Shown here one piece after another: positions 1 to 64,000 of a stretch of DNA of 64,000 bases (its first letter is position 1; each line of letters begins with the position of its first letter). A program made the translations under genes and the position numbers. The notes under the pieces were generated by a model. The model ran no database searches and was not told the DNA's origin. It was given only the letters and a program-made list of their open reading frames with translations. The DNA lies in NCBI RefSeq assembly GCF_029590555.1, contig NZ_CP081002.1, positions 676,501 through 740,500 on the forward strand, in the 5' to 3' direction. Origin of the DNA: Sphingobium sp. V4 (GTDB lineage Bacteria; Pseudomonadota; Alphaproteobacteria; Sphingomonadales; Sphingomonadaceae).

Positions 1-1049
1 GCATGTGGTTCCTAAACAGCGCGGCGCTCGATCGGCTGCTGTCCGGCGCAGTACCCCCGACGGGAATGGAGCGCGAGGACGGGCGCTGGACGGGACGGCT
101 GTTCGACGCCGACGCCTGGCTGCGGTCGGCGCTGGGCGGCGTGCCACCGGACATGGGATCGATCGGCAAGGAGCTGGCGTCCCTGGGCGTAACTGGCATC
201 ACCGACATGTCACCGGCCAATGACGACCGCATGGCGGGGCATTTCGCGGCGGAGCGGGATACCGGACGGTTGCCGCAACGGATACTGCTGGCCGGAACGC
301 TGGCGCTGTCTGACGCGCCGCGGCACGCTTCCGTGACGATCGGCGCCGCCAAGCTGCATCTGCACGAGCATCAGTTGCCGGATTTCGACGACTGCGTGGC
401 GTTCGTGAGCGACGCGCATGAGCGCGACCGTGTCGCCGCGATCCATTGCACGACCGAGGTCGAACTGGTGTTCGCGCTTGCTGCGCTGAAGGAGGCCGGC
501 GTCCGGCCGGGCGACCGGATCGAACATGCAGGCATAACCCCCGATCCCCTGCTGGCGCAGATGGCGGAAATGCGCCTCCACGTCGTCAGCCAGCCGCATT
601 TCATCGCCGAGCGCGGCGACCAGTATCTGGCCGACGTCGAACCGCGTGAACGCGCGCTCCTGTATCGGCTCGCCGCCTTCCGGCGGGCGGGCGTGACGCT
701 CGCGGCGGGCAGCGATGCCCCCTATGGCCGCCCCGATCCCTGGGCGTCCATGCGCGCGGCCGTATCGCGCCGGACCGCAACCGGGATCACTATCGGCCAT
801 GATGAGGCACTGACGCCCGAGGAAGCGCGCGACCTGTTCCTCGCCGATCCCCTGGAACTGGGCCATATTCGCCGGATCAGGGAAGGCGCGCCGGCCGACC
901 TCTGCCTGCTCGACCGCGGCTGGGCGCAGGCGCGCACGCGGCTGGACGCGGCCGATGTCCGCATGACCCTGATCGCCGGATCAACCGTCCATGATCGCGT
1001 CGACCAGTCCCCAGTCCAGCGCCGTCCGCGCACTGATGCGCCTGCCTGA
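1..1049 (+). CDS. Amidohydrolase (Amidohydro_3/YtcJ-like), 5' truncated by the window edge
   Basis: C-terminal about 350 residues of a metal-dependent amidohydrolase of the Amidohydro_3 (YtcJ) group. The first visible residues (WFLNSAALDRL, then the TGRLFD turn) correspond to the middle of that family, about 150-200 residues in, so the N-terminal metal motif and the true start lie outside the window. The ATG at base 3 is internal. Later landmarks are the IHCTTEVE, IEHAG and AAGSDAPYG segments; the last carries the conserved metal-site Asp. The substrate is unknown; the family hydrolyses amide or cyclic C-N/C-O bonds. The last roughly 16 residues are read antisense to the end of the convergent crotonase gene, and the two coding ends overlap by 69 bp. 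Confidence 0.85.
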   Translation, partial: MWFLNSAALDRLLSGAVPPTGMEREDGRWTGRLFDADAWLRSALGGVPPDMGSIGKELASLGVTGITDMSPANDDRMAGHFAAERDTGRLPQRILLAGTLALSDAPRHASVTIGAAKLHLHEHQLPDFDDCVAFVSDAHERDRVAAIHCTTEVELVFALAALKEAGVRPGDRIEHAGITPDPLLAQMAEMRLHVVSQPHFIAERGDQYLADVEPRERALLYRLAAFRRAGVTLAAGSDAPYGRPDPWASMRAAVSRRTATGITIGHDEALTPEEARDLFLADPLELGHIRRIREGAPADLCLLDRGWAQARTRLDAADVRMTLIAGSTVHDRVDQSPVQRRPRTDAPA

Positions 1050-1925
1050 CAGCATCATCAGGGCCGCGCGCTGCCGTCCGATCCTGCGCGCCACCGAAAC
1101 GCAGCCCCCCGCCCCCGGCAAGATGCCCATGGCAAGCTCGGGTAGCTGGAACCAGGCGAGGCGGCTGGCGGTCAAATGGCCGGCAAAGGCTGCCATTTCC
1201 AGCCCGGAACCGACGCATCCGCCCTGCACATGCACGTCGAGCCGGTCAGCGCAGCCTGCCATGGCGTGCGCGGGCAAGGTCGCCATGCGGATGGCGTGCG
1301 CTGTGGCCGGGTCACGCGTCGTGCCGAATTCGGCAAGGTCCGCGCCCAGCGAGAAGCTGCGCCCCGTCGAGCGCAGACGGATGGAGGCGATGTCCCGGTC
1401 CAGCGCCGCGAGATCGAACGCATCCCGCAACGCATCCCGCATCGCGCGATCAATCGCATTGTCGGCCTCGGGACGATCGAGGCAGATGTCGAGCCGATCG
1501 CCGTCGCGCAGGACGTGGACGGTGCCCGGCGGATATTGGCCCTGCGGCTCGCGTTCCGCGAGCCAGCGCGCATGGCCGGCACTCCCCTGAAGCAGGCCAT
1601 AGGCCATGGATTCGGCGACCAGCGCGGCTCCCATGTCCATCCCGTCAGTCAGGCGGAGCAGTTGCACCAGCACCGCGGCGGCTTTCGGCTGGGCCTCGAT
1701 GGCGGTGACAAGCATATCCAGCGACACCGGCGGCTCGACCAGCAGGTCGCAGCAAGCGGCAGCGGGATGATCACGATCGCCGAGGCCGATCAGCGGGCAG
1801 GGCGGCGGATGCCGCACTGCGTCCGGCGCCAAATCTTGGAGATCGACAAGAGCCAGCGCCGCGCCATGGTCCTGAAACGGAGTGACGAGCGTCTGCGGAT
1901 CGATGCGGGCGAACCGGTCGGCCAT
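981..1925 (-). CDS. Enoyl-CoA hydratase/isomerase (crotonase) with a long N-terminal extension
   Basis: 314-residue protein whose C-terminal part, from about residue 136 (TVHVLRDGDRLDICLDRPEA), is a crotonase fold. Both hydratase acids seem present: Glu in GSGLEMA and Glu in FQLPELA. The oxyanion segment is SFSLGADLAEF. The first roughly 135 residues are not a normal crotonase start; they include a PKAAAVLVQLLR...ESMAYGLLQG stretch that I recognise only loosely from longer crotonase-like proteins. The role is probably hydration or isomerisation of a CoA thioester in the surrounding catabolic pathway. No Shine-Dalgarno is visible before the ATG. It is convergent with the amidohydrolase and divergent from the IclR gene, so it is likely transcribed from the 1926-2202 interval. 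Confidence 0.85.
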   Translation of the reverse strand: MADRFARIDPQTLVTPFQDHGAALALVDLQDLAPDAVRHPPPCPLIGLGDRDHPAAACCDLLVEPPVSLDMLVTAIEAQPKAAAVLVQLLRLTDGMDMGAALVAESMAYGLLQGSAGHARWLAEREPQGQYPPGTVHVLRDGDRLDICLDRPEADNAIDRAMRDALRDAFDLAALDRDIASIRLRSTGRSFSLGADLAEFGTTRDPATAHAIRMATLPAHAMAGCADRLDVHVQGGCVGSGLEMAAFAGHLTASRLAWFQLPELAMGILPGAGGCVSVARRIGRQRAALMMLSGRRISARTALDWGLVDAIMDG

Positions 1926-2146
1926 CGGGGAAATGTAGAGGCAAGCGGAGGCAATGCCAAAGGACAGTCATCATTGATCGCCGAGGCGGTCTCCTGGGAC
2001 GAAGCCATGCATCCGGTCTCGATTCGGCGGCGGACTGTGGAACGAACGCATTGTCCAGAAGAGGGGTAACAGCGGGCGAGGGAGCAGCGGTAACAGATTA
2101 GGATCAAAGGGTAATTTCGATATAAACGAGAGTATCTCATTTTTAA

Positions 2147-2183
2147 TTGACAGACTCTCCGCGTTAGTGAACAACTATGTTCA
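2147..2183 (+). promoter_or_regulatory. Putative promoter -35 and palindromic operator before the IclR gene
   Basis: A perfect TTGACA lies at 2147-2152. A perfect 6-bp inverted repeat, TGAACA-acta-TGTTCA, occupies 2168-2183, where the -10 and start site should fall, 19 bp before the ATG at 2203. The -10 itself is poor. Placement over the promoter fits autorepression by the IclR protein, or IclR control of the divergent crotonase gene. A direct repeat GGTAACAG at 2065-2072 and 2089-2096 lies further upstream. Function is inferred. Confidence 0.45.
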
Positions 2184-2202
2184 TAAACCGAAGGAGAGGA
2201 CC

Positions 2203-3027
2203 ATGGCTCAAGTCGAGTCCAACAAGGCGAAGATCGCCAAGCGCGTTATCGAAGTGCTTGAATTCTTCGACGAAAATCACCCGCAGGCCACGGTGATGGA
2301 CATTGTCCGTCGCTTCGACCGGCCCCAGTCAAGCACCTCGGAATTGCTGTCCAGCCTGGTCGACCTGGGCCTGCTGCACAAGGACCCCTGCTCGCGCTCC
2401 TACTCGCCCACGCCGCGCGCGGCGATGCTGGCCGCCGCAGTGCAGCCGCGTCTGGTGCGCGATGGCGGGCTGACCGGCCTGATCGACCGGCTTTCGGCGC
2501 AGACCGGCCTGGGCGTCGCCGTTTTCGGCATGGTCGGGCTGAAGGTGCAGGTCGTCCACTGGCGCGGCGGCAAGCGCAGCTTCCGCACCGCCGGCCCCGG
2601 TTTCTGCGGCGGGCAGCAAGATTATCTGTCCGACTCCGCCGCCGGCTGGCTGATGCTGTCGACCGTCACCGAGCCGCGGCGCGGCGGCATGATCCGGCGC
2701 CTCAACGCCGAAGCCAGTGAGGACCGCAAATTCGCCACCGCCGACATGGTGGGGCAGGTCCAGCGCTGCCGCGATGAAGCCCATGTGAGTGGCCGGGCCG
2801 GCTTCGGCTCGATCGCGGACGTAACGGCGGTGCTGCTGCCCAACATGCCGGAAAGCCAGCCGCTGGCGATCGGCTTTGTCTATGAACCATCGGACCAGAT
2901 CGACGCCGAGGGCTTGCTCGCCACCCTCAAGGACGCGGTGCGTCGCTGTGTCGAAGAGCCGGCCCCCGCATCGGTTTCGCCCCTGTTCGATGCCCGCCAG
3001 CCGCAGTTCGAGGTCAGCCATGGTTGA
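2203..3027 (+). CDS. IclR-family transcriptional regulator
   Basis: 274-residue regulator. A winged HTH covers roughly residues 10-65 (KRVIEVLEFFDENHP, then MDIVRRFDRPQSSTSELLSSL), followed by an IclR-type effector domain. The start at 2203 is chosen because AAGGAGAGG sits just upstream; an in-frame ATG at 2167 has no such site. The stop overlaps the start of the amidohydrolase by 8 bp, so the two genes are co-transcribed and probably translationally coupled. A likely ligand is an aromatic or CoA-linked metabolite of the local pathway, but nothing in the sequence fixes it. Confidence 0.88.
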   Translation: MAQVESNKAKIAKRVIEVLEFFDENHPQATVMDIVRRFDRPQSSTSELLSSLVDLGLLHKDPCSRSYSPTPRAAMLAAAVQPRLVRDGGLTGLIDRLSAQTGLGVAVFGMVGLKVQVVHWRGGKRSFRTAGPGFCGGQQDYLSDSAAGWLMLSTVTEPRRGGMIRRLNAEASEDRKFATADMVGQVQRCRDEAHVSGRAGFGSIADVTAVLLPNMPESQPLAIGFVYEPSDQIDAEGLLATLKDAVRRCVEEPAPASVSPLFDARQPQFEVSHG

Positions 3028-4288
3028 GGTTAAGGACCAGGAACTGGCTCAGGCCGCGCGCAAATATTGGTCGGCCGAAGGATATACGGAAGGCGGCGTG
3101 ATCCGGGAGGTCGACTATGCCTCGCAATCGGGCGGTCTGGATCCGTCGCTGGCGGGCATCAAGATCGTCGACACCGACACCCATATTACCGAGGCGCCCG
3201 ATCTGTTCACATCGCGCGCGCCGGCCAACTACAAAGCAAAGGTACCCTATGTGAAGCTCGACGCCGACGGCGTCGAACGCTGGTATGTCGGTGACCGCAA
3301 TTTCGGCTCTATGGGCGGCAACGTCATCCGCGCCGACAATAACAAACTGCTCGGACGTCTCGCTTTTCCCAAGCTTTCACAGGCACATCCGGGCGGCCAT
3401 CTCATCAAGGAACGCTTGCAGGCGATGGACGATATGGGCGTCCATGCCCAGATCGGCTTCCAGAATTCGGGCGTGACCCAGGCGGGATCGCTGATGTCGC
3501 TCGGCGACCCCGACCTCGCGCTGGCCATCATCCAGATGTATAATGACGCCTCCGCCGAATATCAGCAGGTATCGGGCGATCGCATCTTCAACATGGCCCA
3601 TCTGCCTTTCTGGGACCAGACGGCGCTGGAAACCGAGGCGCGGCGGTGCGTAGACATGGGACTAAAGGGTTTCGTGCTACCCGACACGCCCGAACGGGTC
3701 GGCGTGCCCAGCTTCATGCATGAGTATTGGACGCCCTTCCTGGAGATGTGCGAAGCGACGGGGATGCCGCTCAACTTCCATCTCAATGCGGCGATCGATC
3801 CCAATACCTTGACCTGGGAAGGCTTCGGCTTCGAACAGACCCTGTCGGTGGTCGCCACCATGTTCTCGATCGGCAACGCCGCCACGCTGGGCAACTGGAT
3901 GGTGTCGGGTCGTCTGGACCGACATCCCAAGCTCAAGATCGGCCTGATCGAGAGCGGCGCGGGCTGGGTTCCGTTCGCCATCGAGGCGCTGGAGCACCAG
4001 TTCGACGAAATGCTGCCGAGCAAGAAGGGTCTGCTCAACAAGCGGCCGAAAGAATATTTCCGTGACCATTTCTGGGTCACATTCTGGTTCGAAAAGATCG
4101 CCCCCAAACTGCTGCTGGAGACGATCGGGGTCGACAAGGTCATGTTCGAGACTGACTTCCCGCACCCGACCTCGCTCTATCCGGGCGTCCAGTCGCATAT
4201 CATCGACGTGCTGGGCGGCTATGATTTCGAGGTGAAGAAGAAGGTGCTTCAGACCAACGCCACCGGCCTCTATAATCTGCCCTTCTGA
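3020..4288 (+). CDS. Amidohydrolase_2 family metal-dependent hydrolase/decarboxylase
   Basis: 422-residue TIM-barrel protein of the amidohydrolase 2 group, the same fold as ACMS decarboxylase and related nonoxidative decarboxylases. Metal-site features: DTDTHITE at 51-58, the NFHLNAAID segment (His on a later strand), IESGAGWVPF and ETDFPHPTSLYP (C-terminal Asp). The start at 3020 overlaps the IclR stop. The family removes carboxylates or hydrolyses C-C or C-N bonds of ring-derived acids; here it could act on a ring-cleavage or side-chain acid. Transcription ends at a strong hairpin-plus-T-run at 4299-4330. Confidence 0.9.
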   Translation: MVEVKDQELAQAARKYWSAEGYTEGGVIREVDYASQSGGLDPSLAGIKIVDTDTHITEAPDLFTSRAPANYKAKVPYVKLDADGVERWYVGDRNFGSMGGNVIRADNNKLLGRLAFPKLSQAHPGGHLIKERLQAMDDMGVHAQIGFQNSGVTQAGSLMSLGDPDLALAIIQMYNDASAEYQQVSGDRIFNMAHLPFWDQTALETEARRCVDMGLKGFVLPDTPERVGVPSFMHEYWTPFLEMCEATGMPLNFHLNAAIDPNTLTWEGFGFEQTLSVVATMFSIGNAATLGNWMVSGRLDRHPKLKIGLIESGAGWVPFAIEALEHQFDEMLPSKKGLLNKRPKEYFRDHFWVTFWFEKIAPKLLLETIGVDKVMFETDFPHPTSLYPGVQSHIIDVLGGYDFEVKKKVLQTNATGLYNLPF

Positions 4289-4298
4289 CCGAAGGCCT

Positions 4299-4330
4299 GG
4301 GCGCTCCCGACGAACGGGAGCGCCCTTTTT
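4299..4330 (+). terminator. Rho-independent terminator
   Basis: GGGCGCTCCCG (4299-4309), a 5-nt loop, then CGGGAGCGCCC (4315-4325) form a perfect 11-bp GC-rich stem, directly followed by TTTTT (4326-4330). It lies 10 bp after the amidohydrolase stop and touches the stop codon of the convergent DUF2889 gene. It has no T-run in the opposite direction, so it is a one-way plus-strand terminator. Confidence 0.93.
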
Positions 4331-5064
4331 CAGCGCTGGCGATAGCGGGTTCCGTCGAAATGATCGAGCGGTACGAGGGCACCCCCGCTGAAGTCGATGA
4401 TCTTCCCGACACGCCGCGCGCGCACCGCATTTTCCGGCTGAAAAGTATAGCAATTGGGCGGCACGCGGGTCGCGGTGGATTGCCGCTCCATCGGAATGAG
4501 CCGGCCATTGCCGAGGATCGCCCCCCACTGGAGCAGCCTTGCAGCTTCCCTCTCGCGTCCTTCCAGTCCCTCGATCCACTCGCGCAGCTTGAGCAGGGAT
4601 TCCCCGGCGATCGCGTCCGGCCTCTCCATTACATGGCCGCGATGCGCGAATTGCAGCACGGGGGTGCCGTCACGCCGGATCTCCGCGACGCTGAGGCCAT
4701 CGACCGGATCGCAGGCGACAATCTCATAACGGGTCGGGGCCTGGTCAGTGGCGTGGGCGGCGGCCAGCACCATGAGATCGTGCAAATGGGTGCAGTTGGC
4801 CTTCTTCTCGCCGCGGCCCGCAACGTCCGCAAGCGGCACGCCCGTGAAGGTGCCTTGCAATATCGCGGACGCGCCGGGACAGGTGGTCCAGGGAAGGCGG
4901 TCCAGGATCGAATCCACCTCTGTCACGACCACGCCGTCATGATGCAGGATGACGGCCATGCTGTGATAGTCGTCCTCGACAGCGGCGATCACCTGCCCGG
5001 CCGACGGCGTCACCAGGAAGCGGCGGCGAAAGCCCGACAGCCTGTCGAGCGCGGCGCTGTCCAT
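4330..5064 (-). CDS. DUF2889 domain protein, last gene of the P450-DUF35-aldolase operon
   Basis: 244 residues. I recognise the DUF2889 pattern: HHDGVVVTEVDS, then RLPWTTCPGA, then NCTHLHDL with an adjacent LAAAHA helix. Conserved Cys and His residues in these segments hint at metal or thiol chemistry, but the function is unknown. ATG 5064 has AAGGA at good spacing; a TTG at 5070 would overlap the aldolase stop. It follows the thiolase-fold aldolase with a 2-bp gap, so it is cotranslated with it and is a candidate accessory or downstream enzyme of the CoA-ester pathway. No signal peptide or membrane segment is seen. Confidence 0.8.
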   Translation of the reverse strand: MDSAALDRLSGFRRRFLVTPSAGQVIAAVEDDYHSMAVILHHDGVVVTEVDSILDRLPWTTCPGASAILQGTFTGVPLADVAGRGEKKANCTHLHDLMVLAAAHATDQAPTRYEIVACDPVDGLSVAEIRRDGTPVLQFAHRGHVMERPDAIAGESLLKLREWIEGLEGREREAARLLQWGAILGNGRLIPMERQSTATRVPPNCYTFQPENAVRARRVGKIIDFSGGALVPLDHFDGTRYRQR

Positions 5065-5066
5065 CG

Positions 5067-6227
5067 TCAATCCTTCGCCAGCAGCAGCGCCGCCGCCATC
5101 GGGCCACCGCCTGAGGTCGCGATCGCGACCCTGGGATCGCCGGCGATCTGCCGCGCTCCACCCTCTCCCCGCAACTGCACAACCGCCTCATAAGCGAAGC
5201 CGAAGCCATGCAGGCGACCCCAGCCGAGCTGGCCGCCGCCGGTATTCATCGGCAGGTCGCCGTCGAGCGCGATTCGCTTGCCACCTTCCAGGAACTGGCC
5301 GCCCTCGCCGATCTCACAGAAGCCCAGGCCTTCCAGCCAGGTGATCGGCTGGAAGGCGAAGCCGTCGTACAGCTGGACGGTATCGACATCCTTGACGCGA
5401 TAGTCGGTAGTCGCCCAGAGATCTCGGCCGGTCGGATAGGCTCCGGCCCATTCGGCCTGATCCCAGCTATAGCGTTCGACCGAACCGGCGCTGGCAGCGA
5501 TCCGGATCGGCGTTGCCTTCACCTCGTCCAGGGCGTCGCCTGCCGAAACGATGATGACCGTCGAGGCGTCAGTGAAGCGGTCGCAATCATAGAGGCAGAA
5601 GGGCGTGCTGATCATCCGCGCGCCCATATATTTGTCCATCGTCAACGGTTCGCGAACGAGGGCGCGCGGATTGCGCGCGGCATTGGCATGATCGTTCAAC
5701 GCCACCTGCGCGAGCTGCTCGCGGGTCAGACCATAGCGCTTCATGTGCCGCATCGCGAATTGCGCGGTCCAGTTGGCGGCGGAAAAGGCGCCGAAGGGCG
5801 ACACCCATTGCGAACTGCCCGACACGTCCTTGCGCCGTTCGAGCGGCGGAAACTCCTCCGGCCGGGCGAGGGCGGCGGCCTCATAGACGGTGCGGAAGCA
5901 GAGCACATGGCGCGCCAGGCCCGCCTTCACCGCAGCAGCGGCTTCCGCCACCGCCCCCAATTGAGCAGTCGCTTCCGCCGCGCCGACATGCCAGCGGGTC
6001 TTCAGCCCCAGCACCTCGATGAGATCATCTGCACTGACCGGCGAGAAGCCGAGAAAGCTCTGCATCTTGCCGGGATAGGTGGCGACGCCGTCGATCTGGT
6101 CGAGAGTGAGGCCCGCGTCGGCGATGGCTTCGCGCACGGCGTCGAGGGTCAGGCCCAGCGGGGACCGTGTCAGGCGGACACCGACCTCGGACATGCCGAT
6201 GCCGCTGATATGGGCTTCGTGCGCCAT
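5067..6227 (-). CDS. Thiolase-superfamily lipid-transfer/aldolase (Ltp2-like)
   Basis: 386-residue thiolase-fold protein. The usual thiolase nucleophile region reads VGAAEATAQL (81-90), with no Cys, so it is not a normal thiolase. It has a C-terminal YDGF (Tyr287) and GRLHGFGFAYEA (His340, Tyr346), matching the pattern of Ltp2-type steroid side-chain aldolases, where two tyrosines are catalytic. Those enzymes work only in complex with a DUF35 protein, and a DUF35 gene lies 3 bp upstream. Predicted reaction: retro-aldol cleavage of a beta-hydroxyacyl-CoA side chain. It lacks a clear Shine-Dalgarno, consistent with translational coupling. Confidence 0.85.
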   Translation of the reverse strand: MAHEAHISGIGMSEVGVRLTRSPLGLTLDAVREAIADAGLTLDQIDGVATYPGKMQSFLGFSPVSADDLIEVLGLKTRWHVGAAEATAQLGAVAEAAAAVKAGLARHVLCFRTVYEAAALARPEEFPPLERRKDVSGSSQWVSPFGAFSAANWTAQFAMRHMKRYGLTREQLAQVALNDHANAARNPRALVREPLTMDKYMGARMISTPFCLYDCDRFTDASTVIIVSAGDALDEVKATPIRIAASAGSVERYSWDQAEWAGAYPTGRDLWATTDYRVKDVDTVQLYDGFAFQPITWLEGLGFCEIGEGGQFLEGGKRIALDGDLPMNTGGGQLGWGRLHGFGFAYEAVVQLRGEGGARQIAGDPRVAIATSGGGPMAAALLLAKD

Positions 6228-6230
6228 GGT

Positions 6231-6635
6231 TCAGCCGACCTTTTCGAACAGGGGATACCAGATGCCGTCCTGTTCCTCGAACAGCACCTGGACCCGATCG
6301 TCGATATCGACCGCATCGACCGGGCATTGGACGATGTTGGTCGTCAGATAGACGCCCGGCGCATCGTCCAGCTTCACGCGCGCGATCACGAAGGGCACTT
6401 CCATGTCCTTCGCCCAGGACTGATGATTGACAGTATAGCTGTCGACCACGCCCATCCCCGACACCGCATGGGGGCCGACATTTTCCGACTGGCAATGGCG
6501 ACAGATTTCGCGCGGGGGATGGGTGAAGCCCCCACAATCACCGCAGCGGGTGATATTGAGCCGCCCGTCCGCGCCGCCGGTCCAGAAGGCGCGATTGTCC
6601 CGGTCGAGCCGGGGCCGCGAACGCTGCCAGGCCAT
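6231..6635 (-). CDS. DUF35/Zn-ribbon OB-fold protein, aldolase partner
   Basis: 134 residues. A zinc ribbon of the form CxxC-x10-CxxC uses Cys31, Cys34, Cys45 and Cys48, followed by an OB-fold (GVVDSYTVNHQ through DDRVQVLFEE). Proteins of this kind form heteromers with thiolase-fold aldolases and supply part of the acyl-CoA site. It sits 1 bp after the P450 stop and 3 bp before the aldolase start, the expected arrangement for an obligate complex. Confidence 0.9.
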   Translation of the reverse strand: MAWQRSRPRLDRDNRAFWTGGADGRLNITRCGDCGGFTHPPREICRHCQSENVGPHAVSGMGVVDSYTVNHQSWAKDMEVPFVIARVKLDDAPGVYLTTNIVQCPVDAVDIDDRVQVLFEEQDGIWYPLFEKVG

Positions 6636-6636
6636 G

Positions 6637-7890
6637 TCAGTCGGCCCAGACCAGGTGCAGGCTTTCCAGGCCGATCACATGACCGCCATGGAACACCGGC
6701 GGATGGTCGGGATCGAGCCGGAATTCGGGCAGGCGGGCGAGCATTTCCTCGTAGAGGACTTGCAGTTCGACGCGGGCGAGGTGCGAGCCCAGGCAGCGAT
6801 GCGGGCCGACCCCGAAGGCGATATGGACATTATTCTCGCGATCGAGGTCATAGACCTCCGGCTGCGGAAATTCCTTCGCGTCGAGATCCGCGGCCGGCAG
6901 GAACAGCTTGACGAAGTCGCCCGGCATCAGCTTCGCGCCCGCCAGTTCGGCCTCCTTCTTCACGATCCGCATCGGCACCGTGAAAGTATAGCGGCGCAGC
7001 ATTTCCTCCGCCGCCTCGGCGATCAGCTTGGGTTCGGCGCGCAGCTTGCGTTGCAGGTCGAGGTCGAGGGCCAGACCGCGCATGGCAAGGCCCATGCCGT
7101 TCATGACCGTATCGAGACCGGCGATGAACAATAGCACGCCATAATTCTCCATGTCGGCCAGTGTGGTGGGCTGGCCGTCAATCTCGAGCTTCCATAGCAT
7201 CGAGAGAATGTCGTCGCGCGGATTGTCGCGGCGGTCGAGCATCACATCGCGCATCGCTGCGGCAATCTTTTGCAGGCGACGCATCGACCCTTCGCGATCG
7301 GTGTCGATCGCCTCCATATGCTCCTTCACGATGGCGCGATATTCGGGCAGCCGGTCGAGCGGCAGGCCCAGCATCTTGAGGAACACCTGGACCGGCAGCG
7401 GCTCGGCCACGGCGGACATGAATTCGCAGCGCCCCGCCGGCTTGATCGTCTCGATCAGTTCGGCCGCGAGCGCGCTGATGCTGGCCTTCAGGTTCGCGAT
7501 CGTCTTGGGCGAGAAGACCTTTTGCAGCGGCTGGCGATATTTGGTGTGCTCCGGCGGATCGAGCGTGATCGGGACCGGCTGGGGGATGTGGGGCGCGCCG
7601 GGCGGCAGCGCCGCCAGCATCGCCTTCATCTGCGCAGCCGGCACGAATTCACTGGAGAAGGTTTCCGTATCGCGCGAGGCTTCATAATTGGCGGCATGGC
7701 TGATCGCCAGCCAGCCGCCGCCGTTGCGCGGCGTCCAGAAGACGGGCGGCGCGGTGCGCAGCAGATCCAATATCCGCTGGTGCGGATCGGCCAGCAGGCC
7801 CGGATCGGCATGGACGTCAAAGTCATAGACCAGCGCATCGGGCACATGGGCCGGCTTGGCTGCTATCGGGCTGAGGGCTGCGTGAACCAT
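6637..7890 (-). CDS. Cytochrome P450
   Basis: 417-residue soluble class I P450. The heme-ligand loop is FGVGPHRCLG with Cys366; the I-helix oxygen-binding motif is AGLDT (257-261); the ExxR pair is Glu296/Arg299 in EEMLRR. The start at 7890 is preceded by GGAGA; longer in-frame starts extend across the divergent promoter and lack homology. It heads a four-gene operon with DUF35, aldolase and DUF2889. The ferredoxin it probably uses is transcribed divergently 215 bp away. Likely role: hydroxylation of a hydrophobic cyclic substrate or its side chain. Confidence 0.95.
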   Translation of the reverse strand: MVHAALSPIAAKPAHVPDALVYDFDVHADPGLLADPHQRILDLLRTAPPVFWTPRNGGGWLAISHAANYEASRDTETFSSEFVPAAQMKAMLAALPPGAPHIPQPVPITLDPPEHTKYRQPLQKVFSPKTIANLKASISALAAELIETIKPAGRCEFMSAVAEPLPVQVFLKMLGLPLDRLPEYRAIVKEHMEAIDTDREGSMRRLQKIAAAMRDVMLDRRDNPRDDILSMLWKLEIDGQPTTLADMENYGVLLFIAGLDTVMNGMGLAMRGLALDLDLQRKLRAEPKLIAEAAEEMLRRYTFTVPMRIVKKEAELAGAKLMPGDFVKLFLPAADLDAKEFPQPEVYDLDRENNVHIAFGVGPHRCLGSHLARVELQVLYEEMLARLPEFRLDPDHPPVFHGGHVIGLESLHLVWAD

Positions 7891-8105
7891 GATGTCTCCG
7901 GCTATCCTGCTTCCTGTTTTGGCCGGTGTCGCCCGCATGGCGGACAAAGGCAAATGGGTTGGCACAGCCTCGTCGCAATACCGCAGGGACGATCGCCACA
8001 ATCACCCGATCCCGCGCGTATCGTGGCGGCGATTGAGCGTTAGGACGAGTTGATCGCCGTCCCAATCTCCTTTCTAAGGAAGACAAGCATCGCTGGAGAG
8101 GCGTC

Positions 8106-8336
8106 ATGAAAATCCGCATCGAAAGAGCGGCGTGCGTGGGCAATGCCCGCTGTGCCGCCGTGTCAGACACCCTCTATCCGCTCGACGAGGACGGCTACAT
8201 CGCGACCGACGGTTTCGAGGTTCCCGAGGGCATGGAAAAGATCGCGAAAAACGGCGCGCGCGCCTGTCCCGAGCGGATCATCTTCGTGATCGAGGATGAC
8301 GACAGCATCAGCTGGCCCCCGGCGGCCAAGGCCTGA
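8106..8336 (+). CDS. [3Fe-4S] ferredoxin, probable P450 electron donor
   Basis: 76-residue small ferredoxin. Three cluster cysteines are visible: Cys10, Cys16 and Cys54 (the CP pair), giving C-x5-C-x37-CP with the middle ligand position of a 4Fe cluster missing. This is the single-cluster 3Fe-4S type encoded beside bacterial P450s. It is divergent from the P450 gene and starts the HSD-ACAD-ECH gene string. No ferredoxin reductase is found anywhere in the window, so electrons must come from one encoded elsewhere. Confidence 0.93.
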   Translation: MKIRIERAACVGNARCAAVSDTLYPLDEDGYIATDGFEVPEGMEKIAKNGARACPERIIFVIEDDDSISWPPAAKA

Positions 8337-8353
8337 CCATCTTATCGGAGAGC

Positions 8354-9184
8354 ATGATGAGCGACTTATTGGGCTACAGGGGCAAGCGGGTGATCGTAAG
8401 CGGGTGCTTCTCCGGCATGGGAGAGGCGACGGCCAGGTTGCTGCTCGACCTGGGCGCTGAGGTGCATGGCCTGGATTTCAAGGACAGCAGCCTGCCGCTC
8501 GCATCCTTCCACAATGTCGACCTGCGCGACGCAGGCTCGATCGAGCGCGCCGTTGCCGGCATCGGTGGAAAGGTGGACGCGCTCTTCAATTGCGCGGGCC
8601 TGCCGCAATCCTTCCCGCCGATGGATGTCATGAAGGTGAACTTCATCGGCCTGCGGCATCTGACCGAACAGGTGTTGCCGTTGATGGGCCCTGGCGGTGC
8701 GATCGCCAGCATCGCTTCAACCGGCGGGCTTGGCTGGAGCCGCCGCATCCCCACCAACATGGAATTCGTCACCACCAAGGGCTTCGATGCCGCCATCGCC
8801 TGGTGCGAGGCAAATATGGACATCGTCAAGGAAGGCTACAGCTTCTCCAAGGAGAATGTGATCGTCTGGACCCAATATATGGGCGCCCACCTCATCAAGC
8901 AGGGCATCCGCATCAACTGCACCCTGCCCTCTCCCACCCAGACGCCGATGATGGCCGCGTTCGAGGCGACCTCTGGCAAGGATGTCGTCGCCGCTGCGGC
9001 CGAGCCGATGGGACGCTATTCGACGCCGGAGGAGCAGGCTGCGGGCCTGGTCCTCATCAACAGCGACCTGGCCAGCATCGTCAACGGCGTGGTTTTCCCG
9101 GTCGACGGCGGCTTCATGGGCGGCGTGGCGACCGGGCAGGTCGACCTCAGCATCATGATGCGGCGCGCCGCACCCGCGCAATAA
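8354..9184 (+). CDS. SDR dehydrogenase, 3-alpha-hydroxysteroid dehydrogenase-like
   Basis: 276-residue SDR. The nucleotide-binding motif is GCFSGMGE (17-24) and the catalytic pair is in YSFSKE (Tyr162, Lys166), with Ser in SIASTGG. The short variable region and the YSFSKENV helix resemble the 3-alpha-hydroxysteroid dehydrogenase/carbonyl reductase group, which suggests oxidation of a ring hydroxyl. GGAGAGC precedes two adjacent ATGs. It lies 17 bp after the ferredoxin gene and 16 bp before the acyl-CoA dehydrogenase. The substrate is inferred from family resemblance only. Confidence 0.87.
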   Translation: MMSDLLGYRGKRVIVSGCFSGMGEATARLLLDLGAEVHGLDFKDSSLPLASFHNVDLRDAGSIERAVAGIGGKVDALFNCAGLPQSFPPMDVMKVNFIGLRHLTEQVLPLMGPGGAIASIASTGGLGWSRRIPTNMEFVTTKGFDAAIAWCEANMDIVKEGYSFSKENVIVWTQYMGAHLIKQGIRINCTLPSPTQTPMMAAFEATSGKDVVAAAAEPMGRYSTPEEQAAGLVLINSDLASIVNGVVFPVDGGFMGGVATGQVDLSIMMRRAAPAQ

Positions 9185-9200
9185 GCCGGAGCCTGCCAAC

Positions 9201-11408
9201 ATGAATTTCGACCTGACCGACGACCAGGAAATGATGCGCGACATGTTCGCGCGCTTCCTCGACGAACAGAGCAGCATGATCCGGGTGCGCGAGGCGGCGC
9301 CTTCGGGCTTTGATCCGGCCTTGTGGCAGGGGCTCGCCGATCTGGGCGCCCTGTCGATCCGGGTGCCGGAGGAAGCCGGCGGACTGGGCCTGGGCCTGTT
9401 CGACGCCACGCTGCTGATGGAGGAAGCGGGCCGGACCCTCGTGTCGGGGCCGTTGGCGGAGGCATTGATCGCCGCCCGGCTGCTGGCGCAGCTGGGCGGC
9501 GACACCGCCGAGTTGCTGGGGCAGGTCATGACCGGCAGGGCCATTGTCAGCCTCGCCTTTCATGACGTGGCCGACCAGCCGGTGCAATGGATCGGCGGCG
9601 GACAGGTGGCGCAGTCCGTGATCGCGCGGCGCGGCGGGGATGTGATCCTGGTCGATGTGCCTGAAGCCGCACGGCGCTCCGAGGACAACTTGGCATCGAC
9701 ACCCATGGCCGAAATCGATCTTGGCGCCCTACCCCATGCCATATTGGCGACTGGGGAGGCCGCACTGTCAACCCTCGCGCAGTGCGTGGAGGAATGGAAG
9801 CTGTTGATTGCCGCCGGGCTGGCGGGGATCGGGCGACAAGCGCTCAAGCTCGCCGCCGCCTATGCCTGCGAACGCAAGCAGTTCGACCAGTATATCGGCC
9901 AGTTTCAGGCCATTTCCCATCCGCTGGCGGACCTGCTGTGCGATGTCGATGGCGGCAAGTTCCTGGTCTGGAAAGCGATACGGGATCTGGTCGACGCCGC
10001 ACCACAGGCGGGCGCGGCGATATCGATCGCCGCCTGGTGGAATGCCGACGCCGCCGCACGGGCGGTGGCGCAGGCGCTGCACACATTTGGCGGCTACGGC
10101 CTCACCACCGAATATGACATCTTCCTGTTCAACCTGCGCGCCAAGGCCTGGCCGCTGCTGCTGGGCGACCCGCAGCGGCTGATCGAGGAAGCGGGCCGGC
10201 GCTTCTATGGCGCCGAAAGGCCCGCCCTGCCTGATGCAGGTGCCATGCCGATCGACTTCGACCTAGGCGAGGACGCGCGAGCCATCACGCAGGAAATCAA
10301 CGATTTCTTTGCCGCGAACGTGACGCCGGAGATGCGCGAGACCTTCCATTACAGCTGGGAGGGCTACAATCCCGAACTGAACCGCAAGCTCGCCGCGCAG
10401 AATCTCCTCTATCTGGGCCTGCCGGCCGATGTCGGCGGCAGAGGCTTGTCGGCCTACGAAAAGACCGCGGCGATGGATGCGTTCGAAACGCAGGGCTACA
10501 ATAACCCCGCCGCCAATGTGACGCAGATGGTGGCACTCATCATCCACCGCTTCGGCACGGAAGAACTCAAGGCGGCGGTGCTGCCGGAGATCATGCGCGG
10601 GGAGGTGATCTGCTCACTCGGCTATTCCGAACCCGGTTCCGGTTCCGACGTGTTCGCCGCCCAATGTCGCGCCACGCAGCAGGCCGACGGCAGCTGGCGG
10701 ATCGACGGCACCAAGATGTTCACCAGCGGCGCCAACCTGGCCACCTATGTGCTGATGCTGTGCCGGACCAACCCGGACGTGGCCAAGCACAAGGGGCTGA
10801 CCATGTTCATCGTACCGCTGAAGGCCGACGGAGTGACGATCCAGCCGGTCCATACCTTCCAGGACGAGCGGACCAACATCACCTTCTATGACGGCGTCTC
10901 CATACCCGACAGCTGGCGGCTGGGCGAGATCGACGGCGGCGTCCGCACCATGAGCGCCAGTCTGGAGCTGGAGCATGGCGGGGGCTTCGCCAAATATCAG
11001 CGCGCGATGTTGCAGGCAGCCGAAAGCCTGTGCCGAGAGATTCGGTGCGATGGCCGGACGCTGATCGAGAATGGCGGCGCGCAGGTTCGCCTGGCGCGGA
11101 CCGCTGCCAATCTGTGGGCATCGGAACTCATCACCTACCGGGCACAATGGGCGATAGCGGAAAAGAAGCCCAACCATGCCTATGGCCCGATGGCCAAGAT
11201 GTTCAGTTCCGAAAAATTCCAGAGCGACGCGCGCGACCTGCTGGATCTGACGGCGCCGCTATCCCTGTCGAAGCGCAAGGGCGCGGCCGCCGAGATCAAC
11301 CAATATTACCGCCACGCCCAGGGATCGACCATTTATGGCGGGACAAGCGAGGTCCATCGCAGCATGATCGCCGAGCGGGCATTGGGCCTGCCGCGCACCC
11401 GTGCCTGA
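9201..11408 (+). CDS. Fused two-domain acyl-CoA dehydrogenase
   Basis: 735 residues made of two acyl-CoA dehydrogenase units, about 1-340 and 345-735. This resembles fused or alpha2beta2 steroid-type dehydrogenases (FadE34 class in actinobacteria) rather than single-unit enzymes. The second unit holds the FAD/substrate segments SLGYSEPGSGSD and a C-terminal YGGTSEVHR in which Gly replaces the medium-chain-type catalytic Glu. A Glu in ASLELEHGG may be the base, as in isovaleryl/long-chain types. The first unit looks degenerate, with GGYGLTTEYD near its end. Predicted reaction: alpha,beta-dehydrogenation of a bulky acyl-CoA feeding the next gene, a hydratase. Confidence 0.9.
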   Translation: MNFDLTDDQEMMRDMFARFLDEQSSMIRVREAAPSGFDPALWQGLADLGALSIRVPEEAGGLGLGLFDATLLMEEAGRTLVSGPLAEALIAARLLAQLGGDTAELLGQVMTGRAIVSLAFHDVADQPVQWIGGGQVAQSVIARRGGDVILVDVPEAARRSEDNLASTPMAEIDLGALPHAILATGEAALSTLAQCVEEWKLLIAAGLAGIGRQALKLAAAYACERKQFDQYIGQFQAISHPLADLLCDVDGGKFLVWKAIRDLVDAAPQAGAAISIAAWWNADAAARAVAQALHTFGGYGLTTEYDIFLFNLRAKAWPLLLGDPQRLIEEAGRRFYGAERPALPDAGAMPIDFDLGEDARAITQEINDFFAANVTPEMRETFHYSWEGYNPELNRKLAAQNLLYLGLPADVGGRGLSAYEKTAAMDAFETQGYNNPAANVTQMVALIIHRFGTEELKAAVLPEIMRGEVICSLGYSEPGSGSDVFAAQCRATQQADGSWRIDGTKMFTSGANLATYVLMLCRTNPDVAKHKGLTMFIVPLKADGVTIQPVHTFQDERTNITFYDGVSIPDSWRLGEIDGGVRTMSASLELEHGGGFAKYQRAMLQAAESLCREIRCDGRTLIENGGAQVRLARTAANLWASELITYRAQWAIAEKKPNHAYGPMAKMFSSEKFQSDARDLLDLTAPLSLSKRKGAAAEINQYYRHAQGSTIYGGTSEVHRSMIAERALGLPRTRA

Positions 11409-11418
11409 GGATGACGCC

Positions 11419-12219
11419 ATGAGTGATAAGCCGCATCTGCTGACGCAGGAACAGGACGGCATCCTGATCGTCACGCTCAATCGGCCGGACAAGCTCAACG
11501 CCCTATCCGCCGAGACCATGGCGCTGTTCGAAGCCGCCCTGCTCCGCTTTCGCGATACCGCGGCATTGCGGGTGATGCTGATCCGCGCGACTGGTCGCTA
11601 TTTTTCGGCCGGCGCGGACCTCAAGAGCGGCGATGCTCCGGCCTATCCGCGCACGCCGAGCGGCATCCGCGAAAATCATCGGCTGAATCTGAACGGGATG
11701 CAGCGCATCTATGACGAGATGGAGCATGTCGAAAAGCCCATCGTCTGCGCCATTCACGCGACCTGCGTCGGTGGCGGGCTGGAAATGGCTCTGTCGTGCG
11801 ATTTCCGCCTGGCGGCCAGGAGCGCGGCTTTCTCCTTCCCCGAGGGGCTTTTCGGGGTGCTGCCGGCCTCCAATGGGGTCAGCCGCCTGACGCGCATCTG
11901 CGGTCCGCATTGGGCACGCTGGTTGATCATGGGCAATCAGAAGGCCGATGCCGATCGGGCATTGATCATGGGCCTGGTCCATGACGTGCTGCCGGACGCG
12001 GGATTTGACGAGGCCGCGCTCGCCTTCTGCCGGCACCTAACCCGGCAAAATCCGGAACAGATGGGCGCGGCCAAGATCGCCATCGAACTTGCTAACGAGG
12101 TCGGCCCCTCCATGGGCCGCCATGTCGAGCGGATGGCGAACAGCGCCCTGATGCTGAACCCTGCCTATCTGGAGGGCATGGAGCGCTACCTGAAGGGCGT
12201 TGGCGGGCAGAAGGACTGA
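11419..12219 (+). CDS. Enoyl-CoA hydratase
   Basis: 266-residue single-domain crotonase. Both hydratase acids are present: Glu in GGGLEMALSCD and Glu in FSFPEGLFG. The oxyanion stretch is YFSAGADLKSG. The start at 11419 is chosen for GAGG 8 bp upstream, giving a 10-bp gap after the acyl-CoA dehydrogenase; an upstream GTG at 11401 overlaps the dehydrogenase end. It forms a dehydrogenation-hydration pair with the preceding gene, yielding the beta-hydroxyacyl-CoA that the divergent aldolase/DUF35 operon could cleave. It ends 4 bp from the convergent TetR gene. Confidence 0.93.
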   Translation: MSDKPHLLTQEQDGILIVTLNRPDKLNALSAETMALFEAALLRFRDTAALRVMLIRATGRYFSAGADLKSGDAPAYPRTPSGIRENHRLNLNGMQRIYDEMEHVEKPIVCAIHATCVGGGLEMALSCDFRLAARSAAFSFPEGLFGVLPASNGVSRLTRICGPHWARWLIMGNQKADADRALIMGLVHDVLPDAGFDEAALAFCRHLTRQNPEQMGAAKIAIELANEVGPSMGRHVERMANSALMLNPAYLEGMERYLKGVGGQKD

Positions 12220-12223
12220 TCGG

Positions 12224-12973
12224 TCAAACGCGTCCCTCTACCGCAAGGGCGCGATAGTCGCGAATACCCAGTTCGAGCAGCCGCGCCTCCGCGCGCAACA
12301 GATGCGTTCGTCCCAGCGGATTGGGTGTATGCAGTATATGCTGCAACGCGGTGTCCGTCGTCACGGTGACGACGCGTTCCAGCCCCGTCATCAATGCCGT
12401 GGCCATACTGAATGGTGGGGATTGCTGCTGGCCCAGATCGCCGTCCATCTGCTCGACCAACAAGCGCATGACTGGCTGCGCCGCATGGACGCGATGCAAC
12501 ACCATGCGCTCATTCTGCGCGTCGGCCATCTGGTTACGCAGGTGGAGAAGCCGCGAATGCTTGATCCAGAAGCCGTGATAAGCGGTGACAAAGGCCAGCG
12601 CCCTTTCTCCCAGGACTGCGTCATCCCAGCGATCGCGCAGCAAGGAAATATACTCATCCTCCGCCGTCGCCATCACCGGTTCCAGTACCGCCATCAGCAG
12701 TTCGGTGAGATCGTTGAAATAATTGTAGAGCGAGGTCATCCCCAACGATGCCTGGCGCGCCACGGCGCTCAACGAAACCTCGACATCCGGCGGCCCCGCC
12801 AACAATTCATTGGTGGCGGCGAGGATACGCTCACGCGTGTCCCGCCCCTTGCGACCCAGGCGCTGGCCGTTGAGATTGTGGCTGAGCGTGGTGGAGGGCG
12901 CTGCCGCGCGCGCGCGAATGGTTGATGGCCTGACAGCCTGGTCGCCCACCGTCTTGTCCACGTTCGCGCTCAA
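12224..12973 (-). CDS. TetR-family transcriptional regulator
   Basis: Up to 249 residues. The HTH begins at about residue 40 (GRKGRDTRERILAATNELL) and includes SLSAVARQASLGMTSLYNYFND, the typical TetR recognition helix. No ATG is available: the longest frame starts at TTG 12973, and a GTG at 12961 is an alternative, neither with a strong Shine-Dalgarno, so the N-terminus is uncertain. It follows the aldehyde dehydrogenase by 20 bp and is probably the last gene of that operon. Confidence 0.85.
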   Translation of the reverse strand: MSANVDKTVGDQAVRPSTIRARAAAPSTTLSHNLNGQRLGRKGRDTRERILAATNELLAGPPDVEVSLSAVARQASLGMTSLYNYFNDLTELLMAVLEPVMATAEDEYISLLRDRWDDAVLGERALAFVTAYHGFWIKHSRLLHLRNQMADAQNERMVLHRVHAAQPVMRLLVEQMDGDLGQQQSPPFSMATALMTGLERVVTVTTDTALQHILHTPNPLGRTHLLRAEARLLELGIRDYRALAVEGRV

Positions 12974-12993
12974 AATCCGACCCCGCTATCCCG

Positions 12994-14460
12994 TCATGCG
13001 CGCCAGGCCACGAGCTTGGTATCGAGAAACTCCTCGATGCCCTCAAGGCCCCATTCGCGACCCATGCCACTGGCCTTGCAGCCGCCAAAAGGCAAGTCTC
13101 CGGCGATGCACATGCCGCCATTAACGCTCACCGACCCCGTCCGTATCCGCCGGGCGACACCGATCGCACGGTCAAGGTCGCCCGACGCCACCCCGCCCGA
13201 CAGCCCGTAGCTGCTTTCATTGGCGATACGGATGGCGTCCTCGTCATCGTCATAGGGGATGACGACAAGGACCGGTCCGAAAATCTCTTCCTGCGCGATA
13301 CGCATGTCATTGGTGACGTCAGCGAAGCAGGTCGGCTCGACAAAATAGCCGCCGCCCTTGTCCGGGCGCGCCTTGCCTCCGGCCAGCAGCGTCGCCCCCT
13401 CCTGTTGTCCCAGTTCGACATAGGACAGGACGCGATCCATCTGCCGCTTCGACACGACCGGACCCATGATATGCTGCGGATTGTCGAACTCGCCCCAATT
13501 ATCGCCGAAACTGCCGTAGGCATGTTTAAGGACGGCCTTGGCCTCCTCATGGCGGCTGCGCGGCACCAGCAGGCGCGAATGGACGGCACAGCCCTGACCT
13601 GCGTGGAAGACGAGCATCGACTGGGCGACGTCCATGGCGAAATTGGGTGCATCGTCGAGGATGATCTTCGCCGACTTGCCGCCCAGTTCGAGGAAGACGC
13701 GCTTCAGGGTGGCAGCGCCCTGTTCCATGATGCGCTTGCCAACGCCAGTAGACCCGGTGAAGGAAATGAGGTCCACGCGCGGGTCCGTGACCAGCATTTC
13801 GCCGGCCAGTGCCGGGTCCGCGCCGAAGACGACGTTGAGCACGCCGGCGGGGAGGCCCGCTTCCGCCGCCAGTTCGCCGAAGATCGCGCCCATGCCCGGC
13901 GTGTTGGGCGCAGGCTTCAGAATGACGGTGCAACCTGCCAGCAGAGCCGCAACGACCTTCCCCACATTGACATAGAGCGGCACGTTCCAGGGCGTGATCG
14001 CCCCGACGACCCCCACCGGTTCATAATAGGCGCGGCGCTGCGTCTCGAAGCCGTAGCCGGTGCGCGGTCCATAATCCTTTTCCCAGACGATTTGGGGAAA
14101 GAGGCGCAGATAATCGTCCCAGCCGTCGAGCGCCATGTCGACATGGGCGCGGCCGACCGCCCCGATGGCCGCGCCGGCTTCATGGCGGGCAAGGTCGGAC
14201 AGGCGATCCTTGTTCGCTTCGAAAAGCGCTCGCAATTTCGTGACGAGGGCCACGCGCAGTTCGACATTGGTCGACCAGTCGGTGGTGTCGAACGCCCGGC
14301 GCGCGGCCGCGATCGCCGCCTCGACATCGGCCGCCGACGCATCGGCCGCCCGCCCGACCACATCCCCGGTCCAGGGTCCGATCACGTCGAACGTGCGGCC
14401 TTCCTCGGCTTCGCGCAACACGCCGTCGATATAGAGTTTGGCGTCGGGGAGAATGGCCAT
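12994..14460 (-). CDS. Aldehyde dehydrogenase (NAD-dependent superfamily)
   Basis: 488-residue aldehyde dehydrogenase. The general base Glu is in LELGGKSAK, and the nucleophilic Cys is in FHAGQGCAVHSR. The NAD-binding stretch is SFTGSTGVGKRIM and the C-terminal end of the fold is GREWGLEGIEEFLDTK. The Cys environment (GQGCAV) is slightly unlike the usual GQxCxA but keeps the Cys. It lies 29 bp after an SDR gene, so alcohol-to-aldehyde-to-acid oxidation by neighbours is plausible. It resembles the aldehyde dehydrogenase at 40641-42068. Confidence 0.92.
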   Translation of the reverse strand: MAILPDAKLYIDGVLREAEEGRTFDVIGPWTGDVVGRAADASAADVEAAIAAARRAFDTTDWSTNVELRVALVTKLRALFEANKDRLSDLARHEAGAAIGAVGRAHVDMALDGWDDYLRLFPQIVWEKDYGPRTGYGFETQRRAYYEPVGVVGAITPWNVPLYVNVGKVVAALLAGCTVILKPAPNTPGMGAIFGELAAEAGLPAGVLNVVFGADPALAGEMLVTDPRVDLISFTGSTGVGKRIMEQGAATLKRVFLELGGKSAKIILDDAPNFAMDVAQSMLVFHAGQGCAVHSRLLVPRSRHEEAKAVLKHAYGSFGDNWGEFDNPQHIMGPVVSKRQMDRVLSYVELGQQEGATLLAGGKARPDKGGGYFVEPTCFADVTNDMRIAQEEIFGPVLVVIPYDDDEDAIRIANESSYGLSGGVASGDLDRAIGVARRIRTGSVSVNGGMCIAGDLPFGGCKASGMGREWGLEGIEEFLDTKLVAWRA

Positions 14461-14489
14461 GGTCTTGGTCTTCCTATGAATGGGGATGG

Positions 14490-15230
14490 TCAGCCGCGAC
14501 GGTCGGCGGTCAATGCGACATGGCGGATATGCAGGTCGGCCGGCATGTCGATGACGGCCCGAAAGGCGTCGGTGACAGAATGATAATGGCTGATGGGACG
14601 GTCGCGCGGGTTGAGGCCGATCTTAGCATTGTCCTGCATGAAGCGGACGGCGACCTCCATCGGCCAGTTCGTGCCGGTCTTGGTCTCGTCCATCATCTGG
14701 CCGGCCTGCACCACCGTCACGCGGACGCCGTCGGCGGCGAGTTCGCGCGCCCACAGGTCCGACATCAGTTCCAGCGCAGCCTTGCCCCCGGCGTAGAGCC
14801 ACAGCATCGCCATCTTGATGGCCACGGATTCGCTGCTGACGTTGATGATATGACCGCCACCCCGCAACAGCGGCAGCGCCTCGCGCGCGCAGAGGATGGG
14901 GCCAGCGACGTTGGTCATCAGCGATGCGACGACCTGATCGTCACGGACATCGGCCAGCGTGAAGGGTTCGTAGATGGCCGCGTTGTTGATGAGGACGTCG
15001 ATCCTAGGATGCAGTTCCGCAAGCCTGGCGAAAGCCGCGCGGATGGACGCAGGATCGGCGACGTCGCAGACCAGCGCCACATGCGGCGCGCCCAGCTCCG
15101 CCGCCACGGCCTCCACCTTGGCAGCGGTGCGGCCCAGCAGGACCACCGTATCGCCGTCCGCGGCGAAGCGGCGCGCCAGCGCCCGGCCGAGGCCGTCGCC
15201 TGCGCCCGTAATGACGATCGTCTTGCCCAT
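14490..15230 (-). CDS. SDR oxidoreductase
   Basis: 246 residues, classical SDR. The N-terminus MGKTIVITGAGDGLGRAL carries the GxxxGxG motif. The catalytic Tyr-x3-Lys is in WLYAGGKAALE, with the Ser in VSSESVA. ATG 15230 has GGAAGG upstream; a start 12 bp further on has its purine run too close. It probably oxidises an alcohol ahead of the aldehyde dehydrogenase 29 bp downstream. The substrate is unknown. Confidence 0.88.
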   Translation of the reverse strand: MGKTIVITGAGDGLGRALARRFAADGDTVVLLGRTAAKVEAVAAELGAPHVALVCDVADPASIRAAFARLAELHPRIDVLINNAAIYEPFTLADVRDDQVVASLMTNVAGPILCAREALPLLRGGGHIINVSSESVAIKMAMLWLYAGGKAALELMSDLWARELAADGVRVTVVQAGQMMDETKTGTNWPMEVAVRFMQDNAKIGLNPRDRPISHYHSVTDAFRAVIDMPADLHIRHVALTADRRG

Positions 15231-15329
15231 AAAGCCTTCCATCCTCTTCCCGCTCTTTCCCCCTACCTGCCCCCACTGGCCGGCGTCCGGCAAGGGATCA
15301 GGCCATCGTGCGCGCGATAGTTGGCTGCC

Positions 15330-16112
15330 TTAACCGGCAGGCCGGGCGAAGTCCGCCGGATAGACCGACAGATCGCCATCATAGGCGATGCCGCCGGGCC
15401 AGAAGCGGGCGCCGCTGACCTTGCTGAAATAATGGACGGTGCGCGCGAAAGAGCCGGCGGCCGAGCGCGGCGCGAAGGCAACGCCGCTGGGACTGACGCC
15501 GCGCGCGCGCGCGCTGAAATCCTTGACCGTGAACAACAGGTCGTCGGTCTGCTGGGCGCAGAAGACGAGGTCGCTGCCGGGGCAGTAGTGGCGCGGTTGG
15601 ATCTGCACCGACGACAGCCGGCCGCGCTTCATCGCCACCTTGCCCGGCACGCGGGTAACTTCGGGTGCGTGCACCGTGTCATACCAGTGATGATATTCCG
15701 CCTCCCGCCCGGCGACGAAATTGGCCAGGATGATGCTGACTCCGGAAAAGGGCTGATCGGCGCGATGGTTGGGGCTGAAGGCCCAGTCCCCATACATGGC
15801 GTAGCTATGGATGCGTTCCGTATCGCCGCTGTCGTCGATCAGACCGGCGTCGCGCGCTTCGGCCAGCAGCGGGCCCAGCGCGGGCAGATCGATCTCGGGC
15901 GCCGGGTAGTCGAATTCATAGACACTGAGGAAGGCCCAGGGCTGGGGAATGTCCGGCATGATCTGTTCGGGCGTCACGGCATAGCGGTCTGCCGAACGCA
16001 AGCCGCGCAGCCGGGCCAGATCATCCTGATGCTTGCCGTCGAACCAGCGGGCATATGCGCCCTCGCGCCCGGACGGGACATTATGGAGATGGATGGTCGT
16101 ATAAAGGCTCAT
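15330..16112 (-). CDS. EthD-like tandem ferredoxin-fold protein
   Basis: 260 residues from the ATG at 16112. Two alpha+beta-barrel-like repeats are visible: an N-terminal HLHNVPSGREGAYARWFDGKH segment, and a second one beginning near NFVAGREAEYHHWYDTVH followed by HAPEVTRVPG, the latter matching EthD/dimeric-barrel proteins. Such proteins act as small catabolic enzymes or accessory factors; no catalytic residue can be assigned. It sits between two SDR genes with 130-bp and 99-bp gaps on the same strand. Confidence 0.75.
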   Translation of the reverse strand: MSLYTTIHLHNVPSGREGAYARWFDGKHQDDLARLRGLRSADRYAVTPEQIMPDIPQPWAFLSVYEFDYPAPEIDLPALGPLLAEARDAGLIDDSGDTERIHSYAMYGDWAFSPNHRADQPFSGVSIILANFVAGREAEYHHWYDTVHAPEVTRVPGKVAMKRGRLSSVQIQPRHYCPGSDLVFCAQQTDDLLFTVKDFSARARGVSPSGVAFAPRSAAGSFARTVHYFSKVSGARFWPGGIAYDGDLSVYPADFARPAG

Positions 16113-16242
16113 GTCCGCAATCCCGTCAGCGCTGCGCTCAGCAATGCAGCACGGACGGCCGTGCCGTGCCAGCGGCTTGCGCGGCGAAGCGGCAATGATC
16201 GCCAAGGCGAACCCTGCCTTCGCCGGCAAGCACCGCGTAATG

Positions 16243-17004
16243 TCAGAAGCGGAAGCCGCGCATCTGGTTGTTGCCGTCGCACAGGATGACCTGGTTGTTG
16301 ATGAAACTGCCTTCGTCCGAAGCCAGGAACAGGGCGAGCTGGGCGATGTCTTCCGCCGTTCCCTGGCGACGGACCGACTGCATTGCCTTCAACCTTTCCC
16401 AATTGGCGGCGTCGACACCCTGCTGCGCGGCCTCGGTCGCCATCAGGCCCGGCGCGATGCCGACGCAGCGTATCTCGTCGGCGCCGAACTGCTGCGCCAT
16501 GGCATGGGTGAAGATGTTGAGCGCCGCCTTCGTGACGCCATAGGCAGTCGCGGGATTGTAGCTCGCCATCGACGACTTATTGATGATGACGCCCTTGGCC
16601 CTTGCCAGCGCCGGGCGGAGCGCTTCCGCCAGCAGCATCGGCCCGATCGTGTTGATGGCGAAATAGTGCTGCCATTTCGCCTGCCCCAGACCGAAGAAGC
16701 CACGCGCGATCTCGCCGGAGTGAAGTCCGGCATTGTTGATCAGCACGTCCAGCCGGTGATGCCCGGCCAGAACCGCGTCGGCGCAGGCATGAATGTCGGC
16801 CTCCACCGCCATGTCGATGCGGTGCATTTCGGCGCTGCCCCCCGTCTGTTCGATCAGGGTGCGGCTTTCCGCCAGCCCATCCTCGTTGATGTCGGCCAGG
16901 ATGAGGTGGGCGCCTTCGCCTGCGAAGGCCAGGGCATGGGCGCGGCCCAGGCCGCCCGCCGATCCCGTGACCAGCACTGTCCTGCCCGCGAACCGATGCG
17001 CCAT
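16243..17004 (-). CDS. SDR oxidoreductase
   Basis: 253 residues. The GxxxGxG motif is in VTGSAGGLGRAH, NNAG is present as LINNAGLHSG, and the catalytic Tyr-x3-Lys is in YGVTKAAL with SSMAS before it. GGAGG sits upstream of ATG 17004. It follows the SnoaL-like gene by 11 bp. It probably oxidises a beta-hydroxyacyl-CoA or a ring alcohol, because the operon also encodes an acyl-CoA synthetase and a MaoC hydratase. Confidence 0.9.
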   Translation of the reverse strand: MAHRFAGRTVLVTGSAGGLGRAHALAFAGEGAHLILADINEDGLAESRTLIEQTGGSAEMHRIDMAVEADIHACADAVLAGHHRLDVLINNAGLHSGEIARGFFGLGQAKWQHYFAINTIGPMLLAEALRPALARAKGVIINKSSMASYNPATAYGVTKAALNIFTHAMAQQFGADEIRCVGIAPGLMATEAAQQGVDAANWERLKAMQSVRRQGTAEDIAQLALFLASDEGSFINNQVILCDGNNQMRGFRF

Positions 17005-17015
17005 TGCGTCCCTCC

Positions 17016-17429
17016 TCATTCCATGCGGTCGAACCGCACTTGCGCGATCCGCCATCCCTGCGGCGTCAGGCGAAAGCGGTCGGCATAGCGCCCCATCACC
17101 GTGTCGATGACACCGCTCTCGCGACGTTTAAGCTTGACCATTACCGTCCAGTCACCCCTCAGCTCGTCCCCATCCACCTCGATCCGGGGCGAATGGAGCA
17201 TGTGCAGCACCCACAGGCTGTTGCCGGCAATGGCGGTACAGAGAAAGCCGGTGATCGCATCGGCACCCTCGAGCAGGCCCATGCCATAGTCGCCCACGAA
17301 ATCGGTGGTGAAGATCTTGGCGAACAGGGTACGGGCCTCATCCGGATCCTGCGCGGCCAGATCGGCGGCCGCACAATAGCGCGCCTTGAGATTGGCGATG
17401 GTCAGCGCCTGATCCGCAAGGCCGTTCAT
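17016..17429 (-). CDS. SnoaL/NTF2-like small protein
   Basis: 137 residues with the cone-shaped NTF2/SnoaL_4 fold signature: an N-terminal helix (LKARYCAAADLAAQDP), then a central sheet with GDWTVMVKLKRRE and RYADRFRLTPQGWRIAQV. Many members are isomerases, cyclases, dehydratases or accessory subunits of ring-active enzymes. Its start overlaps the acyl-CoA synthetase stop in an ATGA, so they are co-translated. The catalytic residues are not certain. Confidence 0.82.
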   Translation of the reverse strand: MNGLADQALTIANLKARYCAAADLAAQDPDEARTLFAKIFTTDFVGDYGMGLLEGADAITGFLCTAIAGNSLWVLHMLHSPRIEVDGDELRGDWTVMVKLKRRESGVIDTVMGRYADRFRLTPQGWRIAQVRFDRME

Positions 17430-19108
17430 GCCGGCTCGGCTTCGAGCCGCTTCGCCACCAGCGCCTTGAGATCGGCGGTCTTGATCTTCGCGCTGCCGGT
17501 CAGCGCCAGATCCTCCTCGCTGAAAAAGAGAACGCGACGTGGGACCTTGTAACTGGCCAGCTGACCTTTGGCGAAACCGCGCACATCCTCTTCCGCCAAT
17601 GCGGCGCCGTCATGCGGGACGATGCAGGCGACGACCAGTTCGCCCAGCGTTTCATGCGGGACGCCGACCGTCTGGGTCATCTTGACACCGGGACAACCCT
17701 TGATGACGGCGTCGATCTCCACCGGGGAAACATTGGCGCCCCCGGTCTTGATGATGTCGTTGAGGCGCCCTTCCCAGAACAGCCTGCCCGCCGCATCCAG
17801 ATATCCGCCGTCGCCGGTGCGGAAGAAACCCTCCGCGTCGACGCTTTCATCCAGCGGCACGCCGACATAGCCGAGCATCAGCGTCGGCCCCTTGACCGCG
17901 ATCTCGCCACGTTCGCCCAGCGGCATGACGGCGCCGGTCAGGGGATCGAGGACCTTGAAGATATTGCCCGGCAGCGGTTTGCCATGGCTGCCGGCAATCT
18001 CCGCCTCCGGAGTGCCGGAGTCGAAGATGGCGCTGATCGTGAAGGTTTCGGTATTGCCATAGGCGGCCATTGGTTCCTGCCAGTCGGTCCGGACCGTGGG
18101 ATGGCGACCCAGCGGCGTGTTCGCCCCGACATAATGGAGCGAGGACAGATCGACATCGCGCCAGTTCGCCGCCCCTTCCAGCTGCGCCCATTGGTGCGGC
18201 CAGGCAAAGGCCATGGTCGCGCGCTCCTGTTCCATCAGGCGAAGCGCCTCTTCGGGCTGGAACGTGGCTTGCAGGATCAGGCTGCCGCCCGAGGACAGGG
18301 CGCCGCCGATGGCCATGGCGAAATTGCCCGACCAGAAGAAGCCATTGGCCGACCAGGCGCGGGCGTCCTCCCGCGCAGCGAGAAAGCGCTTCCAGCGCCA
18401 GAGCTGGAGCGTGACTCCCCGGTGCATGGACAGGATGCCCTTGGGCTTCGCGGTCGAACCGGACGAGAAGAAGAGTACGCCCGGATCGGCGGGCGTCACG
18501 GTCGCGGCGGCGGCGTCGACCAGAGCCTGATCGACCGTTGCCCCGCGCGCGAGGAAATCGTCCCACGGCTCGATCATACCGCCTCCGCCTCCGACTGAGG
18601 CGATGTGACGCAGGAATGGAAAGCGGGTCGATCCCAGTTCCCCCGGCGCGCTGGTTGCAACCGCCGGCTCCAGCTCGGCGATCATGGACGCAAAATCCTT
18701 CTTCAGGACGGAGCGTTCGATGAGCAGGACATGCGCGCCCGAGGCCTGGATCAGGTGATCCAGTTCGGCCGTCGTCGAAAAGGTGCTGAGCGTCGCCGCC
18801 ACACCGCCGGCGAGCGCCGTACCGAACACCGCAGCGAGAAATTCCGGACGATTGGTCATCAGAACGGCGACGCGCGTACCCTTGCCCACGCCGGCGGCAA
18901 TGAGCGCGCGGGCCACCACATTGGCCCGCGCCCACAGTTCGTCATAGGTCCACCGCGTGACGGTATCGCCTTCATGCATGACCAGCGCCTCGGCCGGCCC
19001 CGATCGCGCCGTGACCTGCCGGAGCCAGCCGCCCAGGGTGAGTTCGCCCAGTCCCGGCTCTTCGCCCAGGGGCGGGCCGGCGACGATCGAAAGCGGCCGA
19101 TCAGTCAT
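17426..19108 (-). CDS. AMP-forming acyl-CoA synthetase
   Basis: 560-residue ANL-superfamily enzyme. The ATP/AMP P-loop is FFSSGSTAKPKG; the acyl-adenylate motif region is YGNTETF; the hinge aspartate region is GDGGYLDAAGRLFWEGR; the C-terminal catalytic Lys is in TGSAKIKTADLK. It activates a carboxylic acid to its CoA ester. Neighbours (MaoC hydratase 21 bp upstream, SDR downstream) make it the entry step of a beta-oxidation-like branch. The substrate is unknown. Confidence 0.92.
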   Translation of the reverse strand: MTDRPLSIVAGPPLGEEPGLGELTLGGWLRQVTARSGPAEALVMHEGDTVTRWTYDELWARANVVARALIAAGVGKGTRVAVLMTNRPEFLAAVFGTALAGGVAATLSTFSTTAELDHLIQASGAHVLLIERSVLKKDFASMIAELEPAVATSAPGELGSTRFPFLRHIASVGGGGGMIEPWDDFLARGATVDQALVDAAAATVTPADPGVLFFSSGSTAKPKGILSMHRGVTLQLWRWKRFLAAREDARAWSANGFFWSGNFAMAIGGALSSGGSLILQATFQPEEALRLMEQERATMAFAWPHQWAQLEGAANWRDVDLSSLHYVGANTPLGRHPTVRTDWQEPMAAYGNTETFTISAIFDSGTPEAEIAGSHGKPLPGNIFKVLDPLTGAVMPLGERGEIAVKGPTLMLGYVGVPLDESVDAEGFFRTGDGGYLDAAGRLFWEGRLNDIIKTGGANVSPVEIDAVIKGCPGVKMTQTVGVPHETLGELVVACIVPHDGAALAEEDVRGFAKGQLASYKVPRRVLFFSEEDLALTGSAKIKTADLKALVAKRLEAEPA

Positions 19109-19129
19109 CTTGTCGCTCCCGATTCCCGT

Positions 19130-20311
19130 TCAGACCAACGGCAACTCGACATCGGCAACCGATTTGACGAGTACCATGCCATCCTGGTTGGACAGGGTAA
19201 GCTGCACCCGGACCAGCGGCGCGCCCCACTCGGTGACGTCACGCTTTTCGACCACTTCGGCGTCGAAATAGGTAACGTCGCCTTCAAACGCCGGGCCACG
19301 GAAGTCGGACTTGATCCAGCGGACCATGCCGTCATTGCCAGCCCAATAGGCGATATAGTCGGTCGCCCAGGCCTGCATCGTCGCGCCATAGCCATAGGCG
19401 CGGCTCATGCCGACCTCGCCTGCCTTTTGATCGTCGACGTGACCGCGCGACGGGCCGAGATAGAGGCCGTCGCGCTTGCGCGGGTCGATCAGCGCCCCTT
19501 CCTCGTCAAACCCGAAACCATCCGCCCAGCCCGGATCCTGGTTCACCCACGGATCGTCGACGCCAGCCGGCGCGACCCAGTCCATGCTGCCCCAGATGTT
19601 GAACATGAAGGCGCGATATTCGGTGGCGAAGGTCGCCTTGGTATGCGGGCCGATCACACGGCGCACCAGCTTGTCGCCGACCGACACATCCTCCCAGCGG
19701 GGCGATACGCCCTCCCGATAGGCCATCAGCCAATTATGGCGCACCGCATCGACCTGCTCCAGCTCGGCGTCGGACCAGCGCTTCAATTCGCCCAACATGC
19801 TGTCATACATGCCGCGCTTTTCGGCTTCCTCCTTGAGATAGCGGATGGCGGTCGAGCGCGCCTTGGCAACGAGCGAGCCGTCCTGCTTGTAATGCAACGT
19901 ATCGCCGCGCGAAAACATGGTCGGACCGGCGAATTTGGTGTCGGTGACCTTATAGTCGTGGAAGCGGCGCTTCTGGGTCAGATGGTCGCCCGGGCGGATG
20001 CGCGCGCCATAATACCACCATTCCTCGCCACCGAAGATCAGGTGCGAATCCTTGATATAGCCGACGCAGGCGGGCGCGCAGCCATGGCCATAGTCCATGC
20101 ACACCGCGATCGACTGGGGCGCCACCAGACCGCCGAACTGGCTCTGCGCCGCGAAGCGGGGATCCCAGTGGACCGGATTGGGATAATCCATCGCCATCAC
20201 CCAGCGGCGCAGATCGCTCGACGTCAGCGGCTCGCGAATCTGACCGCCGCCGATTTCCGTACCGACGCGCTTGTCGACATCGCTGAGGTCCATTGTCACC
20301 ATCTCGTTCAT
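19130..20311 (-). CDS. MaoC-like (FAS1-type) dehydratase domain protein
   Basis: 393 residues from ATG 20311, which has GGGAG at 8-bp spacing; a GTG at 20320 is the alternative. The N-terminal half has a hot-dog MaoC_dehydrat_N signature (MDYPNPVHWDPRFA, then PGDHLTQKRRFHDYK), and the C-terminal half a second hot-dog (MSRAYGYGATMQAW, then DVTYFDAEVVEKRD). This layout is usual for double hot-dog hydratases of steroid and polyketide CoA esters. Probable reaction: hydration/dehydration of an enoyl-CoA. It is a paralogue of the protein at 35362-36510. Confidence 0.88.
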   Translation of the reverse strand: MNEMVTMDLSDVDKRVGTEIGGGQIREPLTSSDLRRWVMAMDYPNPVHWDPRFAAQSQFGGLVAPQSIAVCMDYGHGCAPACVGYIKDSHLIFGGEEWWYYGARIRPGDHLTQKRRFHDYKVTDTKFAGPTMFSRGDTLHYKQDGSLVAKARSTAIRYLKEEAEKRGMYDSMLGELKRWSDAELEQVDAVRHNWLMAYREGVSPRWEDVSVGDKLVRRVIGPHTKATFATEYRAFMFNIWGSMDWVAPAGVDDPWVNQDPGWADGFGFDEEGALIDPRKRDGLYLGPSRGHVDDQKAGEVGMSRAYGYGATMQAWATDYIAYWAGNDGMVRWIKSDFRGPAFEGDVTYFDAEVVEKRDVTEWGAPLVRVQLTLSNQDGMVLVKSVADVELPLV

Positions 20312-20336
20312 CTCATCCACTCCCTCTTGCGCTGCT

Positions 20337-21320
20337 TCAGCGATTCACATCGACGACGATGCGGCCGCGCACCTTGCCCGCCAGCAGGTCGGACGCGGCG
20401 GCGATCGCCTGCTCCAGCCCGATTTCCTCAGCGATCAGATCGAGCAGGGCAGGATCAAGGTCGCGTGCAAGCCTTCCCCACGCCGCCATGCGCGGCGCGC
20501 GCGGCGCCATGACGCTGTCGACGCCCAGCAGGCGAACGCCGCGCAGGATGAAGGGCATCACGGTGGCGGGGAAATCGGCGCCCTGAGCGAGTCCGCACGC
20601 CGCGACCGCGCCGCCATAGCGCGTCTGGGCGCAAGCATTGGCGAGCGTGAAGCTCCCCACGGAATCCACGACACCGGCCCAGCGTTCCTTCTGGAGCGGT
20701 TTGCCCTTCTCCGACATGGTCGCGCGGTCGATCACGTCATCTGCGCCCAGTTGGGTGAGATAATCTGCCTCCGCAGCCTTGCCGGTCGAGCCGATCACGG
20801 TAAAGCCGGCCTTCTTGAGCAGGGCCACGGCAACGCTGCCGACGCCGCCGGTCGCGCCCGTCACCAGCACTTCGCCCTGATCTGGCGTGACGCCGGACCT
20901 GACCAGCGCCTCGACGCACAGGGCTGCGGTATAGCCCGCGGTACCGATCGCCATCGCCTGACGCGGGGTGAAGGCATCGGGCAGCGGCACCAGCCAGTCG
21001 CCCTTGAGCCGAGCGACCTGGGCAAGGCCGCCCCAATGGCCCTCCCCTACTCCCCAGCCATTGAGGACCACCCGATCGCCGGCCTTCCAGTCGGGATGCT
21101 CCGAGGTCCGGACCGTGCCGGCCAGGTCGATGCCCGGCACCATCGGAAATTTGCGAACGACCGGTGAAGCGCCCGTGATCGCCAGACCATCCTTGTAGTT
21201 CAGCGTCGAATAGAGGACATCGATAGTGACATCGCCTTCGGGCAGTTGCGCTTCGTCAACCTGGCTGAGCGTGACGCTCTGCTGGTCGTCGGTCTTGTCG
21301 ATGAGGATGGCGGAAAACAT
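20337..21320 (-). CDS. acuI: Acryloyl-CoA reductase-like MDR oxidoreductase (YhdH/AcuI family)
   Basis: 327-residue zinc-free medium-chain dehydrogenase. Recognisable family stretches are [33 protein letters not shown] and [13 protein letters not shown], and the nucleotide motif is [13 protein letters not shown]. Family members reduce acryloyl-CoA or similar enoyl-CoA esters with NADPH. In this operon it may saturate a short enoyl-CoA released from the substrate or detoxify acryloyl-CoA. It follows the TetR gene by 3 bp. Confidence 0.88.
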
Positions 21321-21323
21321 CGG

Positions 21324-22010
21324 CTATTCCTTCCGGGAATGGGATGAGGGAGATTGGGGCAGACCTTCACGGAGGCGATCGGCAATGTCGGGAAAACGCT
21401 CCGGCCGCATCGAGCCGTACATGCACAGACGCAGCGATTCCTGCGCGACGCGCCGGGCGAGGTCGCGGCGCTCTTCGTCGGCGCGCGCGTGCGACTGCGC
21501 CCAGACTGGCCAGAGGAAGGCTCCCGCCAGCATCATGACGGATAGCACCTCAACGTCGATGCCGTCCTGCGCAAGATCGGTGTCGGCGAAACGCTGCAAC
21601 GATCCTTCATATTCACGCCAGAAAGGGTCGGCCATCGGATCGGGCGAAGCCAGCAGTTGCATCAACCAGATGCGGCAGAGTTCGGGATTTTCCATCGCGA
21701 AGATGGCCAGGCGATCGGTCGTGTCGGCGATATCGACCTGCTCCACGCGCCGTTCGCCGATCGTTTCGGGATCGCCGAAAACGGCGCGGAACATGCGGTC
21801 GGACACCCAGTCGGCTGTCGCCTGGATCAGTTTGTCGCGTGTTTCGAAATGCTGATAGGCAGTCCCCCGGTTGACGCCGGCCAGTACGGCGACTTCGGAT
21901 AGGCTGATCCCTTCGGGACCATCCTTCGCCAGCAGAGCGCGCGCCGCTTCCAATATCGCCTCCCGTGTCGCCTCGGGGTCGCGGGACCGCCTTTTTCGTG
22001 CTTCCGTCAT
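21324..22010 (-). CDS. TetR-family regulator heading the acuI-MaoC-ligase operon
   Basis: 228 residues. N-terminal HTH (PEATREAILEAARALLAKDG, then SEVAVLAGVNRGTAYQHF) and a C-terminal ligand domain. It is the first gene of a tightly packed minus-strand run (acuI, MaoC, ligase, SnoaL, SDR), so it probably represses its own operon and is induced by a pathway acid or CoA ester. The 292-bp upstream interval, 22011-22302, must hold its promoter; no clear -10/-35 pair stands out there. Confidence 0.9.
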   Translation of the reverse strand: MTEARKRRSRDPEATREAILEAARALLAKDGPEGISLSEVAVLAGVNRGTAYQHFETRDKLIQATADWVSDRMFRAVFGDPETIGERRVEQVDIADTTDRLAIFAMENPELCRIWLMQLLASPDPMADPFWREYEGSLQRFADTDLAQDGIDVEVLSVMMLAGAFLWPVWAQSHARADEERRDLARRVAQESLRLCMYGSMRPERFPDIADRLREGLPQSPSSHSRKE

Positions 22011-22302
22011 GCCGTCATTCCTTATTTCTCAGGCCCCCCGGTGATGTTGCGTATGAATGCACGCGACGAAGGGCCCACCGATCCAGCGGCGCAAGTCAAC
22101 ATCAGGGGTGTCTATCCGGCAAGAGCACTTAATGACCACCATTGTTCATTATCTTACGCTGCCCGCCTGCACGGGAGTCAACCAGAGCCATCCCATCATC
22201 GCCGCCACGAAGAAGCAGCCAATTGCCGAGCCATATGACGGCAAAAGTCCGGGCGACGTGGAGCGCCGCCCGGCCGAATGCTCATGCCAGGGCGCGCCTG
22301 CT

Positions 22303-24726
22303 TCAGCGCGAACCGAAGAAGAAGCGGAGGTTCACGCCAAATTCACGCGGCGGAGTCACCGTAGCGCCAGTATAGGTGCTGGTGAACGTCGCCGCCGTGG
22401 TCGTCGCCCCGGTCGCGGTGAAGCCAGTAATCTGCTGGTAAGCGGTGAAGAGCGGCGTCGTGCGCGTCAGCACCTTCGTCGTGTCGAACAGATTCTTGGC
22501 GAACAGCGATATTTCCCAGCCGCCGTCCGGATCGCGGATGCCAGCATAGAGATTGGCCAGCGCATAGGCGCCGACATCGTCGAAATTATTGGCGGGATCG
22601 CCCTGCGACTTGCCGTTGTAATTGACGAGGCCACGCACGAAGCCATCTACCTTGCCGGAAAGGGCGGTATGATATTCGCCCTGAAGAGTCGCGGTGAAGG
22701 GCGGCATGAAGGACGCCCGCTGCGACACGGCGCAGGAGGAGATATTGTCAGCGCCGACCGCCGCCTGCAACTGCGCCAGAGTGGGCGCAGCGCCGACCGG
22801 ATCAGGCACGCCATCGCCGTTCAGGTCGTTGCAGGGAATATTGCCATTCTGGATCTTGCCCAGCGAATAGCTGGCAGTCAGACCAACATTCAGGCTGCGG
22901 GTCACATCGACGTTCAGTTCGCTTTCGATGCCGTTCACCTCGACCGGCACGGCACCCACGAAATTGAACGAATTGACCTGCTGCGCCGTCCCGGTCACCT
23001 GGCCGGCCGCATTGCGGATCGCCACGGTGTTGACATAATAGACGCCATTGTTCGGCACGCGGAACGGGAAATTCTTGTACTTCTGGTGATAGGCCGTGAC
23101 GTTGAAGCGCGCGCGTCCACCCCACAAGGTGCTCTTGAAGCCGAGTTCGTAGGACTTGGAGGTTTCCGGCGGCAGGTTCAGGAAGCTGTTTTCCAGCGCC
23201 GACTTGGCGATGTTGAAGTCGCCAATGACATTGATCCCCGGACGCATCGAGCTGCCCGTCGCAGCATAGACCAGGAAGTCCGGCGAGAAATTATGCTTCA
23301 CCGATGCGCTGTAGATCAGCTTCTTGAGGTTCTGGCTGTCGGCCGCAATCCTGTTGCCATTGACGAACAGGAAGTTTTCCGAATCATATTTGATTTGACG
23401 CAGGCCCCCGGAAACTTCGGTCGCTTCCCCGATATGCGCCGTCAGGTTGCCGAAGAAGGATTGTTCGTGCGCACCGCCGGTACGCTGAATATCGGACTGC
23501 ACGATGGATGCGATGCCACCCCCGAAGGCCGTCGGCAAACGCACGATCGTCGGCGAGGTGAGGCTGGTAGGCGGCGTCAGCTTGTTGTCGAAGAAGCCGA
23601 TCACATAGTCGAAGATGCCGACGACCCGCTCTTCATTCTGCAGGCGGATTTCGTGGGATGTCGCCTTCGCGATCGTGTCGGTGATCTGGTTGACGTCACG
23701 TCCGATGAAGAAATTGCCGCGATCGATATTTTCAGTGGAGTGGAAATCCTGCTTCGACCATTGACCCTGGTAGATCAGCCGCTGGCCGGCCGCCGCCAGT
23801 TCGGCGCGCCAGTTGAAAAGGTCGATCCGCTGATTGATGATGCGTGGTTGTTCCTGGATCGAACGCCGGTCCTTGGCGGTGATCAGAACGGGGCTGGGCG
23901 CCGCGTTCGGATTCGCCTCGCTGAACGAGATCGATTGATCGTAAGTCCGTGCGTCGCGATCGAGATATTGGTAGGTACCCTCCAGCTTCAGCCAGTCGGC
24001 TGGCTCGATCGCCCCCACGACGCGGAAGCTCTTGGTGCGCGAATGCGGATCGGGCGCGCCCGCGCCGCGCGTCAGTGGCCGAATGCGGTCAACCTCATTT
24101 TCATCCCACACGCCCGAAACGCGCAGACCGGCCACGCCTTCGATGATCGGCAGGTTCAGCGCGCCCTTGAAATTCAGCGTACCGATGTCGTTTCCGGTCC
24201 AGTCGACATAGCCGCCAAACTGATTGAGATCGGGCTTGCGCGACGTGATGGTGATCGAGCCGGAGGGAGAAGCGCGACCACGCAGCGTGCCTTGCGGCCC
24301 GCGCTGCACTTCGATCTGGCCGATGTCGTACATCTGCTGCAGGACGATGCCAGGGGAGATCGGGGCGTCATTGAAATAAAATTCGACGGTGCCGTTGTTG
24401 CCACTGGCATTGGCGTCGAAATTAACGCCGCGCAGACGGGCGTTACCGCCGATGCCGTTGGCGTTGGTGGTCAATTCCAGACCGGGAGCAAGCGACTTCA
24501 CCTCGGTGAACTCGCGGAAATTGAGATTGCCGATCGACTGGCCGGTGACTGCGTTGATGACGGCCGGCACGTCCTGCACATCCTCCTCGCGGCGACGGGC
24601 CTGAACGATGATGGTCGGTGCATCGAACCCCGCATCCTGCGGCGCCTCCTGCGCCAGTGCCGATGCCGAAGCAGCCAGGGCGGCAATGCTCGTGCCCATG
24701 AGGTGATATGCGGTCATGCGCTTCAC
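22303..24726 (-). CDS. TonB-dependent outer-membrane receptor
   Basis: 807 residues from a GTG start (24726) with GGAGGAG upstream. The N-terminal signal peptide ends near SASALAQ (about residue 26), then comes a plug domain starting at about EEDVQDVPAVINAV and a long beta-barrel with aromatic C-terminal strands ending FFFGSR (a final Phe-x-Phe-like strand). Sphingomonads use many such receptors to import hydrophobic or large substrates across the outer membrane, energised by TonB-ExbBD. Its position in the catabolic region suggests uptake of the pathway substrate. It is divergent from a TetR gene that probably controls it. Confidence 0.95.
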   Translation of the reverse strand: MKRMTAYHLMGTSIAALAASASALAQEAPQDAGFDAPTIIVQARRREEDVQDVPAVINAVTGQSIGNLNFREFTEVKSLAPGLELTTNANGIGGNARLRGVNFDANASGNNGTVEFYFNDAPISPGIVLQQMYDIGQIEVQRGPQGTLRGRASPSGSITITSRKPDLNQFGGYVDWTGNDIGTLNFKGALNLPIIEGVAGLRVSGVWDENEVDRIRPLTRGAGAPDPHSRTKSFRVVGAIEPADWLKLEGTYQYLDRDARTYDQSISFSEANPNAAPSPVLITAKDRRSIQEQPRIINQRIDLFNWRAELAAAGQRLIYQGQWSKQDFHSTENIDRGNFFIGRDVNQITDTIAKATSHEIRLQNEERVVGIFDYVIGFFDNKLTPPTSLTSPTIVRLPTAFGGGIASIVQSDIQRTGGAHEQSFFGNLTAHIGEATEVSGGLRQIKYDSENFLFVNGNRIAADSQNLKKLIYSASVKHNFSPDFLVYAATGSSMRPGINVIGDFNIAKSALENSFLNLPPETSKSYELGFKSTLWGGRARFNVTAYHQKYKNFPFRVPNNGVYYVNTVAIRNAAGQVTGTAQQVNSFNFVGAVPVEVNGIESELNVDVTRSLNVGLTASYSLGKIQNGNIPCNDLNGDGVPDPVGAAPTLAQLQAAVGADNISSCAVSQRASFMPPFTATLQGEYHTALSGKVDGFVRGLVNYNGKSQGDPANNFDDVGAYALANLYAGIRDPDGGWEISLFAKNLFDTTKVLTRTTPLFTAYQQITGFTATGATTTAATFTSTYTGATVTPPREFGVNLRFFFGSR

Positions 24727-24922
24727 TTGGTCTCTCCTCCCCTGATCGACGCCGCAGCGAATCCTCCGTTCGCTATCGGCGCAACGCGGTCGTTTCTGTT
24801 TCTTTGCGAGTGCCGTTATGCCCGAACCAATTGCCGTGCGAAGCCCTTAACCAACAGGTGTGTCTATATATCGCCGTCGCGATTCCCCTCATATTCCCAC
24901 CGCTTTCACGCGCCATCGCACG

Positions 24923-24947
24923 GACAATATTCCCGACCAACATTGTC
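24923..24947. promoter_or_regulatory. Candidate TetR operator between tonB receptor and tetR
   Basis: GACAAT (24923-24928) and ATTGTC (24942-24947) form a perfect 6-bp inverted repeat with centres about 19 bp apart. It lies in the 267-bp divergent interval, 46 bp before the TetR start and about 200 bp before the receptor gene. Spacing of this size suits a TetR dimer pair. This is a prediction from the palindrome only. Confidence 0.35.
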
Positions 24948-24993
24948 TTCGCTGCAAGTGGCAAGGCCGATGATTTTGAGGCATGAGGTCGCG

Positions 24994-25572
24994 ATGGAAC
25001 AGCCCCTTGCCCACCGCCGGCGCAATCGCGCCTATGAGGAAACGCACAGGAGCCTGATCGAGACGGCCGTTACGCTCATTTCGCAGACCGGGATGGCCGG
25101 ACTGTCGATCGCGGCGCTGGCGCGCGCGGCCGCAATCGACCGGACCACCGTCTATTATCACTTCCGCGCACGCGAAGACCTGCTGAAGGCCGTGCGCGCA
25201 TGGTCCGCGCAGCAACTGGCCGCAGCCTTCACCGGCGCGGACTCACAGGAAGAGCGAATCGATCACATCACCCGGTTCGTGCTGGACCATCCCGCACTGA
25301 TCCAACTGTGGATCGCCGATTTCCTGACCGGGACCGACATAAGGGACAATTATCCCCATTGGGATTCACTGGTTGCAGGAGTCGCGGGCACGGCTGCCCA
25401 AAGTGGCGTCGATCCCGAAATCTTCTGCACCTTGCTGATCACGGGCGCCGTGATCGGACCGCGCGTCTTCCGCAACGCCGTGCGTCACGACCTGTCGGAC
25501 GAGGAGATTATCCGCCGCTTTCGCAACGAGCAGCAGAGACTATTGTCGGCCGTCAATCTGGCAAGGCCATAA
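24994..25572 (+). CDS. TetR-family regulator
   Basis: 192 residues from ATG 24994, which has GAGG at suitable spacing; ATG 24970 is possible and would add 8 residues. The HTH (HRSLIETAVTLISQTG, then IAALARAAAIDRTTVYYHFRAREDL) is typical. The C-terminal effector domain is short. It sits between the TonB receptor and the Rieske oxygenase genes and has palindromes on both sides, so it may control both. A very long in-frame extension upstream runs antisense to the receptor gene and is not coding. Confidence 0.9.
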   Translation: MEQPLAHRRRNRAYEETHRSLIETAVTLISQTGMAGLSIAALARAAAIDRTTVYYHFRAREDLLKAVRAWSAQQLAAAFTGADSQEERIDHITRFVLDHPALIQLWIADFLTGTDIRDNYPHWDSLVAGVAGTAAQSGVDPEIFCTLLITGAVIGPRVFRNAVRHDLSDEEIIRRFRNEQQRLLSAVNLARP

Positions 25573-25614
25573 TTTCTACACATCTGTTGAAATTATATTC
25601 GTATCGGCTATTCT
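25569..25614 (+). promoter_or_regulatory. Promoter with overlapping palindromic operator before the Rieske gene
   Basis: ATAATTTC (25569-25576) and GAAATTAT (25589-25596) are perfect 8-bp inverted arms with a 12-nt spacer, overlapping the TetR stop codon. TTGAAA (25587-25592) and TATTCT (25609-25614), 16 bp apart, make a fair sigma-70 promoter whose -35 lies inside the right arm. Repressor binding would cover the -35. The Rieske start is 29 bp downstream of the -10. Confidence 0.55.
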
Positions 25615-25642
25615 CTCCGCATTAATCAGCGGGAGGATTTGC

Positions 25643-26830
25643 ATGACTGCGCCAGCAACCGCCTTTGCGCGCGTCGCGGATGAAGAGGTCGCCTTCCTGG
25701 GCACCGATCCCATCCCGGCGGCGCCCTATCATGATCCCGACTGGTACGCCGCCGAGCGTCAGGCGATATTCCTGAAGGACTGGATCCAGATCGGCCACAT
25801 CTGCGAATTACCGGCCGCCGGCAACTTTCTGCGTCGCGACCTGGAGTTCGCCAAGGCATCCCTGCTGATCGTGCGGGCACGCGATGGCGTCATCCGCGCC
25901 TTTCATAATGTCTGCACACATCGCGGCACCCAGTTGGTGGAAGAGGCGCAGGGGAAGGCCGCGACGTTCAGCTGCCCCTATCATCGCTGGACCTTCGGCA
26001 CCGACGGCGCGCTGATTTCCGCACCGGACTTCGAGCAATTCCATGTCAGCAAGGCCGATTGCACCCTGCCACAGGTCGCACTGGCGGTCTGCGCCGGACT
26101 GATCTTCGTGAGCTTTGCGCCGGACCCGCCGCCGCTGCGCGACTGGCTGGGCGATCTGGCCGAACGGCTGGAGGCGCTGCCGGTCGCAAGGGCGACGCAA
26201 TTTTCCGAATATGTCTACGACATCGACGCCAACTGGAAGCTGACCTACGACAATTTCCAGGAAAATTATCATCTGCGCTTCATCCATCCGCGCACCGGCC
26301 TGGCCACGCTCAGTCCCGACAATCCCTTCGGCTATCCGCTGCGCTACGGCTTTCATGGCCAGCACCGGACCCAGACCATCTGGTCCAATCCCCAGCCGCA
26401 GGTGAAGCCGATGCAGGCCGTCGGCTTCGGCCGGGGCTATGCCGCCGCCATGGCGCGGGCGCTGGTGGGGGGCGACCATGACCGCGACTATTTCGCGCTG
26501 TTCCCCAATTTCTTCCTGCTCGGCACCCCCGCACAGCATTTTTCCCATGTCGTCTATCCGGTGTCGGCGACACGGTCGCGCGGTGTGATCCGCATCTACT
26601 GGGTCGGCGACGACAGCAGCGCCAGCGAACGCTTCGCCCGTGAACATGCGATGGCGACGGCGCGGGACATTCATGCGGAGGATCGCGCGGTGATCGAGGC
26701 GGGCCAGCGTGGCCTGTCCAGCGGGGCGCTGACGCATATCCACTTTCAGACCCAGGAAGCGCTGTGCCGACATCTTTATAAGGGCGTTCGCGACGCGGTC
26801 GAAGCCTGGCGGGCGGAGGGAGTGGCATGA
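25643..26830 (+). CDS. Rieske non-heme iron oxygenase alpha subunit
   Basis: 395 residues. The Rieske cluster is CTHRGT (Cys91, His93) and CPYHRW (Cys111, His114), spacing CxH-x17-CxxH. The mononuclear iron site is in NFQENYHLRFIH (His210, His215) with the bridging Asp203. This is a homomultimeric ring-hydroxylating oxygenase or demethylase; no beta subunit gene follows. GGAGG stands before the ATG. It is followed by a 4-bp overlap with a small unknown gene and then an SDR. A reductase/ferredoxin is not encoded nearby, so it must borrow one. Confidence 0.94.
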   Translation: MTAPATAFARVADEEVAFLGTDPIPAAPYHDPDWYAAERQAIFLKDWIQIGHICELPAAGNFLRRDLEFAKASLLIVRARDGVIRAFHNVCTHRGTQLVEEAQGKAATFSCPYHRWTFGTDGALISAPDFEQFHVSKADCTLPQVALAVCAGLIFVSFAPDPPPLRDWLGDLAERLEALPVARATQFSEYVYDIDANWKLTYDNFQENYHLRFIHPRTGLATLSPDNPFGYPLRYGFHGQHRTQTIWSNPQPQVKPMQAVGFGRGYAAAMARALVGGDHDRDYFALFPNFFLLGTPAQHFSHVVYPVSATRSRGVIRIYWVGDDSSASERFAREHAMATARDIHAEDRAVIEAGQRGLSSGALTHIHFQTQEALCRHLYKGVRDAVEAWRAEGVA

Positions 26831-27165
26831 GAGCCCTTCTGCCCGCCGGCTTCGAGGCCCTGGAACCATTTGTCGACGGCTGGGCCGTGGACGGCGCGGC
26901 CGCACGGGCGGCGCGCCGAACGGCATCGTCCCGCCAGGAACGTCAGACCTTTTTCGACGCCGCCAGCCCTCTTGTCGGCGCAGCGCTGGATCGGTTGGAC
27001 AACACAGCCCTCACAGAGCATGATGCCGCAGAACGACGGCTCATGCTGCTCTGCCTCTCGCTGGCGCATGTCGCGCAGGCGGTCGAGGTGCAGGGCGACG
27101 ACGAGGAGCGGCACGCCCTCCATCGGGAAGCGATGCGGATCACGCGCGCGGCGGCGGATCATTGA
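26827..27165 (+). CDS. Small conserved hypothetical protein between Rieske oxygenase and SDR
   Basis: 112 residues, mostly helical, acidic toward the C-terminus, no signal peptide, no cysteine-rich motif and no domain I can name. Its start overlaps the Rieske stop in ATGA, so it is translationally coupled to the oxygenase. It has a recognisable sequence (FEALEPFVDGWAVDGAAAR, then SSRQERQTFFDAAS) that I believe is shared by homologues beside Rieske genes in alphaproteobacteria, but I cannot assign a function. An accessory or stabilising partner of the oxygenase is plausible. Confidence 0.7.
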   Translation: MRALLPAGFEALEPFVDGWAVDGAAARAARRTASSRQERQTFFDAASPLVGAALDRLDNTALTEHDAAERRLMLLCLSLAHVAQAVEVQGDDEERHALHREAMRITRAAADH

Positions 27166-27178
27166 CCGGGAGGACGCG

Positions 27179-27979
27179 ATGAACCTTGGCCTTGCCGGAC
27201 AGGTAGCGATCGTCACCGGTGCAACGGCGAATATCGGCCGAGCCATCGCGCTGGAACTGGCAGCGGAAAGGGCGATCATCGTCGCGGTCGGGCGCGATGG
27301 CGCGGCCGGCGCCCGCGTCACCGCGCAATGCCGGGAGCGCGGGGCGACCGCCGCCCATTTCCTTTCGGCGGAGCTGACCGATCCCGATGCGGCGACCCGG
27401 ATCGCCGCAGTGGCCGAAGCGATCGGGCCGGTGGCGGTGCTCGTCAACAATGTGGGCGCCGGCTTCTTTGCAGAGTCCGACCCGGCTACATGGAACAGGG
27501 ACATCGACCTCAACCTGGGCACGGTGCTGCGCATGACCCATGCCATGCTACCTGCGATGATCGCGCGGAAAAGCGGTGCGATCGTCAACATCGGGTCCAC
27601 CGCCGGTCTGGTCGGGGATTATATGCTGCCGGTCTATTCGGCGGCCAAGGCGGCGGTCCATGGCTTTACCAAAGTGCTGGCCAAGGAAGTCGGCCAGCAT
27701 GGCGTGCGCGTCAATTGCGTCGCCCCCTATGGCACGATCTCGACCGACCCCGACGCCTTCAGCAAGGGAAGCCGCTTCAATCCCGACGACGGGTTTTTCC
27801 GCAAGGCCTTTGCCGGTGCCAGTCCCGATGACATGGTCCGGCGCGCGCGCCGGACGGTGCTGGGACGGCCGGTCGCGACCGCGCAGGAGGTAGCGACGCT
27901 TGCGGTGTATCTGGCGAGCGACCGGGCCGGCTTCACCACGGGACAGGTCTATGCCGTGGACGGCGGCAGCCTGCTTTAG
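27179..27979 (+). CDS. SDR oxidoreductase
   Basis: 266 residues starting at ATG 27179, which has GGGAGG upstream and is 13 bp after the preceding stop. GxxxGxG is in VTGATANIGRA, the active-site pair in YSAAKAAVHG with Ser in NIGSTAG. The C-terminus TGQVYAVDGGSLL is standard. It may dehydrogenate a dihydrodiol or alcohol made by the Rieske oxygenase. The short inverted repeat TAGCGCC/GGCGCTA around 27977-28012 is too weak to call a terminator. Confidence 0.92.
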   Translation: MNLGLAGQVAIVTGATANIGRAIALELAAERAIIVAVGRDGAAGARVTAQCRERGATAAHFLSAELTDPDAATRIAAVAEAIGPVAVLVNNVGAGFFAESDPATWNRDIDLNLGTVLRMTHAMLPAMIARKSGAIVNIGSTAGLVGDYMLPVYSAAKAAVHGFTKVLAKEVGQHGVRVNCVAPYGTISTDPDAFSKGSRFNPDDGFFRKAFAGASPDDMVRRARRTVLGRPVATAQEVATLAVYLASDRAGFTTGQVYAVDGGSLL

Positions 27980-28009
27980 CGCCGATCGACATTCAGATGA
28001 TGACGGGCG

Positions 28010-28390
28010 CTAGTCTGGCGGGCCGAAACGGAACACGACCAGCTTGTTGCCGTCCAGATCGCGAAAATAGGCGCCATAGAAGCCATCGGGGTCATCGCCC
28101 CGGATGCCCGGCTTGCCCTCGCAGGTACCACCCAGTTCCAGCGCCTTTGCGTGGACCGCATCGACGGTCGCGCGGCTCGCCGCCTGGATGCCGACCTGGT
28201 TGCCGTTGCCGGGGGTCGCCTCCCCTTCGAACGGCTTGCCGATCAGCAGCATTCCGCCGTCGGCGGTCTTATAGGCGACAACGTCAGGCCGGTCGAAGGC
28301 GCGCATGGCGCCCAGCAAAGTGGCGATGCCATCGTAGAACGTCTTGGCGCGATCCAGGTCGCGGGTGCCGAAGCGGGCAAGACTGATCAT
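28010..28390 (-). CDS. VOC (glyoxalase-fold) family protein
   Basis: 126 residues from ATG 28390. The fold pattern MISLARFGTRDLDRAKTFY, then GNGNQVGIQAASRATVDAVH, then FRDLDGNKLVVFRF is a single vicinal-oxygen-chelate domain; the C-terminal DPDG...YFRDLDGNKL is characteristic. Possible activities: extradiol-type cleavage accessory, glyoxalase, or thiol transferase. It follows the next VOC gene by 19 bp on the same strand, so the two may form a heterodimer or a tandem enzyme. Confidence 0.83.
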   Translation of the reverse strand: MISLARFGTRDLDRAKTFYDGIATLLGAMRAFDRPDVVAYKTADGGMLLIGKPFEGEATPGNGNQVGIQAASRATVDAVHAKALELGGTCEGKPGIRGDDPDGFYGAYFRDLDGNKLVVFRFGPPD

Positions 28391-28409
28391 CGTTATTGTC
28401 CCTTCCTCT

Positions 28410-28877
28410 TCATCGTCCACCCATCGCCGCCCAGCGATCCGGCTCCATCCAGACATATTCGGTATAATGGCCGAGCCAAGATCGCGTATCGAGATAGAGG
28501 AACTCCAGCTTGCCCGGCGTCCCGCCCTTCAGCACGATCGGGAAGGGCTGCTCCGCGACCCGCGTCATCAGCGCGTCCCAGTCATCGACGACATGGCAGA
28601 CATGGTGGAAGGCCAGCCGGTCATCAGCGGGCAACGCATCGCGATAGATGGCGAGGACGTCGCCCCCCTTCGGCTCGATCAGTTCATAGTTGAGATCCTC
28701 GACCCAGACGAAGGCGAGCTTCTGAACGCCCGTCCCCTCGCCCTGCGGCGTCCAGACATGGACCGGCACCTCGATCTCGTGCAGCGCGCGGACGTCGGCC
28801 CGAGCCCGGAACTCAGCGACCGCCTTGTCGACGTTTCGCGTGACATAGGCATTCTGATAATGGCGTCCCACGATCAT
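28410..28877 (-). CDS. VOC (glyoxalase-fold) family protein
   Basis: 155 residues from ATG 28877, with a purine-rich upstream site. The metal/substrate region is VDKAVAEFRAR, LAFHHVCHVVDD and KLEFLYLDTRSWLGHYTEYV, of the VOC/methylmalonyl-CoA epimerase-like kind, with His in HHVCHV and Glu in LGHYTEYV. It is transcribed with the neighbouring VOC gene and downstream of an AraC regulator on the same strand. Confidence 0.85.
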   Translation of the reverse strand: MIVGRHYQNAYVTRNVDKAVAEFRARADVRALHEIEVPVHVWTPQGEGTGVQKLAFVWVEDLNYELIEPKGGDVLAIYRDALPADDRLAFHHVCHVVDDWDALMTRVAEQPFPIVLKGGTPGKLEFLYLDTRSWLGHYTEYVWMEPDRWAAMGGR

Positions 28878-28913
28878 GGTCCGTCCTCTCCCGATTATCT
28901 TTACAACGAAATG

Positions 28914-28950
28914 GACAGATAAACGGCACTCGCCAACCATCCCATCTGTC
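28914..28950. promoter_or_regulatory. Spaced inverted repeat before the two VOC genes
   Basis: GACAGAT (28914-28920) and ATCTGTC (28944-28950) are perfect 7-bp arms with centres 30 bp apart, about three helical turns. It lies in the 113-bp gap between the AraC stop and the first VOC gene on the same strand. It could bind the AraC protein as two monomers. A sequence pattern only. Confidence 0.3.
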
Positions 28951-28990
28951 GATCGCCAGCCCTATCGTCGATATCGGGCCAAAGCGCGCA

Positions 28991-29863
28991 TCAGCCAGCC
29001 TTGGGCAGGCGGCGCTGGCGAAACTGGCGCGGGGTCGCGCCGGTCGCGCGGCGAAAGGCGTAAGCGAAGCTCGACGGGGACGCGAAGCCGAGCGCGAAGG
29101 CGATTTCCTTGACGCTCTCGCCCGTCCCCAGATGGCGCTTGGCCATGTCGATGCGGATCTGCGCAACATGGTCGCCGATCGAACAACCGCGACTAGCCCG
29201 GAAGCCGCGGGTGAGCTGGCGCACCGACATGTTGCAGAGCGCCGCCAGTTCCTCCAGCGGCGGCGGCGGACCGGGCTGGTGCAGCCGCTCGTCGAGCCGC
29301 CGCAGCCGCCAGGAGGCGAGTCCCCCGGTGATTGGTCCCTCGGCGATCGCCTGGCAATAGCGGGCGACCTCGATCGCCAGTTGCTGCGCGATCAGTTCCG
29401 CCAGCATGTCGCCGCCCGGCCCCGGATGCCGCACTTCTTCCGCCAGCCGCAACAGGCAGGCGCGCATGTGCGGATGCGCGATGTCCAGCCCCGCCGCCAG
29501 CCGTCGGTCGGTCCATTCGATGCCGCCGTCGAGCCAGCGGTCGATGGTCACGGCGGGAATTTCGCACACGACCGACGCCTGTCGTCCGCCCGATTCGCTG
29601 CGGATATGAATCCCTTCCCCCGGCGGCACGAGGAAAATCTCCCCCAACGGTTCATAGCGATGCGGGCCCCAACGTTCGCGATAGCAGCCCCGCGCCTTTT
29701 CCGGGCGGGGCGTCAGGCACAGGTCGAGCCAATAATGATCGGCGCGGCGGAACAGCCGGTCGGTCGGCTGGGCGAGATGCAAGCGCATGATCCGCACCTT
29801 CGCCGAGGACACGACCAGTTCCGCCTCGAAGGTGGAGTCGGCGTAGGTTTCCAATGGCGGCAT
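28991..29863 (-). CDS. AraC-family transcriptional regulator
   Basis: 290 residues. The C-terminal double HTH (about 195-290) includes LEELAALCNMSVRQLTRGFRA and GESVKEIAFALGFASPSSFAYAFRRATGATPRQFR, the typical second HTH signature. The N-terminal half is a ligand domain of the ARA/cupin type. GGAGAGGG precedes ATG 29863. It is divergent from the SDR-ADH-MBL-sulfotransferase operon and upstream of the VOC pair; it may control either. Confidence 0.93.
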   Translation of the reverse strand: MPPLETYADSTFEAELVVSSAKVRIMRLHLAQPTDRLFRRADHYWLDLCLTPRPEKARGCYRERWGPHRYEPLGEIFLVPPGEGIHIRSESGGRQASVVCEIPAVTIDRWLDGGIEWTDRRLAAGLDIAHPHMRACLLRLAEEVRHPGPGGDMLAELIAQQLAIEVARYCQAIAEGPITGGLASWRLRRLDERLHQPGPPPPLEELAALCNMSVRQLTRGFRASRGCSIGDHVAQIRIDMAKRHLGTGESVKEIAFALGFASPSSFAYAFRRATGATPRQFRQRRLPKAG

Positions 29864-30011
29864 CGCCCTCTCCGGCTGACATGGTCTTGGCCCTGTCGGT
29901 GGATTATGACCCGATTGCTACAGTCAGGTCAATTGCGACCCGCCCCGCTCTCCCCGACACTCTGCGCCAAGCGAACGACCGCCAGCGGGCGGCGATTATG
30001 CAAGGAGAGCG

Positions 30012-30833
30012 GTGGTGACGGGTCTTTTCGACTGTTCGGAGAAGGTTGCGCTGGTGACGGGCGGCAATGGCGGCATTGGGCTGGGCTTTGCGCGCGGGAT
30101 CGCGAAAATGGGCGGGCAGATCGCCATCTGGGCACGCAACGTGGACAAGAATGAGGTCGCCAAGGCAGACCTGCTGGCGGCAGGTGCGAGCCGCGTCGAA
30201 ACCTACCAGGTCGATGTGGCATCCGAAGCGGCGATCGTCGCGGGCTATGCACAGTTGCTCGCCGATTTCGGGCGGATCGACTGCGTCTTCGCCAATTCGG
30301 GACGCGCCTCGCGCAGCCGGTCGGTGCTGACGCTGGATTCGGCCGAATGGCATGACCTGCTGGCGGTGAACCTGCATGGCGCCTTCTTCACCCTTCGCGA
30401 AGGCGCCAAGGCGATGGTCGCGCGCGCCGACGCCGGCGAACCGGGCGGCAGCCTGGTCTATTGCGGCAGCCTGTCCATGTTCCACGGGATGCCCGGCATC
30501 AACAATTATGCCGCGTCCAAGGGGGGCATGGGCGCGGCCGTGCGCGGCATGGCGGCGGAACTGGGCAAATATGAGATCCGCGCGAACAGCATCGCGCCCG
30601 GCTATGTCAAGACGGGCATCGGCGGCGACCAGGGGATGAGCGAGGAGATGAAGGCGCGCATGGCCGCGGTCGACGCGCATTTTTCCGCCAAGACGCCGAT
30701 CCACCGGCCGGGCGCGATCGAGGATTTCGAGGGGATCGGCGCCTATCTCTGTTCCGACGCGTCCCGCTTCCACACCGGCGACACGATCGTGATCGACGGC
30801 GGCAGCCTGATCTATCCCCCCTACGCCTTCTGA
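30012..30833 (+). CDS. SDR oxidoreductase
   Basis: 273 residues. The start is GTG 30012 (or the next GTG, 30015) after AAGGAGAG. GxxxGxG is in VTGGNGGIGLGFA, the catalytic Tyr-x3-Lys in YAASKGGMGA, and the Ser in YCGSLS. It is the first gene of a plus-strand run with an MDR alcohol dehydrogenase, an MBL protein and a sulfotransferase, suggesting sequential handling of a hydroxyl group. Confidence 0.9.
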   Translation: MVTGLFDCSEKVALVTGGNGGIGLGFARGIAKMGGQIAIWARNVDKNEVAKADLLAAGASRVETYQVDVASEAAIVAGYAQLLADFGRIDCVFANSGRASRSRSVLTLDSAEWHDLLAVNLHGAFFTLREGAKAMVARADAGEPGGSLVYCGSLSMFHGMPGINNYAASKGGMGAAVRGMAAELGKYEIRANSIAPGYVKTGIGGDQGMSEEMKARMAAVDAHFSAKTPIHRPGAIEDFEGIGAYLCSDASRFHTGDTIVIDGGSLIYPPYAF

Positions 30834-30846
30834 AAAGCGGAGAGCG

Positions 30847-31863
30847 ATGATGCGCCTGCTCACCATCCATGACGTGAACGATGTGCGGCTCGACCCCTAT
30901 CAGCGTCCCGAACCAGGGCCGAAGGATGTGGTCGTGAAGATGAAGGCCTGCGGCATCTGCGGCAGCGACCTGAGCTACATCAAGGCAGGCGGCATCCCGC
31001 GTCCCGGCACGAAGACCGCGCTGGGCCATGAGGGCGCAGGTGAACTGATGTTCGTGGGGGACGAGGTTTCGGGCGTGTCCGTGGGCCAGAGCGTCATCAT
31101 CAACCCGATGATGACGCCGAGCTATGTCGGCAGCGGCGGGCCGGAAGGCGCCTTCACCGAGGAACTGCTGGTCCGCGACGCGCGGCTGGGCGACAGCCTG
31201 CTGCCGATCCCCGAGGGCATATCCTATGACGTGGCGGCGATGTGCGAGCCGCTGGCAGTGGCGATGCACGGGGTCAACCGGGCGCAGGCCAAGGCCGGCG
31301 ACAGGATCGTGATCTTCGGCTGCGGGCCGATTGGCCTGGGCATGATCCTGTGGGCGGTCGACCGGGGCTGCACCGACGTGATCGCGCTCGACCTGGCCGA
31401 AGAGCGGCTGGAGCGCGCGCGCGCGCTGGGCGCCCACACGATCAACCCCGGCGCGGAGGATGCAATCGCACGGATCAAGGAGATTCACGGCACGGTCATG
31501 GTGTTCGGGCGCGAAAAGGCGTCGACCGACGCCTATATCGACGCAGCCGGCGCGCCGTCCATCCTGCATGACGTGGTGACGCTGGCCAAGACCCATGCTC
31601 GCCATGTCATCACGGCGGCTTACCTCAAGCCCGTCGAACTGCCCGCCGGGCCGATGCTGACGACCGAGATGACGATTACCACGGCAGTCGGCTATCCGAC
31701 CGAAATGCCCGAGGTGATCGCGGCGATGCCACGCCTGAAGGACAAGATCGGTGCGCTCATCAGCCACCGGCTACCTTTCGACCGGGTGATCGAGGGGCTG
31801 GGCATCGCCGCGCAGCCGCAATCGGCCAAGGTGATCATCGAATTCGACGGAGCGGGCGCATGA
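30847..31863 (+). CDS. Zinc-type MDR alcohol/polyol dehydrogenase lacking structural zinc cysteines
   Basis: 338 residues. Catalytic zinc ligands: Cys35 (CGICGSD), His61/Glu62 (GHEGAG), and the Glu of MCEPLAVA. The nucleotide motif is IFGCGPIGLGM. The usual four-Cys structural zinc loop is replaced by MMTPSYVGSGGPEGAF, so structural zinc is absent, as in some sorbitol-type members. It follows the SDR by 13 bp and overlaps the MBL gene start. The substrate is unknown. Confidence 0.88.
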   Translation: MMRLLTIHDVNDVRLDPYQRPEPGPKDVVVKMKACGICGSDLSYIKAGGIPRPGTKTALGHEGAGELMFVGDEVSGVSVGQSVIINPMMTPSYVGSGGPEGAFTEELLVRDARLGDSLLPIPEGISYDVAAMCEPLAVAMHGVNRAQAKAGDRIVIFGCGPIGLGMILWAVDRGCTDVIALDLAEERLERARALGAHTINPGAEDAIARIKEIHGTVMVFGREKASTDAYIDAAGAPSILHDVVTLAKTHARHVITAAYLKPVELPAGPMLTTEMTITTAVGYPTEMPEVIAAMPRLKDKIGALISHRLPFDRVIEGLGIAAQPQSAKVIIEFDGAGA

Positions 31864-33134
31864 GCATGGCCGCCGACACCAGGCCACAGACGCCGCTCGG
31901 CGCGCTGGTCACGTCCGGGGACGGGCAGAACGAAGCCGTCCGGATCGCCGACGGTATCCTCATGGTGAAGGATATTTCCAACGCCTATCTAGTGACGACG
32001 CAGGATGGCGACCTGCTGGTCAATACCGGCTTTTTGGGCAATGGTGCGCGCAACAAGGGGCTGTTCGCGCCGCACCGCACCGGCCCGCTGCGCCGCATCA
32101 TCCTGACCCAGAGCCATGCCGACCATTATGGCGCGCTACCCGAGCAGCGGGAGGACGGGACGCAGGTGATTGCCGGCGCGGGCTTCACCGAGACGGCCGA
32201 TTATTTCGACCGGCTCGCGCCCTTCCTCGCCCGCCGGTCGGGGAAATTATGGGCGTCGATGACGCGCCGCGACGGGCCGCCGCCCAAGCCGCCGGTCATC
32301 GTCCCCGACATCGAGGTCGCGACCGGCCTGGCCTTCACCCAGGGCGGACGACGCTTCGAACTGGTCAAGACGCCGGGCGGCGAGACGCTGTGCTCCGCCT
32401 TCCTGTGGATGCCCGACGAAGGGATCGTCTTCACCGGCAACCTGTTCGGCCCGGTCTGGCGCGCCATGCCCAATCTGGTGACGATCCGCGGCGACCGGCC
32501 CCGGCTCGTGCGCGCCTATCTCCGGTCGGTGGAGCAGGTGCGGGCGCTGGACGCAGACCTTGTCATTACCGGCCATGGCGATCCAATCCGGGGACGCGAT
32601 GCGATCCGCGCCGACCTCGACCGGATGCACGCGGCGGTCAGCTATCTGGAGCGCGAAACCGTCGCGGGCATGAATGCGGGACGGAGCGTGCAGGATCTGA
32701 TGCGCGACATCGCCCTGCCCGACGACCTGAGGATCGGCGAGTTTCACGGCAAGACGGCCTGGGTCGTGCGCGCCATATGGGAGGAGAATGCCGGCTGGTT
32801 CCATTATGCCGACGGAACCACGGCGCTCTATGGCGTGCCGCGATCGGCGGTCGATGCCGACCTTGCCGAAATGGCGGGCGGCGCGGGCGCACTGGCCGCC
32901 CGCGCCCATGCCCATGTTGTGGGCCGGCGGCCGCTCGAAGCGCTGCACCTGCTCGACATCGCGCTGCATGTCGCGCCCGATCATGACATGGCGCTGGGCG
33001 TCAAGAAGACCGCGCTGGAGCAGTTGCTGGCCGCGAGCGGCGGCACCAACCTGTCGGAAACCATGTGGCTGAAGGCGGAAATCGCCGAGGTCGAGAAGCG
33101 CCTGGCCAGCCAGATGCAAGAAGGAGAAGGATGA
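31860..33134 (+). CDS. MBL-fold alkylsulfatase-like protein with altered metal motif
   Basis: 424 residues. An N-terminal metallo-beta-lactamase fold and a C-terminal helical region resembling the alkyl sulfatase dimerisation part (SdsA1 type). The first metal motif reads TQSHADH (83-89), so the first His of HxHxDH is Gln here; a TPGGE and a later TGNLF stand where the family usually has two conserved Glu, the second seemingly Asn. The distal GHGDPIRG is kept. It may bind fewer metals or be specialised. It overlaps both neighbours (ATGA), next to a sulfotransferase. Confidence 0.8.
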   Translation: MSMAADTRPQTPLGALVTSGDGQNEAVRIADGILMVKDISNAYLVTTQDGDLLVNTGFLGNGARNKGLFAPHRTGPLRRIILTQSHADHYGALPEQREDGTQVIAGAGFTETADYFDRLAPFLARRSGKLWASMTRRDGPPPKPPVIVPDIEVATGLAFTQGGRRFELVKTPGGETLCSAFLWMPDEGIVFTGNLFGPVWRAMPNLVTIRGDRPRLVRAYLRSVEQVRALDADLVITGHGDPIRGRDAIRADLDRMHAAVSYLERETVAGMNAGRSVQDLMRDIALPDDLRIGEFHGKTAWVVRAIWEENAGWFHYADGTTALYGVPRSAVDADLAEMAGGAGALAARAHAHVVGRRPLEALHLLDIALHVAPDHDMALGVKKTALEQLLAASGGTNLSETMWLKAEIAEVEKRLASQMQEGEG

Positions 33135-34297
33135 TGACAACCACCACCGCCGGGCTGGACGCGGACGCGATCGTCGCGGCCGCCCGCGAGCAGACGGGTC
33201 TGACCGATCTGGGCGACGATGCGATCCTGGAAGGGCTGAACGTCCTGGTCGACGCGATCAATCGGGAGGCGAAGCTGACCGAGGCGGCGCAGGGGCGCTG
33301 GGCGCAGCAATTGACGGCGACGCTCGCCAATCGGCTTCAGGTCGAAGATTATCTGGCGAAGCATCCCGCGCTGCTGGACGCGCCGGTCGTAAAGCCCCTG
33401 TTCGTGTTCGGCCTGCCGCGCACAGGCACGACGCTGACCATCAACCTGCTCAATGCCGATCCGGCGCGGCGCAGCTTCCTGCGCTGGGAGGCGTTCAACA
33501 CGGTCCCGCCAGCCGCAGCCGGCGCACTGAGCAGCGACCCGCGCTATGTCGCGGAGCAGGCGCGGCTGGACATGATGCTCAAATATGCACCGCATATCTC
33601 GGCCATGCATCATGAGGATGCGGACAGCCCGACCGAGTGCCAATTCTCGATGGCGCCGTCCTTCTGCGCCCAATATTATGACTCGGTGCTCAACATCCCG
33701 AGCTACCAGAATTGGCTGTTCTCGACGAGCTACCTGCCCGCCTTCCGCTACCAAAAGCGGCTGTTCCAGCTGTTGCAGGAAAATAATGGCGGCCAGTGGA
33801 CGCTGAAGAATCCCTGGCACCCGCTGTTCCTGAATGACCTGACCACCATCTATCCCGACGCGCAGCTGGTGATGACCCATCGCGATCCGGCCGATGTCGT
33901 CGCGTCGGCGTGCAGCCTGGTCTATCAGGTGCGCAAGATGTTCAGCGACGATGTCGATCCGGTCGAGGTCGGCCGGTCGCAGCTGCGCACCTTCGACCTG
34001 ATGATCGAGCGGATGCTGGCCTATCGCGCGGCGCATGGCTGGGATGCGATCCACGACATCCAGTATGACCAGCAGCTGGCCGATCCGATCGGCGAGATGC
34101 GGCGGCTCTATGCGCGGTTCGACACGCCCCTCACGGCGGAGGCGGAAGCCGCGATGCAGGCGACGCTGAGCGCCAACCCCCAGGGCAAGCATGGCAAGCA
34201 CAGCTATGCGCTGGAGGATTACGGCTTCGATCGCGCGGGCATCCACGCGCATTTCGAGGATTATATCGACCGCTTCGCGATTCCGGTGAAGGGGTAG
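33131..34297 (+). CDS. Sulfotransferase-family protein
   Basis: 388 residues. The N-terminal PAPS 5'-phosphosulfate loop reads FGLPRTGTT and the 3'-phosphate region is in MTHRDPADVVASACSL. This is the Sulfotransfer_3-type domain. Two ATGs (33131, 33134) overlap the MBL stop; the second has better Shine-Dalgarno spacing. The family moves sulfuryl to hydroxyls or amines of small molecules. Its pairing with an alkylsulfatase-like MBL is unusual, as the two reactions oppose each other. A GC hairpin at 34305-34325 follows the stop. Confidence 0.83.
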   Translation: MMTTTTAGLDADAIVAAAREQTGLTDLGDDAILEGLNVLVDAINREAKLTEAAQGRWAQQLTATLANRLQVEDYLAKHPALLDAPVVKPLFVFGLPRTGTTLTINLLNADPARRSFLRWEAFNTVPPAAAGALSSDPRYVAEQARLDMMLKYAPHISAMHHEDADSPTECQFSMAPSFCAQYYDSVLNIPSYQNWLFSTSYLPAFRYQKRLFQLLQENNGGQWTLKNPWHPLFLNDLTTIYPDAQLVMTHRDPADVVASACSLVYQVRKMFSDDVDPVEVGRSQLRTFDLMIERMLAYRAAHGWDAIHDIQYDQQLADPIGEMRRLYARFDTPLTAEAEAAMQATLSANPQGKHGKHSYALEDYGFDRAGIHAHFEDYIDRFAIPVKG

Positions 34298-34304
34298 GAG
34301 GCGC

Positions 34305-34325
34305 GAGGGGGCGTGTCGCCCCCTC
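34305..34325. terminator. Putative bidirectional hairpin between convergent genes
   Basis: GAGGGGGCG (34305-34313), a 3-nt loop and CGCCCCCTC (34317-34325) form a perfect 9-bp GC stem in the 38-bp gap between the sulfotransferase stop and the convergent SDR stop. It has no T-run on either side, so it is only a weak terminator candidate. Confidence 0.5.
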
Positions 34326-34335
34326 CCCACTCCGT

Positions 34336-35247
34336 TCAGCCGTCGCGCGCCATGGCGAAGCTGTGGCGCAGATGGGCGAGATGCCCGTCCGGCACGGGCG
34401 GGAAGAGCAGCGCATCGTCGGTGGCGCGAATGGCGTCCATGTCAGCCGCGATCTGCTCGATGCTCCAGTCGGGGCGATATACGCCTTGGCTTTCCATCAC
34501 ATAGGCCCGCGCCACGCGACCGGCCATGGCGACGAGCATTTCCCCGGAGATCGCGCAATCCTCATGTGCCAGATAGCCGACGGCAGGCGCGACCTGCTCC
34601 GGCTCCATCGGCGGATAGGCGCTGGTGTCCAGCCCCTCGGCCATGCGGGTGACGGCGCCGGGCAGGATGATGTTGCTGCGAATATTGTGCGGCGCGCCCT
34701 CGAGCGCGGCGACATTGCACAGGCCGATCATCCCCGACTTGGCGACGCTGTAATTGACCACCCCGGCATTGCCGTAGAGGCCGTTGATCGACCCGGTAAG
34801 GATGATCCGGCCATAGTTGGCCGCGATCATGTGCGGGAAAGCCGCACGCATCACATGGAAGGCCCCGCGCAGATGGACATCGAGCACCGTCTCGAAATCC
34901 GCAGGGGACAGGTCGGCGATAGCGCCGCGCCGGACGATCCCGGCATTGTGGATGAGGATGTCGATCCGGCCGAACGCCCCGACCGCAGCGTCGATGATCG
35001 CCTGCCCCCCTTCGGGCGTCGCGACGCTGGCGGTGGAGGCGACGGCCTTGCCACCCGCTGCGCGGATTTCATCGACGACCGCCTGGGCAGGTCCGGCGTC
35101 CGTCCCCTCCCCCTGCATCGACACGCCCGGATCGTTGACGATGACCGCCGCGCCGCGCGCCGCGAGCAGCAACGCATAGGCGCGCCCCAGCCCCCGCCCC
35201 GCCCCGGTGATGACCGCCACCCGGCCGTCAAAGCGCATCTCCTCCAT
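34336..35247 (-). CDS. SDR, HSD17B4-like hydroxyacyl-CoA/steroid dehydrogenase
   Basis: 303 residues from ATG 35247 with GAGGAG upstream; ATG 35238 is a close alternative. GxxxGxG is in VITGAGRGLGRAYAL and the catalytic Tyr-x3-Lys in YSVAKSGMIG, Ser in TGSINGL. The long N-terminal GVSMQGEGTDAGPAQ insertion and overall length match the D-3-hydroxyacyl-CoA dehydrogenase (HSD17B4/MFE-2) SDR group. With the adjacent MaoC protein it would form the hydratase-dehydrogenase pair of peroxisomal-type beta-oxidation. A strong hairpin separates it from the MaoC gene. Confidence 0.88.
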   Translation of the reverse strand: MEEMRFDGRVAVITGAGRGLGRAYALLLAARGAAVIVNDPGVSMQGEGTDAGPAQAVVDEIRAAGGKAVASTASVATPEGGQAIIDAAVGAFGRIDILIHNAGIVRRGAIADLSPADFETVLDVHLRGAFHVMRAAFPHMIAANYGRIILTGSINGLYGNAGVVNYSVAKSGMIGLCNVAALEGAPHNIRSNIILPGAVTRMAEGLDTSAYPPMEPEQVAPAVGYLAHEDCAISGEMLVAMAGRVARAYVMESQGVYRPDWSIEQIAADMDAIRATDDALLFPPVPDGHLAHLRHSFAMARDG

Positions 35248-35305
35248 CCGTCGGCTCCTCTCCGTCATCTTCCCTGCGATCCTAGCGACGAAGGCCGGAC
35301 GCAGA

Positions 35306-35341
35306 AGGGGCGTCGCCGCATATCGCTGCGGCGACGCCCCT
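35306..35341 (-). terminator. Perfect 15-bp stem-loop between MaoC and SDR genes
   Basis: AGGGGCGTCGCCGCA (35306-35320), a 6-nt loop (35321-35326) and TGCGGCGACGCCCCT (35327-35341) pair over 15 bp without mismatch. It lies 20 bp downstream of the MaoC stop codon and 58 bp before the SDR start on the same strand. There is no clear T-run after it, so it may be an RNA stabiliser, an attenuator or a partial terminator. Confidence 0.7.
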
Positions 35342-35361
35342 CTCTCCACCCCTGTAACGGA

Positions 35362-36510
35362 TCAGCGCGGCTTGCCCGGCAGTTCCGCGATCGCCGTGCC
35401 GAAGGCCGAGACTTCACCACGATGCGTTTCCGCGCGCTGCTGGATCTCGACATATTTCTTGCCGTTTTCCTCAAACTTGCGGATCACGCTGCCGTCGATG
35501 AAGATCACGTCCCCATCGGGATTGTGGCGACGGATCTGGCACTTGGCCTTGTGCAGGAAGCCATCGTCGCCGATCCAGTTGGTGATCTGGTGGGTCAGCC
35601 AGGAACAGCGTTCCGGACCATAGTCATAGGCGCCCGGCGCGCCCACCTCCAGCGCGAAGGCTTCGTCCCAATGGACGCGTTCCGGGCAGTCGGGCACGTT
35701 GAAGCGGTTCTTGATGCCCGTGCCGGGATGCTTCTGCTGCATCTTCCAGGCGAGCTTGTTGGCGCGGATATAGAGGCCGCCCCAACCCTGGGCGTAGCAG
35801 ATGAAGCCGGTGACGGTCATCGGTCCCTTCATCATGCGCGGCAGTTCGTCGCCGACATTGACGTCTTCCCAATAGCGGGGCGTGGCGCCGCGGATGTCTT
35901 CCTGCTCGTAGAGCTTGTACATCTCGGCAAGCTGTTCATCGGTGAACGGCTCTACGCGGCCGCGCGCCTCGGTATATTTGGTGCCGCGTTCGCGGGCCTC
36001 GTCGCGGTCGGTGCGGAACACCCAGCTGTCGGCTTCGCAGACCTTGTCGCCCTGCTGGTTGAAGAAATCGACATGATAGATCTGCTGGAAGGACCGTCCG
36101 GCAAACCGGGTCTGATGCTCGACCAGATCCTTCAGATAGGCTTCGGTGCGGATCGAGTCATTGCGCAGCACCGGCTTGTGCCAGGTCCAGTCGGCGCCAG
36201 CCCACATCGCGTGGACGCCCGACAGGCCGCCGCAATAGCCGGAGATGATGCGGCTGGTGGTGAACAGGAAGCTGGGCAGCGCGACCAGCGAGCCATATCT
36301 GGTCTTGGCCGCATAGTCCGGGTCGCACCACAGCGGATTGTCGTCGCCGATGCCATGGGCATAGTGGCGGATCGCGTCGCGCGTCGCTTCATAATTCCAC
36401 GGTTCGACCGTGTTCTCGATCTTGACGCCAATGCGCTTGCGCAGGTCGTCCAGCCCCTCCTCGGTGATCTTGGGGAATTTGTTGGTCGGGGCGTCCGCCA
36501 GTGTCGCCAT
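35362..36510 (-). CDS. MaoC-like (FAS1-type) dehydratase domain protein
   Basis: 382 residues from ATG 36510, with GGAGA upstream. Same two hot-dog layout as 19130-20311: N-terminal DDNPLWCDPDYAAKTRYGSLVA and WTWHKPVLRNDS, then C-terminal GAYDYGPERCSWLTHQ and DGDVIFIDGSVIRK. The short RYWEDVNVGDELP motif near residue 230 is shared. Probable hydratase of bulky enoyl-CoA, 16 bp downstream of an acyl-CoA synthetase stop, upstream of the SDR. Confidence 0.88.
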   Translation of the reverse strand: MATLADAPTNKFPKITEEGLDDLRKRIGVKIENTVEPWNYEATRDAIRHYAHGIGDDNPLWCDPDYAAKTRYGSLVALPSFLFTTSRIISGYCGGLSGVHAMWAGADWTWHKPVLRNDSIRTEAYLKDLVEHQTRFAGRSFQQIYHVDFFNQQGDKVCEADSWVFRTDRDEARERGTKYTEARGRVEPFTDEQLAEMYKLYEQEDIRGATPRYWEDVNVGDELPRMMKGPMTVTGFICYAQGWGGLYIRANKLAWKMQQKHPGTGIKNRFNVPDCPERVHWDEAFALEVGAPGAYDYGPERCSWLTHQITNWIGDDGFLHKAKCQIRRHNPDGDVIFIDGSVIRKFEENGKKYVEIQQRAETHRGEVSAFGTAIAELPGKPR

Positions 36511-36526
36511 GCTGCTTCTCCTGTCC

Positions 36527-38107
36527 TTAATGGGTGAGTAGGGCCGCCTTCGCGGCCTCGCGATCGCGCAATATCTTGCGATGAACCTTGCCTGCCGGCG
36601 TCTTGGGCAGCTCGGTGACGAACTCCACGACGCGCGGAAATTCATGCTGGGCGAGCCGTTCGCGGGTGAAGTCCTGCAATTGCTTCACCAGCCCGTCGTC
36701 GCCGTTGCGATTGGCGATGACGAAGGCCTTGACCACCTGCCCGCGCTGATCGTCGGGCACGCCGATGACCGCGCATTCCAGCACCGCCTCATGCTTGAGC
36801 AGCGTATTCTCGATCTCGACCGCGCTCATCGTCCAGCCGGCGGAGATGATGACGTCGTCGGCGCGGCCGCAATGGTAGAAATAGCCATCGCCGTCAGTCC
36901 TGGCGCGATCCTTGGTGGTCATCCAGCCGCCGCCACGCCAGAGCATCAGTTCGCCGATCTCGCCGGGTTCGCACACGCTGCCGTCGGGCCGCTGTACTTC
37001 CAGCCTTTGTCCCGGCACCGCTTTGCCCAGCGATCCGGGCTTCACGACGAAATCGATGGCGCCGGGATAATTGACCAGCACGACGCCGATTTCGGTCGTG
37101 CCATACATGGAACAGGCCGGCACCTGGAAATAGCGGTCGATCCACTCCAGCGTCGCCGGGTCGATCGGCTCGCCGGTGAAGCTCAGCTTCTCGAAATGGA
37201 AGCGATAATCGGCCGCCTTTCCGCTGTTCTTCATCATGCGATAATGGGTCGCGGCGGCTGACATATTGGTGATGCCATGATCGTCCAGCGCCTTCATCAG
37301 CCGCACCGGATCGAAGCGGCCGGCAAAAGTCCCGGTCGTGACGCCCAGCGCCAGCGGCGCGAGCGTGCCATGCCACAGGCCATGGCCCCAGGCCGGGGAC
37401 GACGGACAGAAAAACGCGTCGCCCGGACGGATGCCGGTGCCGTAGAGCGCAGCGAACATCAATGTTACCAAGGTCCGGTGGCTGTGCCTGACGGCTTCTG
37501 GCAATTCGCGCGTAGTCCCCGACGTATATTGAAAGACGGCGAGGTCATTCGCCTTCGTCTTCGGGGTGTAGCTGGCGGGGAATGCGGCGATCTTGTCCAG
37601 CAGCCCCTCATCCGCGACGACGACCCGCGGCCCATCGAGGCTCCGCGCCAGATCGGCCTTTTCTGCATTGGTGATGAGGATGGCCGGCTTGCAGTCATCC
37701 ACTCGCAGGCGCAGCGCATCCGGCCCGAACAGAGTGAAAAGCGGCACGGAGATCGCACCTGTCTGCATCGCACCGAACAGACAGACGTAGAAAGGGAGCG
37801 AGGGTTCGAGCATGAAGGCGATGCGGTCGCCGGGCCGGACGCCCTCGGCATCCAGCCAATGGGCGAACCGCGCGGCGCCAGCCGAGATCATGTCGAAGCT
37901 CAAAATCTCGTCACGGCCCCCATCGTCTCCATTGACGGCATGGGCGATGCGGACGGCGGGCCGGCCCGACCCGTCGGCGTGGCGGGTGATACATTCATAC
38001 GCGATATTCAGATGCTCGCGGTCTCCGTCGAACAATTCCCACAACGCCGCCGAGTTCGCGTGCGCCTGCGCGTCGGCATAGCTTCGATAGTCGGTCAGCT
38101 TCGCCAT
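36527..38107 (-). CDS. AMP-forming acyl-CoA synthetase (acetyl/propionyl-CoA synthetase-like)
   Basis: 526 residues of the ANL superfamily. P-loop-like FQYTSGTTRELPEAV, acyl-adenylate region YGTTEIGVVLV, hinge RADDVIISAGWTMSAVEIE, and C-terminal catalytic Lys in KTPAGKVHRKILRD. It activates a carboxylic acid for the downstream MaoC and SDR, giving a ligase-hydratase-dehydrogenase set. It is divergent from an IclR gene, which probably controls it. Confidence 0.92.
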   Translation of the reverse strand: MAKLTDYRSYADAQAHANSAALWELFDGDREHLNIAYECITRHADGSGRPAVRIAHAVNGDDGGRDEILSFDMISAGAARFAHWLDAEGVRPGDRIAFMLEPSLPFYVCLFGAMQTGAISVPLFTLFGPDALRLRVDDCKPAILITNAEKADLARSLDGPRVVVADEGLLDKIAAFPASYTPKTKANDLAVFQYTSGTTRELPEAVRHSHRTLVTLMFAALYGTGIRPGDAFFCPSSPAWGHGLWHGTLAPLALGVTTGTFAGRFDPVRLMKALDDHGITNMSAAATHYRMMKNSGKAADYRFHFEKLSFTGEPIDPATLEWIDRYFQVPACSMYGTTEIGVVLVNYPGAIDFVVKPGSLGKAVPGQRLEVQRPDGSVCEPGEIGELMLWRGGGWMTTKDRARTDGDGYFYHCGRADDVIISAGWTMSAVEIENTLLKHEAVLECAVIGVPDDQRGQVVKAFVIANRNGDDGLVKQLQDFTRERLAQHEFPRVVEFVTELPKTPAGKVHRKILRDREAAKAALLTH

Positions 38108-38257
38108 GGGCTCGTCCGTTCCATTAATCCTGGTGAACGGCGTTCCGCCGCTCCTTCCTGGACCAAGGGGATGTCACGACGACTCAATTGTTGTAAATGA
38201 TGAATGATATTCTATATTTTGAATGATCGTCCATCGCGCGGACGATGGAGCCTCTGC

Positions 38258-39067
38258 ATGACCCAGCCTGCCCTCCCCCCTTCCACCGTCCGCAAGGTCG
38301 CCCGCGCAGTGAAGGAGAGCAAGGCGCCCGCCATAGCCCGGGCCGCCGCGATCCTGCGGCTGCTCGGGCGAAGCGACCGGCCGCTGGGCGTCCAGGCGAT
38401 CGCCAAGGAACTGGGGCTGGTGCCATCCACCTGCCTCTATGTGCTGCGCGCGCTGGCGGAGGAGGAGTTGGTGTCCTTCGATCCCGACACCAAACGCTAC
38501 GCGCTGGAGGCAGGGGTGCTGACGCTGGCGCGCCACTGGCTGCGGCGCGACCCGTTCAACGATCTCGCCCAACCGCTGCTCGACCGGCTGGCGCACCGTT
38601 TCGGCCTCACCATGCTGGGGGTGCAGGCGGTGGGCCTCGATCACATGATCGTTGTCGCGATGGCGCAATCGGGCAGCGGCTTCCAGCTCAGCACCCAGGT
38701 CGGCAGCCGCTTTCCCGCTCTCATAAGCGCGACCGGACGCTGCATCGCGGCGTTCGGCGAGCATGACGAGACAGAGTTGCGGGCGCGCTTCCACCAGTTG
38801 CGGTGGGACGCCCCACCCAGCTTCGACGACTGGATGGCGCAGGTCCGCCAGACGCGCGCGCAGGGCTTCGCCGTGGATGAAGGACACTATATCGCGGGCG
38901 TGACCGTGGTCGCCGCCCCGGTGTGGAAGGGCGCGGGGCGACCCGTCCACGCCCTCGTGGCGATCGGGATCGGCGGGGCGCTCGCGCGCAGTGGCGGGCT
39001 GGCCGAACTGCAGCGGTCGCTGGTCGAGGCGGCGCGGACCTTGTCCGACCAGCTAGGCGGCGCGTAG
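38258..39067 (+). CDS. IclR-family transcriptional regulator
   Basis: 269 residues. The HTH is near residues 20-80 (KAPAIARAAAILRLLGRSDRP, then AIAKELGLVPSTCLYVLRAL) and the C-terminal effector domain ends at about 265, with GRCIAAFGEHD and DEGHYIAGVTVVAAPV. ATG 38258 has GGAG upstream. It is divergent from the acyl-CoA synthetase operon and converges with the SMP-30-like gene, overlapping its 3' end by 15 bp. Upstream AT-rich sequence has repeated AATGAT units that may be operator sites. Confidence 0.92.
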   Translation: MTQPALPPSTVRKVARAVKESKAPAIARAAAILRLLGRSDRPLGVQAIAKELGLVPSTCLYVLRALAEEELVSFDPDTKRYALEAGVLTLARHWLRRDPFNDLAQPLLDRLAHRFGLTMLGVQAVGLDHMIVVAMAQSGSGFQLSTQVGSRFPALISATGRCIAAFGEHDETELRARFHQLRWDAPPSFDDWMAQVRQTRAQGFAVDEGHYIAGVTVVAAPVWKGAGRPVHALVAIGIGGALARSGGLAELQRSLVEAARTLSDQLGGA

Positions 39068-40648
39068 CGCCAGCACGCTGCCTTCGGCGTCGCCCGACAG
39101 ATACAGTGTCCCATCCGTGCCCGCCGCCACGTCGGCAAAGTTGATCATCGGTCCCGCCATGTCGCCGATCGGACCGAGATATCTGGGCGTGACGCCCGGA
39201 GGTGCGCCGACCGGGAGATGGGTGGCAAGCAGTGCGCGCTCTTCACCCGCCCGCGAACAGGCTACCAACGCCTTCGCACGGCTGTCGAGCGTGACGAGAC
39301 GATCGCCGCTGATCGCCAGCCCTTCGGGCCGGTCCAGCCCGTCCAGCAGCGTTTCGGCCCGGCCACCCGACAGCCGCACGATGCGCCCGGCTCCTGCTTC
39401 GGTAACATGGACCACGCCGTCGGCGTCGATCGCCACGCCCGTCGGCTGGTCCAGTCCTTGCGCGATCGCCTCGACCGATCCATTGTCGGCGCGCAGCACG
39501 CGACCGCTGCCCTGTTCAGCAAAGATCACCGCGCCGTCGGGCGCGACGGCGACGCCCATCAGCCGGTCATGGCCATGGCTGAGGAAATCGCTCGCCCCCT
39601 CACCCGGCCGGTAGCGGGCAACGCTGCCCAGACCTGTGGTGACGATCCACTCGCCGGCCTGCGCGCCGGGCGCAACCCCGCGCATATAGCCCGGGCAGCC
39701 GGGATGGAAGATCATACCCGCAAGCTGTGGCGCACCACCCGGCTCCAGCGTATAGCCGAACGTGCCGTCCGCCACGAACAGCGCCCCGTCCGCGCCCATC
39801 GCCAGACCGAGCGGCCATTGCAGCGCGCGCGCGACCACTGGCCGAACCTTGCCCGGCGCGAGAATTTCGGTGATTTCGCCTGGAATGCTGGACACGAAGA
39901 GGCGGTCGCCGATGAAGGCCACATTGTCGAGACCCGGTCCAAGATCGGCCAGCACCTCGCGCACGCCGCTGACCGGGTCGATGCGCAGCACCTGCCCGCT
40001 GGCGACCTGCGTGGTGACGATGCGACCCTTGCTGTCGAACTTCACCGAATCCGGGACGCCCAGGTCGCCGGCGACGACCTCATGCGCGCCGCTGTCGAGA
40101 TCGACCCGCCAGATCTGGTTCGCGCCCATGACCGGCACATAGAGCTTGCCGTCGGGCCCGACCTGGAACGCATTGGCCATGGGGATGCCGTCGAGGATAA
40201 CGCGCGGCGCGCCGCCGTCGATCGCCAATTCCAGGATGCGCGCGCCCATGCGGCATTCGCCCGCGATCAGGCGGCCCTGATGCCAGGTGATAGGGTTGGC
40301 GACCGGAATATCGCCATGGATCACGCGCGCCTGACCCCCGGGCGTCAGCATCGACACGCGGCCCTCGGTAATCTCGGTCAGATAACAATTGCCCGCCTCG
40401 TCGAACACCAGATCGTCGGGCGCGACGATCGCGCCGCCCATCGGGCTGATCGTGTCGATCGTTCCGCTGTCGACATCGATCGCACTGACCTGGCTGCCGC
40501 CGACCTGCGCGACATGCAGCCGGCCGTCGGGGCCGACCGCCAGGCCGTTTGCGCCATAGAGGCGGCTGGGTGGAGTGAGGCGCTCCAGCGTCCAGCCTTC
40601 GGCCGCCGCCATGCCGGTCGGCGCGATGCGGCCCATGAGGTCAGGCAT
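39053..40648 (-). CDS. SMP-30/gluconolactonase-like beta-propeller protein
   Basis: 531 residues built from repeating propeller blades (motifs such as GLAVGPDGRLHVA, GVAVAPDGAVIFAE, GVAIDADGVVHVTE). It belongs to the SMP-30/gluconolactonase/NHL group; some hydrolyse lactones. ATG 40648 overlaps the aldehyde dehydrogenase stop in ATGCCTGA; the frame open further upstream runs through the dehydrogenase gene and is not homologous. No signal peptide was found. In this operon a lactonase step after aldehyde or ester formation is plausible. It also overlaps the convergent IclR end by 15 bp. Confidence 0.85.
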   Translation of the reverse strand: MPDLMGRIAPTGMAAAEGWTLERLTPPSRLYGANGLAVGPDGRLHVAQVGGSQVSAIDVDSGTIDTISPMGGAIVAPDDLVFDEAGNCYLTEITEGRVSMLTPGGQARVIHGDIPVANPITWHQGRLIAGECRMGARILELAIDGGAPRVILDGIPMANAFQVGPDGKLYVPVMGANQIWRVDLDSGAHEVVAGDLGVPDSVKFDSKGRIVTTQVASGQVLRIDPVSGVREVLADLGPGLDNVAFIGDRLFVSSIPGEITEILAPGKVRPVVARALQWPLGLAMGADGALFVADGTFGYTLEPGGAPQLAGMIFHPGCPGYMRGVAPGAQAGEWIVTTGLGSVARYRPGEGASDFLSHGHDRLMGVAVAPDGAVIFAEQGSGRVLRADNGSVEAIAQGLDQPTGVAIDADGVVHVTEAGAGRIVRLSGGRAETLLDGLDRPEGLAISGDRLVTLDSRAKALVACSRAGEERALLATHLPVGAPPGVTPRYLGPIGDMAGPMINFADVAAGTDGTLYLSGDAEGSVLALRAA

Positions 40649-42068
40649 AACCAAGCATGGATTTGACTTCGAGATATTCATGGAAGCCGAACTCGCCCCA
40701 TTCCCGCCCGTTGCCGCTGCGCTTGTAGCCGCCGAAGGGGGCGTGGAAGTCGAAACCGCCATTCATGCTGACCCAGCCGGTGCGCAGCCGCCGCGCCACT
40801 CCGTGGACCAGATCGGTGTCGAGGCCGTTCACATAGCCGGCCAGGCCGAAGGGACTGTCATTGGCGATGGCCACCGCATCGTCGATATCGTCATAGGGAA
40901 TAATGACCAGCACCGGACCGAATATCTCCTCCCGCGCGATCACCATGTCGTTGGTGCCGAGGAATAAGGTGGGGCGGACGAACCAGCCGCGCTCGATGCC
41001 GTCGGGACGACCGGGGCCACCGGCGATCAGGGTCGCGCCTTCCTCCAGCCCCTTGGCGATATAGTCCTGGATGATGTTGTACTGGCTCTTCGACACCACC
41101 GGACCCATGGCGACATCGCCCGCCGGGTCGCCCACCGTGACGCTGTCCGCCGCCGCCTTCGCCGCCGCCAGCGCCTCGTCAAGGCGCGCGCGGGGGACGA
41201 GGAGGCGCGATCCGGCGCTGCAGGTCTGGCCGCTATTGCCCATCATGCCCGCCGTCGCGCCCGCGACATTGTCGGCCAGCGCGGCGTCATCCAGTATGAC
41301 GAAGGCGCTCTTGCCCCCCAGTTCGAGGCCGACGCGCTTGACCGTGGCGGCGGCATCCCTCTGGATCTGAACGCCTACGGGTTCGGAACCGGTGAAGGAC
41401 ACCATGTCCACATCCTCATGCGTGGACAGGGCCGTGCCGATGACGCTGCCCTGCCCCTGGATCATGTTGAACACGCCAGCCGGCACGCCAGCCGCATCGA
41501 GGATTTCGGCAAGGATCTGGGCGGAGAAGGGGGCGAGCTGAGGCGGCTTGAGGATCATCGTGCACCCCGTGGCGAGCGCAGGAAAAACCTTCACGCAAGT
41601 CTGGTTCATCGGCCAGTTCCACGGCGTGATGAGCGCGCAGACGCCGATCGGCTCGCGCCGGATCATCGTGGCGCCGCGCAATTCCTCGAACGGAAAATGC
41701 TCCAGCAGTTCGATCGCGGTCTGGAGATGGCCCGCGCCAAGGCCGACATGGAAGCCATTGGCAAGGCCCGAAGGCGCGCCCATCTCCTCGCGGATCGCCG
41801 CGCCCAGGTCGGGCAGGCGGCGCTGATATTCGGCCTGGATGGCGCGGAGCAGGTCGAGCCGCTGCTCGCGCGTCGTTTCCGACCAGACGGGAAAAGCGCG
41901 ACGGGCCGCGGCGACGGCCTTGTCCACGTCCGCGACGGAGCCCAGCGCGATATGTCCGGCGACTTGCTCGGTTGCCGGGTTGATGACCTCGGCGGTTCGG
42001 GGTTCGACCGGGTCGACCCACTGGCCGTCAATGTAGAATTGCAGATGATCGCGCATGGGTCTCTCCAT
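40641..42068 (-). CDS. Aldehyde dehydrogenase
   Basis: 475 residues. General base Glu in LELGGKSAFVIL, nucleophile Cys in GNSGQTCSAGSR, NAD motif SFTGSEPVGVQIQ. GGAGG precedes the 42068 start and GGAGAG precedes an internal ATG (42056); either is possible. It lies 39 bp after the ThDP lyase gene and probably oxidises the aldehyde that lyase releases. It is similar to the aldehyde dehydrogenase at 12994-14460. Confidence 0.93.
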   Translation of the reverse strand: MERPMRDHLQFYIDGQWVDPVEPRTAEVINPATEQVAGHIALGSVADVDKAVAAARRAFPVWSETTREQRLDLLRAIQAEYQRRLPDLGAAIREEMGAPSGLANGFHVGLGAGHLQTAIELLEHFPFEELRGATMIRREPIGVCALITPWNWPMNQTCVKVFPALATGCTMILKPPQLAPFSAQILAEILDAAGVPAGVFNMIQGQGSVIGTALSTHEDVDMVSFTGSEPVGVQIQRDAAATVKRVGLELGGKSAFVILDDAALADNVAGATAGMMGNSGQTCSAGSRLLVPRARLDEALAAAKAAADSVTVGDPAGDVAMGPVVSKSQYNIIQDYIAKGLEEGATLIAGGPGRPDGIERGWFVRPTLFLGTNDMVIAREEIFGPVLVIIPYDDIDDAVAIANDSPFGLAGYVNGLDTDLVHGVARRLRTGWVSMNGGFDFHAPFGGYKRSGNGREWGEFGFHEYLEVKSMLGYA

Positions 42069-42107
42069 CGTTCGATCCTCCCGCCATGAGGGAGGATCGC
42101 TTGCCGC

Positions 42108-43892
42108 TTACTGCGTGCCTTCGGCATACCAGGTGCGGAATTCGGCATATTTGGGCATTTCTTCCGAATTCGCCTTGGGGTCGATCACGACATGGACAAC
42201 GCCCACCTTGCCGCTGGCATAGGCGCGCTCGATCGCCGGCTTGATGTCCTGCGCGCGGGTCACATATTCGCCGTGGCAGCCAAAGCCCTCGCCGATCTTG
42301 TCGAAGCGCACATCCTTGCTCCAATGGGTACCGGTTTCCTCCGTTCCCTGGCCGAAGGTGCGCTTGTAGACACCCACTTCCAGACCCCACTGGTTGTCAA
42401 CGCCGATCACACAGACCAGCGGCAGCTTGGTACGCACCGCCACCTCCAGTTCGGCAATGTGGAACATGAAGCTGCTGTCCGACGTCAGCAGCAGGCCAGG
42501 CCGGCTGACGCCCGTCGCCGCCCGATCCGCCAGCATCGCGCCGGTGGCATAGGGGATGCCGGTGCCGATATGCCCGAAATTCTGGTTCCAGATCACGTCA
42601 TGCGGCTTGCACTGCGAATAGGTCCACTGGAAGATGACACCCGCCCCGCCGTCGCGGATCAATATGCCGTCCCTGGGGAAGGCCTGCGTCGCCTCCACCG
42701 CCAGGCGGGCGGGGTGGATCGGCAGGTCGCCGGTCCCGTCGCTCTTGGTCAGCGATTCCGCGGCGAGTTCGTCCAGCTCCGCCTGCCCTTCCCGCATGAA
42801 GGCGGCAAGGCCGGGCGCGGGCGCGCGCGGGCTGTCCTTCAATGCGGCGACAAGCTGCGGCACGACGCCGCGCAGGTCGCCGACCAGCGGCACGTCGATC
42901 GGGCGGTTGACGCCGATCGCCGACGCATCCTGTTCGACATAGACCCATTTGCGGATCGCTTCATTCTTCTGCCAGTAGCGCCACTTGCCGAAATGGACCG
43001 GCTCGCCCAGTTCGGTACCCAGCGCCAGCACCAGGTCCGACTCGGTGACGGCTTCGATCGATGCCTTCGAGAAGACATATTGGAAGGTGCGATCCTCAAG
43101 CCCCTTGATGTAGCTCGTGCCGCCCGAGGTCTGAATGACGGGACAGTTCATGAGGTCGGCCAGTTGCTTGACCACCGCGCCCGATCGCGTGGTATGGACC
43201 GCATGGCCCAACAGCAGGATCGGGTTCTTCGCCGCGCGGATCAGGTCGGCGGCTTGCCTGACCCGGTCGATGTCCGCGCCCTGATTGACCAGGCGATAGC
43301 GCTCGGGCGGCAGCGGCGCCGGCAGGTCCAGCTCCTCCAGGATGATATGGCTGGGATATTCGATATAGACCGGGCCGGGGGTGCCGCCCATCGCCTTGCG
43401 GATGCCTTCGCGGACCACTTCGTCGGTCTGGTCGGCATATTCGATCGAGGCGGCATATTTCACGCTGTTCTCGAACAACGGCATCTGCTTGACGAACTGG
43501 ATGCGGCCGCGTCGGACCCGCTGTTCGGTCACGCGGGCACGCTGGCCCGACAGGAAGATGACCGGCGAATGTTCGACCAGCGCGCACTGGATCGCCGGCG
43601 CCATGTTGGCGATGCCCGGCCCCAGCGTGCCGATGGCGACCGCCGGCTTGCCGGTGATGCGCGATGCCGCTTCGGCCATGAAGCCGGCTGCGGCCTCATG
43701 ATGGGGGGCGACGACCGTCCAGCCGCGCCGTTCGGCCTCCAGGAACATATGGACGAAGTTCGGATCGGGAATGCCGAACAGGGTGTTGATGCCTTCGGCC
43801 TCGAACAGGTCCAGCATCCGCTTGTAGACCGGCGTGCCCTTCTTGTCCGTTGCGTTCACGTCGACGGCGGGCTTGGGATCGTCATAGCTCAT
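42108..43892 (-). CDS. ThDP-dependent enzyme (acetolactate synthase/2-hydroxyacyl-CoA lyase-like)
   Basis: 594 residues, three-domain ThDP enzyme. The catalytic Glu of the PYR domain is in VVAPHHEAAAGFMAE (Glu66). The Mg/ThDP motif is weakly altered: SDSSF in place of GDGS, with DNQWG about 25 residues later. The central FAD-like domain contains ILLLGHAV. Acetolactate synthase, benzoylformate decarboxylase and 2-hydroxyacyl-CoA lyase share this fold. Its start overlaps the Rieske stop (ATGA), so a C-C lyase acting on a hydroxylated or keto intermediate, followed by the aldehyde dehydrogenase, is the best inference. Confidence 0.88.
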   Translation of the reverse strand: MSYDDPKPAVDVNATDKKGTPVYKRMLDLFEAEGINTLFGIPDPNFVHMFLEAERRGWTVVAPHHEAAAGFMAEAASRITGKPAVAIGTLGPGIANMAPAIQCALVEHSPVIFLSGQRARVTEQRVRRGRIQFVKQMPLFENSVKYAASIEYADQTDEVVREGIRKAMGGTPGPVYIEYPSHIILEELDLPAPLPPERYRLVNQGADIDRVRQAADLIRAAKNPILLLGHAVHTTRSGAVVKQLADLMNCPVIQTSGGTSYIKGLEDRTFQYVFSKASIEAVTESDLVLALGTELGEPVHFGKWRYWQKNEAIRKWVYVEQDASAIGVNRPIDVPLVGDLRGVVPQLVAALKDSPRAPAPGLAAFMREGQAELDELAAESLTKSDGTGDLPIHPARLAVEATQAFPRDGILIRDGGAGVIFQWTYSQCKPHDVIWNQNFGHIGTGIPYATGAMLADRAATGVSRPGLLLTSDSSFMFHIAELEVAVRTKLPLVCVIGVDNQWGLEVGVYKRTFGQGTEETGTHWSKDVRFDKIGEGFGCHGEYVTRAQDIKPAIERAYASGKVGVVHVVIDPKANSEEMPKYAEFRTWYAEGTQ

Positions 43893-45265
43893 TTCAATAG
43901 CCTCGGTGCGCCCGTACCCATGTACGCGGCGAGGTTGCGGTGGAAATTGGTGATCTTGCGTTCCTGGTGCGGATTGGGCAGCGGCCCGCGGAACCCGCGC
44001 GACTTCATCCCCTTCTGCACCCATTTCATGTTGGAGAAGTCCTGCGCGAGGACCGAACCCCATCCCTCCGCCGTCGGCTCGGCATGGTCCCATTCGGTCG
44101 CCGGCTCCTGGCCTTCAGGGAAACGCTCGATCGCGTAGGATTCGAAGATGCACTTGTTCGGATCGTCGCCATAGGGCCGGGCGCGGTAACAGAGCGCGAA
44201 GGTGATCCCCTGCAACACCGACATGTTGGGGAAGATATGCCAGGCCAGCCCCGCCTCGGCCATCACATCGGGGGGGATTTCGGGCCAGATGACGCCGCGA
44301 GCGGCATCGTCGGCCTTTGCCGACTTCATCCAGTGGGCGATCACATCGCCGGCCGGCGTCCCTTCGGGCAGTTCATCGACCAGGCGACTGGCGGCGTTGA
44401 CCAGCGTCTCGGTCGAGGCCGCATAGTTCAGCGTCTCGTAATTTTCGCGGATCAGCTCATAGGTGGAGCGGCGTGGATCGTCGCCCTTCCCCGCGCGGGT
44501 GACGCTCGAACTCTGGCTCATCTGGAAGGCGGGATTGCGCTGGTCGAAACCACTCACCCCATGCAGGCCATAGGCCGCGCTATAGGCATAATAGTCGCCA
44601 TAGGCGAGCAACTGGCTGTGCGTGCCCGCGACATGATAGGGTTCCATGAAGGCTTCGAGCGCGGTCTTCCAGTTCGACGGATAGACGACCCATTTGCGCC
44701 ATTTGTAGCGCATCCTGTCCATTTCGAAATGCGACAGGATGCGGCCGGCATCGCCCAGGAAATCGGCCAGCGGCTCGGCGTCCATGTCCATATGGACCCA
44801 TATCCACCCGCCCCATATGTCGACCCGCACGTCCGACAGCCGCGTGCATTCGGGCGTCAGCGCGCCCTGCCAGTCCTGCGGATCGAGGATGTAGCTGTTG
44901 TTCCCCTCGATATCGAAGGTCCAGCCGTGGAAACCGCAGATGAAGTTGCGCCGCTTGTTGCCGCGCACCGAATGGACATCCTCCGGCACGTTGACCAGTT
45001 GCCGGCCGCGATGCGGGCAGACATTGTGGAAAGCCTTCAGCCGATCCGGCGCGACACGGATGATGATGATGGAGTCATCGCATATGTCGTAGGTCAGCCA
45101 GTCGCCGACCTCCGGCAATTCCTCCACACGCGCGGCCACCTGCCAGACCTTGGGCCAGAGCTGCTCCTTCTCGGCGAGCGCATAGTCCTTCGACAGGAAG
45201 GCTTCGACCGGATAGGTCAGCGGCTTGGCCAGATCCTCGACATCGATGTTGGTCGGCCTGTTCAT
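43889..45265 (-). CDS. Rieske non-heme iron oxygenase alpha subunit, long Rieske spacing
   Basis: 458 residues from ATG 45265 with GGGAGG upstream. The Rieske site is CPHRGR (Cys83, His85) and CGFHGW (Cys110, His113), separated by 24 residues instead of about 17, with an insertion VPEDVHSVRGNKRRNF. The mononuclear iron site is in EAFMEPYHVAGTH. It is a homomeric oxygenase with no reductase, ferredoxin or beta subunit gene in the window. Start of the operon Rieske-ThDP lyase-aldehyde dehydrogenase-SMP30. A BVMO gene lies 100 bp upstream on the same strand. Confidence 0.93.
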   Translation of the reverse strand: MNRPTNIDVEDLAKPLTYPVEAFLSKDYALAEKEQLWPKVWQVAARVEELPEVGDWLTYDICDDSIIIIRVAPDRLKAFHNVCPHRGRQLVNVPEDVHSVRGNKRRNFICGFHGWTFDIEGNNSYILDPQDWQGALTPECTRLSDVRVDIWGGWIWVHMDMDAEPLADFLGDAGRILSHFEMDRMRYKWRKWVVYPSNWKTALEAFMEPYHVAGTHSQLLAYGDYYAYSAAYGLHGVSGFDQRNPAFQMSQSSSVTRAGKGDDPRRSTYELIRENYETLNYAASTETLVNAASRLVDELPEGTPAGDVIAHWMKSAKADDAARGVIWPEIPPDVMAEAGLAWHIFPNMSVLQGITFALCYRARPYGDDPNKCIFESYAIERFPEGQEPATEWDHAEPTAEGWGSVLAQDFSNMKWVQKGMKSRGFRGPLPNPHQERKITNFHRNLAAYMGTGAPRLLK

Positions 45266-45365
45266 GCCATCCTCCCGCATCCCGCTCCGGTCCGCCGACC
45301 TATCGCGTTCGCGCCTGTGCGCCCAAGCGAAAGCGGGCGGCGCGACGACATCATCCCCCCGGCGA

Positions 45366-47195
45366 TCATGACCGCAATTCCATGCCGGCCAGGTCACCCT
45401 GCGCGCGCCAGTCGCGCAGCAGCGTCTGGAAGGCGGTCCATCCCGGCCCATAGCTGCGGAACAGCGCCCAGGGCGCCTTCACCTGGCCTTCATTGGTGAA
45501 ATAGCTCGGCGTACATTCCATCTGGAAAGCCGACATATCGATCTCGACCTCATGGAAATGGCGGACATAATCGTCCTGCGCGGCCTGAGTGGTTTCGACC
45601 GACGTCGCGCCTTTCGCCATCGTCGCGTGGATGATGTGGGCGATATGCTCCGCCTGCCGCCCGAATTGTTCGGTGACGCTGGCGTTCAGGCCACCCTGGA
45701 TATAGCCGATGTAGAACTGGTTGGGGAAACCATGGGTCATGGTGCCGTGCAGCGTCTTCGGCCCGTCGGCCCAGTGATCGTAGATGGACAGGCCATTGCG
45801 ACCCCGGACCACGTCTATGCCCCAGCGCCGCTTCAGCTCGCTCGTGACTTCGAAGCCGCTGGCGAAGATGATGCAGTCGACGGGATATTCGACGCCGTCC
45901 GACACGAATCCGGCTTCGGTGATCCGCTCCAGCCCGCGCGAGTCGGCCACGTCGACCAGCGAGACGTTGGGCTGGTTGAAGACGCTGTAATAGTCGTTGC
46001 TCGACAGCGGCCGCTTGCACAAATAACGGTACCAGGGCTTGAGCGCCTCTGCAGTCGCCTGGTCCTCGACCAGCGAATCGACGCGCGCGCGCAGCCGTTC
46101 CATCACGCGATAATCGACCACTTCGCGCCGGGCCATGAACTCTTCCGGGCTGAGCTGCGGCCAGCCTTCGGCCTGCAGCTCGGCCGCCAGGTTGCGCGCG
46201 ATCTCGGTCCAGATGTCGCAGATCAGGTCCGGTTCGCCGGGCAGGAAGAATTCCATGGCGGCGCGGTGGAAATTCGCCATGCGTTCCGCCTGCCACCCAG
46301 GCTGGAGCGCGGCCGCCCAGTCCGCATCGGTGGGGGGGTTGGGCCGCTCGTCGACGGTCGAGGGCGTGCGCTGGATGACGTAGAGGTGCCTGGCGTGGCG
46401 GGCCAGATGCGGCACCGCCTGGATCGCGGTGGCGCCGGTGCCGACGATCGCGACGCGCTTGTCCGCCAGCCGGTCGAGCACAGGCTGCGCGTAGCTGCCG
46501 CCGGTATAGTCATAGTCCCAGCGCGCCGTGTGAAAGATCTTGCCCTTGAAGCGGCCGATGCCCTCTATCCCCGGCAGCTTGGGCATGTTGAGCACGCCGC
46601 AACCCATGATGACGAAGCGGGCACGGAACTCGTCGCCCCGGCTGGTCCCCACGCGCCAGCGCTGGATCGCCTCATCCCAGGTGAGCGAGGTGATGAGCGT
46701 GTGGAAGATCGCCCGGTCGGCAAAGCCGAACCGTTCCGCTATATGGCGGCAATAGCCCTGAATTTCCGCGCCGTCGGCAAATTTCTTCGACGGCATGAAG
46801 CCGGTCTCTTCCAGCAGCGGAAGATAGCAATAGGCGTCATTGTCGCACTGGATGCCGGGATAGCGGTTCCAGTACCACACCCCGCCAAAGTCGCCCGCAT
46901 GGTCGATGTTGCGGAAATCGGTGACGCCCTGCCGCGTCAGATGATAGCCCGCGAGCAGCCCGGCAAAGCCCGCGCCCAGCACCAGCACATCCAGATCCTC
47001 CGAAATCGGGTCGCGCGGCGCGACGGCCATGTGCGGATCGACGTCATAGCTGTGCGTCTGGTCATCGGTCGTGGGCTGATACTGGCCCTGCCCGTCGCTG
47101 CGCAGCCGCTTGTCGCGCTCCTCGCGATATTTCTCGCGCAGTGCGGCCATGTCGAAACTGTCGGCCGCCGGCGTCCGCGTGGGATTGCAGCTCAT
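45366..47195 (-). CDS. FAD-dependent Baeyer-Villiger-type monooxygenase
   Basis: 609 residues. FAD motif GAGFAGL (74-80), the BVMO fingerprint FKGKIFHTARWD (216-227), and the NADP motif VGTGATA (251-257). Start at 47195 with AGGAG upstream. It inserts oxygen beside a ketone to give an ester or lactone. On the same strand as the Rieske operon, and the SMP-30-like protein downstream could open a lactone it makes. Ring or side-chain ketone oxidation is inferred. Confidence 0.95.
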   Translation of the reverse strand: MSCNPTRTPAADSFDMAALREKYREERDKRLRSDGQGQYQPTTDDQTHSYDVDPHMAVAPRDPISEDLDVLVLGAGFAGLLAGYHLTRQGVTDFRNIDHAGDFGGVWYWNRYPGIQCDNDAYCYLPLLEETGFMPSKKFADGAEIQGYCRHIAERFGFADRAIFHTLITSLTWDEAIQRWRVGTSRGDEFRARFVIMGCGVLNMPKLPGIEGIGRFKGKIFHTARWDYDYTGGSYAQPVLDRLADKRVAIVGTGATAIQAVPHLARHARHLYVIQRTPSTVDERPNPPTDADWAAALQPGWQAERMANFHRAAMEFFLPGEPDLICDIWTEIARNLAAELQAEGWPQLSPEEFMARREVVDYRVMERLRARVDSLVEDQATAEALKPWYRYLCKRPLSSNDYYSVFNQPNVSLVDVADSRGLERITEAGFVSDGVEYPVDCIIFASGFEVTSELKRRWGIDVVRGRNGLSIYDHWADGPKTLHGTMTHGFPNQFYIGYIQGGLNASVTEQFGRQAEHIAHIIHATMAKGATSVETTQAAQDDYVRHFHEVEIDMSAFQMECTPSYFTNEGQVKAPWALFRSYGPGWTAFQTLLRDWRAQGDLAGMELRS

Positions 47196-47211
47196 ATCCA
47201 CTCCTGATCTT

Positions 47212-47223
47212 GTTGGCCCCAAC
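47212..47223. promoter_or_regulatory. Short palindrome in the BVMO/SDR divergent promoter
   Basis: GTTGG-cc-CCAAC (47212-47223) is a 5-bp inverted repeat, 17 bp upstream of the BVMO start in the 158-bp divergent interval. Weak; a candidate operator only. Confidence 0.2.
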
Positions 47224-47353
47224 TAATCAACAGGACTGTTCATTTGCAATGCGAGCCGGGCTGTTAGCGCGGGAGCGATCTTTTCCCCGACGGGCTGTTT
47301 CGCGCTTCCCGCATCGGGCTAGATTCGCGCGGCAAAAAGGAGAGGAATCGGGC

Positions 47354-48199
47354 ATGGCGCAGCAGCTGATGGATTTTACGGGACGGACGATCATCGTCAC
47401 CGGCGCAGCGGGCGGCGGCATCGGCACCGCTACCGCACGGATGCTGGCCGAGGCGGGGGCGACGGTGATCGCGGCGGGGCGCACCCGGGGAAAATTCGAC
47501 GAAAACATCGCGCCGCTGATCACCGGCGGTCTGTCGATCGTGCCGGTGATCGCCGACGTCGGCACCGACGAAGGCGTGGCGCAGGTGATGGAGGCGGCGC
47601 TGGCGGCGCCCGGAACACTGTACGGGCTGGCCAATGTGGCGGGCGGCGCGGCGCCGCAGACCTGGATGCGGGCCGAGCGCGTCACCCGCGCGGACTGGCG
47701 CGCGCTGTTCGAACAGAATCTGGAGACGATGTTCTTCATGAGCCAGGCCGTGGCGCGCGAACTGCGCGCGCGCTCCCTGCCGGGCGCGATCGTCGGCGTG
47801 TCGTCGATCAGCGGGATGAACAGCGCGCCCTATCATATCGCCTACGGGACGGCGAAAGCCGCAGTCGTCGCGGCGACGCGCACGCTGGCGACGGAACTCG
47901 CGCTGGACCATATCCGGGTGAACACGGTGGCCCCCGGCACCACGATCACGCCGGGTTCGGGCGCCTATATCGACGAGGATGTCGAACGCGACCGCGCGGC
48001 CATCGCCATGGGCCGGCGCGCCCAACCGGAAGAGCAGGCCGGTGTCATCGCCTTCCTCCTGTCCGACCTGTCGAGCTACATCACCGGCCAGACGATATTG
48101 GTGGACGGTGGCCTCAACCTCAAATGGACCCATCTGGGCGCGGACAACACTTCGCTCTTCCTCAAGAATGAGGATTTCCGTGCGGCCATCCAACGCTAA
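47354..48199 (+). CDS. SDR oxidoreductase
   Basis: 281 residues from ATG 47354. GxxxGxG is in VTGAAGGGIGTAT (one extra Gly), the active site in YHIAYGTAKAAVVAA with Ser in VSSISG, and the C-terminus TGQTILVDGG. The protein is longer at the C-terminus than usual (LNLKWTHLGADNTSLF, then a short tail). It begins the plus-strand pair with a hydrolase and is divergent from the BVMO gene, consistent with alcohol-to-ketone oxidation feeding the BVMO. Confidence 0.9.
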   Translation: MAQQLMDFTGRTIIVTGAAGGGIGTATARMLAEAGATVIAAGRTRGKFDENIAPLITGGLSIVPVIADVGTDEGVAQVMEAALAAPGTLYGLANVAGGAAPQTWMRAERVTRADWRALFEQNLETMFFMSQAVARELRARSLPGAIVGVSSISGMNSAPYHIAYGTAKAAVVAATRTLATELALDHIRVNTVAPGTTITPGSGAYIDEDVERDRAAIAMGRRAQPEEQAGVIAFLLSDLSSYITGQTILVDGGLNLKWTHLGADNTSLFLKNEDFRAAIQR

Positions 48200-48208
48200 A
48201 GGTCGGGC

Positions 48209-49054
48209 ATGAGCAAGATCGAGCATCTGACCCTCCGTGGCACCAACGTCGACCTCGCCGCGGACGCTGTCGGCCCTCTCGACGGCCAGCCCGTCCTGTT
48301 CCTCCATGGCAGCGGCCAGACCCGGCAAAGCTGGGGCAAGGCGCTGGTGGAGGCAGCCCGACACGGCCATCGCGCGATCAGCATGGACCTGCGCGGCCAT
48401 GGCGACAGCGGCTGGTCGCCCGATGGCGCCTACAGCCTGACCATCTTCGCCGACGATCTGCGTGCCGTTCTGGCCGGGTTCGACCGGCCGCCGGTCATCG
48501 TCGGCGCATCGCTCGGGGGCCTTGTCGCGATGATCGTCGCCGCGACCGACCCTTCAGCCATTCATGCGCTCGTGCTGGTCGACATCACGGCCCATGTCGA
48601 CATGGAGGGCGCACAGGAAGTCATCGCCTTCATGAGCGCGGGCGCCGGCGGCTTCGCTTCGGTCGAGGAGGCGGCCGAAGCGGTCGCCGCCTATCTGCCG
48701 CATCGCGAGCGGCCGGCAAGCAGCAAGGGACTCGCCCGCAATCTGCGGCTGCGCGACGGGCGCTATTATTGGCACTGGGATCCCGCCTTCATGTCGATGG
48801 GCGCCGATCCCAGGCAGCAGACCGAAGGTCCGACCGTACTCGAAACCGCCGCGCGCGGGCTGACCATCCCGACCCTGCTGATCCGCGGCGGCCGCAGCCG
48901 GGTCGTAACGGACGAAGGCGCGCGCGCCTTCATGGACCTCGTCCCGCACGCCGACTATGTCCATATCGACGGCGCGCATCATATGGTCGCGGGTGACGCC
49001 AATGACGCGTTCAACGATGCGGTCATGGCCTTTGTCGACCGGCAGGCGGGATAG
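48209..49054 (+). CDS. Alpha/beta hydrolase
   Basis: 281 residues. The nucleophile elbow is GASLGG, the oxyanion HGSGQ and the C-terminal His in DGAHHMVAGD; the acid is probably Asp in the TLLIRGG...VVTDE region. It follows the SDR by 9 bp. It could open an ester or lactone made by the BVMO; haloperoxidase-like and hydrolase relatives exist, so the substrate is open. Confidence 0.88.
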   Translation: MSKIEHLTLRGTNVDLAADAVGPLDGQPVLFLHGSGQTRQSWGKALVEAARHGHRAISMDLRGHGDSGWSPDGAYSLTIFADDLRAVLAGFDRPPVIVGASLGGLVAMIVAATDPSAIHALVLVDITAHVDMEGAQEVIAFMSAGAGGFASVEEAAEAVAAYLPHRERPASSKGLARNLRLRDGRYYWHWDPAFMSMGADPRQQTEGPTVLETAARGLTIPTLLIRGGRSRVVTDEGARAFMDLVPHADYVHIDGAHHMVAGDANDAFNDAVMAFVDRQAG

Positions 49055-49081
49055 GTCCGCCCGTAGCCCGGCCCACGCGGA

Positions 49082-49753
49082 TCAGACCCGGCCCGTCACC
49101 GGGATCAGCGCTCCGGTGATCGCCCGTGCCTCGGGCGACAGCAGGAAGGCCGCCACGCCCGCCAGTTCCTCCGGTGCGACCCAGCGGGAAAAGTCCGCGT
49201 CGGGCATGTCGGCGCGATTGGCGGGCGTATCGATGATGCTGGGCAACAACGCGTTCACGCGCACCCCCTCATCCTTATGCTCTTCCGCCAGCGCCTCGGT
49301 CAGCCGCGCCACGCCGGACTTGGACGCAGCATAGGCGCCCATGCCGCCCGCCGCCTTGACCGCAGCAGCCGCGCCGATATTGACGATGGCGCCTCCACCG
49401 AGGCGCAACAACGGCAGCAGCGCGCGGCTGGCGATCAGTGCGGTGCGGACGTTCATGGCGTAGAGACGGTCCCAGGTCGCAACGCTGCCGTCGGCGACCG
49501 TCTCCCATGCAAACCCACCCGCGATATTGACCAGCCCGTCGAGGCGGCCCAGTTCCGCCTCGATCCGCGCGGCGGCCCCGGCCATCGCCGCCTCATCGCT
49601 CAGATCGACGCCCCCCAGCGCCAGCGCCAGTTCGGGCGCTGCCATCTCCGCCAGATCGATGCCGACGACCGACCAGCCTGCCCCGGCCAGATGCGCCACC
49701 ACCTTTCGACCGAGCGCGCCTGCCGCTCCCGTCACCGCCACGATAGCCGTCAT
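49082..49753 (-). CDS. SDR oxidoreductase
   Basis: 223 residues. GxxGxxG in VTGAAGALGRKV, active site in YAASKSGVARL with SIVNIGAA-like Ser/Ala region (INIG... with Ala at the usual Ser position, GAAAAVKA), so the catalytic Ser may be missing. Ends TGALIPVTGRV. It follows the aldehyde dehydrogenase by 69 bp on the same strand. The loss of the Ser is judged by eye and should be checked by alignment. Confidence 0.8.
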   Translation of the reverse strand: MTAIVAVTGAAGALGRKVVAHLAGAGWSVVGIDLAEMAAPELALALGGVDLSDEAAMAGAAARIEAELGRLDGLVNIAGGFAWETVADGSVATWDRLYAMNVRTALIASRALLPLLRLGGGAIVNIGAAAAVKAAGGMGAYAASKSGVARLTEALAEEHKDEGVRVNALLPSIIDTPANRADMPDADFSRWVAPEELAGVAAFLLSPEARAITGALIPVTGRV

Positions 49754-49822
49754 CGCTCTTCCCCTTCCCAGTCTGCGCGAAGGGGCGGACGCAGCCGCCT
49801 CCCCTTCCCCCTTCCGTGCCAG

Positions 49823-51271
49823 TCAGATGCCTGCCACGCAAAGATATTTGATCTCGGTATAATCCTCGATCCCATGGCGCGACCCTTCCCGGCCCATGCC
49901 TGATTCCTTGATGCCGCCAAAGGGTGCCACCTCCGTAGAGATGAGGCCGGTATTGATCCCGACCATGCCGACCTCCAGCGCTTCGGCCACGCGCCAGGCG
50001 CGCGCCAGGTCGCGGGTGTAGAAATAGCCCGCCAGGCCCACATCGGTCGCGTTGGCGAGGGCGATCGCCTCTTCCTCGCGGTCGAAGGCGAATAGCGCCG
50101 CCAGCGGCCCGAACGTCTCCTCCTGCGCCAATGTCATGTCCGGCGTGCAATCCGCGATGATGGTCGGCTGGAAGAAGCTGCGTCCCAGCGGATGCCGCGC
50201 CCCGCCCGCCAGCAGCCGGCCACCCCTGGCGAGCGCGTCGGCGACATGCTCCTCGACTTTGTCCGCCGCCTTCTCGTCGATCAGCGGTCCCTGATTGACG
50301 CCCTGCCCGGTACCCGGCCCGACCTTGAGCGCATCGACCGCGAGCTTCAGCCGCGCCTGAAACGCCTCATAGACGCCGCGCTGGACGAAGATACGGTTGA
50401 CGCACACACAGGTCTGGCCGCTGTTGCGATATTTGGAGGCCATCGCGCCCTCCACCGCCGCGTCGAGATCGGCATCCTCGAACACCAGGAAGGGCGCATT
50501 GCCGCCCAGTTCCATCGACAGCTTCTTCATCGTCGGCGCGCATTGGGCCATCAGCGTCTTGCCGACCTCGGTCGATCCGGTGAAGCTGAGCTTGCGCACG
50601 GTGCGGCTGCCAGTGAGTTCGGCTCCGATCGTTCGTGACGATCCCGTAACGATATTCAGGACGCCCGCCGGCACTCCCGCTCGCTCCGCCAGCACGCCGA
50701 GCGCGAGCGCGGTCAGTGGCGTCTGGGTCGCGGGTTTGAGGATCATGGTACAGCCCGCAGCCAGCGCCGGCGCGACCTTGCGCGTGATCATCGCGGCGGG
50801 GAAATTCCAGGGCGTGATCGCGGCGACGACGCCCACGGGTTGCCGGATGACCAGGATCCGGCTGTCCGCGCGATGACTGGGAATGACCTCGCCATATACG
50901 CGCTTGCCTTCCTCGGCGAACCATTCGACGAAGCTCGCCGCATAGGCGATCTCGCCCTTTGCCTCCGCCAATGGCTTGCCCTGCTCGCGTGTCAGGATCA
51001 CCGCCAGGTCATCCTGATGCGCCAGCAGCAGGTCGAACCAGCGTCGCAGAATGCGGGCCCGTTCCCCGGCCGTCATCCTGCGCCATGCGGGCAAAGCCGC
51101 CTCCGCCGCGACGATGGCCTGCCTGGTCGCTTCGGCATTCATGTCGGGCACGGACGCAAGCGTGTCGCCGCTGGCCGGATCGGTCACGTCGATGATCGGA
51201 TCGCCGATCCAGCGGCCGTCCACCAGGCACTGCGTCCGCAACAGGGACGGGTCGGCAAGGGCAATGGTCAT
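49823..51271 (-). CDS. Succinate-semialdehyde dehydrogenase-like aldehyde dehydrogenase
   Basis: 482 residues from ATG 51271 with AGGTG spaced correctly; a GTG at 51286 is the alternative. General base Glu in MELGGNAPFLVFED, nucleophile Cys in YRNSGQTCVCVNR, and the C-terminal GRE-GSRHGIEDYTEIKYLC. Sequence layout is that of the GabD/SSADH group. Here it may oxidise a dicarboxylic semialdehyde from ring or side-chain breakdown. Confidence 0.92.
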   Translation of the reverse strand: MTIALADPSLLRTQCLVDGRWIGDPIIDVTDPASGDTLASVPDMNAEATRQAIVAAEAALPAWRRMTAGERARILRRWFDLLLAHQDDLAVILTREQGKPLAEAKGEIAYAASFVEWFAEEGKRVYGEVIPSHRADSRILVIRQPVGVVAAITPWNFPAAMITRKVAPALAAGCTMILKPATQTPLTALALGVLAERAGVPAGVLNIVTGSSRTIGAELTGSRTVRKLSFTGSTEVGKTLMAQCAPTMKKLSMELGGNAPFLVFEDADLDAAVEGAMASKYRNSGQTCVCVNRIFVQRGVYEAFQARLKLAVDALKVGPGTGQGVNQGPLIDEKAADKVEEHVADALARGGRLLAGGARHPLGRSFFQPTIIADCTPDMTLAQEETFGPLAALFAFDREEEAIALANATDVGLAGYFYTRDLARAWRVAEALEVGMVGINTGLISTEVAPFGGIKESGMGREGSRHGIEDYTEIKYLCVAGI

Positions 51272-51639
51272 CAGATCACCTTTCACTTGTCTCCGGCAGC
51301 TTCCCGCGTGCGCCGGAACGCAGAGGGTCGCGATGCGGCCACCCTCCCCCTACCCTCTGCGCGGCAGCCGATGCCTCGGCTGTCTGGTCTGGCGAGCAGG
51401 TGGGATCGGGTCAACGCGCCAGATCGGGCTATGACAAGGGATCGACCCCGCGATGGCCATTGGAACCGGTGACCAAGTCCAAGGATTGCACGCCCATCCC
51501 AACGGCATTGGCAAGATCAAGCATATTAGCTATATATCCATTACCGTTTATTATAATATGCTATATATCTGATCTTGTTATATTATTTTTGATCGTATAA
51601 TTCCACAAAATCTACCCTTCTGGACCAGGAATCTGCCTC
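51272..51639. other. 368-bp intergenic region with an AT-rich island
   Basis: No gene is visible. The interval lies between the minus-strand SSADH start and the HTH protein start, so it is divergent promoter space. From about 51520 to 51601 it is strikingly AT-rich, unlike the rest of the window. Within it: GCTATATATC occurs twice as a direct repeat (51529-51538 and 51560-51569), CAAGATC/GATCTTG forms an inverted pair (51512-51518, 51571-51577), and TATAAT appears at 51552-51557 and 51596-51601. Confidence 0.8.
51575..51601 (+). promoter_or_regulatory. Putative promoter for the HTH protein gene
   Basis: TTGTTA (51575-51580) and a perfect TATAAT (51596-51601) are 15 bp apart and 38 bp before the TTG start at 51640. 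The sub-optimal spacer makes it a weak or regulated promoter. The upstream arm GATCTTG overlaps the -35. Confidence 0.4.
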
Positions 51640-52656
51640 TTGTCCGCTCCATCCCTGATCGTCGCCTATGCCGAAGCGCAGGCCCTGCTTGCAAGGCTGG
51701 AGGAACGCCGGCGCCTCAGTCCGGTCGCCTTCCCGCTGCGCACCCGGATGCGGATTGCCGAACGCCATGCGCTCGCGCGGTGGGACAAGGCCCCCCTGCA
51801 CGACAGTGATATTCAGGTAGACGGCCGCGGCGCTGTCCGCACATCCGATTTCGATCTGAGCCGGGGACGTCAGGCGGTCGGCGCACCGATCGAACTGGAC
51901 AGCATCCTCACCGACGCAGAGGCGTTGTTGCGATGGCTGGGTCTCGTTTCGGACGCGGGTAATCCCGCGAAGCATGGATGGCAGCGGTCCCTCGCGGACA
52001 TGCTGGATGCTGTCAGGGGATGGCAGGCAACCATCGCATCGCTGCCCGCCTCCCCTCCCCTGCTGCACGGCGCACATCTGGCCCAACTCTGGCGCGAACG
52101 CGCACCGATCGGGCGCGGCGACCTTGTCTTCAGTCTACTGATCGGGGACCGCTGGGGACCGGGCCGATGGGAGGGCTCGGCCGGCGGGCTGATCGCGCTC
52201 GGGCTGGAGCGAAGCTCGGAGCCGTGGCAACGGATCAAAGGCGAGGCGTTGGAACGCCTGTGGTTGGGCGCCATTGCTGCCGGCGCACAAGGCCATCTGG
52301 ATCTGGAGATACGTCTGCGCAGCTATGCCATGCGGGCAGGACAGTTCATACGGGCAAGGCGCCGACCCGGCCGACTCGCCGATATGCTCGCCTTGGCGAT
52401 GGCCCACCCCCGCGTCACCAGCAGCGGCATTGCAAAGGCGCTCGGTCTGACGAGCGCGGGAGCGATCAAGCTGCTGGCCATCGCCGCGGAAGCCGGACTG
52501 CTCATCGAGCGAACGGGGCAGTCCAGCTATCGCAGCTACGCCATTCCCGTGGCAGCGCCTTCGGACATGCCAGCGCGGCCGCGGCGCGATCCCTTTGCCC
52601 TTTTGGATGGCGCATTTCCTTGGGACGATGACACGGACCCGCCACTCGCCTGGTGA
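51640..52656 (+). CDS. HTH-domain protein, DUF1612-like, near the replication module
   Basis: 338 residues from a TTG start with AGGA about 9 bp upstream; the next in-frame Met is internal. The N-terminal part (MRIAERHALARWDKAPLHDSDIQVDGRGAVRTSDF-type) loosely resembles the DUF1612 proteins of rhizobial and sphingomonad plasmids. The C-terminal part has a winged-HTH-like LALAMAHPRVTSSGIAKALGLTSAGAIKLLAIAAEAG. It may be a DNA-binding protein of the replicon. The family assignment is tentative. Confidence 0.6.
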   Translation: MSAPSLIVAYAEAQALLARLEERRRLSPVAFPLRTRMRIAERHALARWDKAPLHDSDIQVDGRGAVRTSDFDLSRGRQAVGAPIELDSILTDAEALLRWLGLVSDAGNPAKHGWQRSLADMLDAVRGWQATIASLPASPPLLHGAHLAQLWRERAPIGRGDLVFSLLIGDRWGPGRWEGSAGGLIALGLERSSEPWQRIKGEALERLWLGAIAAGAQGHLDLEIRLRSYAMRAGQFIRARRRPGRLADMLALAMAHPRVTSSGIAKALGLTSAGAIKLLAIAAEAGLLIERTGQSSYRSYAIPVAAPSDMPARPRRDPFALLDGAFPWDDDTDPPLAW

Positions 52657-52711
52657 CGTCGGCGACAGGCGAACGGGCCTGAGCCGGTTACCCCCAGTCG
52701 ATATTTTGCTG

Positions 52712-52727
52712 CGATTCCGAAAACACG
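52712..52727 (+). repeat. Iteron-like repeat copy 1
   Basis: CGATTCCGAAAACACG. Its reverse-strand partner at 52861-52876 differs at one base, and the copy at 57149-57164 differs at one base, so a 16-bp unit is shared by three copies. Confidence 0.7.
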
Positions 52728-52860
52728 ATGACGGGCCGGAACGCACGGCGGGTCCACGCATACTCATTCCTCGCGCGGGCAGATCGCACATAAATCGGGC
52801 TTTTTTGCGTGCAGCTTTAGAGCTGGATGCCCTTCCTCATCGAGCCGGTGCTCGGACTGA

Positions 52861-52876
52861 CGTGTTTTCAGAATCG
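52861..52876 (-). repeat. Iteron-like repeat copy 2 (inverted)
   Basis: Plus strand CGTGTTTTCAGAATCG, the inverse of copy 1 with a single mismatch. It sits 133 bp from copy 1 in opposite orientation. Confidence 0.7.
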
Positions 52877-53035
52877 GCGCATGACGACGCAAGGGCAGGG
52901 GCAGAGCCGTTCGCAGAAATGGCAAATGTGGCGTGACGACCATGCCAATATATTGAAACAGCGCAATATCGGCTGCGCCGACTGCGCGTGGTCAATGTCA
53001 ACAGGCCAAGCTTTTCGCTCTGGCAGAGGGAACAT

Positions 53036-53044
53036 GAAAACACG
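53036..53044 (+). repeat. Iteron-like core copy 3
   Basis: GAAAACACG core, followed by TTGTCG. It lacks the upstream CGATTC half found in copies 1 and 2 but shares the core, and sits beside the GTCGG-g-CCGAC palindrome. About 140 bp from the end of repA. Confidence 0.55.
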
Positions 53045-53185
53045 TTGTCGGGCCGACCTCTACGGCCGCGCGGAGAAGCTCGTGAAACGGTGGCGCACCA
53101 ATCTCATGGAATGGGCCGCAATCTTGCTGAATTTTGATCTGGCCTTCAGCCCGTCCCACGCGGAAGAACCCCGCGGGGAAATTTA

Positions 53186-54472
53186 CTAGAGGCGATACTT
53201 GTTGCGGCGATGATGCTCTTTGACGAAGCCGTAGAATCGTTTCGAATAGTTACGCGGCAGCTCATCCGGATTGGCGCCGAGGAAGGCGTCGAAGCGTCGC
53301 ATCAGTTCGTCATAATCCCAACCGGGAAAGTCCGCCCGAATGGAATCATAGATGTCGCGATCGAGTATCCTGGCCGCGTTGGAGCGGCGGGCCGATGCGG
53401 GGTGAGGCCGCACCTCGCGCTCCGGTTCGGCTTGAACTTGCTTAGGCGATCCCACGCGCAGCTCGCGCGATAATTGCGAGATCAGCCCGCGAGCCAGATG
53501 GGGTTCGATCAACGCGTCCGACGTGTGATCGGCATCCGTCACATTGTCGGTCGGGGGAGGGGAGGGGGAATCTGCGCCACGCTTGCGTCGCGCCCCGTCG
53601 ATCATGTGACGACGCATCACCATCTTCATCTTCGGCTTGGGGCTATCGCCATCGATCACCTCCAGGCTGATATCGGGCAGGTCATTGGCTCGGGCCAGGT
53701 CGAGCAACTTCCGCTTGAAAACCGGGTAGCTGCTCTCGCTTCCGCTCTTCTGGTGGAGCGTTTCAAAACCGATTGTGAAGCCTTCGGCCCCGTTGCCGCC
53801 CGCATGCTTGCGTGATGCGCGGTACAGCCATTTGCCCAGCCCGCTGGTAATCTCGAAGTAGAGCGGCGAAATCGATAGCACGTTGCGCTTGTCCATCACC
53901 CCGTCGAAAAACCATTTCGACAGGGTGATCTCCATGCCCAGTGACCGTTGAGTCCGCTCGTCTACCAAATGGGTATAGCTGTCGATCCAGGAGAAGGTCG
54001 TTTCCCGGCTCTTGGCATTGGTACGGATGTTGGTCTTGATCGTCGTCGCCTGCAAGCGGTCGAGCGCACTCACCAGCCTTTCATAGGCGCGTCCGCTCGT
54101 GCCCCAGCATATGCGCTTGAGAAGGTCGCCGGGCTGGAGCCGGATGGCGGGCGATATGTCGTTGATGCCGCGCTCCCGCAGCGCATTCAGGTGCGACGCC
54201 AGGTAGATCATGATGTCTGCGTCCCAGATCGTCGCCATGCCATAAGCCGGATTGGGCAGGACCTGCACAGTGACGGTGCGATCGGGACTGACATAATCGA
54301 TGGACTTGATGCGCTTGCGCTTGGACAGGCTGAAGAAGGGCCGTTGCATCGTCTCCTGATAGTCGCGCAGCGAAATATCGCTGAAATCAGGCAGGGTGAA
54401 GAACATCTCGAACTGAACCTTGCGCTCTTTGAACGCTGTCTTCAGCTCGGTATCAGAGGCCGCCGTCGTCAT
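53186..54472 (-). CDS. repA: Replication initiator protein RepA (RPA family)
   Basis: 428 residues. The first roughly 290 match the RPA-type plasmid initiator of alphaproteobacteria and sphingomonads: LPDFSDISLRDYQETMQRPFF, SLSKRKRIKSIDY, AYGMATIWDADIMIYLAS, RAYERLVSALDRLQATTIKTN, TFSWIDSYTHLVDERT and LYRASRKHAGGN. These proteins have winged-HTH domains that bind iterons to open the origin. The C-terminal part, after GARRKRGADSP, is lower complexity, ending in a GFVKEHHRRNKY tail. It lies 98 bp downstream of parB, replacing RepC of the classical repABC layout. A hairpin in the leader may control its expression. Confidence 0.92.
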   Translation of the reverse strand: MTTAASDTELKTAFKERKVQFEMFFTLPDFSDISLRDYQETMQRPFFSLSKRKRIKSIDYVSPDRTVTVQVLPNPAYGMATIWDADIMIYLASHLNALRERGINDISPAIRLQPGDLLKRICWGTSGRAYERLVSALDRLQATTIKTNIRTNAKSRETTFSWIDSYTHLVDERTQRSLGMEITLSKWFFDGVMDKRNVLSISPLYFEITSGLGKWLYRASRKHAGGNGAEGFTIGFETLHQKSGSESSYPVFKRKLLDLARANDLPDISLEVIDGDSPKPKMKMVMRRHMIDGARRKRGADSPSPPPTDNVTDADHTSDALIEPHLARGLISQLSRELRVGSPKQVQAEPEREVRPHPASARRSNAARILDRDIYDSIRADFPGWDYDELMRRFDAFLGANPDELPRNYSKRFYGFVKEHHRRNKYRL

Positions 54473-54514
54473 CCCATCCCCGCTTCCCCCCGGAGGGAAA
54501 TCGCAATCAAACTA

Positions 54515-54546
54515 CTGAAATAAAAGGATTATTCCTCCATTTTCAG
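54515..54546 (-). promoter_or_regulatory. Hairpin in the parB-repA leader
   Basis: CTGAAA (54515-54520) pairs with TTTCAG (54541-54546) and an inner AGGA/TCCT stem (54525-54528, 54533-54536) with loop TTAT gives an imperfect 32-nt stem-loop. It lies 43 bp before the RepA start on the repA strand. Possible attenuator or antisense RNA target controlling RepA level, as in other plasmid replication systems. Confidence 0.35.
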
Positions 54547-54570
54547 CTTTCATCCCCATGCATCCGATCC

Positions 54571-55587
54571 TCAGCGCCGCCGCGCCGCCCGGATCTTCGC
54601 CTGCTCGATCACCGGGCGCAGCGCCGCCAATATCTCATCCGTCGACAGACCGTTCGGAGACAGCGACAGGGTCAATATCTTCTGCTGGTCCTTTTCGACC
54701 TGCCCGATCGACGCGCCGTCCGAAGCCGCGATCATGGCCTTCTGCACGCGCCCCTTGACCATCGTGGCCTGGACGAGCCGGGTCATCACCTCCGGACCAC
54801 TGATCGGTTGCTCGTCCCCCGAACGACGGAAGCTCTGCTCCGATGCTATTTGATCGGCCGCCGCCTCCAGCTTCGTCCGGCTCGACGGATCGCGCAGCAG
54901 GGGGAGCAGCTTCTCGGCATATTTTGCCTGAAGGTCGGTCGGCGAATGGAAGGCGCTGACCACAAAGGGCGGAATTTCGGTCAGCGCGATGTAACGCGAC
55001 AGCTGCGACTTGGAGATTTTCAGCCGTTCCGCCATGCGCAGCTGCACGCCGCCATAATAGGTGTCGACCGCTGCCTTGTAGTTGAGGCCGCGTTCCAGGT
55101 CCGAAATATCCTCGCGCTCGCGATTTTCGATGTCCGCCAGGCGGAAGGCCGCCTCATCATCCAGATCCTCGATAATCGCGATCAGGTCGATGTCGGGATA
55201 ATGGTTGGCATTGAGCCAGGAAATCGCCCAGTGCCGCCGCGTACCAGTCACCAGCTCATAGGGCAGGGGACCATTGGGCGTGCGTCGGACCACCGCGGGC
55301 ACGCGATTGCTTCCCTCGGCCAGGATCGAATCGATAAGGCTGCGCAGCCGATGTTCGTCGAGCAGCGAATAGTCGCGCGCATTGCCGGGCCAGACCGAAC
55401 ATTCCGACGGTTTCAGCCGAATGGTCGGGCGCTTCACGATCCGCGCGGCCTCGCCGAAAGCCTCCAGGCGCCTGTTGGTGAAGTTGGGGCGCGGGGCGGG
55501 GCTGTTCTCCGGCGCAGGCGCGGCACCGGCGGCCGGTTCGTTCGGCGCGGAAGCGAGCGCTTCGCTGATGAGCGACCGCCGGCTCAT
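54571..55587 (-). CDS. parB: ParB partition protein
   Basis: 338 residues. ParB/Srx-like CTPase domain: the LKPSECSVWPGNARDYSLLDEHRLRSLIDSILAEG stretch and TGTRRHWAI motif, then the HTH of LNYKAAVDTYYGGVQLRMAERLKISKSQLSRY. It binds a parS site, spreads and loads partition complexes that ParA segregates. The ATG overlaps the ParA stop (ATGA), so the two are translationally coupled. parS itself was not identified with confidence. Confidence 0.95.
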   Translation of the reverse strand: MSRRSLISEALASAPNEPAAGAAPAPENSPAPRPNFTNRRLEAFGEAARIVKRPTIRLKPSECSVWPGNARDYSLLDEHRLRSLIDSILAEGSNRVPAVVRRTPNGPLPYELVTGTRRHWAISWLNANHYPDIDLIAIIEDLDDEAAFRLADIENREREDISDLERGLNYKAAVDTYYGGVQLRMAERLKISKSQLSRYIALTEIPPFVVSAFHSPTDLQAKYAEKLLPLLRDPSSRTKLEAAADQIASEQSFRRSGDEQPISGPEVMTRLVQATMVKGRVQKAMIAASDGASIGQVEKDQQKILTLSLSPNGLSTDEILAALRPVIEQAKIRAARRR

Positions 55588-56768
55588 GCCGCCACGCCCA
55601 CATCGGAGGTGAGGCTGGTGGACGGCCATTGCTGGCGAATCTGCTGCTCGATCTCGCCAAAGACGGCGTCCAGATTTTCGCGGCAGCGCATATAGGTCTG
55701 GTGCGAGGCCGATGGCTTGGATTCATAGATGGACCGGAACGCCTGCGTCGCGTTCTTGATCTCCTCGGATGCCAGAATCGGCTGCCCCAGCAACAGCCCG
55801 GCATAGGTCGCCTGCATGATCCGCCACATGTCGTTCTCGCCCGGCTTGCTGGGCGAAAAGGTCGAACAGACGACGCGAATGAAACCGTAATTGACCGGCG
55901 TGCCATTCTGCTCGAGAATCTCGATATTGTCGGCGATCGTGTCCATGAAATGGATCGTCGACAGATAGTCGAGCTGGCGCGCGGGCACTGGGATCAGCAA
56001 GCCCGTGGCCGCCGCCATGACGTTGAGGCCCAGAAAGCCCATGGCCGGCGGCGGATCGAGCAGAATCACGTCGAAATCCTTGGTCACGCTGGCAATGCCG
56101 ATGCGCAGCGCCTGCAAGCTCTCGCGCACCGCCTGTCCGCCCTCACGCAGGGTCGACGTCAGATCCCATTCCGCATCCTGAAGGCCCAGGCTCGACGGTA
56201 CAATCTTGATCGTCGGCCAGGGCGTATCGCGGATGGTGCGGGAAAAGTCGCTGAAAGTGCTGCGCGGCGAGAGGAAAGCGCCCAGCGTCTCCTCGTCATC
56301 GATCAGTGTTTCGGGCTGGATGTCGAACATGGTCGTGGTCGACGCCTGCGGATCGCAATCGATCACCAGCACGCGATAGCCGTGAAGGGCGAGATAGTCA
56401 GCAAGATGCTTGGTGATGGTGCTCTTGCCCACCCCGCCCTTGAAATTCTGCACCGCCAGCACGACCGCATCCTCGTCGGGCTGCTTGCCGACATGGATGC
56501 CAAGAGCGCTGCGGATATGGGTGAGGTCAGCCAGGGTATAGTAGCGGCGCCCGTTGGGCAGTTGCTTGGGCTGGGGGAGGCGCCCCTTTGCTTCGGCCTT
56601 CGCCAGGGCCTCGGGCGTCCGGCCGATCAGTTCTGCGGCCACGGTGGGTCCGAAACTGATGTCGAGCGTCTTGCGATTGTCCGGCCGGAACACGATCGTC
56701 TTGATATGATCACGCATCTGCTGGCAGGCTGTCGTGACATTGCGCAAGGTATTGACGGTAAACGACAT
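55584..56768 (-). CDS. parA: ParA partition ATPase (type Ia)
   Basis: 394 residues. Deviant Walker A in NFKGGVGKSTITKHLADYL, Walker B in VLVIDCDPQAS and VILLDPPPAMGFLGL, and an N-terminal HTH region with a MerR-like IGRTPEALAKAEAKGRLPQP segment that type Ia ParAs use for autoregulation. Start 56768 (GAGGGG upstream) is chosen; an ATG at 56780 has no site. It forms dynamic filaments or gradients that separate plasmid copies. Confidence 0.95.
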   Translation of the reverse strand: MSFTVNTLRNVTTACQQMRDHIKTIVFRPDNRKTLDISFGPTVAAELIGRTPEALAKAEAKGRLPQPKQLPNGRRYYTLADLTHIRSALGIHVGKQPDEDAVVLAVQNFKGGVGKSTITKHLADYLALHGYRVLVIDCDPQASTTTMFDIQPETLIDDEETLGAFLSPRSTFSDFSRTIRDTPWPTIKIVPSSLGLQDAEWDLTSTLREGGQAVRESLQALRIGIASVTKDFDVILLDPPPAMGFLGLNVMAAATGLLIPVPARQLDYLSTIHFMDTIADNIEILEQNGTPVNYGFIRVVCSTFSPSKPGENDMWRIMQATYAGLLLGQPILASEEIKNATQAFRSIYESKPSASHQTYMRCRENLDAVFGEIEQQIRQQWPSTSLTSDVGVAA

Positions 56769-56795
56769 GGCGCCCCTCATGGCCGAATCGTGACG

Positions 56796-56843
56796 GCATA
56801 AACTGGTTTGCGTTTAATGCGCTCATTTCGCGATGAAAGTCAA
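56796..56843 (-). promoter_or_regulatory. Putative parA promoter and operator
   Basis: On the minus strand TTGACT (56843-56838) and CATTAA (56819-56814) form a -35/-10 pair with an 18-bp spacer. An imperfect inverted repeat GCATTAAAC ... GTTTATGC (56820-56796) covers the -10 and the start site, 28 bp before the ParA ATG. That placement suits autorepression by ParA, as in type Ia systems. Confidence 0.5.
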
Positions 56844-56884
56844 ACCTGCCTGCTCACCGCCTGCGAATAGCCATTGTCATGTTG

Positions 56885-56897
56885 GGCTCTTTGCAAA
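56885..56897 (+). repeat. Possible IS6-type terminal inverted repeat remnant
   Basis: GGCTCTTTGCAAA differs from IS6100-type ends (GGCTCTGTTGCAAA) only by one missing G. No transposase or second end is visible within the window, so this may be a degraded trace or chance. Confidence 0.2.
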
Positions 56898-57133
56898 ATG
56901 GGAACCGCATCGCAGTCGCGGAACCGAAGACCAAGGCGCCGGTCTGATAGCCCGCTGTAGCCAAACTCTCCCCTTTGAACAGGTCGAGATGATAAACGAC
57001 CGGGCGGCAGGGCCCGCTTAGGGATTTATTCGGAGATTAGCGGAGTTAGGCACCGGGCCACGACGCGAAATGGCGGGAAACTCCACGATTCGCGAGCGGC
57101 CCAACCGAACCGATCCCACGTTCCTTCGGACCT

Positions 57134-57142
57134 GAAAACACG
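57134..57142 (+). repeat. Iteron-like core copy 4
   Basis: GAAAACACG followed by TTCGAT, the same core as the copies beyond repA, on the other side of the parA-parB-repA block. Confidence 0.6.
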
Positions 57143-57148
57143 TTCGAT

Positions 57149-57164
57149 CGATTCCGAAACCACG
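57149..57164 (+). repeat. Iteron-like repeat copy 5
   Basis: CGATTCCGAAACCACG, a one-base variant of copy 1, 15 bp after copy 4. Its end overlaps a 7-bp inverted repeat CACGCTG/CAGCGTG (57161-57167, 57172-57178). Confidence 0.65.
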
Positions 57165-57177
57165 CTGGTCGCAGCGT

Positions 57178-57186
57178 GATAACACG
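57178..57186 (+). repeat. Iteron-like core copy 6
   Basis: GATAACACG, one base from the core, followed by TTGGCG, 29 bp after the start of copy 5. Confidence 0.5.
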
Positions 57187-57227
57187 TTGGCGCAGGGGCT
57201 GATTTTCCCCCTGACCGCCATTGCAGC

Positions 57228-58619
57228 CTATGGTTGGTGCACGATCGTTGCCGCGCCTTGGCTGCTCAGGTCGAGCATGGCCTTGTCCGCGCCGACGGGT
57301 CGCCAGGAGGGCAGGCCGGCGCCGTTGGGATCGCCGGATTTCACGAAGTTGGCCAGATAGGCGCTGGCGATCTGCGCCACGCGCTGGTCGCGAGCCGTGG
57401 CTGCATCGCCATATTTGATGGCAACCGTATCGAAGAAATAGGGAATTTCGCTGGCATGGGCCGCTCCCTTGGTCGCTGGCGTCCGCAGCGAATCCGCGAC
57501 ATAGGAAAAGCGATAATGCCAGGTCGGGACGCCCTGCGCCGCGAATTGGGCGGCCATGACCCGCGCCCCTTCGACCATTGGGCCGGTCGGGCCGCCAATA
57601 TCATCGCTGGTGGCGCCGATCATGACGGGCACATGGGCGAAACGCCCGCTCCTGTAGGCGGCGAGGCTGTCGACCGCGATCCTGCCGTCGGCGATCGGGC
57701 TGCTATGGGCCGGCGGCCCCCCGGCGAACAGCGCGGCAAGGTTCAGCCCATCGACCACCGACTCCGCCGGCAGGGCGCGCAGCCTGCTCAGCGCGTCGGG
57801 CGCATGGGCCGGGATTCCCTTCTTCCCGGCGAAAGCGGCGCCGATCCTTTCTGCCCCGGCGAGTGTCGCGTCGCCCATCGGCATGGGGCCGCCCGACTGG
57901 ATTACTGCCTTGTGGAACAGTCCCAGCGCCATGGGGGAGGTGAGCAGCGCATGGACCGACATGCCGCCCGCGCTTTCGCCGATGATGGTGACATTGGCGG
58001 GATCCCCGCCGAACGCGGCGATATTGGCTTTCACCCAGCGCAGCGCCGCGATCTGGTCCAGATAGCCATAATTGGCGAGCAGCCCGCTATCGGCGCCCGC
58101 CTTGGTGAGCGCGGGATGGGCGAAGGTGCCGAAGCGGCCGAGTCGGTAGTTGAAGCTCACCACCATGATGCCCTGCTTCGCCAGAGGCGCGCCCGAATAG
58201 GTGGGCGGGGAGGAGCCGCCATTGACGAAGCCGCCGCCATAGATCCAGACCATGACCGGCAGCTTTTCCGCGCTGGCCTGCGGTTTCCAGACATTGACGA
58301 AGAGGCAGTCCTCCGCCGGCGGTGTGCCGAGCGGCGCGGCGTCGCTGGGAAAGGGCAGTTGCATGCAGTCATGGCCATAACGGCTCGCGTCGCGCACCCC
58401 TTGCCAACGCGCCACCGGCTGCGGCGCACGCCAGCGCAGGTCGCCGACCGGCGGCTGGGCGAAGGGAATGCCCTTGAAGGCGACGACGCCATCCTCCGCA
58501 ACCCCGCGCAGCATCCCGTCGGCGATCGTCACTTGCGGATCGGCGGGCGCGGCCGACGCGCTCGCTCCGGGCATCGTCAGCGCCGCGGCCAGCAGCAGAG
58601 CGCGCAGGGGCAAAGACAT
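57228..58619 (-). CDS. Type-B carboxylesterase, secreted
   Basis: 463 residues. An N-terminal signal peptide (hydrophobic LLLAAALTMPGASASAAP) is followed by the alpha/beta fold. The nucleophile elbow is GESAGG, with FNYRLGRFGTF and GGGFVNGG (oxyanion) upstream. Hydrolyses carboxylic esters, probably in the periplasm. ATG 58619 has GGAGG upstream; a TTG at 58625 is the alternative. It lies 26 bp after the oxidoreductase gene, in the same operon. Confidence 0.93.
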   Translation of the reverse strand: MSLPLRALLLAAALTMPGASASAAPADPQVTIADGMLRGVAEDGVVAFKGIPFAQPPVGDLRWRAPQPVARWQGVRDASRYGHDCMQLPFPSDAAPLGTPPAEDCLFVNVWKPQASAEKLPVMVWIYGGGFVNGGSSPPTYSGAPLAKQGIMVVSFNYRLGRFGTFAHPALTKAGADSGLLANYGYLDQIAALRWVKANIAAFGGDPANVTIIGESAGGMSVHALLTSPMALGLFHKAVIQSGGPMPMGDATLAGAERIGAAFAGKKGIPAHAPDALSRLRALPAESVVDGLNLAALFAGGPPAHSSPIADGRIAVDSLAAYRSGRFAHVPVMIGATSDDIGGPTGPMVEGARVMAAQFAAQGVPTWHYRFSYVADSLRTPATKGAAHASEIPYFFDTVAIKYGDAATARDQRVAQIASAYLANFVKSGDPNGAGLPSWRPVGADKAMLDLSSQGAATIVHQP

Positions 58620-58645
58620 CGGCAATCCTCCTTTTATGTCCTTGG

Positions 58646-59683
58646 TCAGGGCAGCGTCACCACCCGCGCCTCGCGCGCGGACAGCGATGCCGCCTCTATC
58701 ACTTCCTGCACGGCGACCGCCTCGTCAATCGGGACGGGAAGGGGCGCGCCGGTCATCAAGGCATCGGCGATCTGGCGATAGAAGCGCTCCTGACATCCTC
58801 TCAGCGTCGGACGAAGCGCGATGCGGCCCTCGCCGTCATGCCATTCGACCGGATCGGGATCGACGCCCCATCGCTGATCTCCTGGCCGCAACCCCGCGAC
58901 CAGTTGCGCTTCTTGCGGATCGAGACTGCGCTTGATGAGAGTCCCGGCCGTGCCATGGACCGTAAAGCGCGGGCTGCCACCGGCGTCGCCGCCCGGTGCG
59001 GTCAGGCTGGCGTGCAGGATTACGCGCAGGTCGGCATAGCGCAGCACGACATGCGCCCAGTCATCCGCCCCCGATCCGTCGCGCAACGCCACGATGTCCG
59101 CGCTCACCGCTTGGGGGCGTCCGAACAGCGCCAGCGCCTGATCGACCAGATGCGGTCCCAGGTCGAACCATACGCCCGACCCCGGTGACCCATCCTCGCG
59201 CCAGCGGTCGCGCACCTGTGGCCGGAAACGATCGAAATGGCTTTCGACCAGCGTGACCCGTCCGACCAGCCCTTCCTCGATCGCCGCCCGGATGCTCAGG
59301 AAATCGCTGTCGAACCGGCGATTGTGGAACACCGCCAGCCGTCGGCCCGACACATCGGCCAGCGCGGCCAGATCGCGTGCTTGCTCGAGCGACAGGGCGA
59401 AAGGCTTGTCGACCACCACATGCTTGCCCGCGCGCAGCGCTGCTGCGGCGAGCGGTGCATGTGTCGCACTCGGTGTCGCGATCACCGCCAGGTCGATCGC
59501 GGGATCCGCCAGCAGTTGCTCGGGCGTCGCGAAACAGGCGATGCCGGGATCGAGCGCCGCCACCTCCTTCGCACGGCTGGTGACGATGGCCTTCAGCTCC
59601 AGCGCGGGCGCCACGCGGATCAGCGGCGCGTGGAAGACCCGGCCCGCCATGCCATAGCCGATCAGACCAACGGCGATGCTCAT
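58646..59683 (-). CDS. Gfo/Idh/MocA-family oxidoreductase
   Basis: 345 residues. N-terminal Rossmann fold: LIGYGMAGRVFHAPLI, then TPSATHAPLAAAALRAGKHVVVDKPFAL with the EKP-like VDKP motif. The C-terminal beta-sheet substrate domain contains WFDLGPHLVDQALALFG with the catalytic His. Similar to YdgJ-like sugar/alcohol oxidoreductases. ATG overlaps the tesA stop (ATGA), so it is co-transcribed. Confidence 0.92.
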   Translation of the reverse strand: MSIAVGLIGYGMAGRVFHAPLIRVAPALELKAIVTSRAKEVAALDPGIACFATPEQLLADPAIDLAVIATPSATHAPLAAAALRAGKHVVVDKPFALSLEQARDLAALADVSGRRLAVFHNRRFDSDFLSIRAAIEEGLVGRVTLVESHFDRFRPQVRDRWREDGSPGSGVWFDLGPHLVDQALALFGRPQAVSADIVALRDGSGADDWAHVVLRYADLRVILHASLTAPGGDAGGSPRFTVHGTAGTLIKRSLDPQEAQLVAGLRPGDQRWGVDPDPVEWHDGEGRIALRPTLRGCQERFYRQIADALMTGAPLPVPIDEAVAVQEVIEAASLSAREARVVTLP

Positions 59684-60405
59684 CCCTTCAACGCTCCTGC
59701 AACAAGTGGCGCCAGCCTGCCGACGATCGCGGTCACGCCCTTGTCATTGGGATGGATGCCATCGGGCAGCAGGAGCGCGGGTTTCCCGATCACCCCGTCC
59801 AGCATGAACGGATAGAGCGTTGCGCCATGCGTCCGTGCGAGGTCGGGATAGATGGGGTTGAAGGCGGCGGCATAGTCCGGTCCCATATTCGGCGATGCCA
59901 TCATGCCGGTCAGCACCACCTTGATGCCGCGTCGCTTCGCCTCGTCCAGGATCGCGTCCAGATTGATGCGCGTCTCCTTCGGCGACAGACCCCGCAGCAT
60001 GTCGTTGCCGCCCAGACCCAGCAGCATCAGGTCGGGCGTGCGCGGCAGGCCGTCGAGCGTGAAGGCCAGGCGCGCCCGCCCGGCCGCGCTGGTGTCGCCC
60101 GATACGCCGGCATTGACCACTCGCGCTTTCACCCCTCGCGCGTTGAGCGCCTGTTCCAGCATCGGGGCCAGCCCCTTGCCCTGGTCCAGATTATAGCCGG
60201 CGTAGAGGCTGTCGCCGAACGCGACCACCAGCTTCGCGTCTTCTGCCTTTGCGGCTGCCGGTTCGGCCGCGTTCGCCGCCGGCGCCTGGTTGGCGACGGG
60301 CGGAGGGGGAGGCGTCTGGTCCGAACAGGCGCTCGCCAGATGGACAAACAGCGTCAGCGCCCCATATTGCAACAATCTGCCCGCCAAGGAGCGCTCCTTC
60401 TTCAT
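59680..60405 (-). CDS. tesA: SGNH-hydrolase (TesA-like), probable lipoprotein
   Basis: 241 residues. A positively charged n-region (MKKERS) and hydrophobic stretch end in LASAC, a lipobox-like sequence, so it is probably anchored at the periplasmic face. SGNH blocks: GDSLYAG (Ser), NAGVSGDTSAAG (Gly), LGGNDMLRG (Asn), and PDGIHPNDKG (Asp/His). Arylesterase/thioesterase/lysophospholipase activity is likely. It is divergent from the ABC-ATPase gene; the two ATGs share the bases CATG (60403-60406). A TTG with AAGGAG upstream (after the lipobox n-region) is an alternative start. Confidence 0.88.
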   Translation of the reverse strand: MKKERSLAGRLLQYGALTLFVHLASACSDQTPPPPPVANQAPAANAAEPAAAKAEDAKLVVAFGDSLYAGYNLDQGKGLAPMLEQALNARGVKARVVNAGVSGDTSAAGRARLAFTLDGLPRTPDLMLLGLGGNDMLRGLSPKETRINLDAILDEAKRRGIKVVLTGMMASPNMGPDYAAAFNPIYPDLARTHGATLYPFMLDGVIGKPALLLPDGIHPNDKGVTAIVGRLAPLVAGALKG

Positions 60406-61105
60406 GCACTTGCCCATTGATCCGGCCACTATCGCGATCCGCGCGCGCAATGTCACCCTCCAGCTGGGAACGCGCGATGCGCCGGTGGCGATCCTCAAGG
60501 GCGTGGACCTGTCCATCCTGCGGGGCGAGAGCGTCGCCATATTGGGCGCGTCGGGATCGGGCAAGAGTTCGCTGATGGCGGTGCTGTCCGGTCTCGAACG
60601 CGCTAGCGGCGGCAGCGTGGACGTAGGCGGGGTCGATTTCGGAGCGCTCGGCGAGGATGAACTGGCGCGCGCGCGCCGGGGCCGGATCGGCATCGTTCTG
60701 CAAAGCTTCCATCTGCTGCCGACGATGACCGCGCTGGAAAATGTCGCCGTGCCCCTCGAACTGGCGGGCCATGCCGATGCCTTCGTCCTGGCGGCGGACG
60801 AACTGCGCGCGGTGGGCCTTGGCCACCGGCTCGACCATTATCCCGCCCAGCTGTCGGGCGGGGAGCAGCAGCGCGTCGCCATCGCCCGCGCCGTCGCGCC
60901 GCGCCCGACCCTGCTCTTCGCCGATGAGCCCACGGGCAATCTCGACGCCGCCACCGGCGCGGCGATCATGGACATCCTGTTCGATCGGCAGCAGGCGGCG
61001 GGGGCGACCCTGGTCATCATCACCCATGATCCGGCTCTGGCCGAACGGTGCGGCCGCATTATCGAGATGCGCGACGGCCGGATCGTCGCGGACCGCGCCG
61101 CATGA
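60404..61105 (+). CDS. ABC transporter ATPase (YbbA-like)
   Basis: 233 residues. Walker A GASGSGKSS (48-56), signature LSGGEQQRVAIARA, Walker B LLFADEPTGNLD. The LolD/MacB-like class drives extracytoplasmic lipid or toxic-compound export. AAGGAG lies 12 bp before the ATG, inside a 14-bp palindrome AAGGAGCGCTCCTT (60386-60399). Overlaps the permease start (ATGA). Divergence from tesA matches the tesA-ybbA-ybbP order known from enterobacteria. Confidence 0.93.
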   Translation: MHLPIDPATIAIRARNVTLQLGTRDAPVAILKGVDLSILRGESVAILGASGSGKSSLMAVLSGLERASGGSVDVGGVDFGALGEDELARARRGRIGIVLQSFHLLPTMTALENVAVPLELAGHADAFVLAADELRAVGLGHRLDHYPAQLSGGEQQRVAIARAVAPRPTLLFADEPTGNLDAATGAAIMDILFDRQQAAGATLVIITHDPALAERCGRIIEMRDGRIVADRAA

Positions 61106-63639
61106 CCGGCCTTGGCTGGCAGGCGAGCTGGCGGATCGCGCGGCGCGACCTGCATCTGGGCTTCCGGGGCTTGCGACTCCTCTTCCTCTGCCTCTTCCTG
61201 GGCGTCGCCACCCTGGCCGCGATCGGCAGCCTGACATCGGCGATCACGCAGGAGCTGCGCGATCGGGGGCGCGTCATCCTGGGTGGCGACATCGAGATCG
61301 GCATGACCCAGCGCGAGGCGAGCCTGGGCGACCGGGAGGCATTCCGCCAGCTCGGCACGCTCAGTGAAACCATCCGGATGCGCGCCATGGCGCAGCGGGT
61401 GGCGCAGGGCAGGGGCGATGCTCCACCCGCGATCCTTACCGAACTCAAGGGTGTGGACGACGCCTATCCGCTCTATGGCACGCTTTCGCTCCGGAACGGC
61501 GCCTATCGTCCGATGGATGCCGCCCATGTCGTCATCGGCGAAGCGCTGGCCGAGCGTCTCGCTGTCCGGCGGGGCGAGCAGCTTCGCTATGGCGATGCCC
61601 GTTTCACCATCGACGATATCATTGCCGATGAGCCCGACCGGCTGGGTGAAGGCTTCACCCTGGGGCCGGTCGCGATCGTCTCCATGGAGGGGCTGCGCCG
61701 CACGGGCCTGATCCAGCCGGGCAGCCTTTATTCCGCCAAATATCGCATCCGCCTCCTGCCCGGCCATGACGCCACCACCGTACGGCAGGATTGGGAAAAG
61801 GCGCGCGCGAACGAAGGCTGGACCTTCAAGGATCGTGATCGCGCCGCCCCCGGGGCCAACCGCTTCATCGAACGGATGGGACAGTTTCTGTCCCTGATCG
61901 GCCTTGCCGCCCTGGTGATTGCGGGGATCGGCGTCAGCAATGGCGTCGCCTCCTATCTTGCCGGCAAGCGCGGCGGGATCGCGACGCTCAAGGTGCTGGG
62001 CGCGACCTCCGCTGACATCGCCCGCATCTACCGGCTTCAGATCGGCGCGGTCGCGACGCTGGGCATCGGGGCGGGCCTCGTCGTCGGGGCGGCGCTGCCG
62101 CCGCTGCTGGTGGCGCTCGCGGGCGACGTGCTGCCGGTCAGCCCCGAATTCCGCCTGCACCCGCTGCCGCTGCTGGCGAGCGCCGGCTATGGCCTGCTGA
62201 TCGCCTTCCTCTTCACCTTCCCGCCCCTGGCCAAGGCGCGTACCCAGCCCGCCGCCGCCATCTTCCGCGGCGCGGTGGAGACACGCAGCGGTCTCGACCG
62301 CCGCAGCCTCGCCGCCATGGCCGGGGCTGGCGCTCTGGTGGTTGCGCTCGCGCTGGGCCCCGCGCGCGAGCCGCTCTTCTCCGCCGCCGTGCTCGGCGCG
62401 GTCGCGGCCGTGCTGGTGCTGCTGCTCGGCCTGGGTCTAGCGGTCAGCCGCCTCGCGCGCCGCCTGCCCCGGCCGCGGCGCCCGCTGCTGCGCCTTGCGC
62501 TCGCCAATCTCCACCGCCCCGGCGCGCAGACCGCGGCGTTGATCGTGGCGCTGGGGCTTGCCCTCACCCTGTTCGTCACGCTGGCGGGCATCCAGACCAG
62601 CCTGAACGCGGAAATCCGGCAGGTCGTGCCGAAAAAGGCGCCTGCCCAGATCGTGCTCGACATCCCCGCCCTGCAACAGGCGCGGTTCCGCAGTATCGTC
62701 GCCCGCGAAGCGCCCGACGCGCAGCTCAATATCGTCCCCGTGCTGCGCGGCACGATCACCGCCTATGCCGGCCAGCGTGTCGCCGATCTGGCGGAAATGC
62801 CCGAAGGTGCGTGGTTCCTGCGCGGCGAGCGTGGCGTAACCTACAGCCCGGCGCTGCCGGAGGGCAGTGAACTGGTGGCCGGCCAATGGTGGCCGACCGA
62901 TTATCGCGGTCCGCCGCTCGTCTCGCTCGACGCCGAGGCGGCCAGGACCCTGGATATCGGCGTCGGCGACAGTTTGACCGTCTCCATCCTGGGGCGCGAG
63001 ATCGAGGCGCGGATCGCCTCGCTGCGGAAGGTCAACTGGGACACGATGGGCTTCAACTATGTGCTGGTCTTCTCGCCGACCACCTTGGAGTCCGCGCCCC
63101 ACAGCCTCGCCGCTACGGTCACATGGGGTTCGGGCGCCGCCGACCAGCGCCGCGACGCCGCCATCACCCGCGCCCTGCTCGCCGCCTTCCCCGGCGTGTC
63201 GGTCATTGCCGTGGGTGAGGTGATCGACCAGGTCGGCACGATCCTCACCCAGATGTCGCGCGCGATCCTTGTCGCCGCATCGGTTGCGATCCTTGCGGGC
63301 ATCGCCGTACTGGTCGGGGCCATCGCCGCCTCGCGCCAGGCGCGCAGCTATGACGGCGTCATCCTCAAGACGCTGGGCGCCACCCGCGCGCAGTTGCTTG
63401 GCGGACAGGCGCTCGAATATGGCCTGCTTGCCGCCATTCTGGCGCTGGTCGCGCTGGCTTTGGGCAGCGCGGCGGCGTGGTTCGTGATCGTGCAGCTCTT
63501 CGATTTCGGCTGGGCGCCCGACTGGCCGGTGGTGCTGGCGACGCTCGCGGGCGGCGCGCTGCTGACGCTCGGCATCGGTCTGGCCGGATCGATCCCGCTG
63601 CTTTCGGTCCGTCCGGCCCGCGCCCTGCGGCAGGTCTGA
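61102..63639 (+). CDS. FtsX-like ABC permease (YbbP-like)
   Basis: 845 residues with the FtsX-MacB layout: an N-terminal membrane segment (LLFLCLFLGVATLAAIGSL), a large periplasmic domain, a central membrane bundle around 280-440 (SLIGLAALVIAGIGVSNG), a second periplasmic part and a C-terminal membrane bundle (ILVAASVAILAGIAVLVGAI, then ILALVALALGSAAAWF). It works with the preceding ATPase. Start overlaps it (ATGA). A short GCGCC-AAAC-GGCGC hairpin (63651-63664) follows the stop. Confidence 0.93.
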   Translation: MTGLGWQASWRIARRDLHLGFRGLRLLFLCLFLGVATLAAIGSLTSAITQELRDRGRVILGGDIEIGMTQREASLGDREAFRQLGTLSETIRMRAMAQRVAQGRGDAPPAILTELKGVDDAYPLYGTLSLRNGAYRPMDAAHVVIGEALAERLAVRRGEQLRYGDARFTIDDIIADEPDRLGEGFTLGPVAIVSMEGLRRTGLIQPGSLYSAKYRIRLLPGHDATTVRQDWEKARANEGWTFKDRDRAAPGANRFIERMGQFLSLIGLAALVIAGIGVSNGVASYLAGKRGGIATLKVLGATSADIARIYRLQIGAVATLGIGAGLVVGAALPPLLVALAGDVLPVSPEFRLHPLPLLASAGYGLLIAFLFTFPPLAKARTQPAAAIFRGAVETRSGLDRRSLAAMAGAGALVVALALGPAREPLFSAAVLGAVAAVLVLLLGLGLAVSRLARRLPRPRRPLLRLALANLHRPGAQTAALIVALGLALTLFVTLAGIQTSLNAEIRQVVPKKAPAQIVLDIPALQQARFRSIVAREAPDAQLNIVPVLRGTITAYAGQRVADLAEMPEGAWFLRGERGVTYSPALPEGSELVAGQWWPTDYRGPPLVSLDAEAARTLDIGVGDSLTVSILGREIEARIASLRKVNWDTMGFNYVLVFSPTTLESAPHSLAATVTWGSGAADQRRDAAITRALLAAFPGVSVIAVGEVIDQVGTILTQMSRAILVAASVAILAGIAVLVGAIAASRQARSYDGVILKTLGATRAQLLGGQALEYGLLAAILALVALALGSAAAWFVIVQLFDFGWAPDWPVVLATLAGGALLTLGIGLAGSIPLLSVRPARALRQV

Positions 63640-63718
63640 CGGGCCGCCCCGCGCCAAACGGCGCATCGTGCCGCGCAGGGCCGGTTATTCTGGCGGCCTT
63701 CCACAAGGAAAGGCCGTC

Positions 63719-64000
63719 ATGACCAACGAGACTTTGACCCGCAGCTTCATCGACCTGCGCGCCTGGGCAGCCGGCGCGACCGTAACGATGGGCGAGGGCG
63801 ATCCCTTCCTCGCCGCTCGCGCGCAACTCCCGCTCGCGCCTGGCCCGATCACCGCCGGCCTCATCGCCCTGCCCGAAGGCGCGGGCGTGGTGGGCGCGAT
63901 GCCCGCCGACGAATTCGTGATCGTCGAATCCGGTGTGGTCCGCATTGTGCAGGGCGATACCGACATCGCCATGGCCGAAGGCGACAGCATCGTACTGCGC
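63719..64000 (+). CDS. Cupin-domain protein (Cupin_3-like), 3' truncated by the window edge
   Basis: First 94 residues from ATG 63719, preceded by AAGGAAAGG. The sequence MTNETLTRSFIDLRAWAAG is followed by a cupin barrel motif, PADEFVIVESGVVRIVQG and then AEGDSIVLR. Similar to EutQ/DUF861 cupins that often sit beside oxidoreductases. The C-terminus and any metal ligands are outside the window. Confidence 0.75.
   Translation, partial: MTNETLTRSFIDLRAWAAGATVTMGEGDPFLAARAQLPLAPGPITAGLIALPEGAGVVGAMPADEFVIVESGVVRIVQGDTDIAMAEGDSIVLR

Follow-up and report, generated by a model that had tools for sequence, protein, structure and literature searches.

We found that eight genes between positions 4330 and 12219 of the window, a stretch of 64,000 nucleotides of Sphingobium sp. 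V4, form what we read, with a probability of roughly 0.62, as a conserved CoA-dependent module that shortens the chain of an alicyclic (isoprenoid- or steroid-like) compound by means of an aldolase from a separate clade. All eight open reading frames were confirmed at the positions of the first-pass annotation, in two facing runs. Pfam recovered their families, the DUF2889-like protein scoring 24.7 bits with PF11136 against a cut-off of 25. The minus strand carries a cytochrome P450 (6637..7890), a putative DUF35 partner (134 aa, 6231..6635), a thiolase-fold aldolase (386 aa, 5067..6227) and, as the last gene, the DUF2889-like protein (244-246 aa, 4330..5070); the plus strand carries a ferredoxin (8106..8336), a short-chain dehydrogenase/reductase (SDR, 8354..9184), a fused acyl-CoA dehydrogenase (735 aa, 9201..11408) and a crotonase-type enoyl-CoA hydratase (266-272 aa, 11401..12219). 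The minus-strand genes were said to form a tight operon, which is borne out by gaps of 1 bp between P450 and DUF35 and 3 bp between DUF35 and aldolase, and by an aldolase/DUF2889 junction that is either a 4 bp overlap with a TTG start or a 2 bp gap with an ATG start.

The gene set is a real unit, since it is found again in other sphingomonads and, with a changed order, in Gammaproteobacteria. For example, the eight genes keep their order in genome G021 (51-90% identity), seven are present in G051 (55-79% identity), where no DUF2889 gene is recognisable, and six in G025. The P450 and ferredoxin genes are the two missing from G025, as they are from the otherwise syntenic loci L105, L107, L108 and L113; thus P450, ferredoxin and the DUF2889-like protein are not obligatory. 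In related loci, orthologues of the last (39-75% identity) share the strand of the aldolase gene, and the one in RAC03 carries a DUF2889 annotation; no PDB match under E 0.7 was obtained for this protein. The module boundary had been drawn too narrowly, because some of the related loci have an aldehyde dehydrogenase, an SDR, an amidohydrolase and regulators next to the module. Probable extensions on the minus strand are a TetR-type regulator (12224..12961; weak FabR and KstR matches near the N-terminus), kept in G021, G051 and G025, and an aldehyde dehydrogenase (12994..14460; PF00171, TIGR04284) conserved at 84, 76 and 81% in the same three genomes, which probably oxidises an aldehyde that arises ahead of activation or that the aldolase releases; the compact RAC03 unit has no annotated counterpart, in a gene table that is incomplete by its own description. 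On the other side, the plus strand has an IclR-type regulator (2203..3027; PF09339), also kept in all three, and an Amidohydrolase_2 family protein (3020..4288; PF04909), with orthologues in G021 and G025 and, at 74-91%, in 8 of the 80 loci that we kept as nearest relatives (aldolase identity down to 47%). The module itself forms the end of a cluster that spans 31 kb, or 75 kb in this genome, and contains a KstD-like dehydrogenase, a TPP-dependent 2-oxoacid dehydrogenase, CoA transferases and CoA ligases; an AMP-binding CoA ligase (17426..19108, minus strand; PF00501), kept in G021 and G051, is the candidate activating enzyme.

To judge from alignments and phylogeny, the aldolase, which matches Thiolase_C_1, is neither an Ltp2 nor a Sal, and belongs to a separate clade. 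Its predicted active-site residues are Tyr287 (in the motif YDGF), Gly289, Arg338, Glu85 and a CoA-binding Arg204, which aligns with the Sal arginine that binds the CoA pyrophosphate (residues counted by hand on the alignments). Tyr287 aligns with the base Tyr294 of TcLtp2, and the TcLtp2 Tyr344 and His296 columns hold Arg338 and Gly289; of the two tyrosines of Ltp2-type enzymes that the first-pass annotation had ascribed to the protein, only the base is therefore kept. Its other statement, that the thiolase nucleophilic Cys is absent, was confirmed by the alignments, in which the HDxF/GHP thiolase motifs are missing as well, and Gly289 stands where Sal has the catalytic Cys of its YDC motif. 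YDGF together with Arg338, Glu85, Gln89, Trp255, Gln257 and Asp216 was found in 80/80 loci, and a paralogue in the same genome (L001) keeps YDGF/Arg without Glu85, Trp255 and Gln257. In a tree from which the signature columns were left out, the YDGF/Arg rows formed a separate clade (support 100/96), TcLtp2 fell within seven YDHF/Tyr rows, itself included (100/99), and three thiolase rows made up their own clade (100/98); Ltp2, Sal, IpfD and the thiolases all lay outside the YDGF/Arg clade, so that the outcome named beforehand as refuting, a position among true thiolases, did not occur. Identity to the YDHF/Tyr relatives is 30-33%, the best NCBIfam models score well under their own cut-offs, and no characterised member of the clade was found. 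We rejected an Ltp2-type identity because neither the second Tyr nor the His is kept and the protein does not group with TcLtp2, and a Sal identity on account of Gly289 and of the partner's zinc finger, which is C4 and not C3H1. SCP2 or canonical thiolase was rejected on the missing Cys and motifs and on the separate clustering of the thiolase rows.

The putative DUF35 partner combines a zinc ribbon (PF12172, zf-ChsH2) with an intact C-x2-C-x10-C-x2-C motif and an OB fold (PF01796, OB_ChsH2_C). For both proteins the best PDB match was the Ltp2/ChsH2(DUF35) complex 6ok1 (chain A for the aldolase, chain B for the partner), and a DUF35-type neighbour of the aldolase was found in 73 of the 80 loci by BLAST and in 72 by motif. 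Aldolase activity is suggested by kinship with Ltp2 and Sal, and the changed active-site residues could signal another reaction on acyl-CoA. DUF35-type partners also accompany thiolases and C-acylases (5m3k, 6esq and 7pxp were among the PDB matches), so that the protein might be a PhlC-type, Cys-less acyltransferase or C-acylase; we consider this unlikely, given that it retains both the base Tyr and the Arg for CoA binding, that Ltp2 scores 251 bits in the profile search and PhlC 80-88 bits, and that a dehydrogenase and a hydratase adjoin. The available part of PMC12329534 describes two kinds of active site among thiolase-fold aldolases with a DUF35 partner, Tyr/Tyr in Ltp2 and Tyr/Cys in Sal; there, the Y302F change in Sal abolished activity, in agreement with the same Tyr of Ltp2. 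In the retro-aldolase favoured here, Tyr287 would be the probable base, and Arg338, which the alignment tentatively places in the pocket, may act, perhaps with Glu85, in place of the acid/oxyanion groups Tyr344 and His296 of Ltp2 and Cys304 of Sal.

Acyl-CoA dehydrogenation, hydration and retro-aldol cleavage are the best reading of the gene content, and this reaction logic is supported by the intact motifs, by 6ok1 as the best match of the aldolase and its partner, and by the conserved gene order. The reaction logic first proposed, with DUF35 as partner, is thus supported, but the aldolase is not an Ltp2. Genes, motifs, synteny, clade and residue signature are direct observations; the step order, the catalytic roles and the class of substrate are inferred. 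We infer that the P450 and ferredoxin would hydroxylate the substrate. The P450 (PF00067) has an intact heme motif (FGVGPHRCLG) and AGLDT (AGxDT) motif, and its start is more likely ATG 7890 (417 aa, preceded by GGAG) than TTG 8001. By the naming rule, membership of CYP101 requires an identity of 40% or more to another CYP101; the nearest solved structures by bit score are CYP101J2 and P450cam (5kyo, 223 bits). The ferredoxin (76 aa; PF13459, Fer4_15) has only the cysteines C10, C16 and C54, in keeping with a 3Fe-4S type, and is probably the electron donor of the P450. The SDR, of the coniferyl-alcohol/3-alpha-hydroxysteroid dehydrogenase subfamily (adh_short; NF009092 288 bits, cut-off 242; YxxxK intact; best PDB match 1fjh, a 3-alpha-HSD/carbonyl reductase), may convert the alcohol to the acyl-CoA with the neighbouring aldehyde dehydrogenase and the CoA ligase, or may oxidise a ring alcohol. 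A 2-enoyl-CoA would then be formed by the fused acyl-CoA dehydrogenase, in which Pfam ACAD domains mark two units in one chain: the N-terminal half is IpdE2-like (NF050027 118 bits, under the cut-off of 450) and, judging by eye only, seems to have no base, and the C-terminal half, with Tcur3483 as best PDB match, has Glu591 as its probable base. The crotonase (PF00378, ECH_1, 139.5 bits), with both Glu regions intact, would add water, and the DUF35-aldolase pair would cut the beta-hydroxyacyl-CoA into an acyl-CoA and a ketone or aldehyde.

The substrate is likely to be a natural product with a ring, though not necessarily a steroid, since the aldolase belongs to an uncharacterised branch with different catalytic residues. 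A steroid-like ring is suggested by the 3-alpha-HSD-like SDR and by a KstD-family gene about 28 kb from the module in the same cluster, with 7p18, a 3-oxosteroid 1-dehydrogenase, as its best PDB match, and YDGF/Arg might be a steroid variant in a module that shortens the C3 or C5 side chains of bile acids or sterols, the rings being degraded afterwards elsewhere. Excerpts of PMC8399759 describe sphingomonad bile-acid degraders without Sal, Sad or Ltp2 homologues and with an unknown side-chain route, and the part of PMC7793797 on the oestrogen operon gives the order P450, chsH2-like, lipid-transfer protein. In addition, the acyl-CoA dehydrogenase is nearest to Tcur3483 in the PDB, a MaoC-like gene lies outside the module at 19130-20311, and KshA_C matches above 170 bits are more frequent among the orthologue-carrying genomes tested (5 of 17) than among family genomes (8 of 98), with the reservation that the 17 include other families. 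Such matches were, however, absent from the other 12 and from all four syntenic family genomes (one of which belongs to the 17 as well), the scores of the KstD-like proteins (490-555 bits) fall short of the 789-bit cut-off, and the module has a crotonase and not a MaoC hydratase, the distant MaoC-like gene being without a syntenic counterpart in G021 and matched in G051 only at 42% and at another place. We therefore regard steroid side-chain removal as one candidate, and a doubtful one; the first-pass description of the module as typical of such a process could not be substantiated, the P450 being nearest to CYP101 and 12 of the 17 carriers having no strong KshA_C match.

Retro-aldol cleavage has its use at a tertiary beta-carbon, as the excerpts of PMC8399759 set out for C17. 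Such an enzyme could cut a 3-hydroxy-3-methylacyl-CoA, a tertiary alcohol, from a beta-methyl-branched terpenoid side chain (e.g., abscisic-acid-like or ionone-like) into acetyl-CoA and a methyl ketone, replacing the carboxylation route, a possibility that we hold tentatively. It accords with the CYP101-type P450 and with the occurrence of relatives in numerous bacteria of soil and water. According to the available text of PMC7996341, abscisic acid is converted to dehydrovomifoliol by Rhodococcus P1Y, and such a cut would be expected to give that product. Against it, no diagnostic gene of a known terpenoid pathway and no genetic link were found here. Abscisic acid itself needs no acyl-CoA dehydrogenase step and could not serve as a KstD substrate.

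There is also a wider proposal, to which we give even odds: a further active-site class among DUF35-dependent thiolase-fold aldolases, with Tyr/Arg and a conserved Glu, in Proteobacteria, Actinomycetota and Myxococcota, serving an undescribed catabolism of a widespread non-steroid alicyclic natural product, with a conserved 31-75 kb cluster in sphingomonads. The conserved cluster hints at a common natural substrate, for whose catabolic genes no matching described pathway was found. A broad clade with neither the Ltp2 nor the Sal acid but with a fixed Arg poses a direct mechanistic question, approachable by few point changes. The nearest relatives listed, where named, mostly bear generic names ("thiolase family protein", "acetyl-CoA acetyltransferase"), so that one assay would correct many annotations, and "Ltp2-like plus DUF35" should not be equated with steroid catabolism.

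Among known systems, the steroid aldolase Ltp2-ChsH2(DUF35) of Thermomonospora curvata (6ok1) and the igr-type C3 side-chain system share with the module the thiolase fold, a DUF35 partner with the C4 zinc ribbon, the Tyr base, the lack of a thiolase Cys, and dehydrogenase and hydratase steps preceding the aldolase. The module differs in Arg338 for Tyr344, Gly289 for His296, a shorter nucleophile loop with Glu85, and the separate clade, in a crotonase where that system has the ChsH1-ChsH2 MaoC hydratase, in the fusion of the acyl-CoA dehydrogenase, and in a P450 in the operon; Sal systems also use a MaoC-type hydratase. Sal-Shy, the bile-acid aldolase of Comamonas testosteroni (9myr), appears to share the DUF35-dependent retro-aldolase type, the base Tyr and the Arg that binds CoA, but has YDCY with Cys304 and a C3H1 zinc finger instead of YDGF/Arg and C4. 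By gene order, edc OpA of Novosphingobium tardaugens shares P450, DUF35-type gene and thiolase-like gene, followed there, unlike here, by ECH, thiolase, HMG-CoA-synthase-like and other genes (PMC7793797, in part). IpfDE of ibuprofen degradation, identified on pIBU218 by their place beside dioxygenase and ligase genes, are likewise a thiolase-like and OB-fold pair in a sphingomonad, and the excerpts of PMC9195938 place the DUF35-type and thiolase-like genes next to those for a dioxygenase. IpfD also has Glu at the Glu85 column, and an IpfD-like release of a side chain from an aromatic acid after ring dioxygenation might be imagined; it is very improbable, and an IpfD identity was rejected, as IpfD has YDAF/Tyr and lies outside the clade, and no ring dioxygenase lies inside the module, the Rieske genes being distant (25643-26830 and 43889-45280). 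IpfE moreover lacks the CxxC zinc motif, and the system is dioxygenase-coupled in the same excerpts. Finally, CasC-type fused acyl-CoA dehydrogenases share the two halves per chain and, by alignment (CasC itself was in none), the catalytic Glu of the C-terminal half, but the enzyme described here has at most a possible steroid linkage.

All eight genes proposed by the first-pass annotation were found between positions 4330 and 12219 of the window, with families as expected and DUF2889 as a borderline match. On the minus strand, a P450 (6637-7890, for which an ATG start is likelier than the TTG at 8001), a DUF35 protein with an intact zinc motif (6231-6635), a thiolase-fold aldolase (5067-6227) and, as the last gene of the run, a DUF2889-like protein (4330-5070) are spaced by 1 bp, 3 bp and -4/+2 bp in turn. 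The plus strand carries a ferredoxin of 76 residues, three of them Cys, an SDR (NF009092, 288 bits against a cut-off of 242), a fused acyl-CoA dehydrogenase of 735 residues and a crotonase with intact Glu motifs; the heme and AGxDT motifs of the P450 and the YxxxK motif of the SDR are also intact. For DUF2889, a remote fold relation is mentioned in the literature, in extracts that do not name the fold, and a PDB search with the window protein gave a single match at chance level (E 0.72).

Matches to the aldolase at E <= 1e-20 were present in 42 of 99 Sphingomonadaceae genomes, and orthologues of at least 69% identity in five of the 99, the window's own included; at the former threshold, a second genome of the window's genus had no match. 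Judged by gene content and order, the module is a conserved unit: a genome of another genus (G021) retains the eight genes in the same order together with flanking genes, G051 has seven, with no recognisable DUF2889, and G025 has six, the P450 and ferredoxin being absent. The module is also present, at 82% DNA identity, on a plasmid of Sphingobium sp. RAC03, where it closes a stretch covering 759342-790351 of the plasmid record. The annotation of this stretch names a TPP-dependent E1 alpha and the transketolase-like protein paired with it, a lipoyl carrier and, in the position of the KstD-like gene, an FAD-binding protein; other products annotated there are enoyl-CoA hydratase, Gfo/Idh/MocA oxidoreductase, thiolase, CoA transferase, AMP-binding ligase and amidohydrolase, plus a helix-turn-helix regulator. 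In Gammaproteobacteria the order is changed: ferredoxin, SDR, P450, DUF35, aldolase and DUF2889 share a strand in L112, L116 and L125, an arrangement also seen, minus the DUF2889 match, in L123; a KstD-like gene (48-52%) lies near the module in all four loci.

The conserved stretch of the window genome extends over about 75 kb (C2: 650.6-725.5 kb). To the left of the window, C2:650596-657043 (L083/L084) contains TPP E1 alpha and beta genes, a lipoyl carrier, a KstD-like FAD protein, a member of the enoyl-CoA-hydratase family and one more ORF. G021 retains this block, as does G051 for the most part; the block may perhaps serve ring cleavage by an acetoin-dehydrogenase-like system. A run of TPP enzyme, Rieske oxygenase and PtlE-like Baeyer-Villiger monooxygenase (42108-47195; the last scoring 651 bits with NF045818, cut-off 1100) is kept with the module in G021 and G051. 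An alkyl-sulfatase-like protein of the metallo-beta-lactamase fold is located beside a sulfotransferase (31860-34297), and its relatives adjoin the aldolase in L112 and L114. The following 721-residue ORF (34372-36537) had no Pfam match, and no reciprocal 40% match in G021, G051 or G025 over the stretches compared.

Species genomes searched with an alignment of 11 sequences gave 581 confirmed loci, with more in existence, and YDGF, Arg338, Glu85, Gln89, Asp216, Trp255 and Gln257 were aligned in 80/80 of the best 80 of these, a count covering the near clade rather than all relatives; the more distant of the best 80 of 581 had identities down to 47-52%. Among the same best 80 of 581, several with flanks ending at contig ends, a DUF35 neighbour was found in 73 by BLAST (72 by zinc motif) and a P450 neighbour in 24 (22 by motif). 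We then placed 16 of the 80 loci in a tree of 61 rows from which the signature columns were excluded; Sal was represented solely by the Comamonas enzyme (CtSal, residues 53-424), and characterised Ltp2 solely by that of Thermomonospora curvata (TcLtp2). The 31 YDGF/Arg rows formed one group (support 100/96), seven YDHF/Tyr rows including TcLtp2 a second (100/99), with an eighth, L027, just outside it, and three true thiolases a third (100/98); CtSal and IpfD, a thiolase-like protein of an ibuprofen plasmid, fell outside all three on long branches. On this tree the YDGF/Arg pattern is a clade property. Within the group, Asp replaces Glu85 in the G056 protein, Pro replaces Gln89 in a Caulobacter plasmid protein, and a distant paralogue in the window genome lacks Glu85, Trp255 and Gln257. 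This diverged second YDGF/Arg protein (L001:10200-11645; C1:1156209-1157375) has its own DUF35-like gene, an open frame at L001:11387-11920, and nearby genes for a TonB receptor and a CoA ligase as well as one of Rieske type. As far as we found in the open-licence literature, which yielded no description of it, the group is not in print, and YDGF is absent from the main text of the Sal paper.

IpfD, which the record enters as a hypothetical protein, was picked from the plasmid by its neighbour genes; at L180:13639-14826, it has YDAF, a Tyr at the 344 column and a Glu at the Glu85 column, and the adjoining OB-fold protein has no CxxC zinc motif. Besides IpfDE, pIBU218 of Rhizorhabdus wittichii MPO218 carries a second pair (L180:938-2502), in which an OB-fold protein accompanies an Ltp2-type protein of the YDHF/Tyr kind, flanked by IS6100 copies.

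Placement within the true thiolases, which would have told against the first-pass annotation, was ruled out by the position of the aldolase outside the thiolase clade and by the missing Cys, the loop for which is shortened and bears Glu85. According to the text extracted from PMC12329534, Tyr294 (YDHF) of TcLtp2 is the base, Tyr344 the acid and His296 part of the oxyanion hole, and Comamonas Sal has Tyr302 and Cys304 (YDCY), with Gln352 in the column of Tyr344. Aligned without gaps over both motif regions, the window aldolase has Tyr287, Gly289 and Arg338 at these columns; thus, one of the two Ltp2-type tyrosines claimed earlier is lost and neither known acid is present. Arg204, by manual count on the alignment, lies opposite the Sal Arg that binds the CoA pyrophosphate, so that a CoA thioester is the likely substrate.

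In the pathway we propose, the P450 and ferredoxin would hydroxylate the substrate; the SDR, with an ALDH and a ligase, would supply the acyl-CoA, or the SDR may instead oxidise a ring alcohol; the fused dehydrogenase would form a 2-enoyl-CoA, the crotonase would hydrate it, and the aldolase with DUF35 would cleave the product, Tyr287 presumably acting as base, Arg338 stabilising the enolate and Glu85 possibly donating a proton. Several loci lack both P450 and ferredoxin, which therefore appear to be an accessory upstream step. A rationale for retro-aldolases has been given for steroid side chains hydroxylated at C17 (PMC8399759, in part), and cleavage of this kind rather than oxidation plus thiolysis would make sense for a tertiary or hindered beta-carbon.

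The steroid-like substrate suggested by the first-pass annotation is one candidate; as the evidence is mixed, we favour, though not firmly, another alicyclic isoprenoid over a steroid-like compound. A steroid-like ring would suit the 3-alpha-HSD-like SDR, the acyl-CoA dehydrogenase closest to a Thermomonospora protein, and the KstD-family protein of the cluster, whose best PDB match is the 3-oxosteroid 1-dehydrogenase 7p18, although it scores under the curated cut-off. The P450, however, is nearest CYP101J2 and P450cam (223 and about 202 bits), with CYP125-like proteins slightly behind at 190 bits. Substrates of CYP101J2 and its relatives are cineole, camphor and ionones. Also against a steroid, the hydratase inside the module is a crotonase, not a MaoC protein; in favour, a MaoC-like gene occurs 7 kb past the module. 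This gene (19130-20311, with a FAS1_DH region), possibly a second hydratase of the extended cluster, had no syntenic match in G021. An oestrogen operon in print, as far as the excerpt goes, has the same order of P450, chsH2-like and lipid-transfer genes, but KshA_C, the profile used as a steroid marker, exceeded 170 bits (our own line, set at a gap in the scores) in just 5 of 17 carriers of the aldolase orthologue reached through loci, with completeness not given, although the share in the family at large was lower still (8/98); no such match occurred in the four family genomes with conserved synteny. Over the profile cut-off, the counts were 8/17 and 17/98, and the window genome had two such matches (104 and 94 bits). 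Among the 17 carriers, L105, L108, L113 and L119 have no P450 neighbour, and L104 is the same genome as G021. With such mixed counts, KshA_C was not decisive as a steroid marker. An edc-like oestrogen cluster, sought via its HMG-CoA-synthase-like gene (PF01154), was found in 0/249, and leads from the tomatine-degrading Sphingobium RC1, diterpenoids and abscisic acid gave no gene-level match.

CasC is reported to be a fused dehydrogenase with its base confined to the C-terminal domain (PMC8399759, in part). The window protein, set against this description with CasC itself outside the alignment, is also fused; in its C-half, Glu591, the probable base, lies opposite a Glu of Tcur3483 in a HMMER alignment, and its N-half is like the IpdE2 model. 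By function, the window aldolase probably works like those of the Ltp2 and Sal modules, yet by membership it belongs to neither: it lacks the second Tyr and the His of Ltp2 and falls in a different clade, and the Cys and the zinc finger set it apart from Sal.
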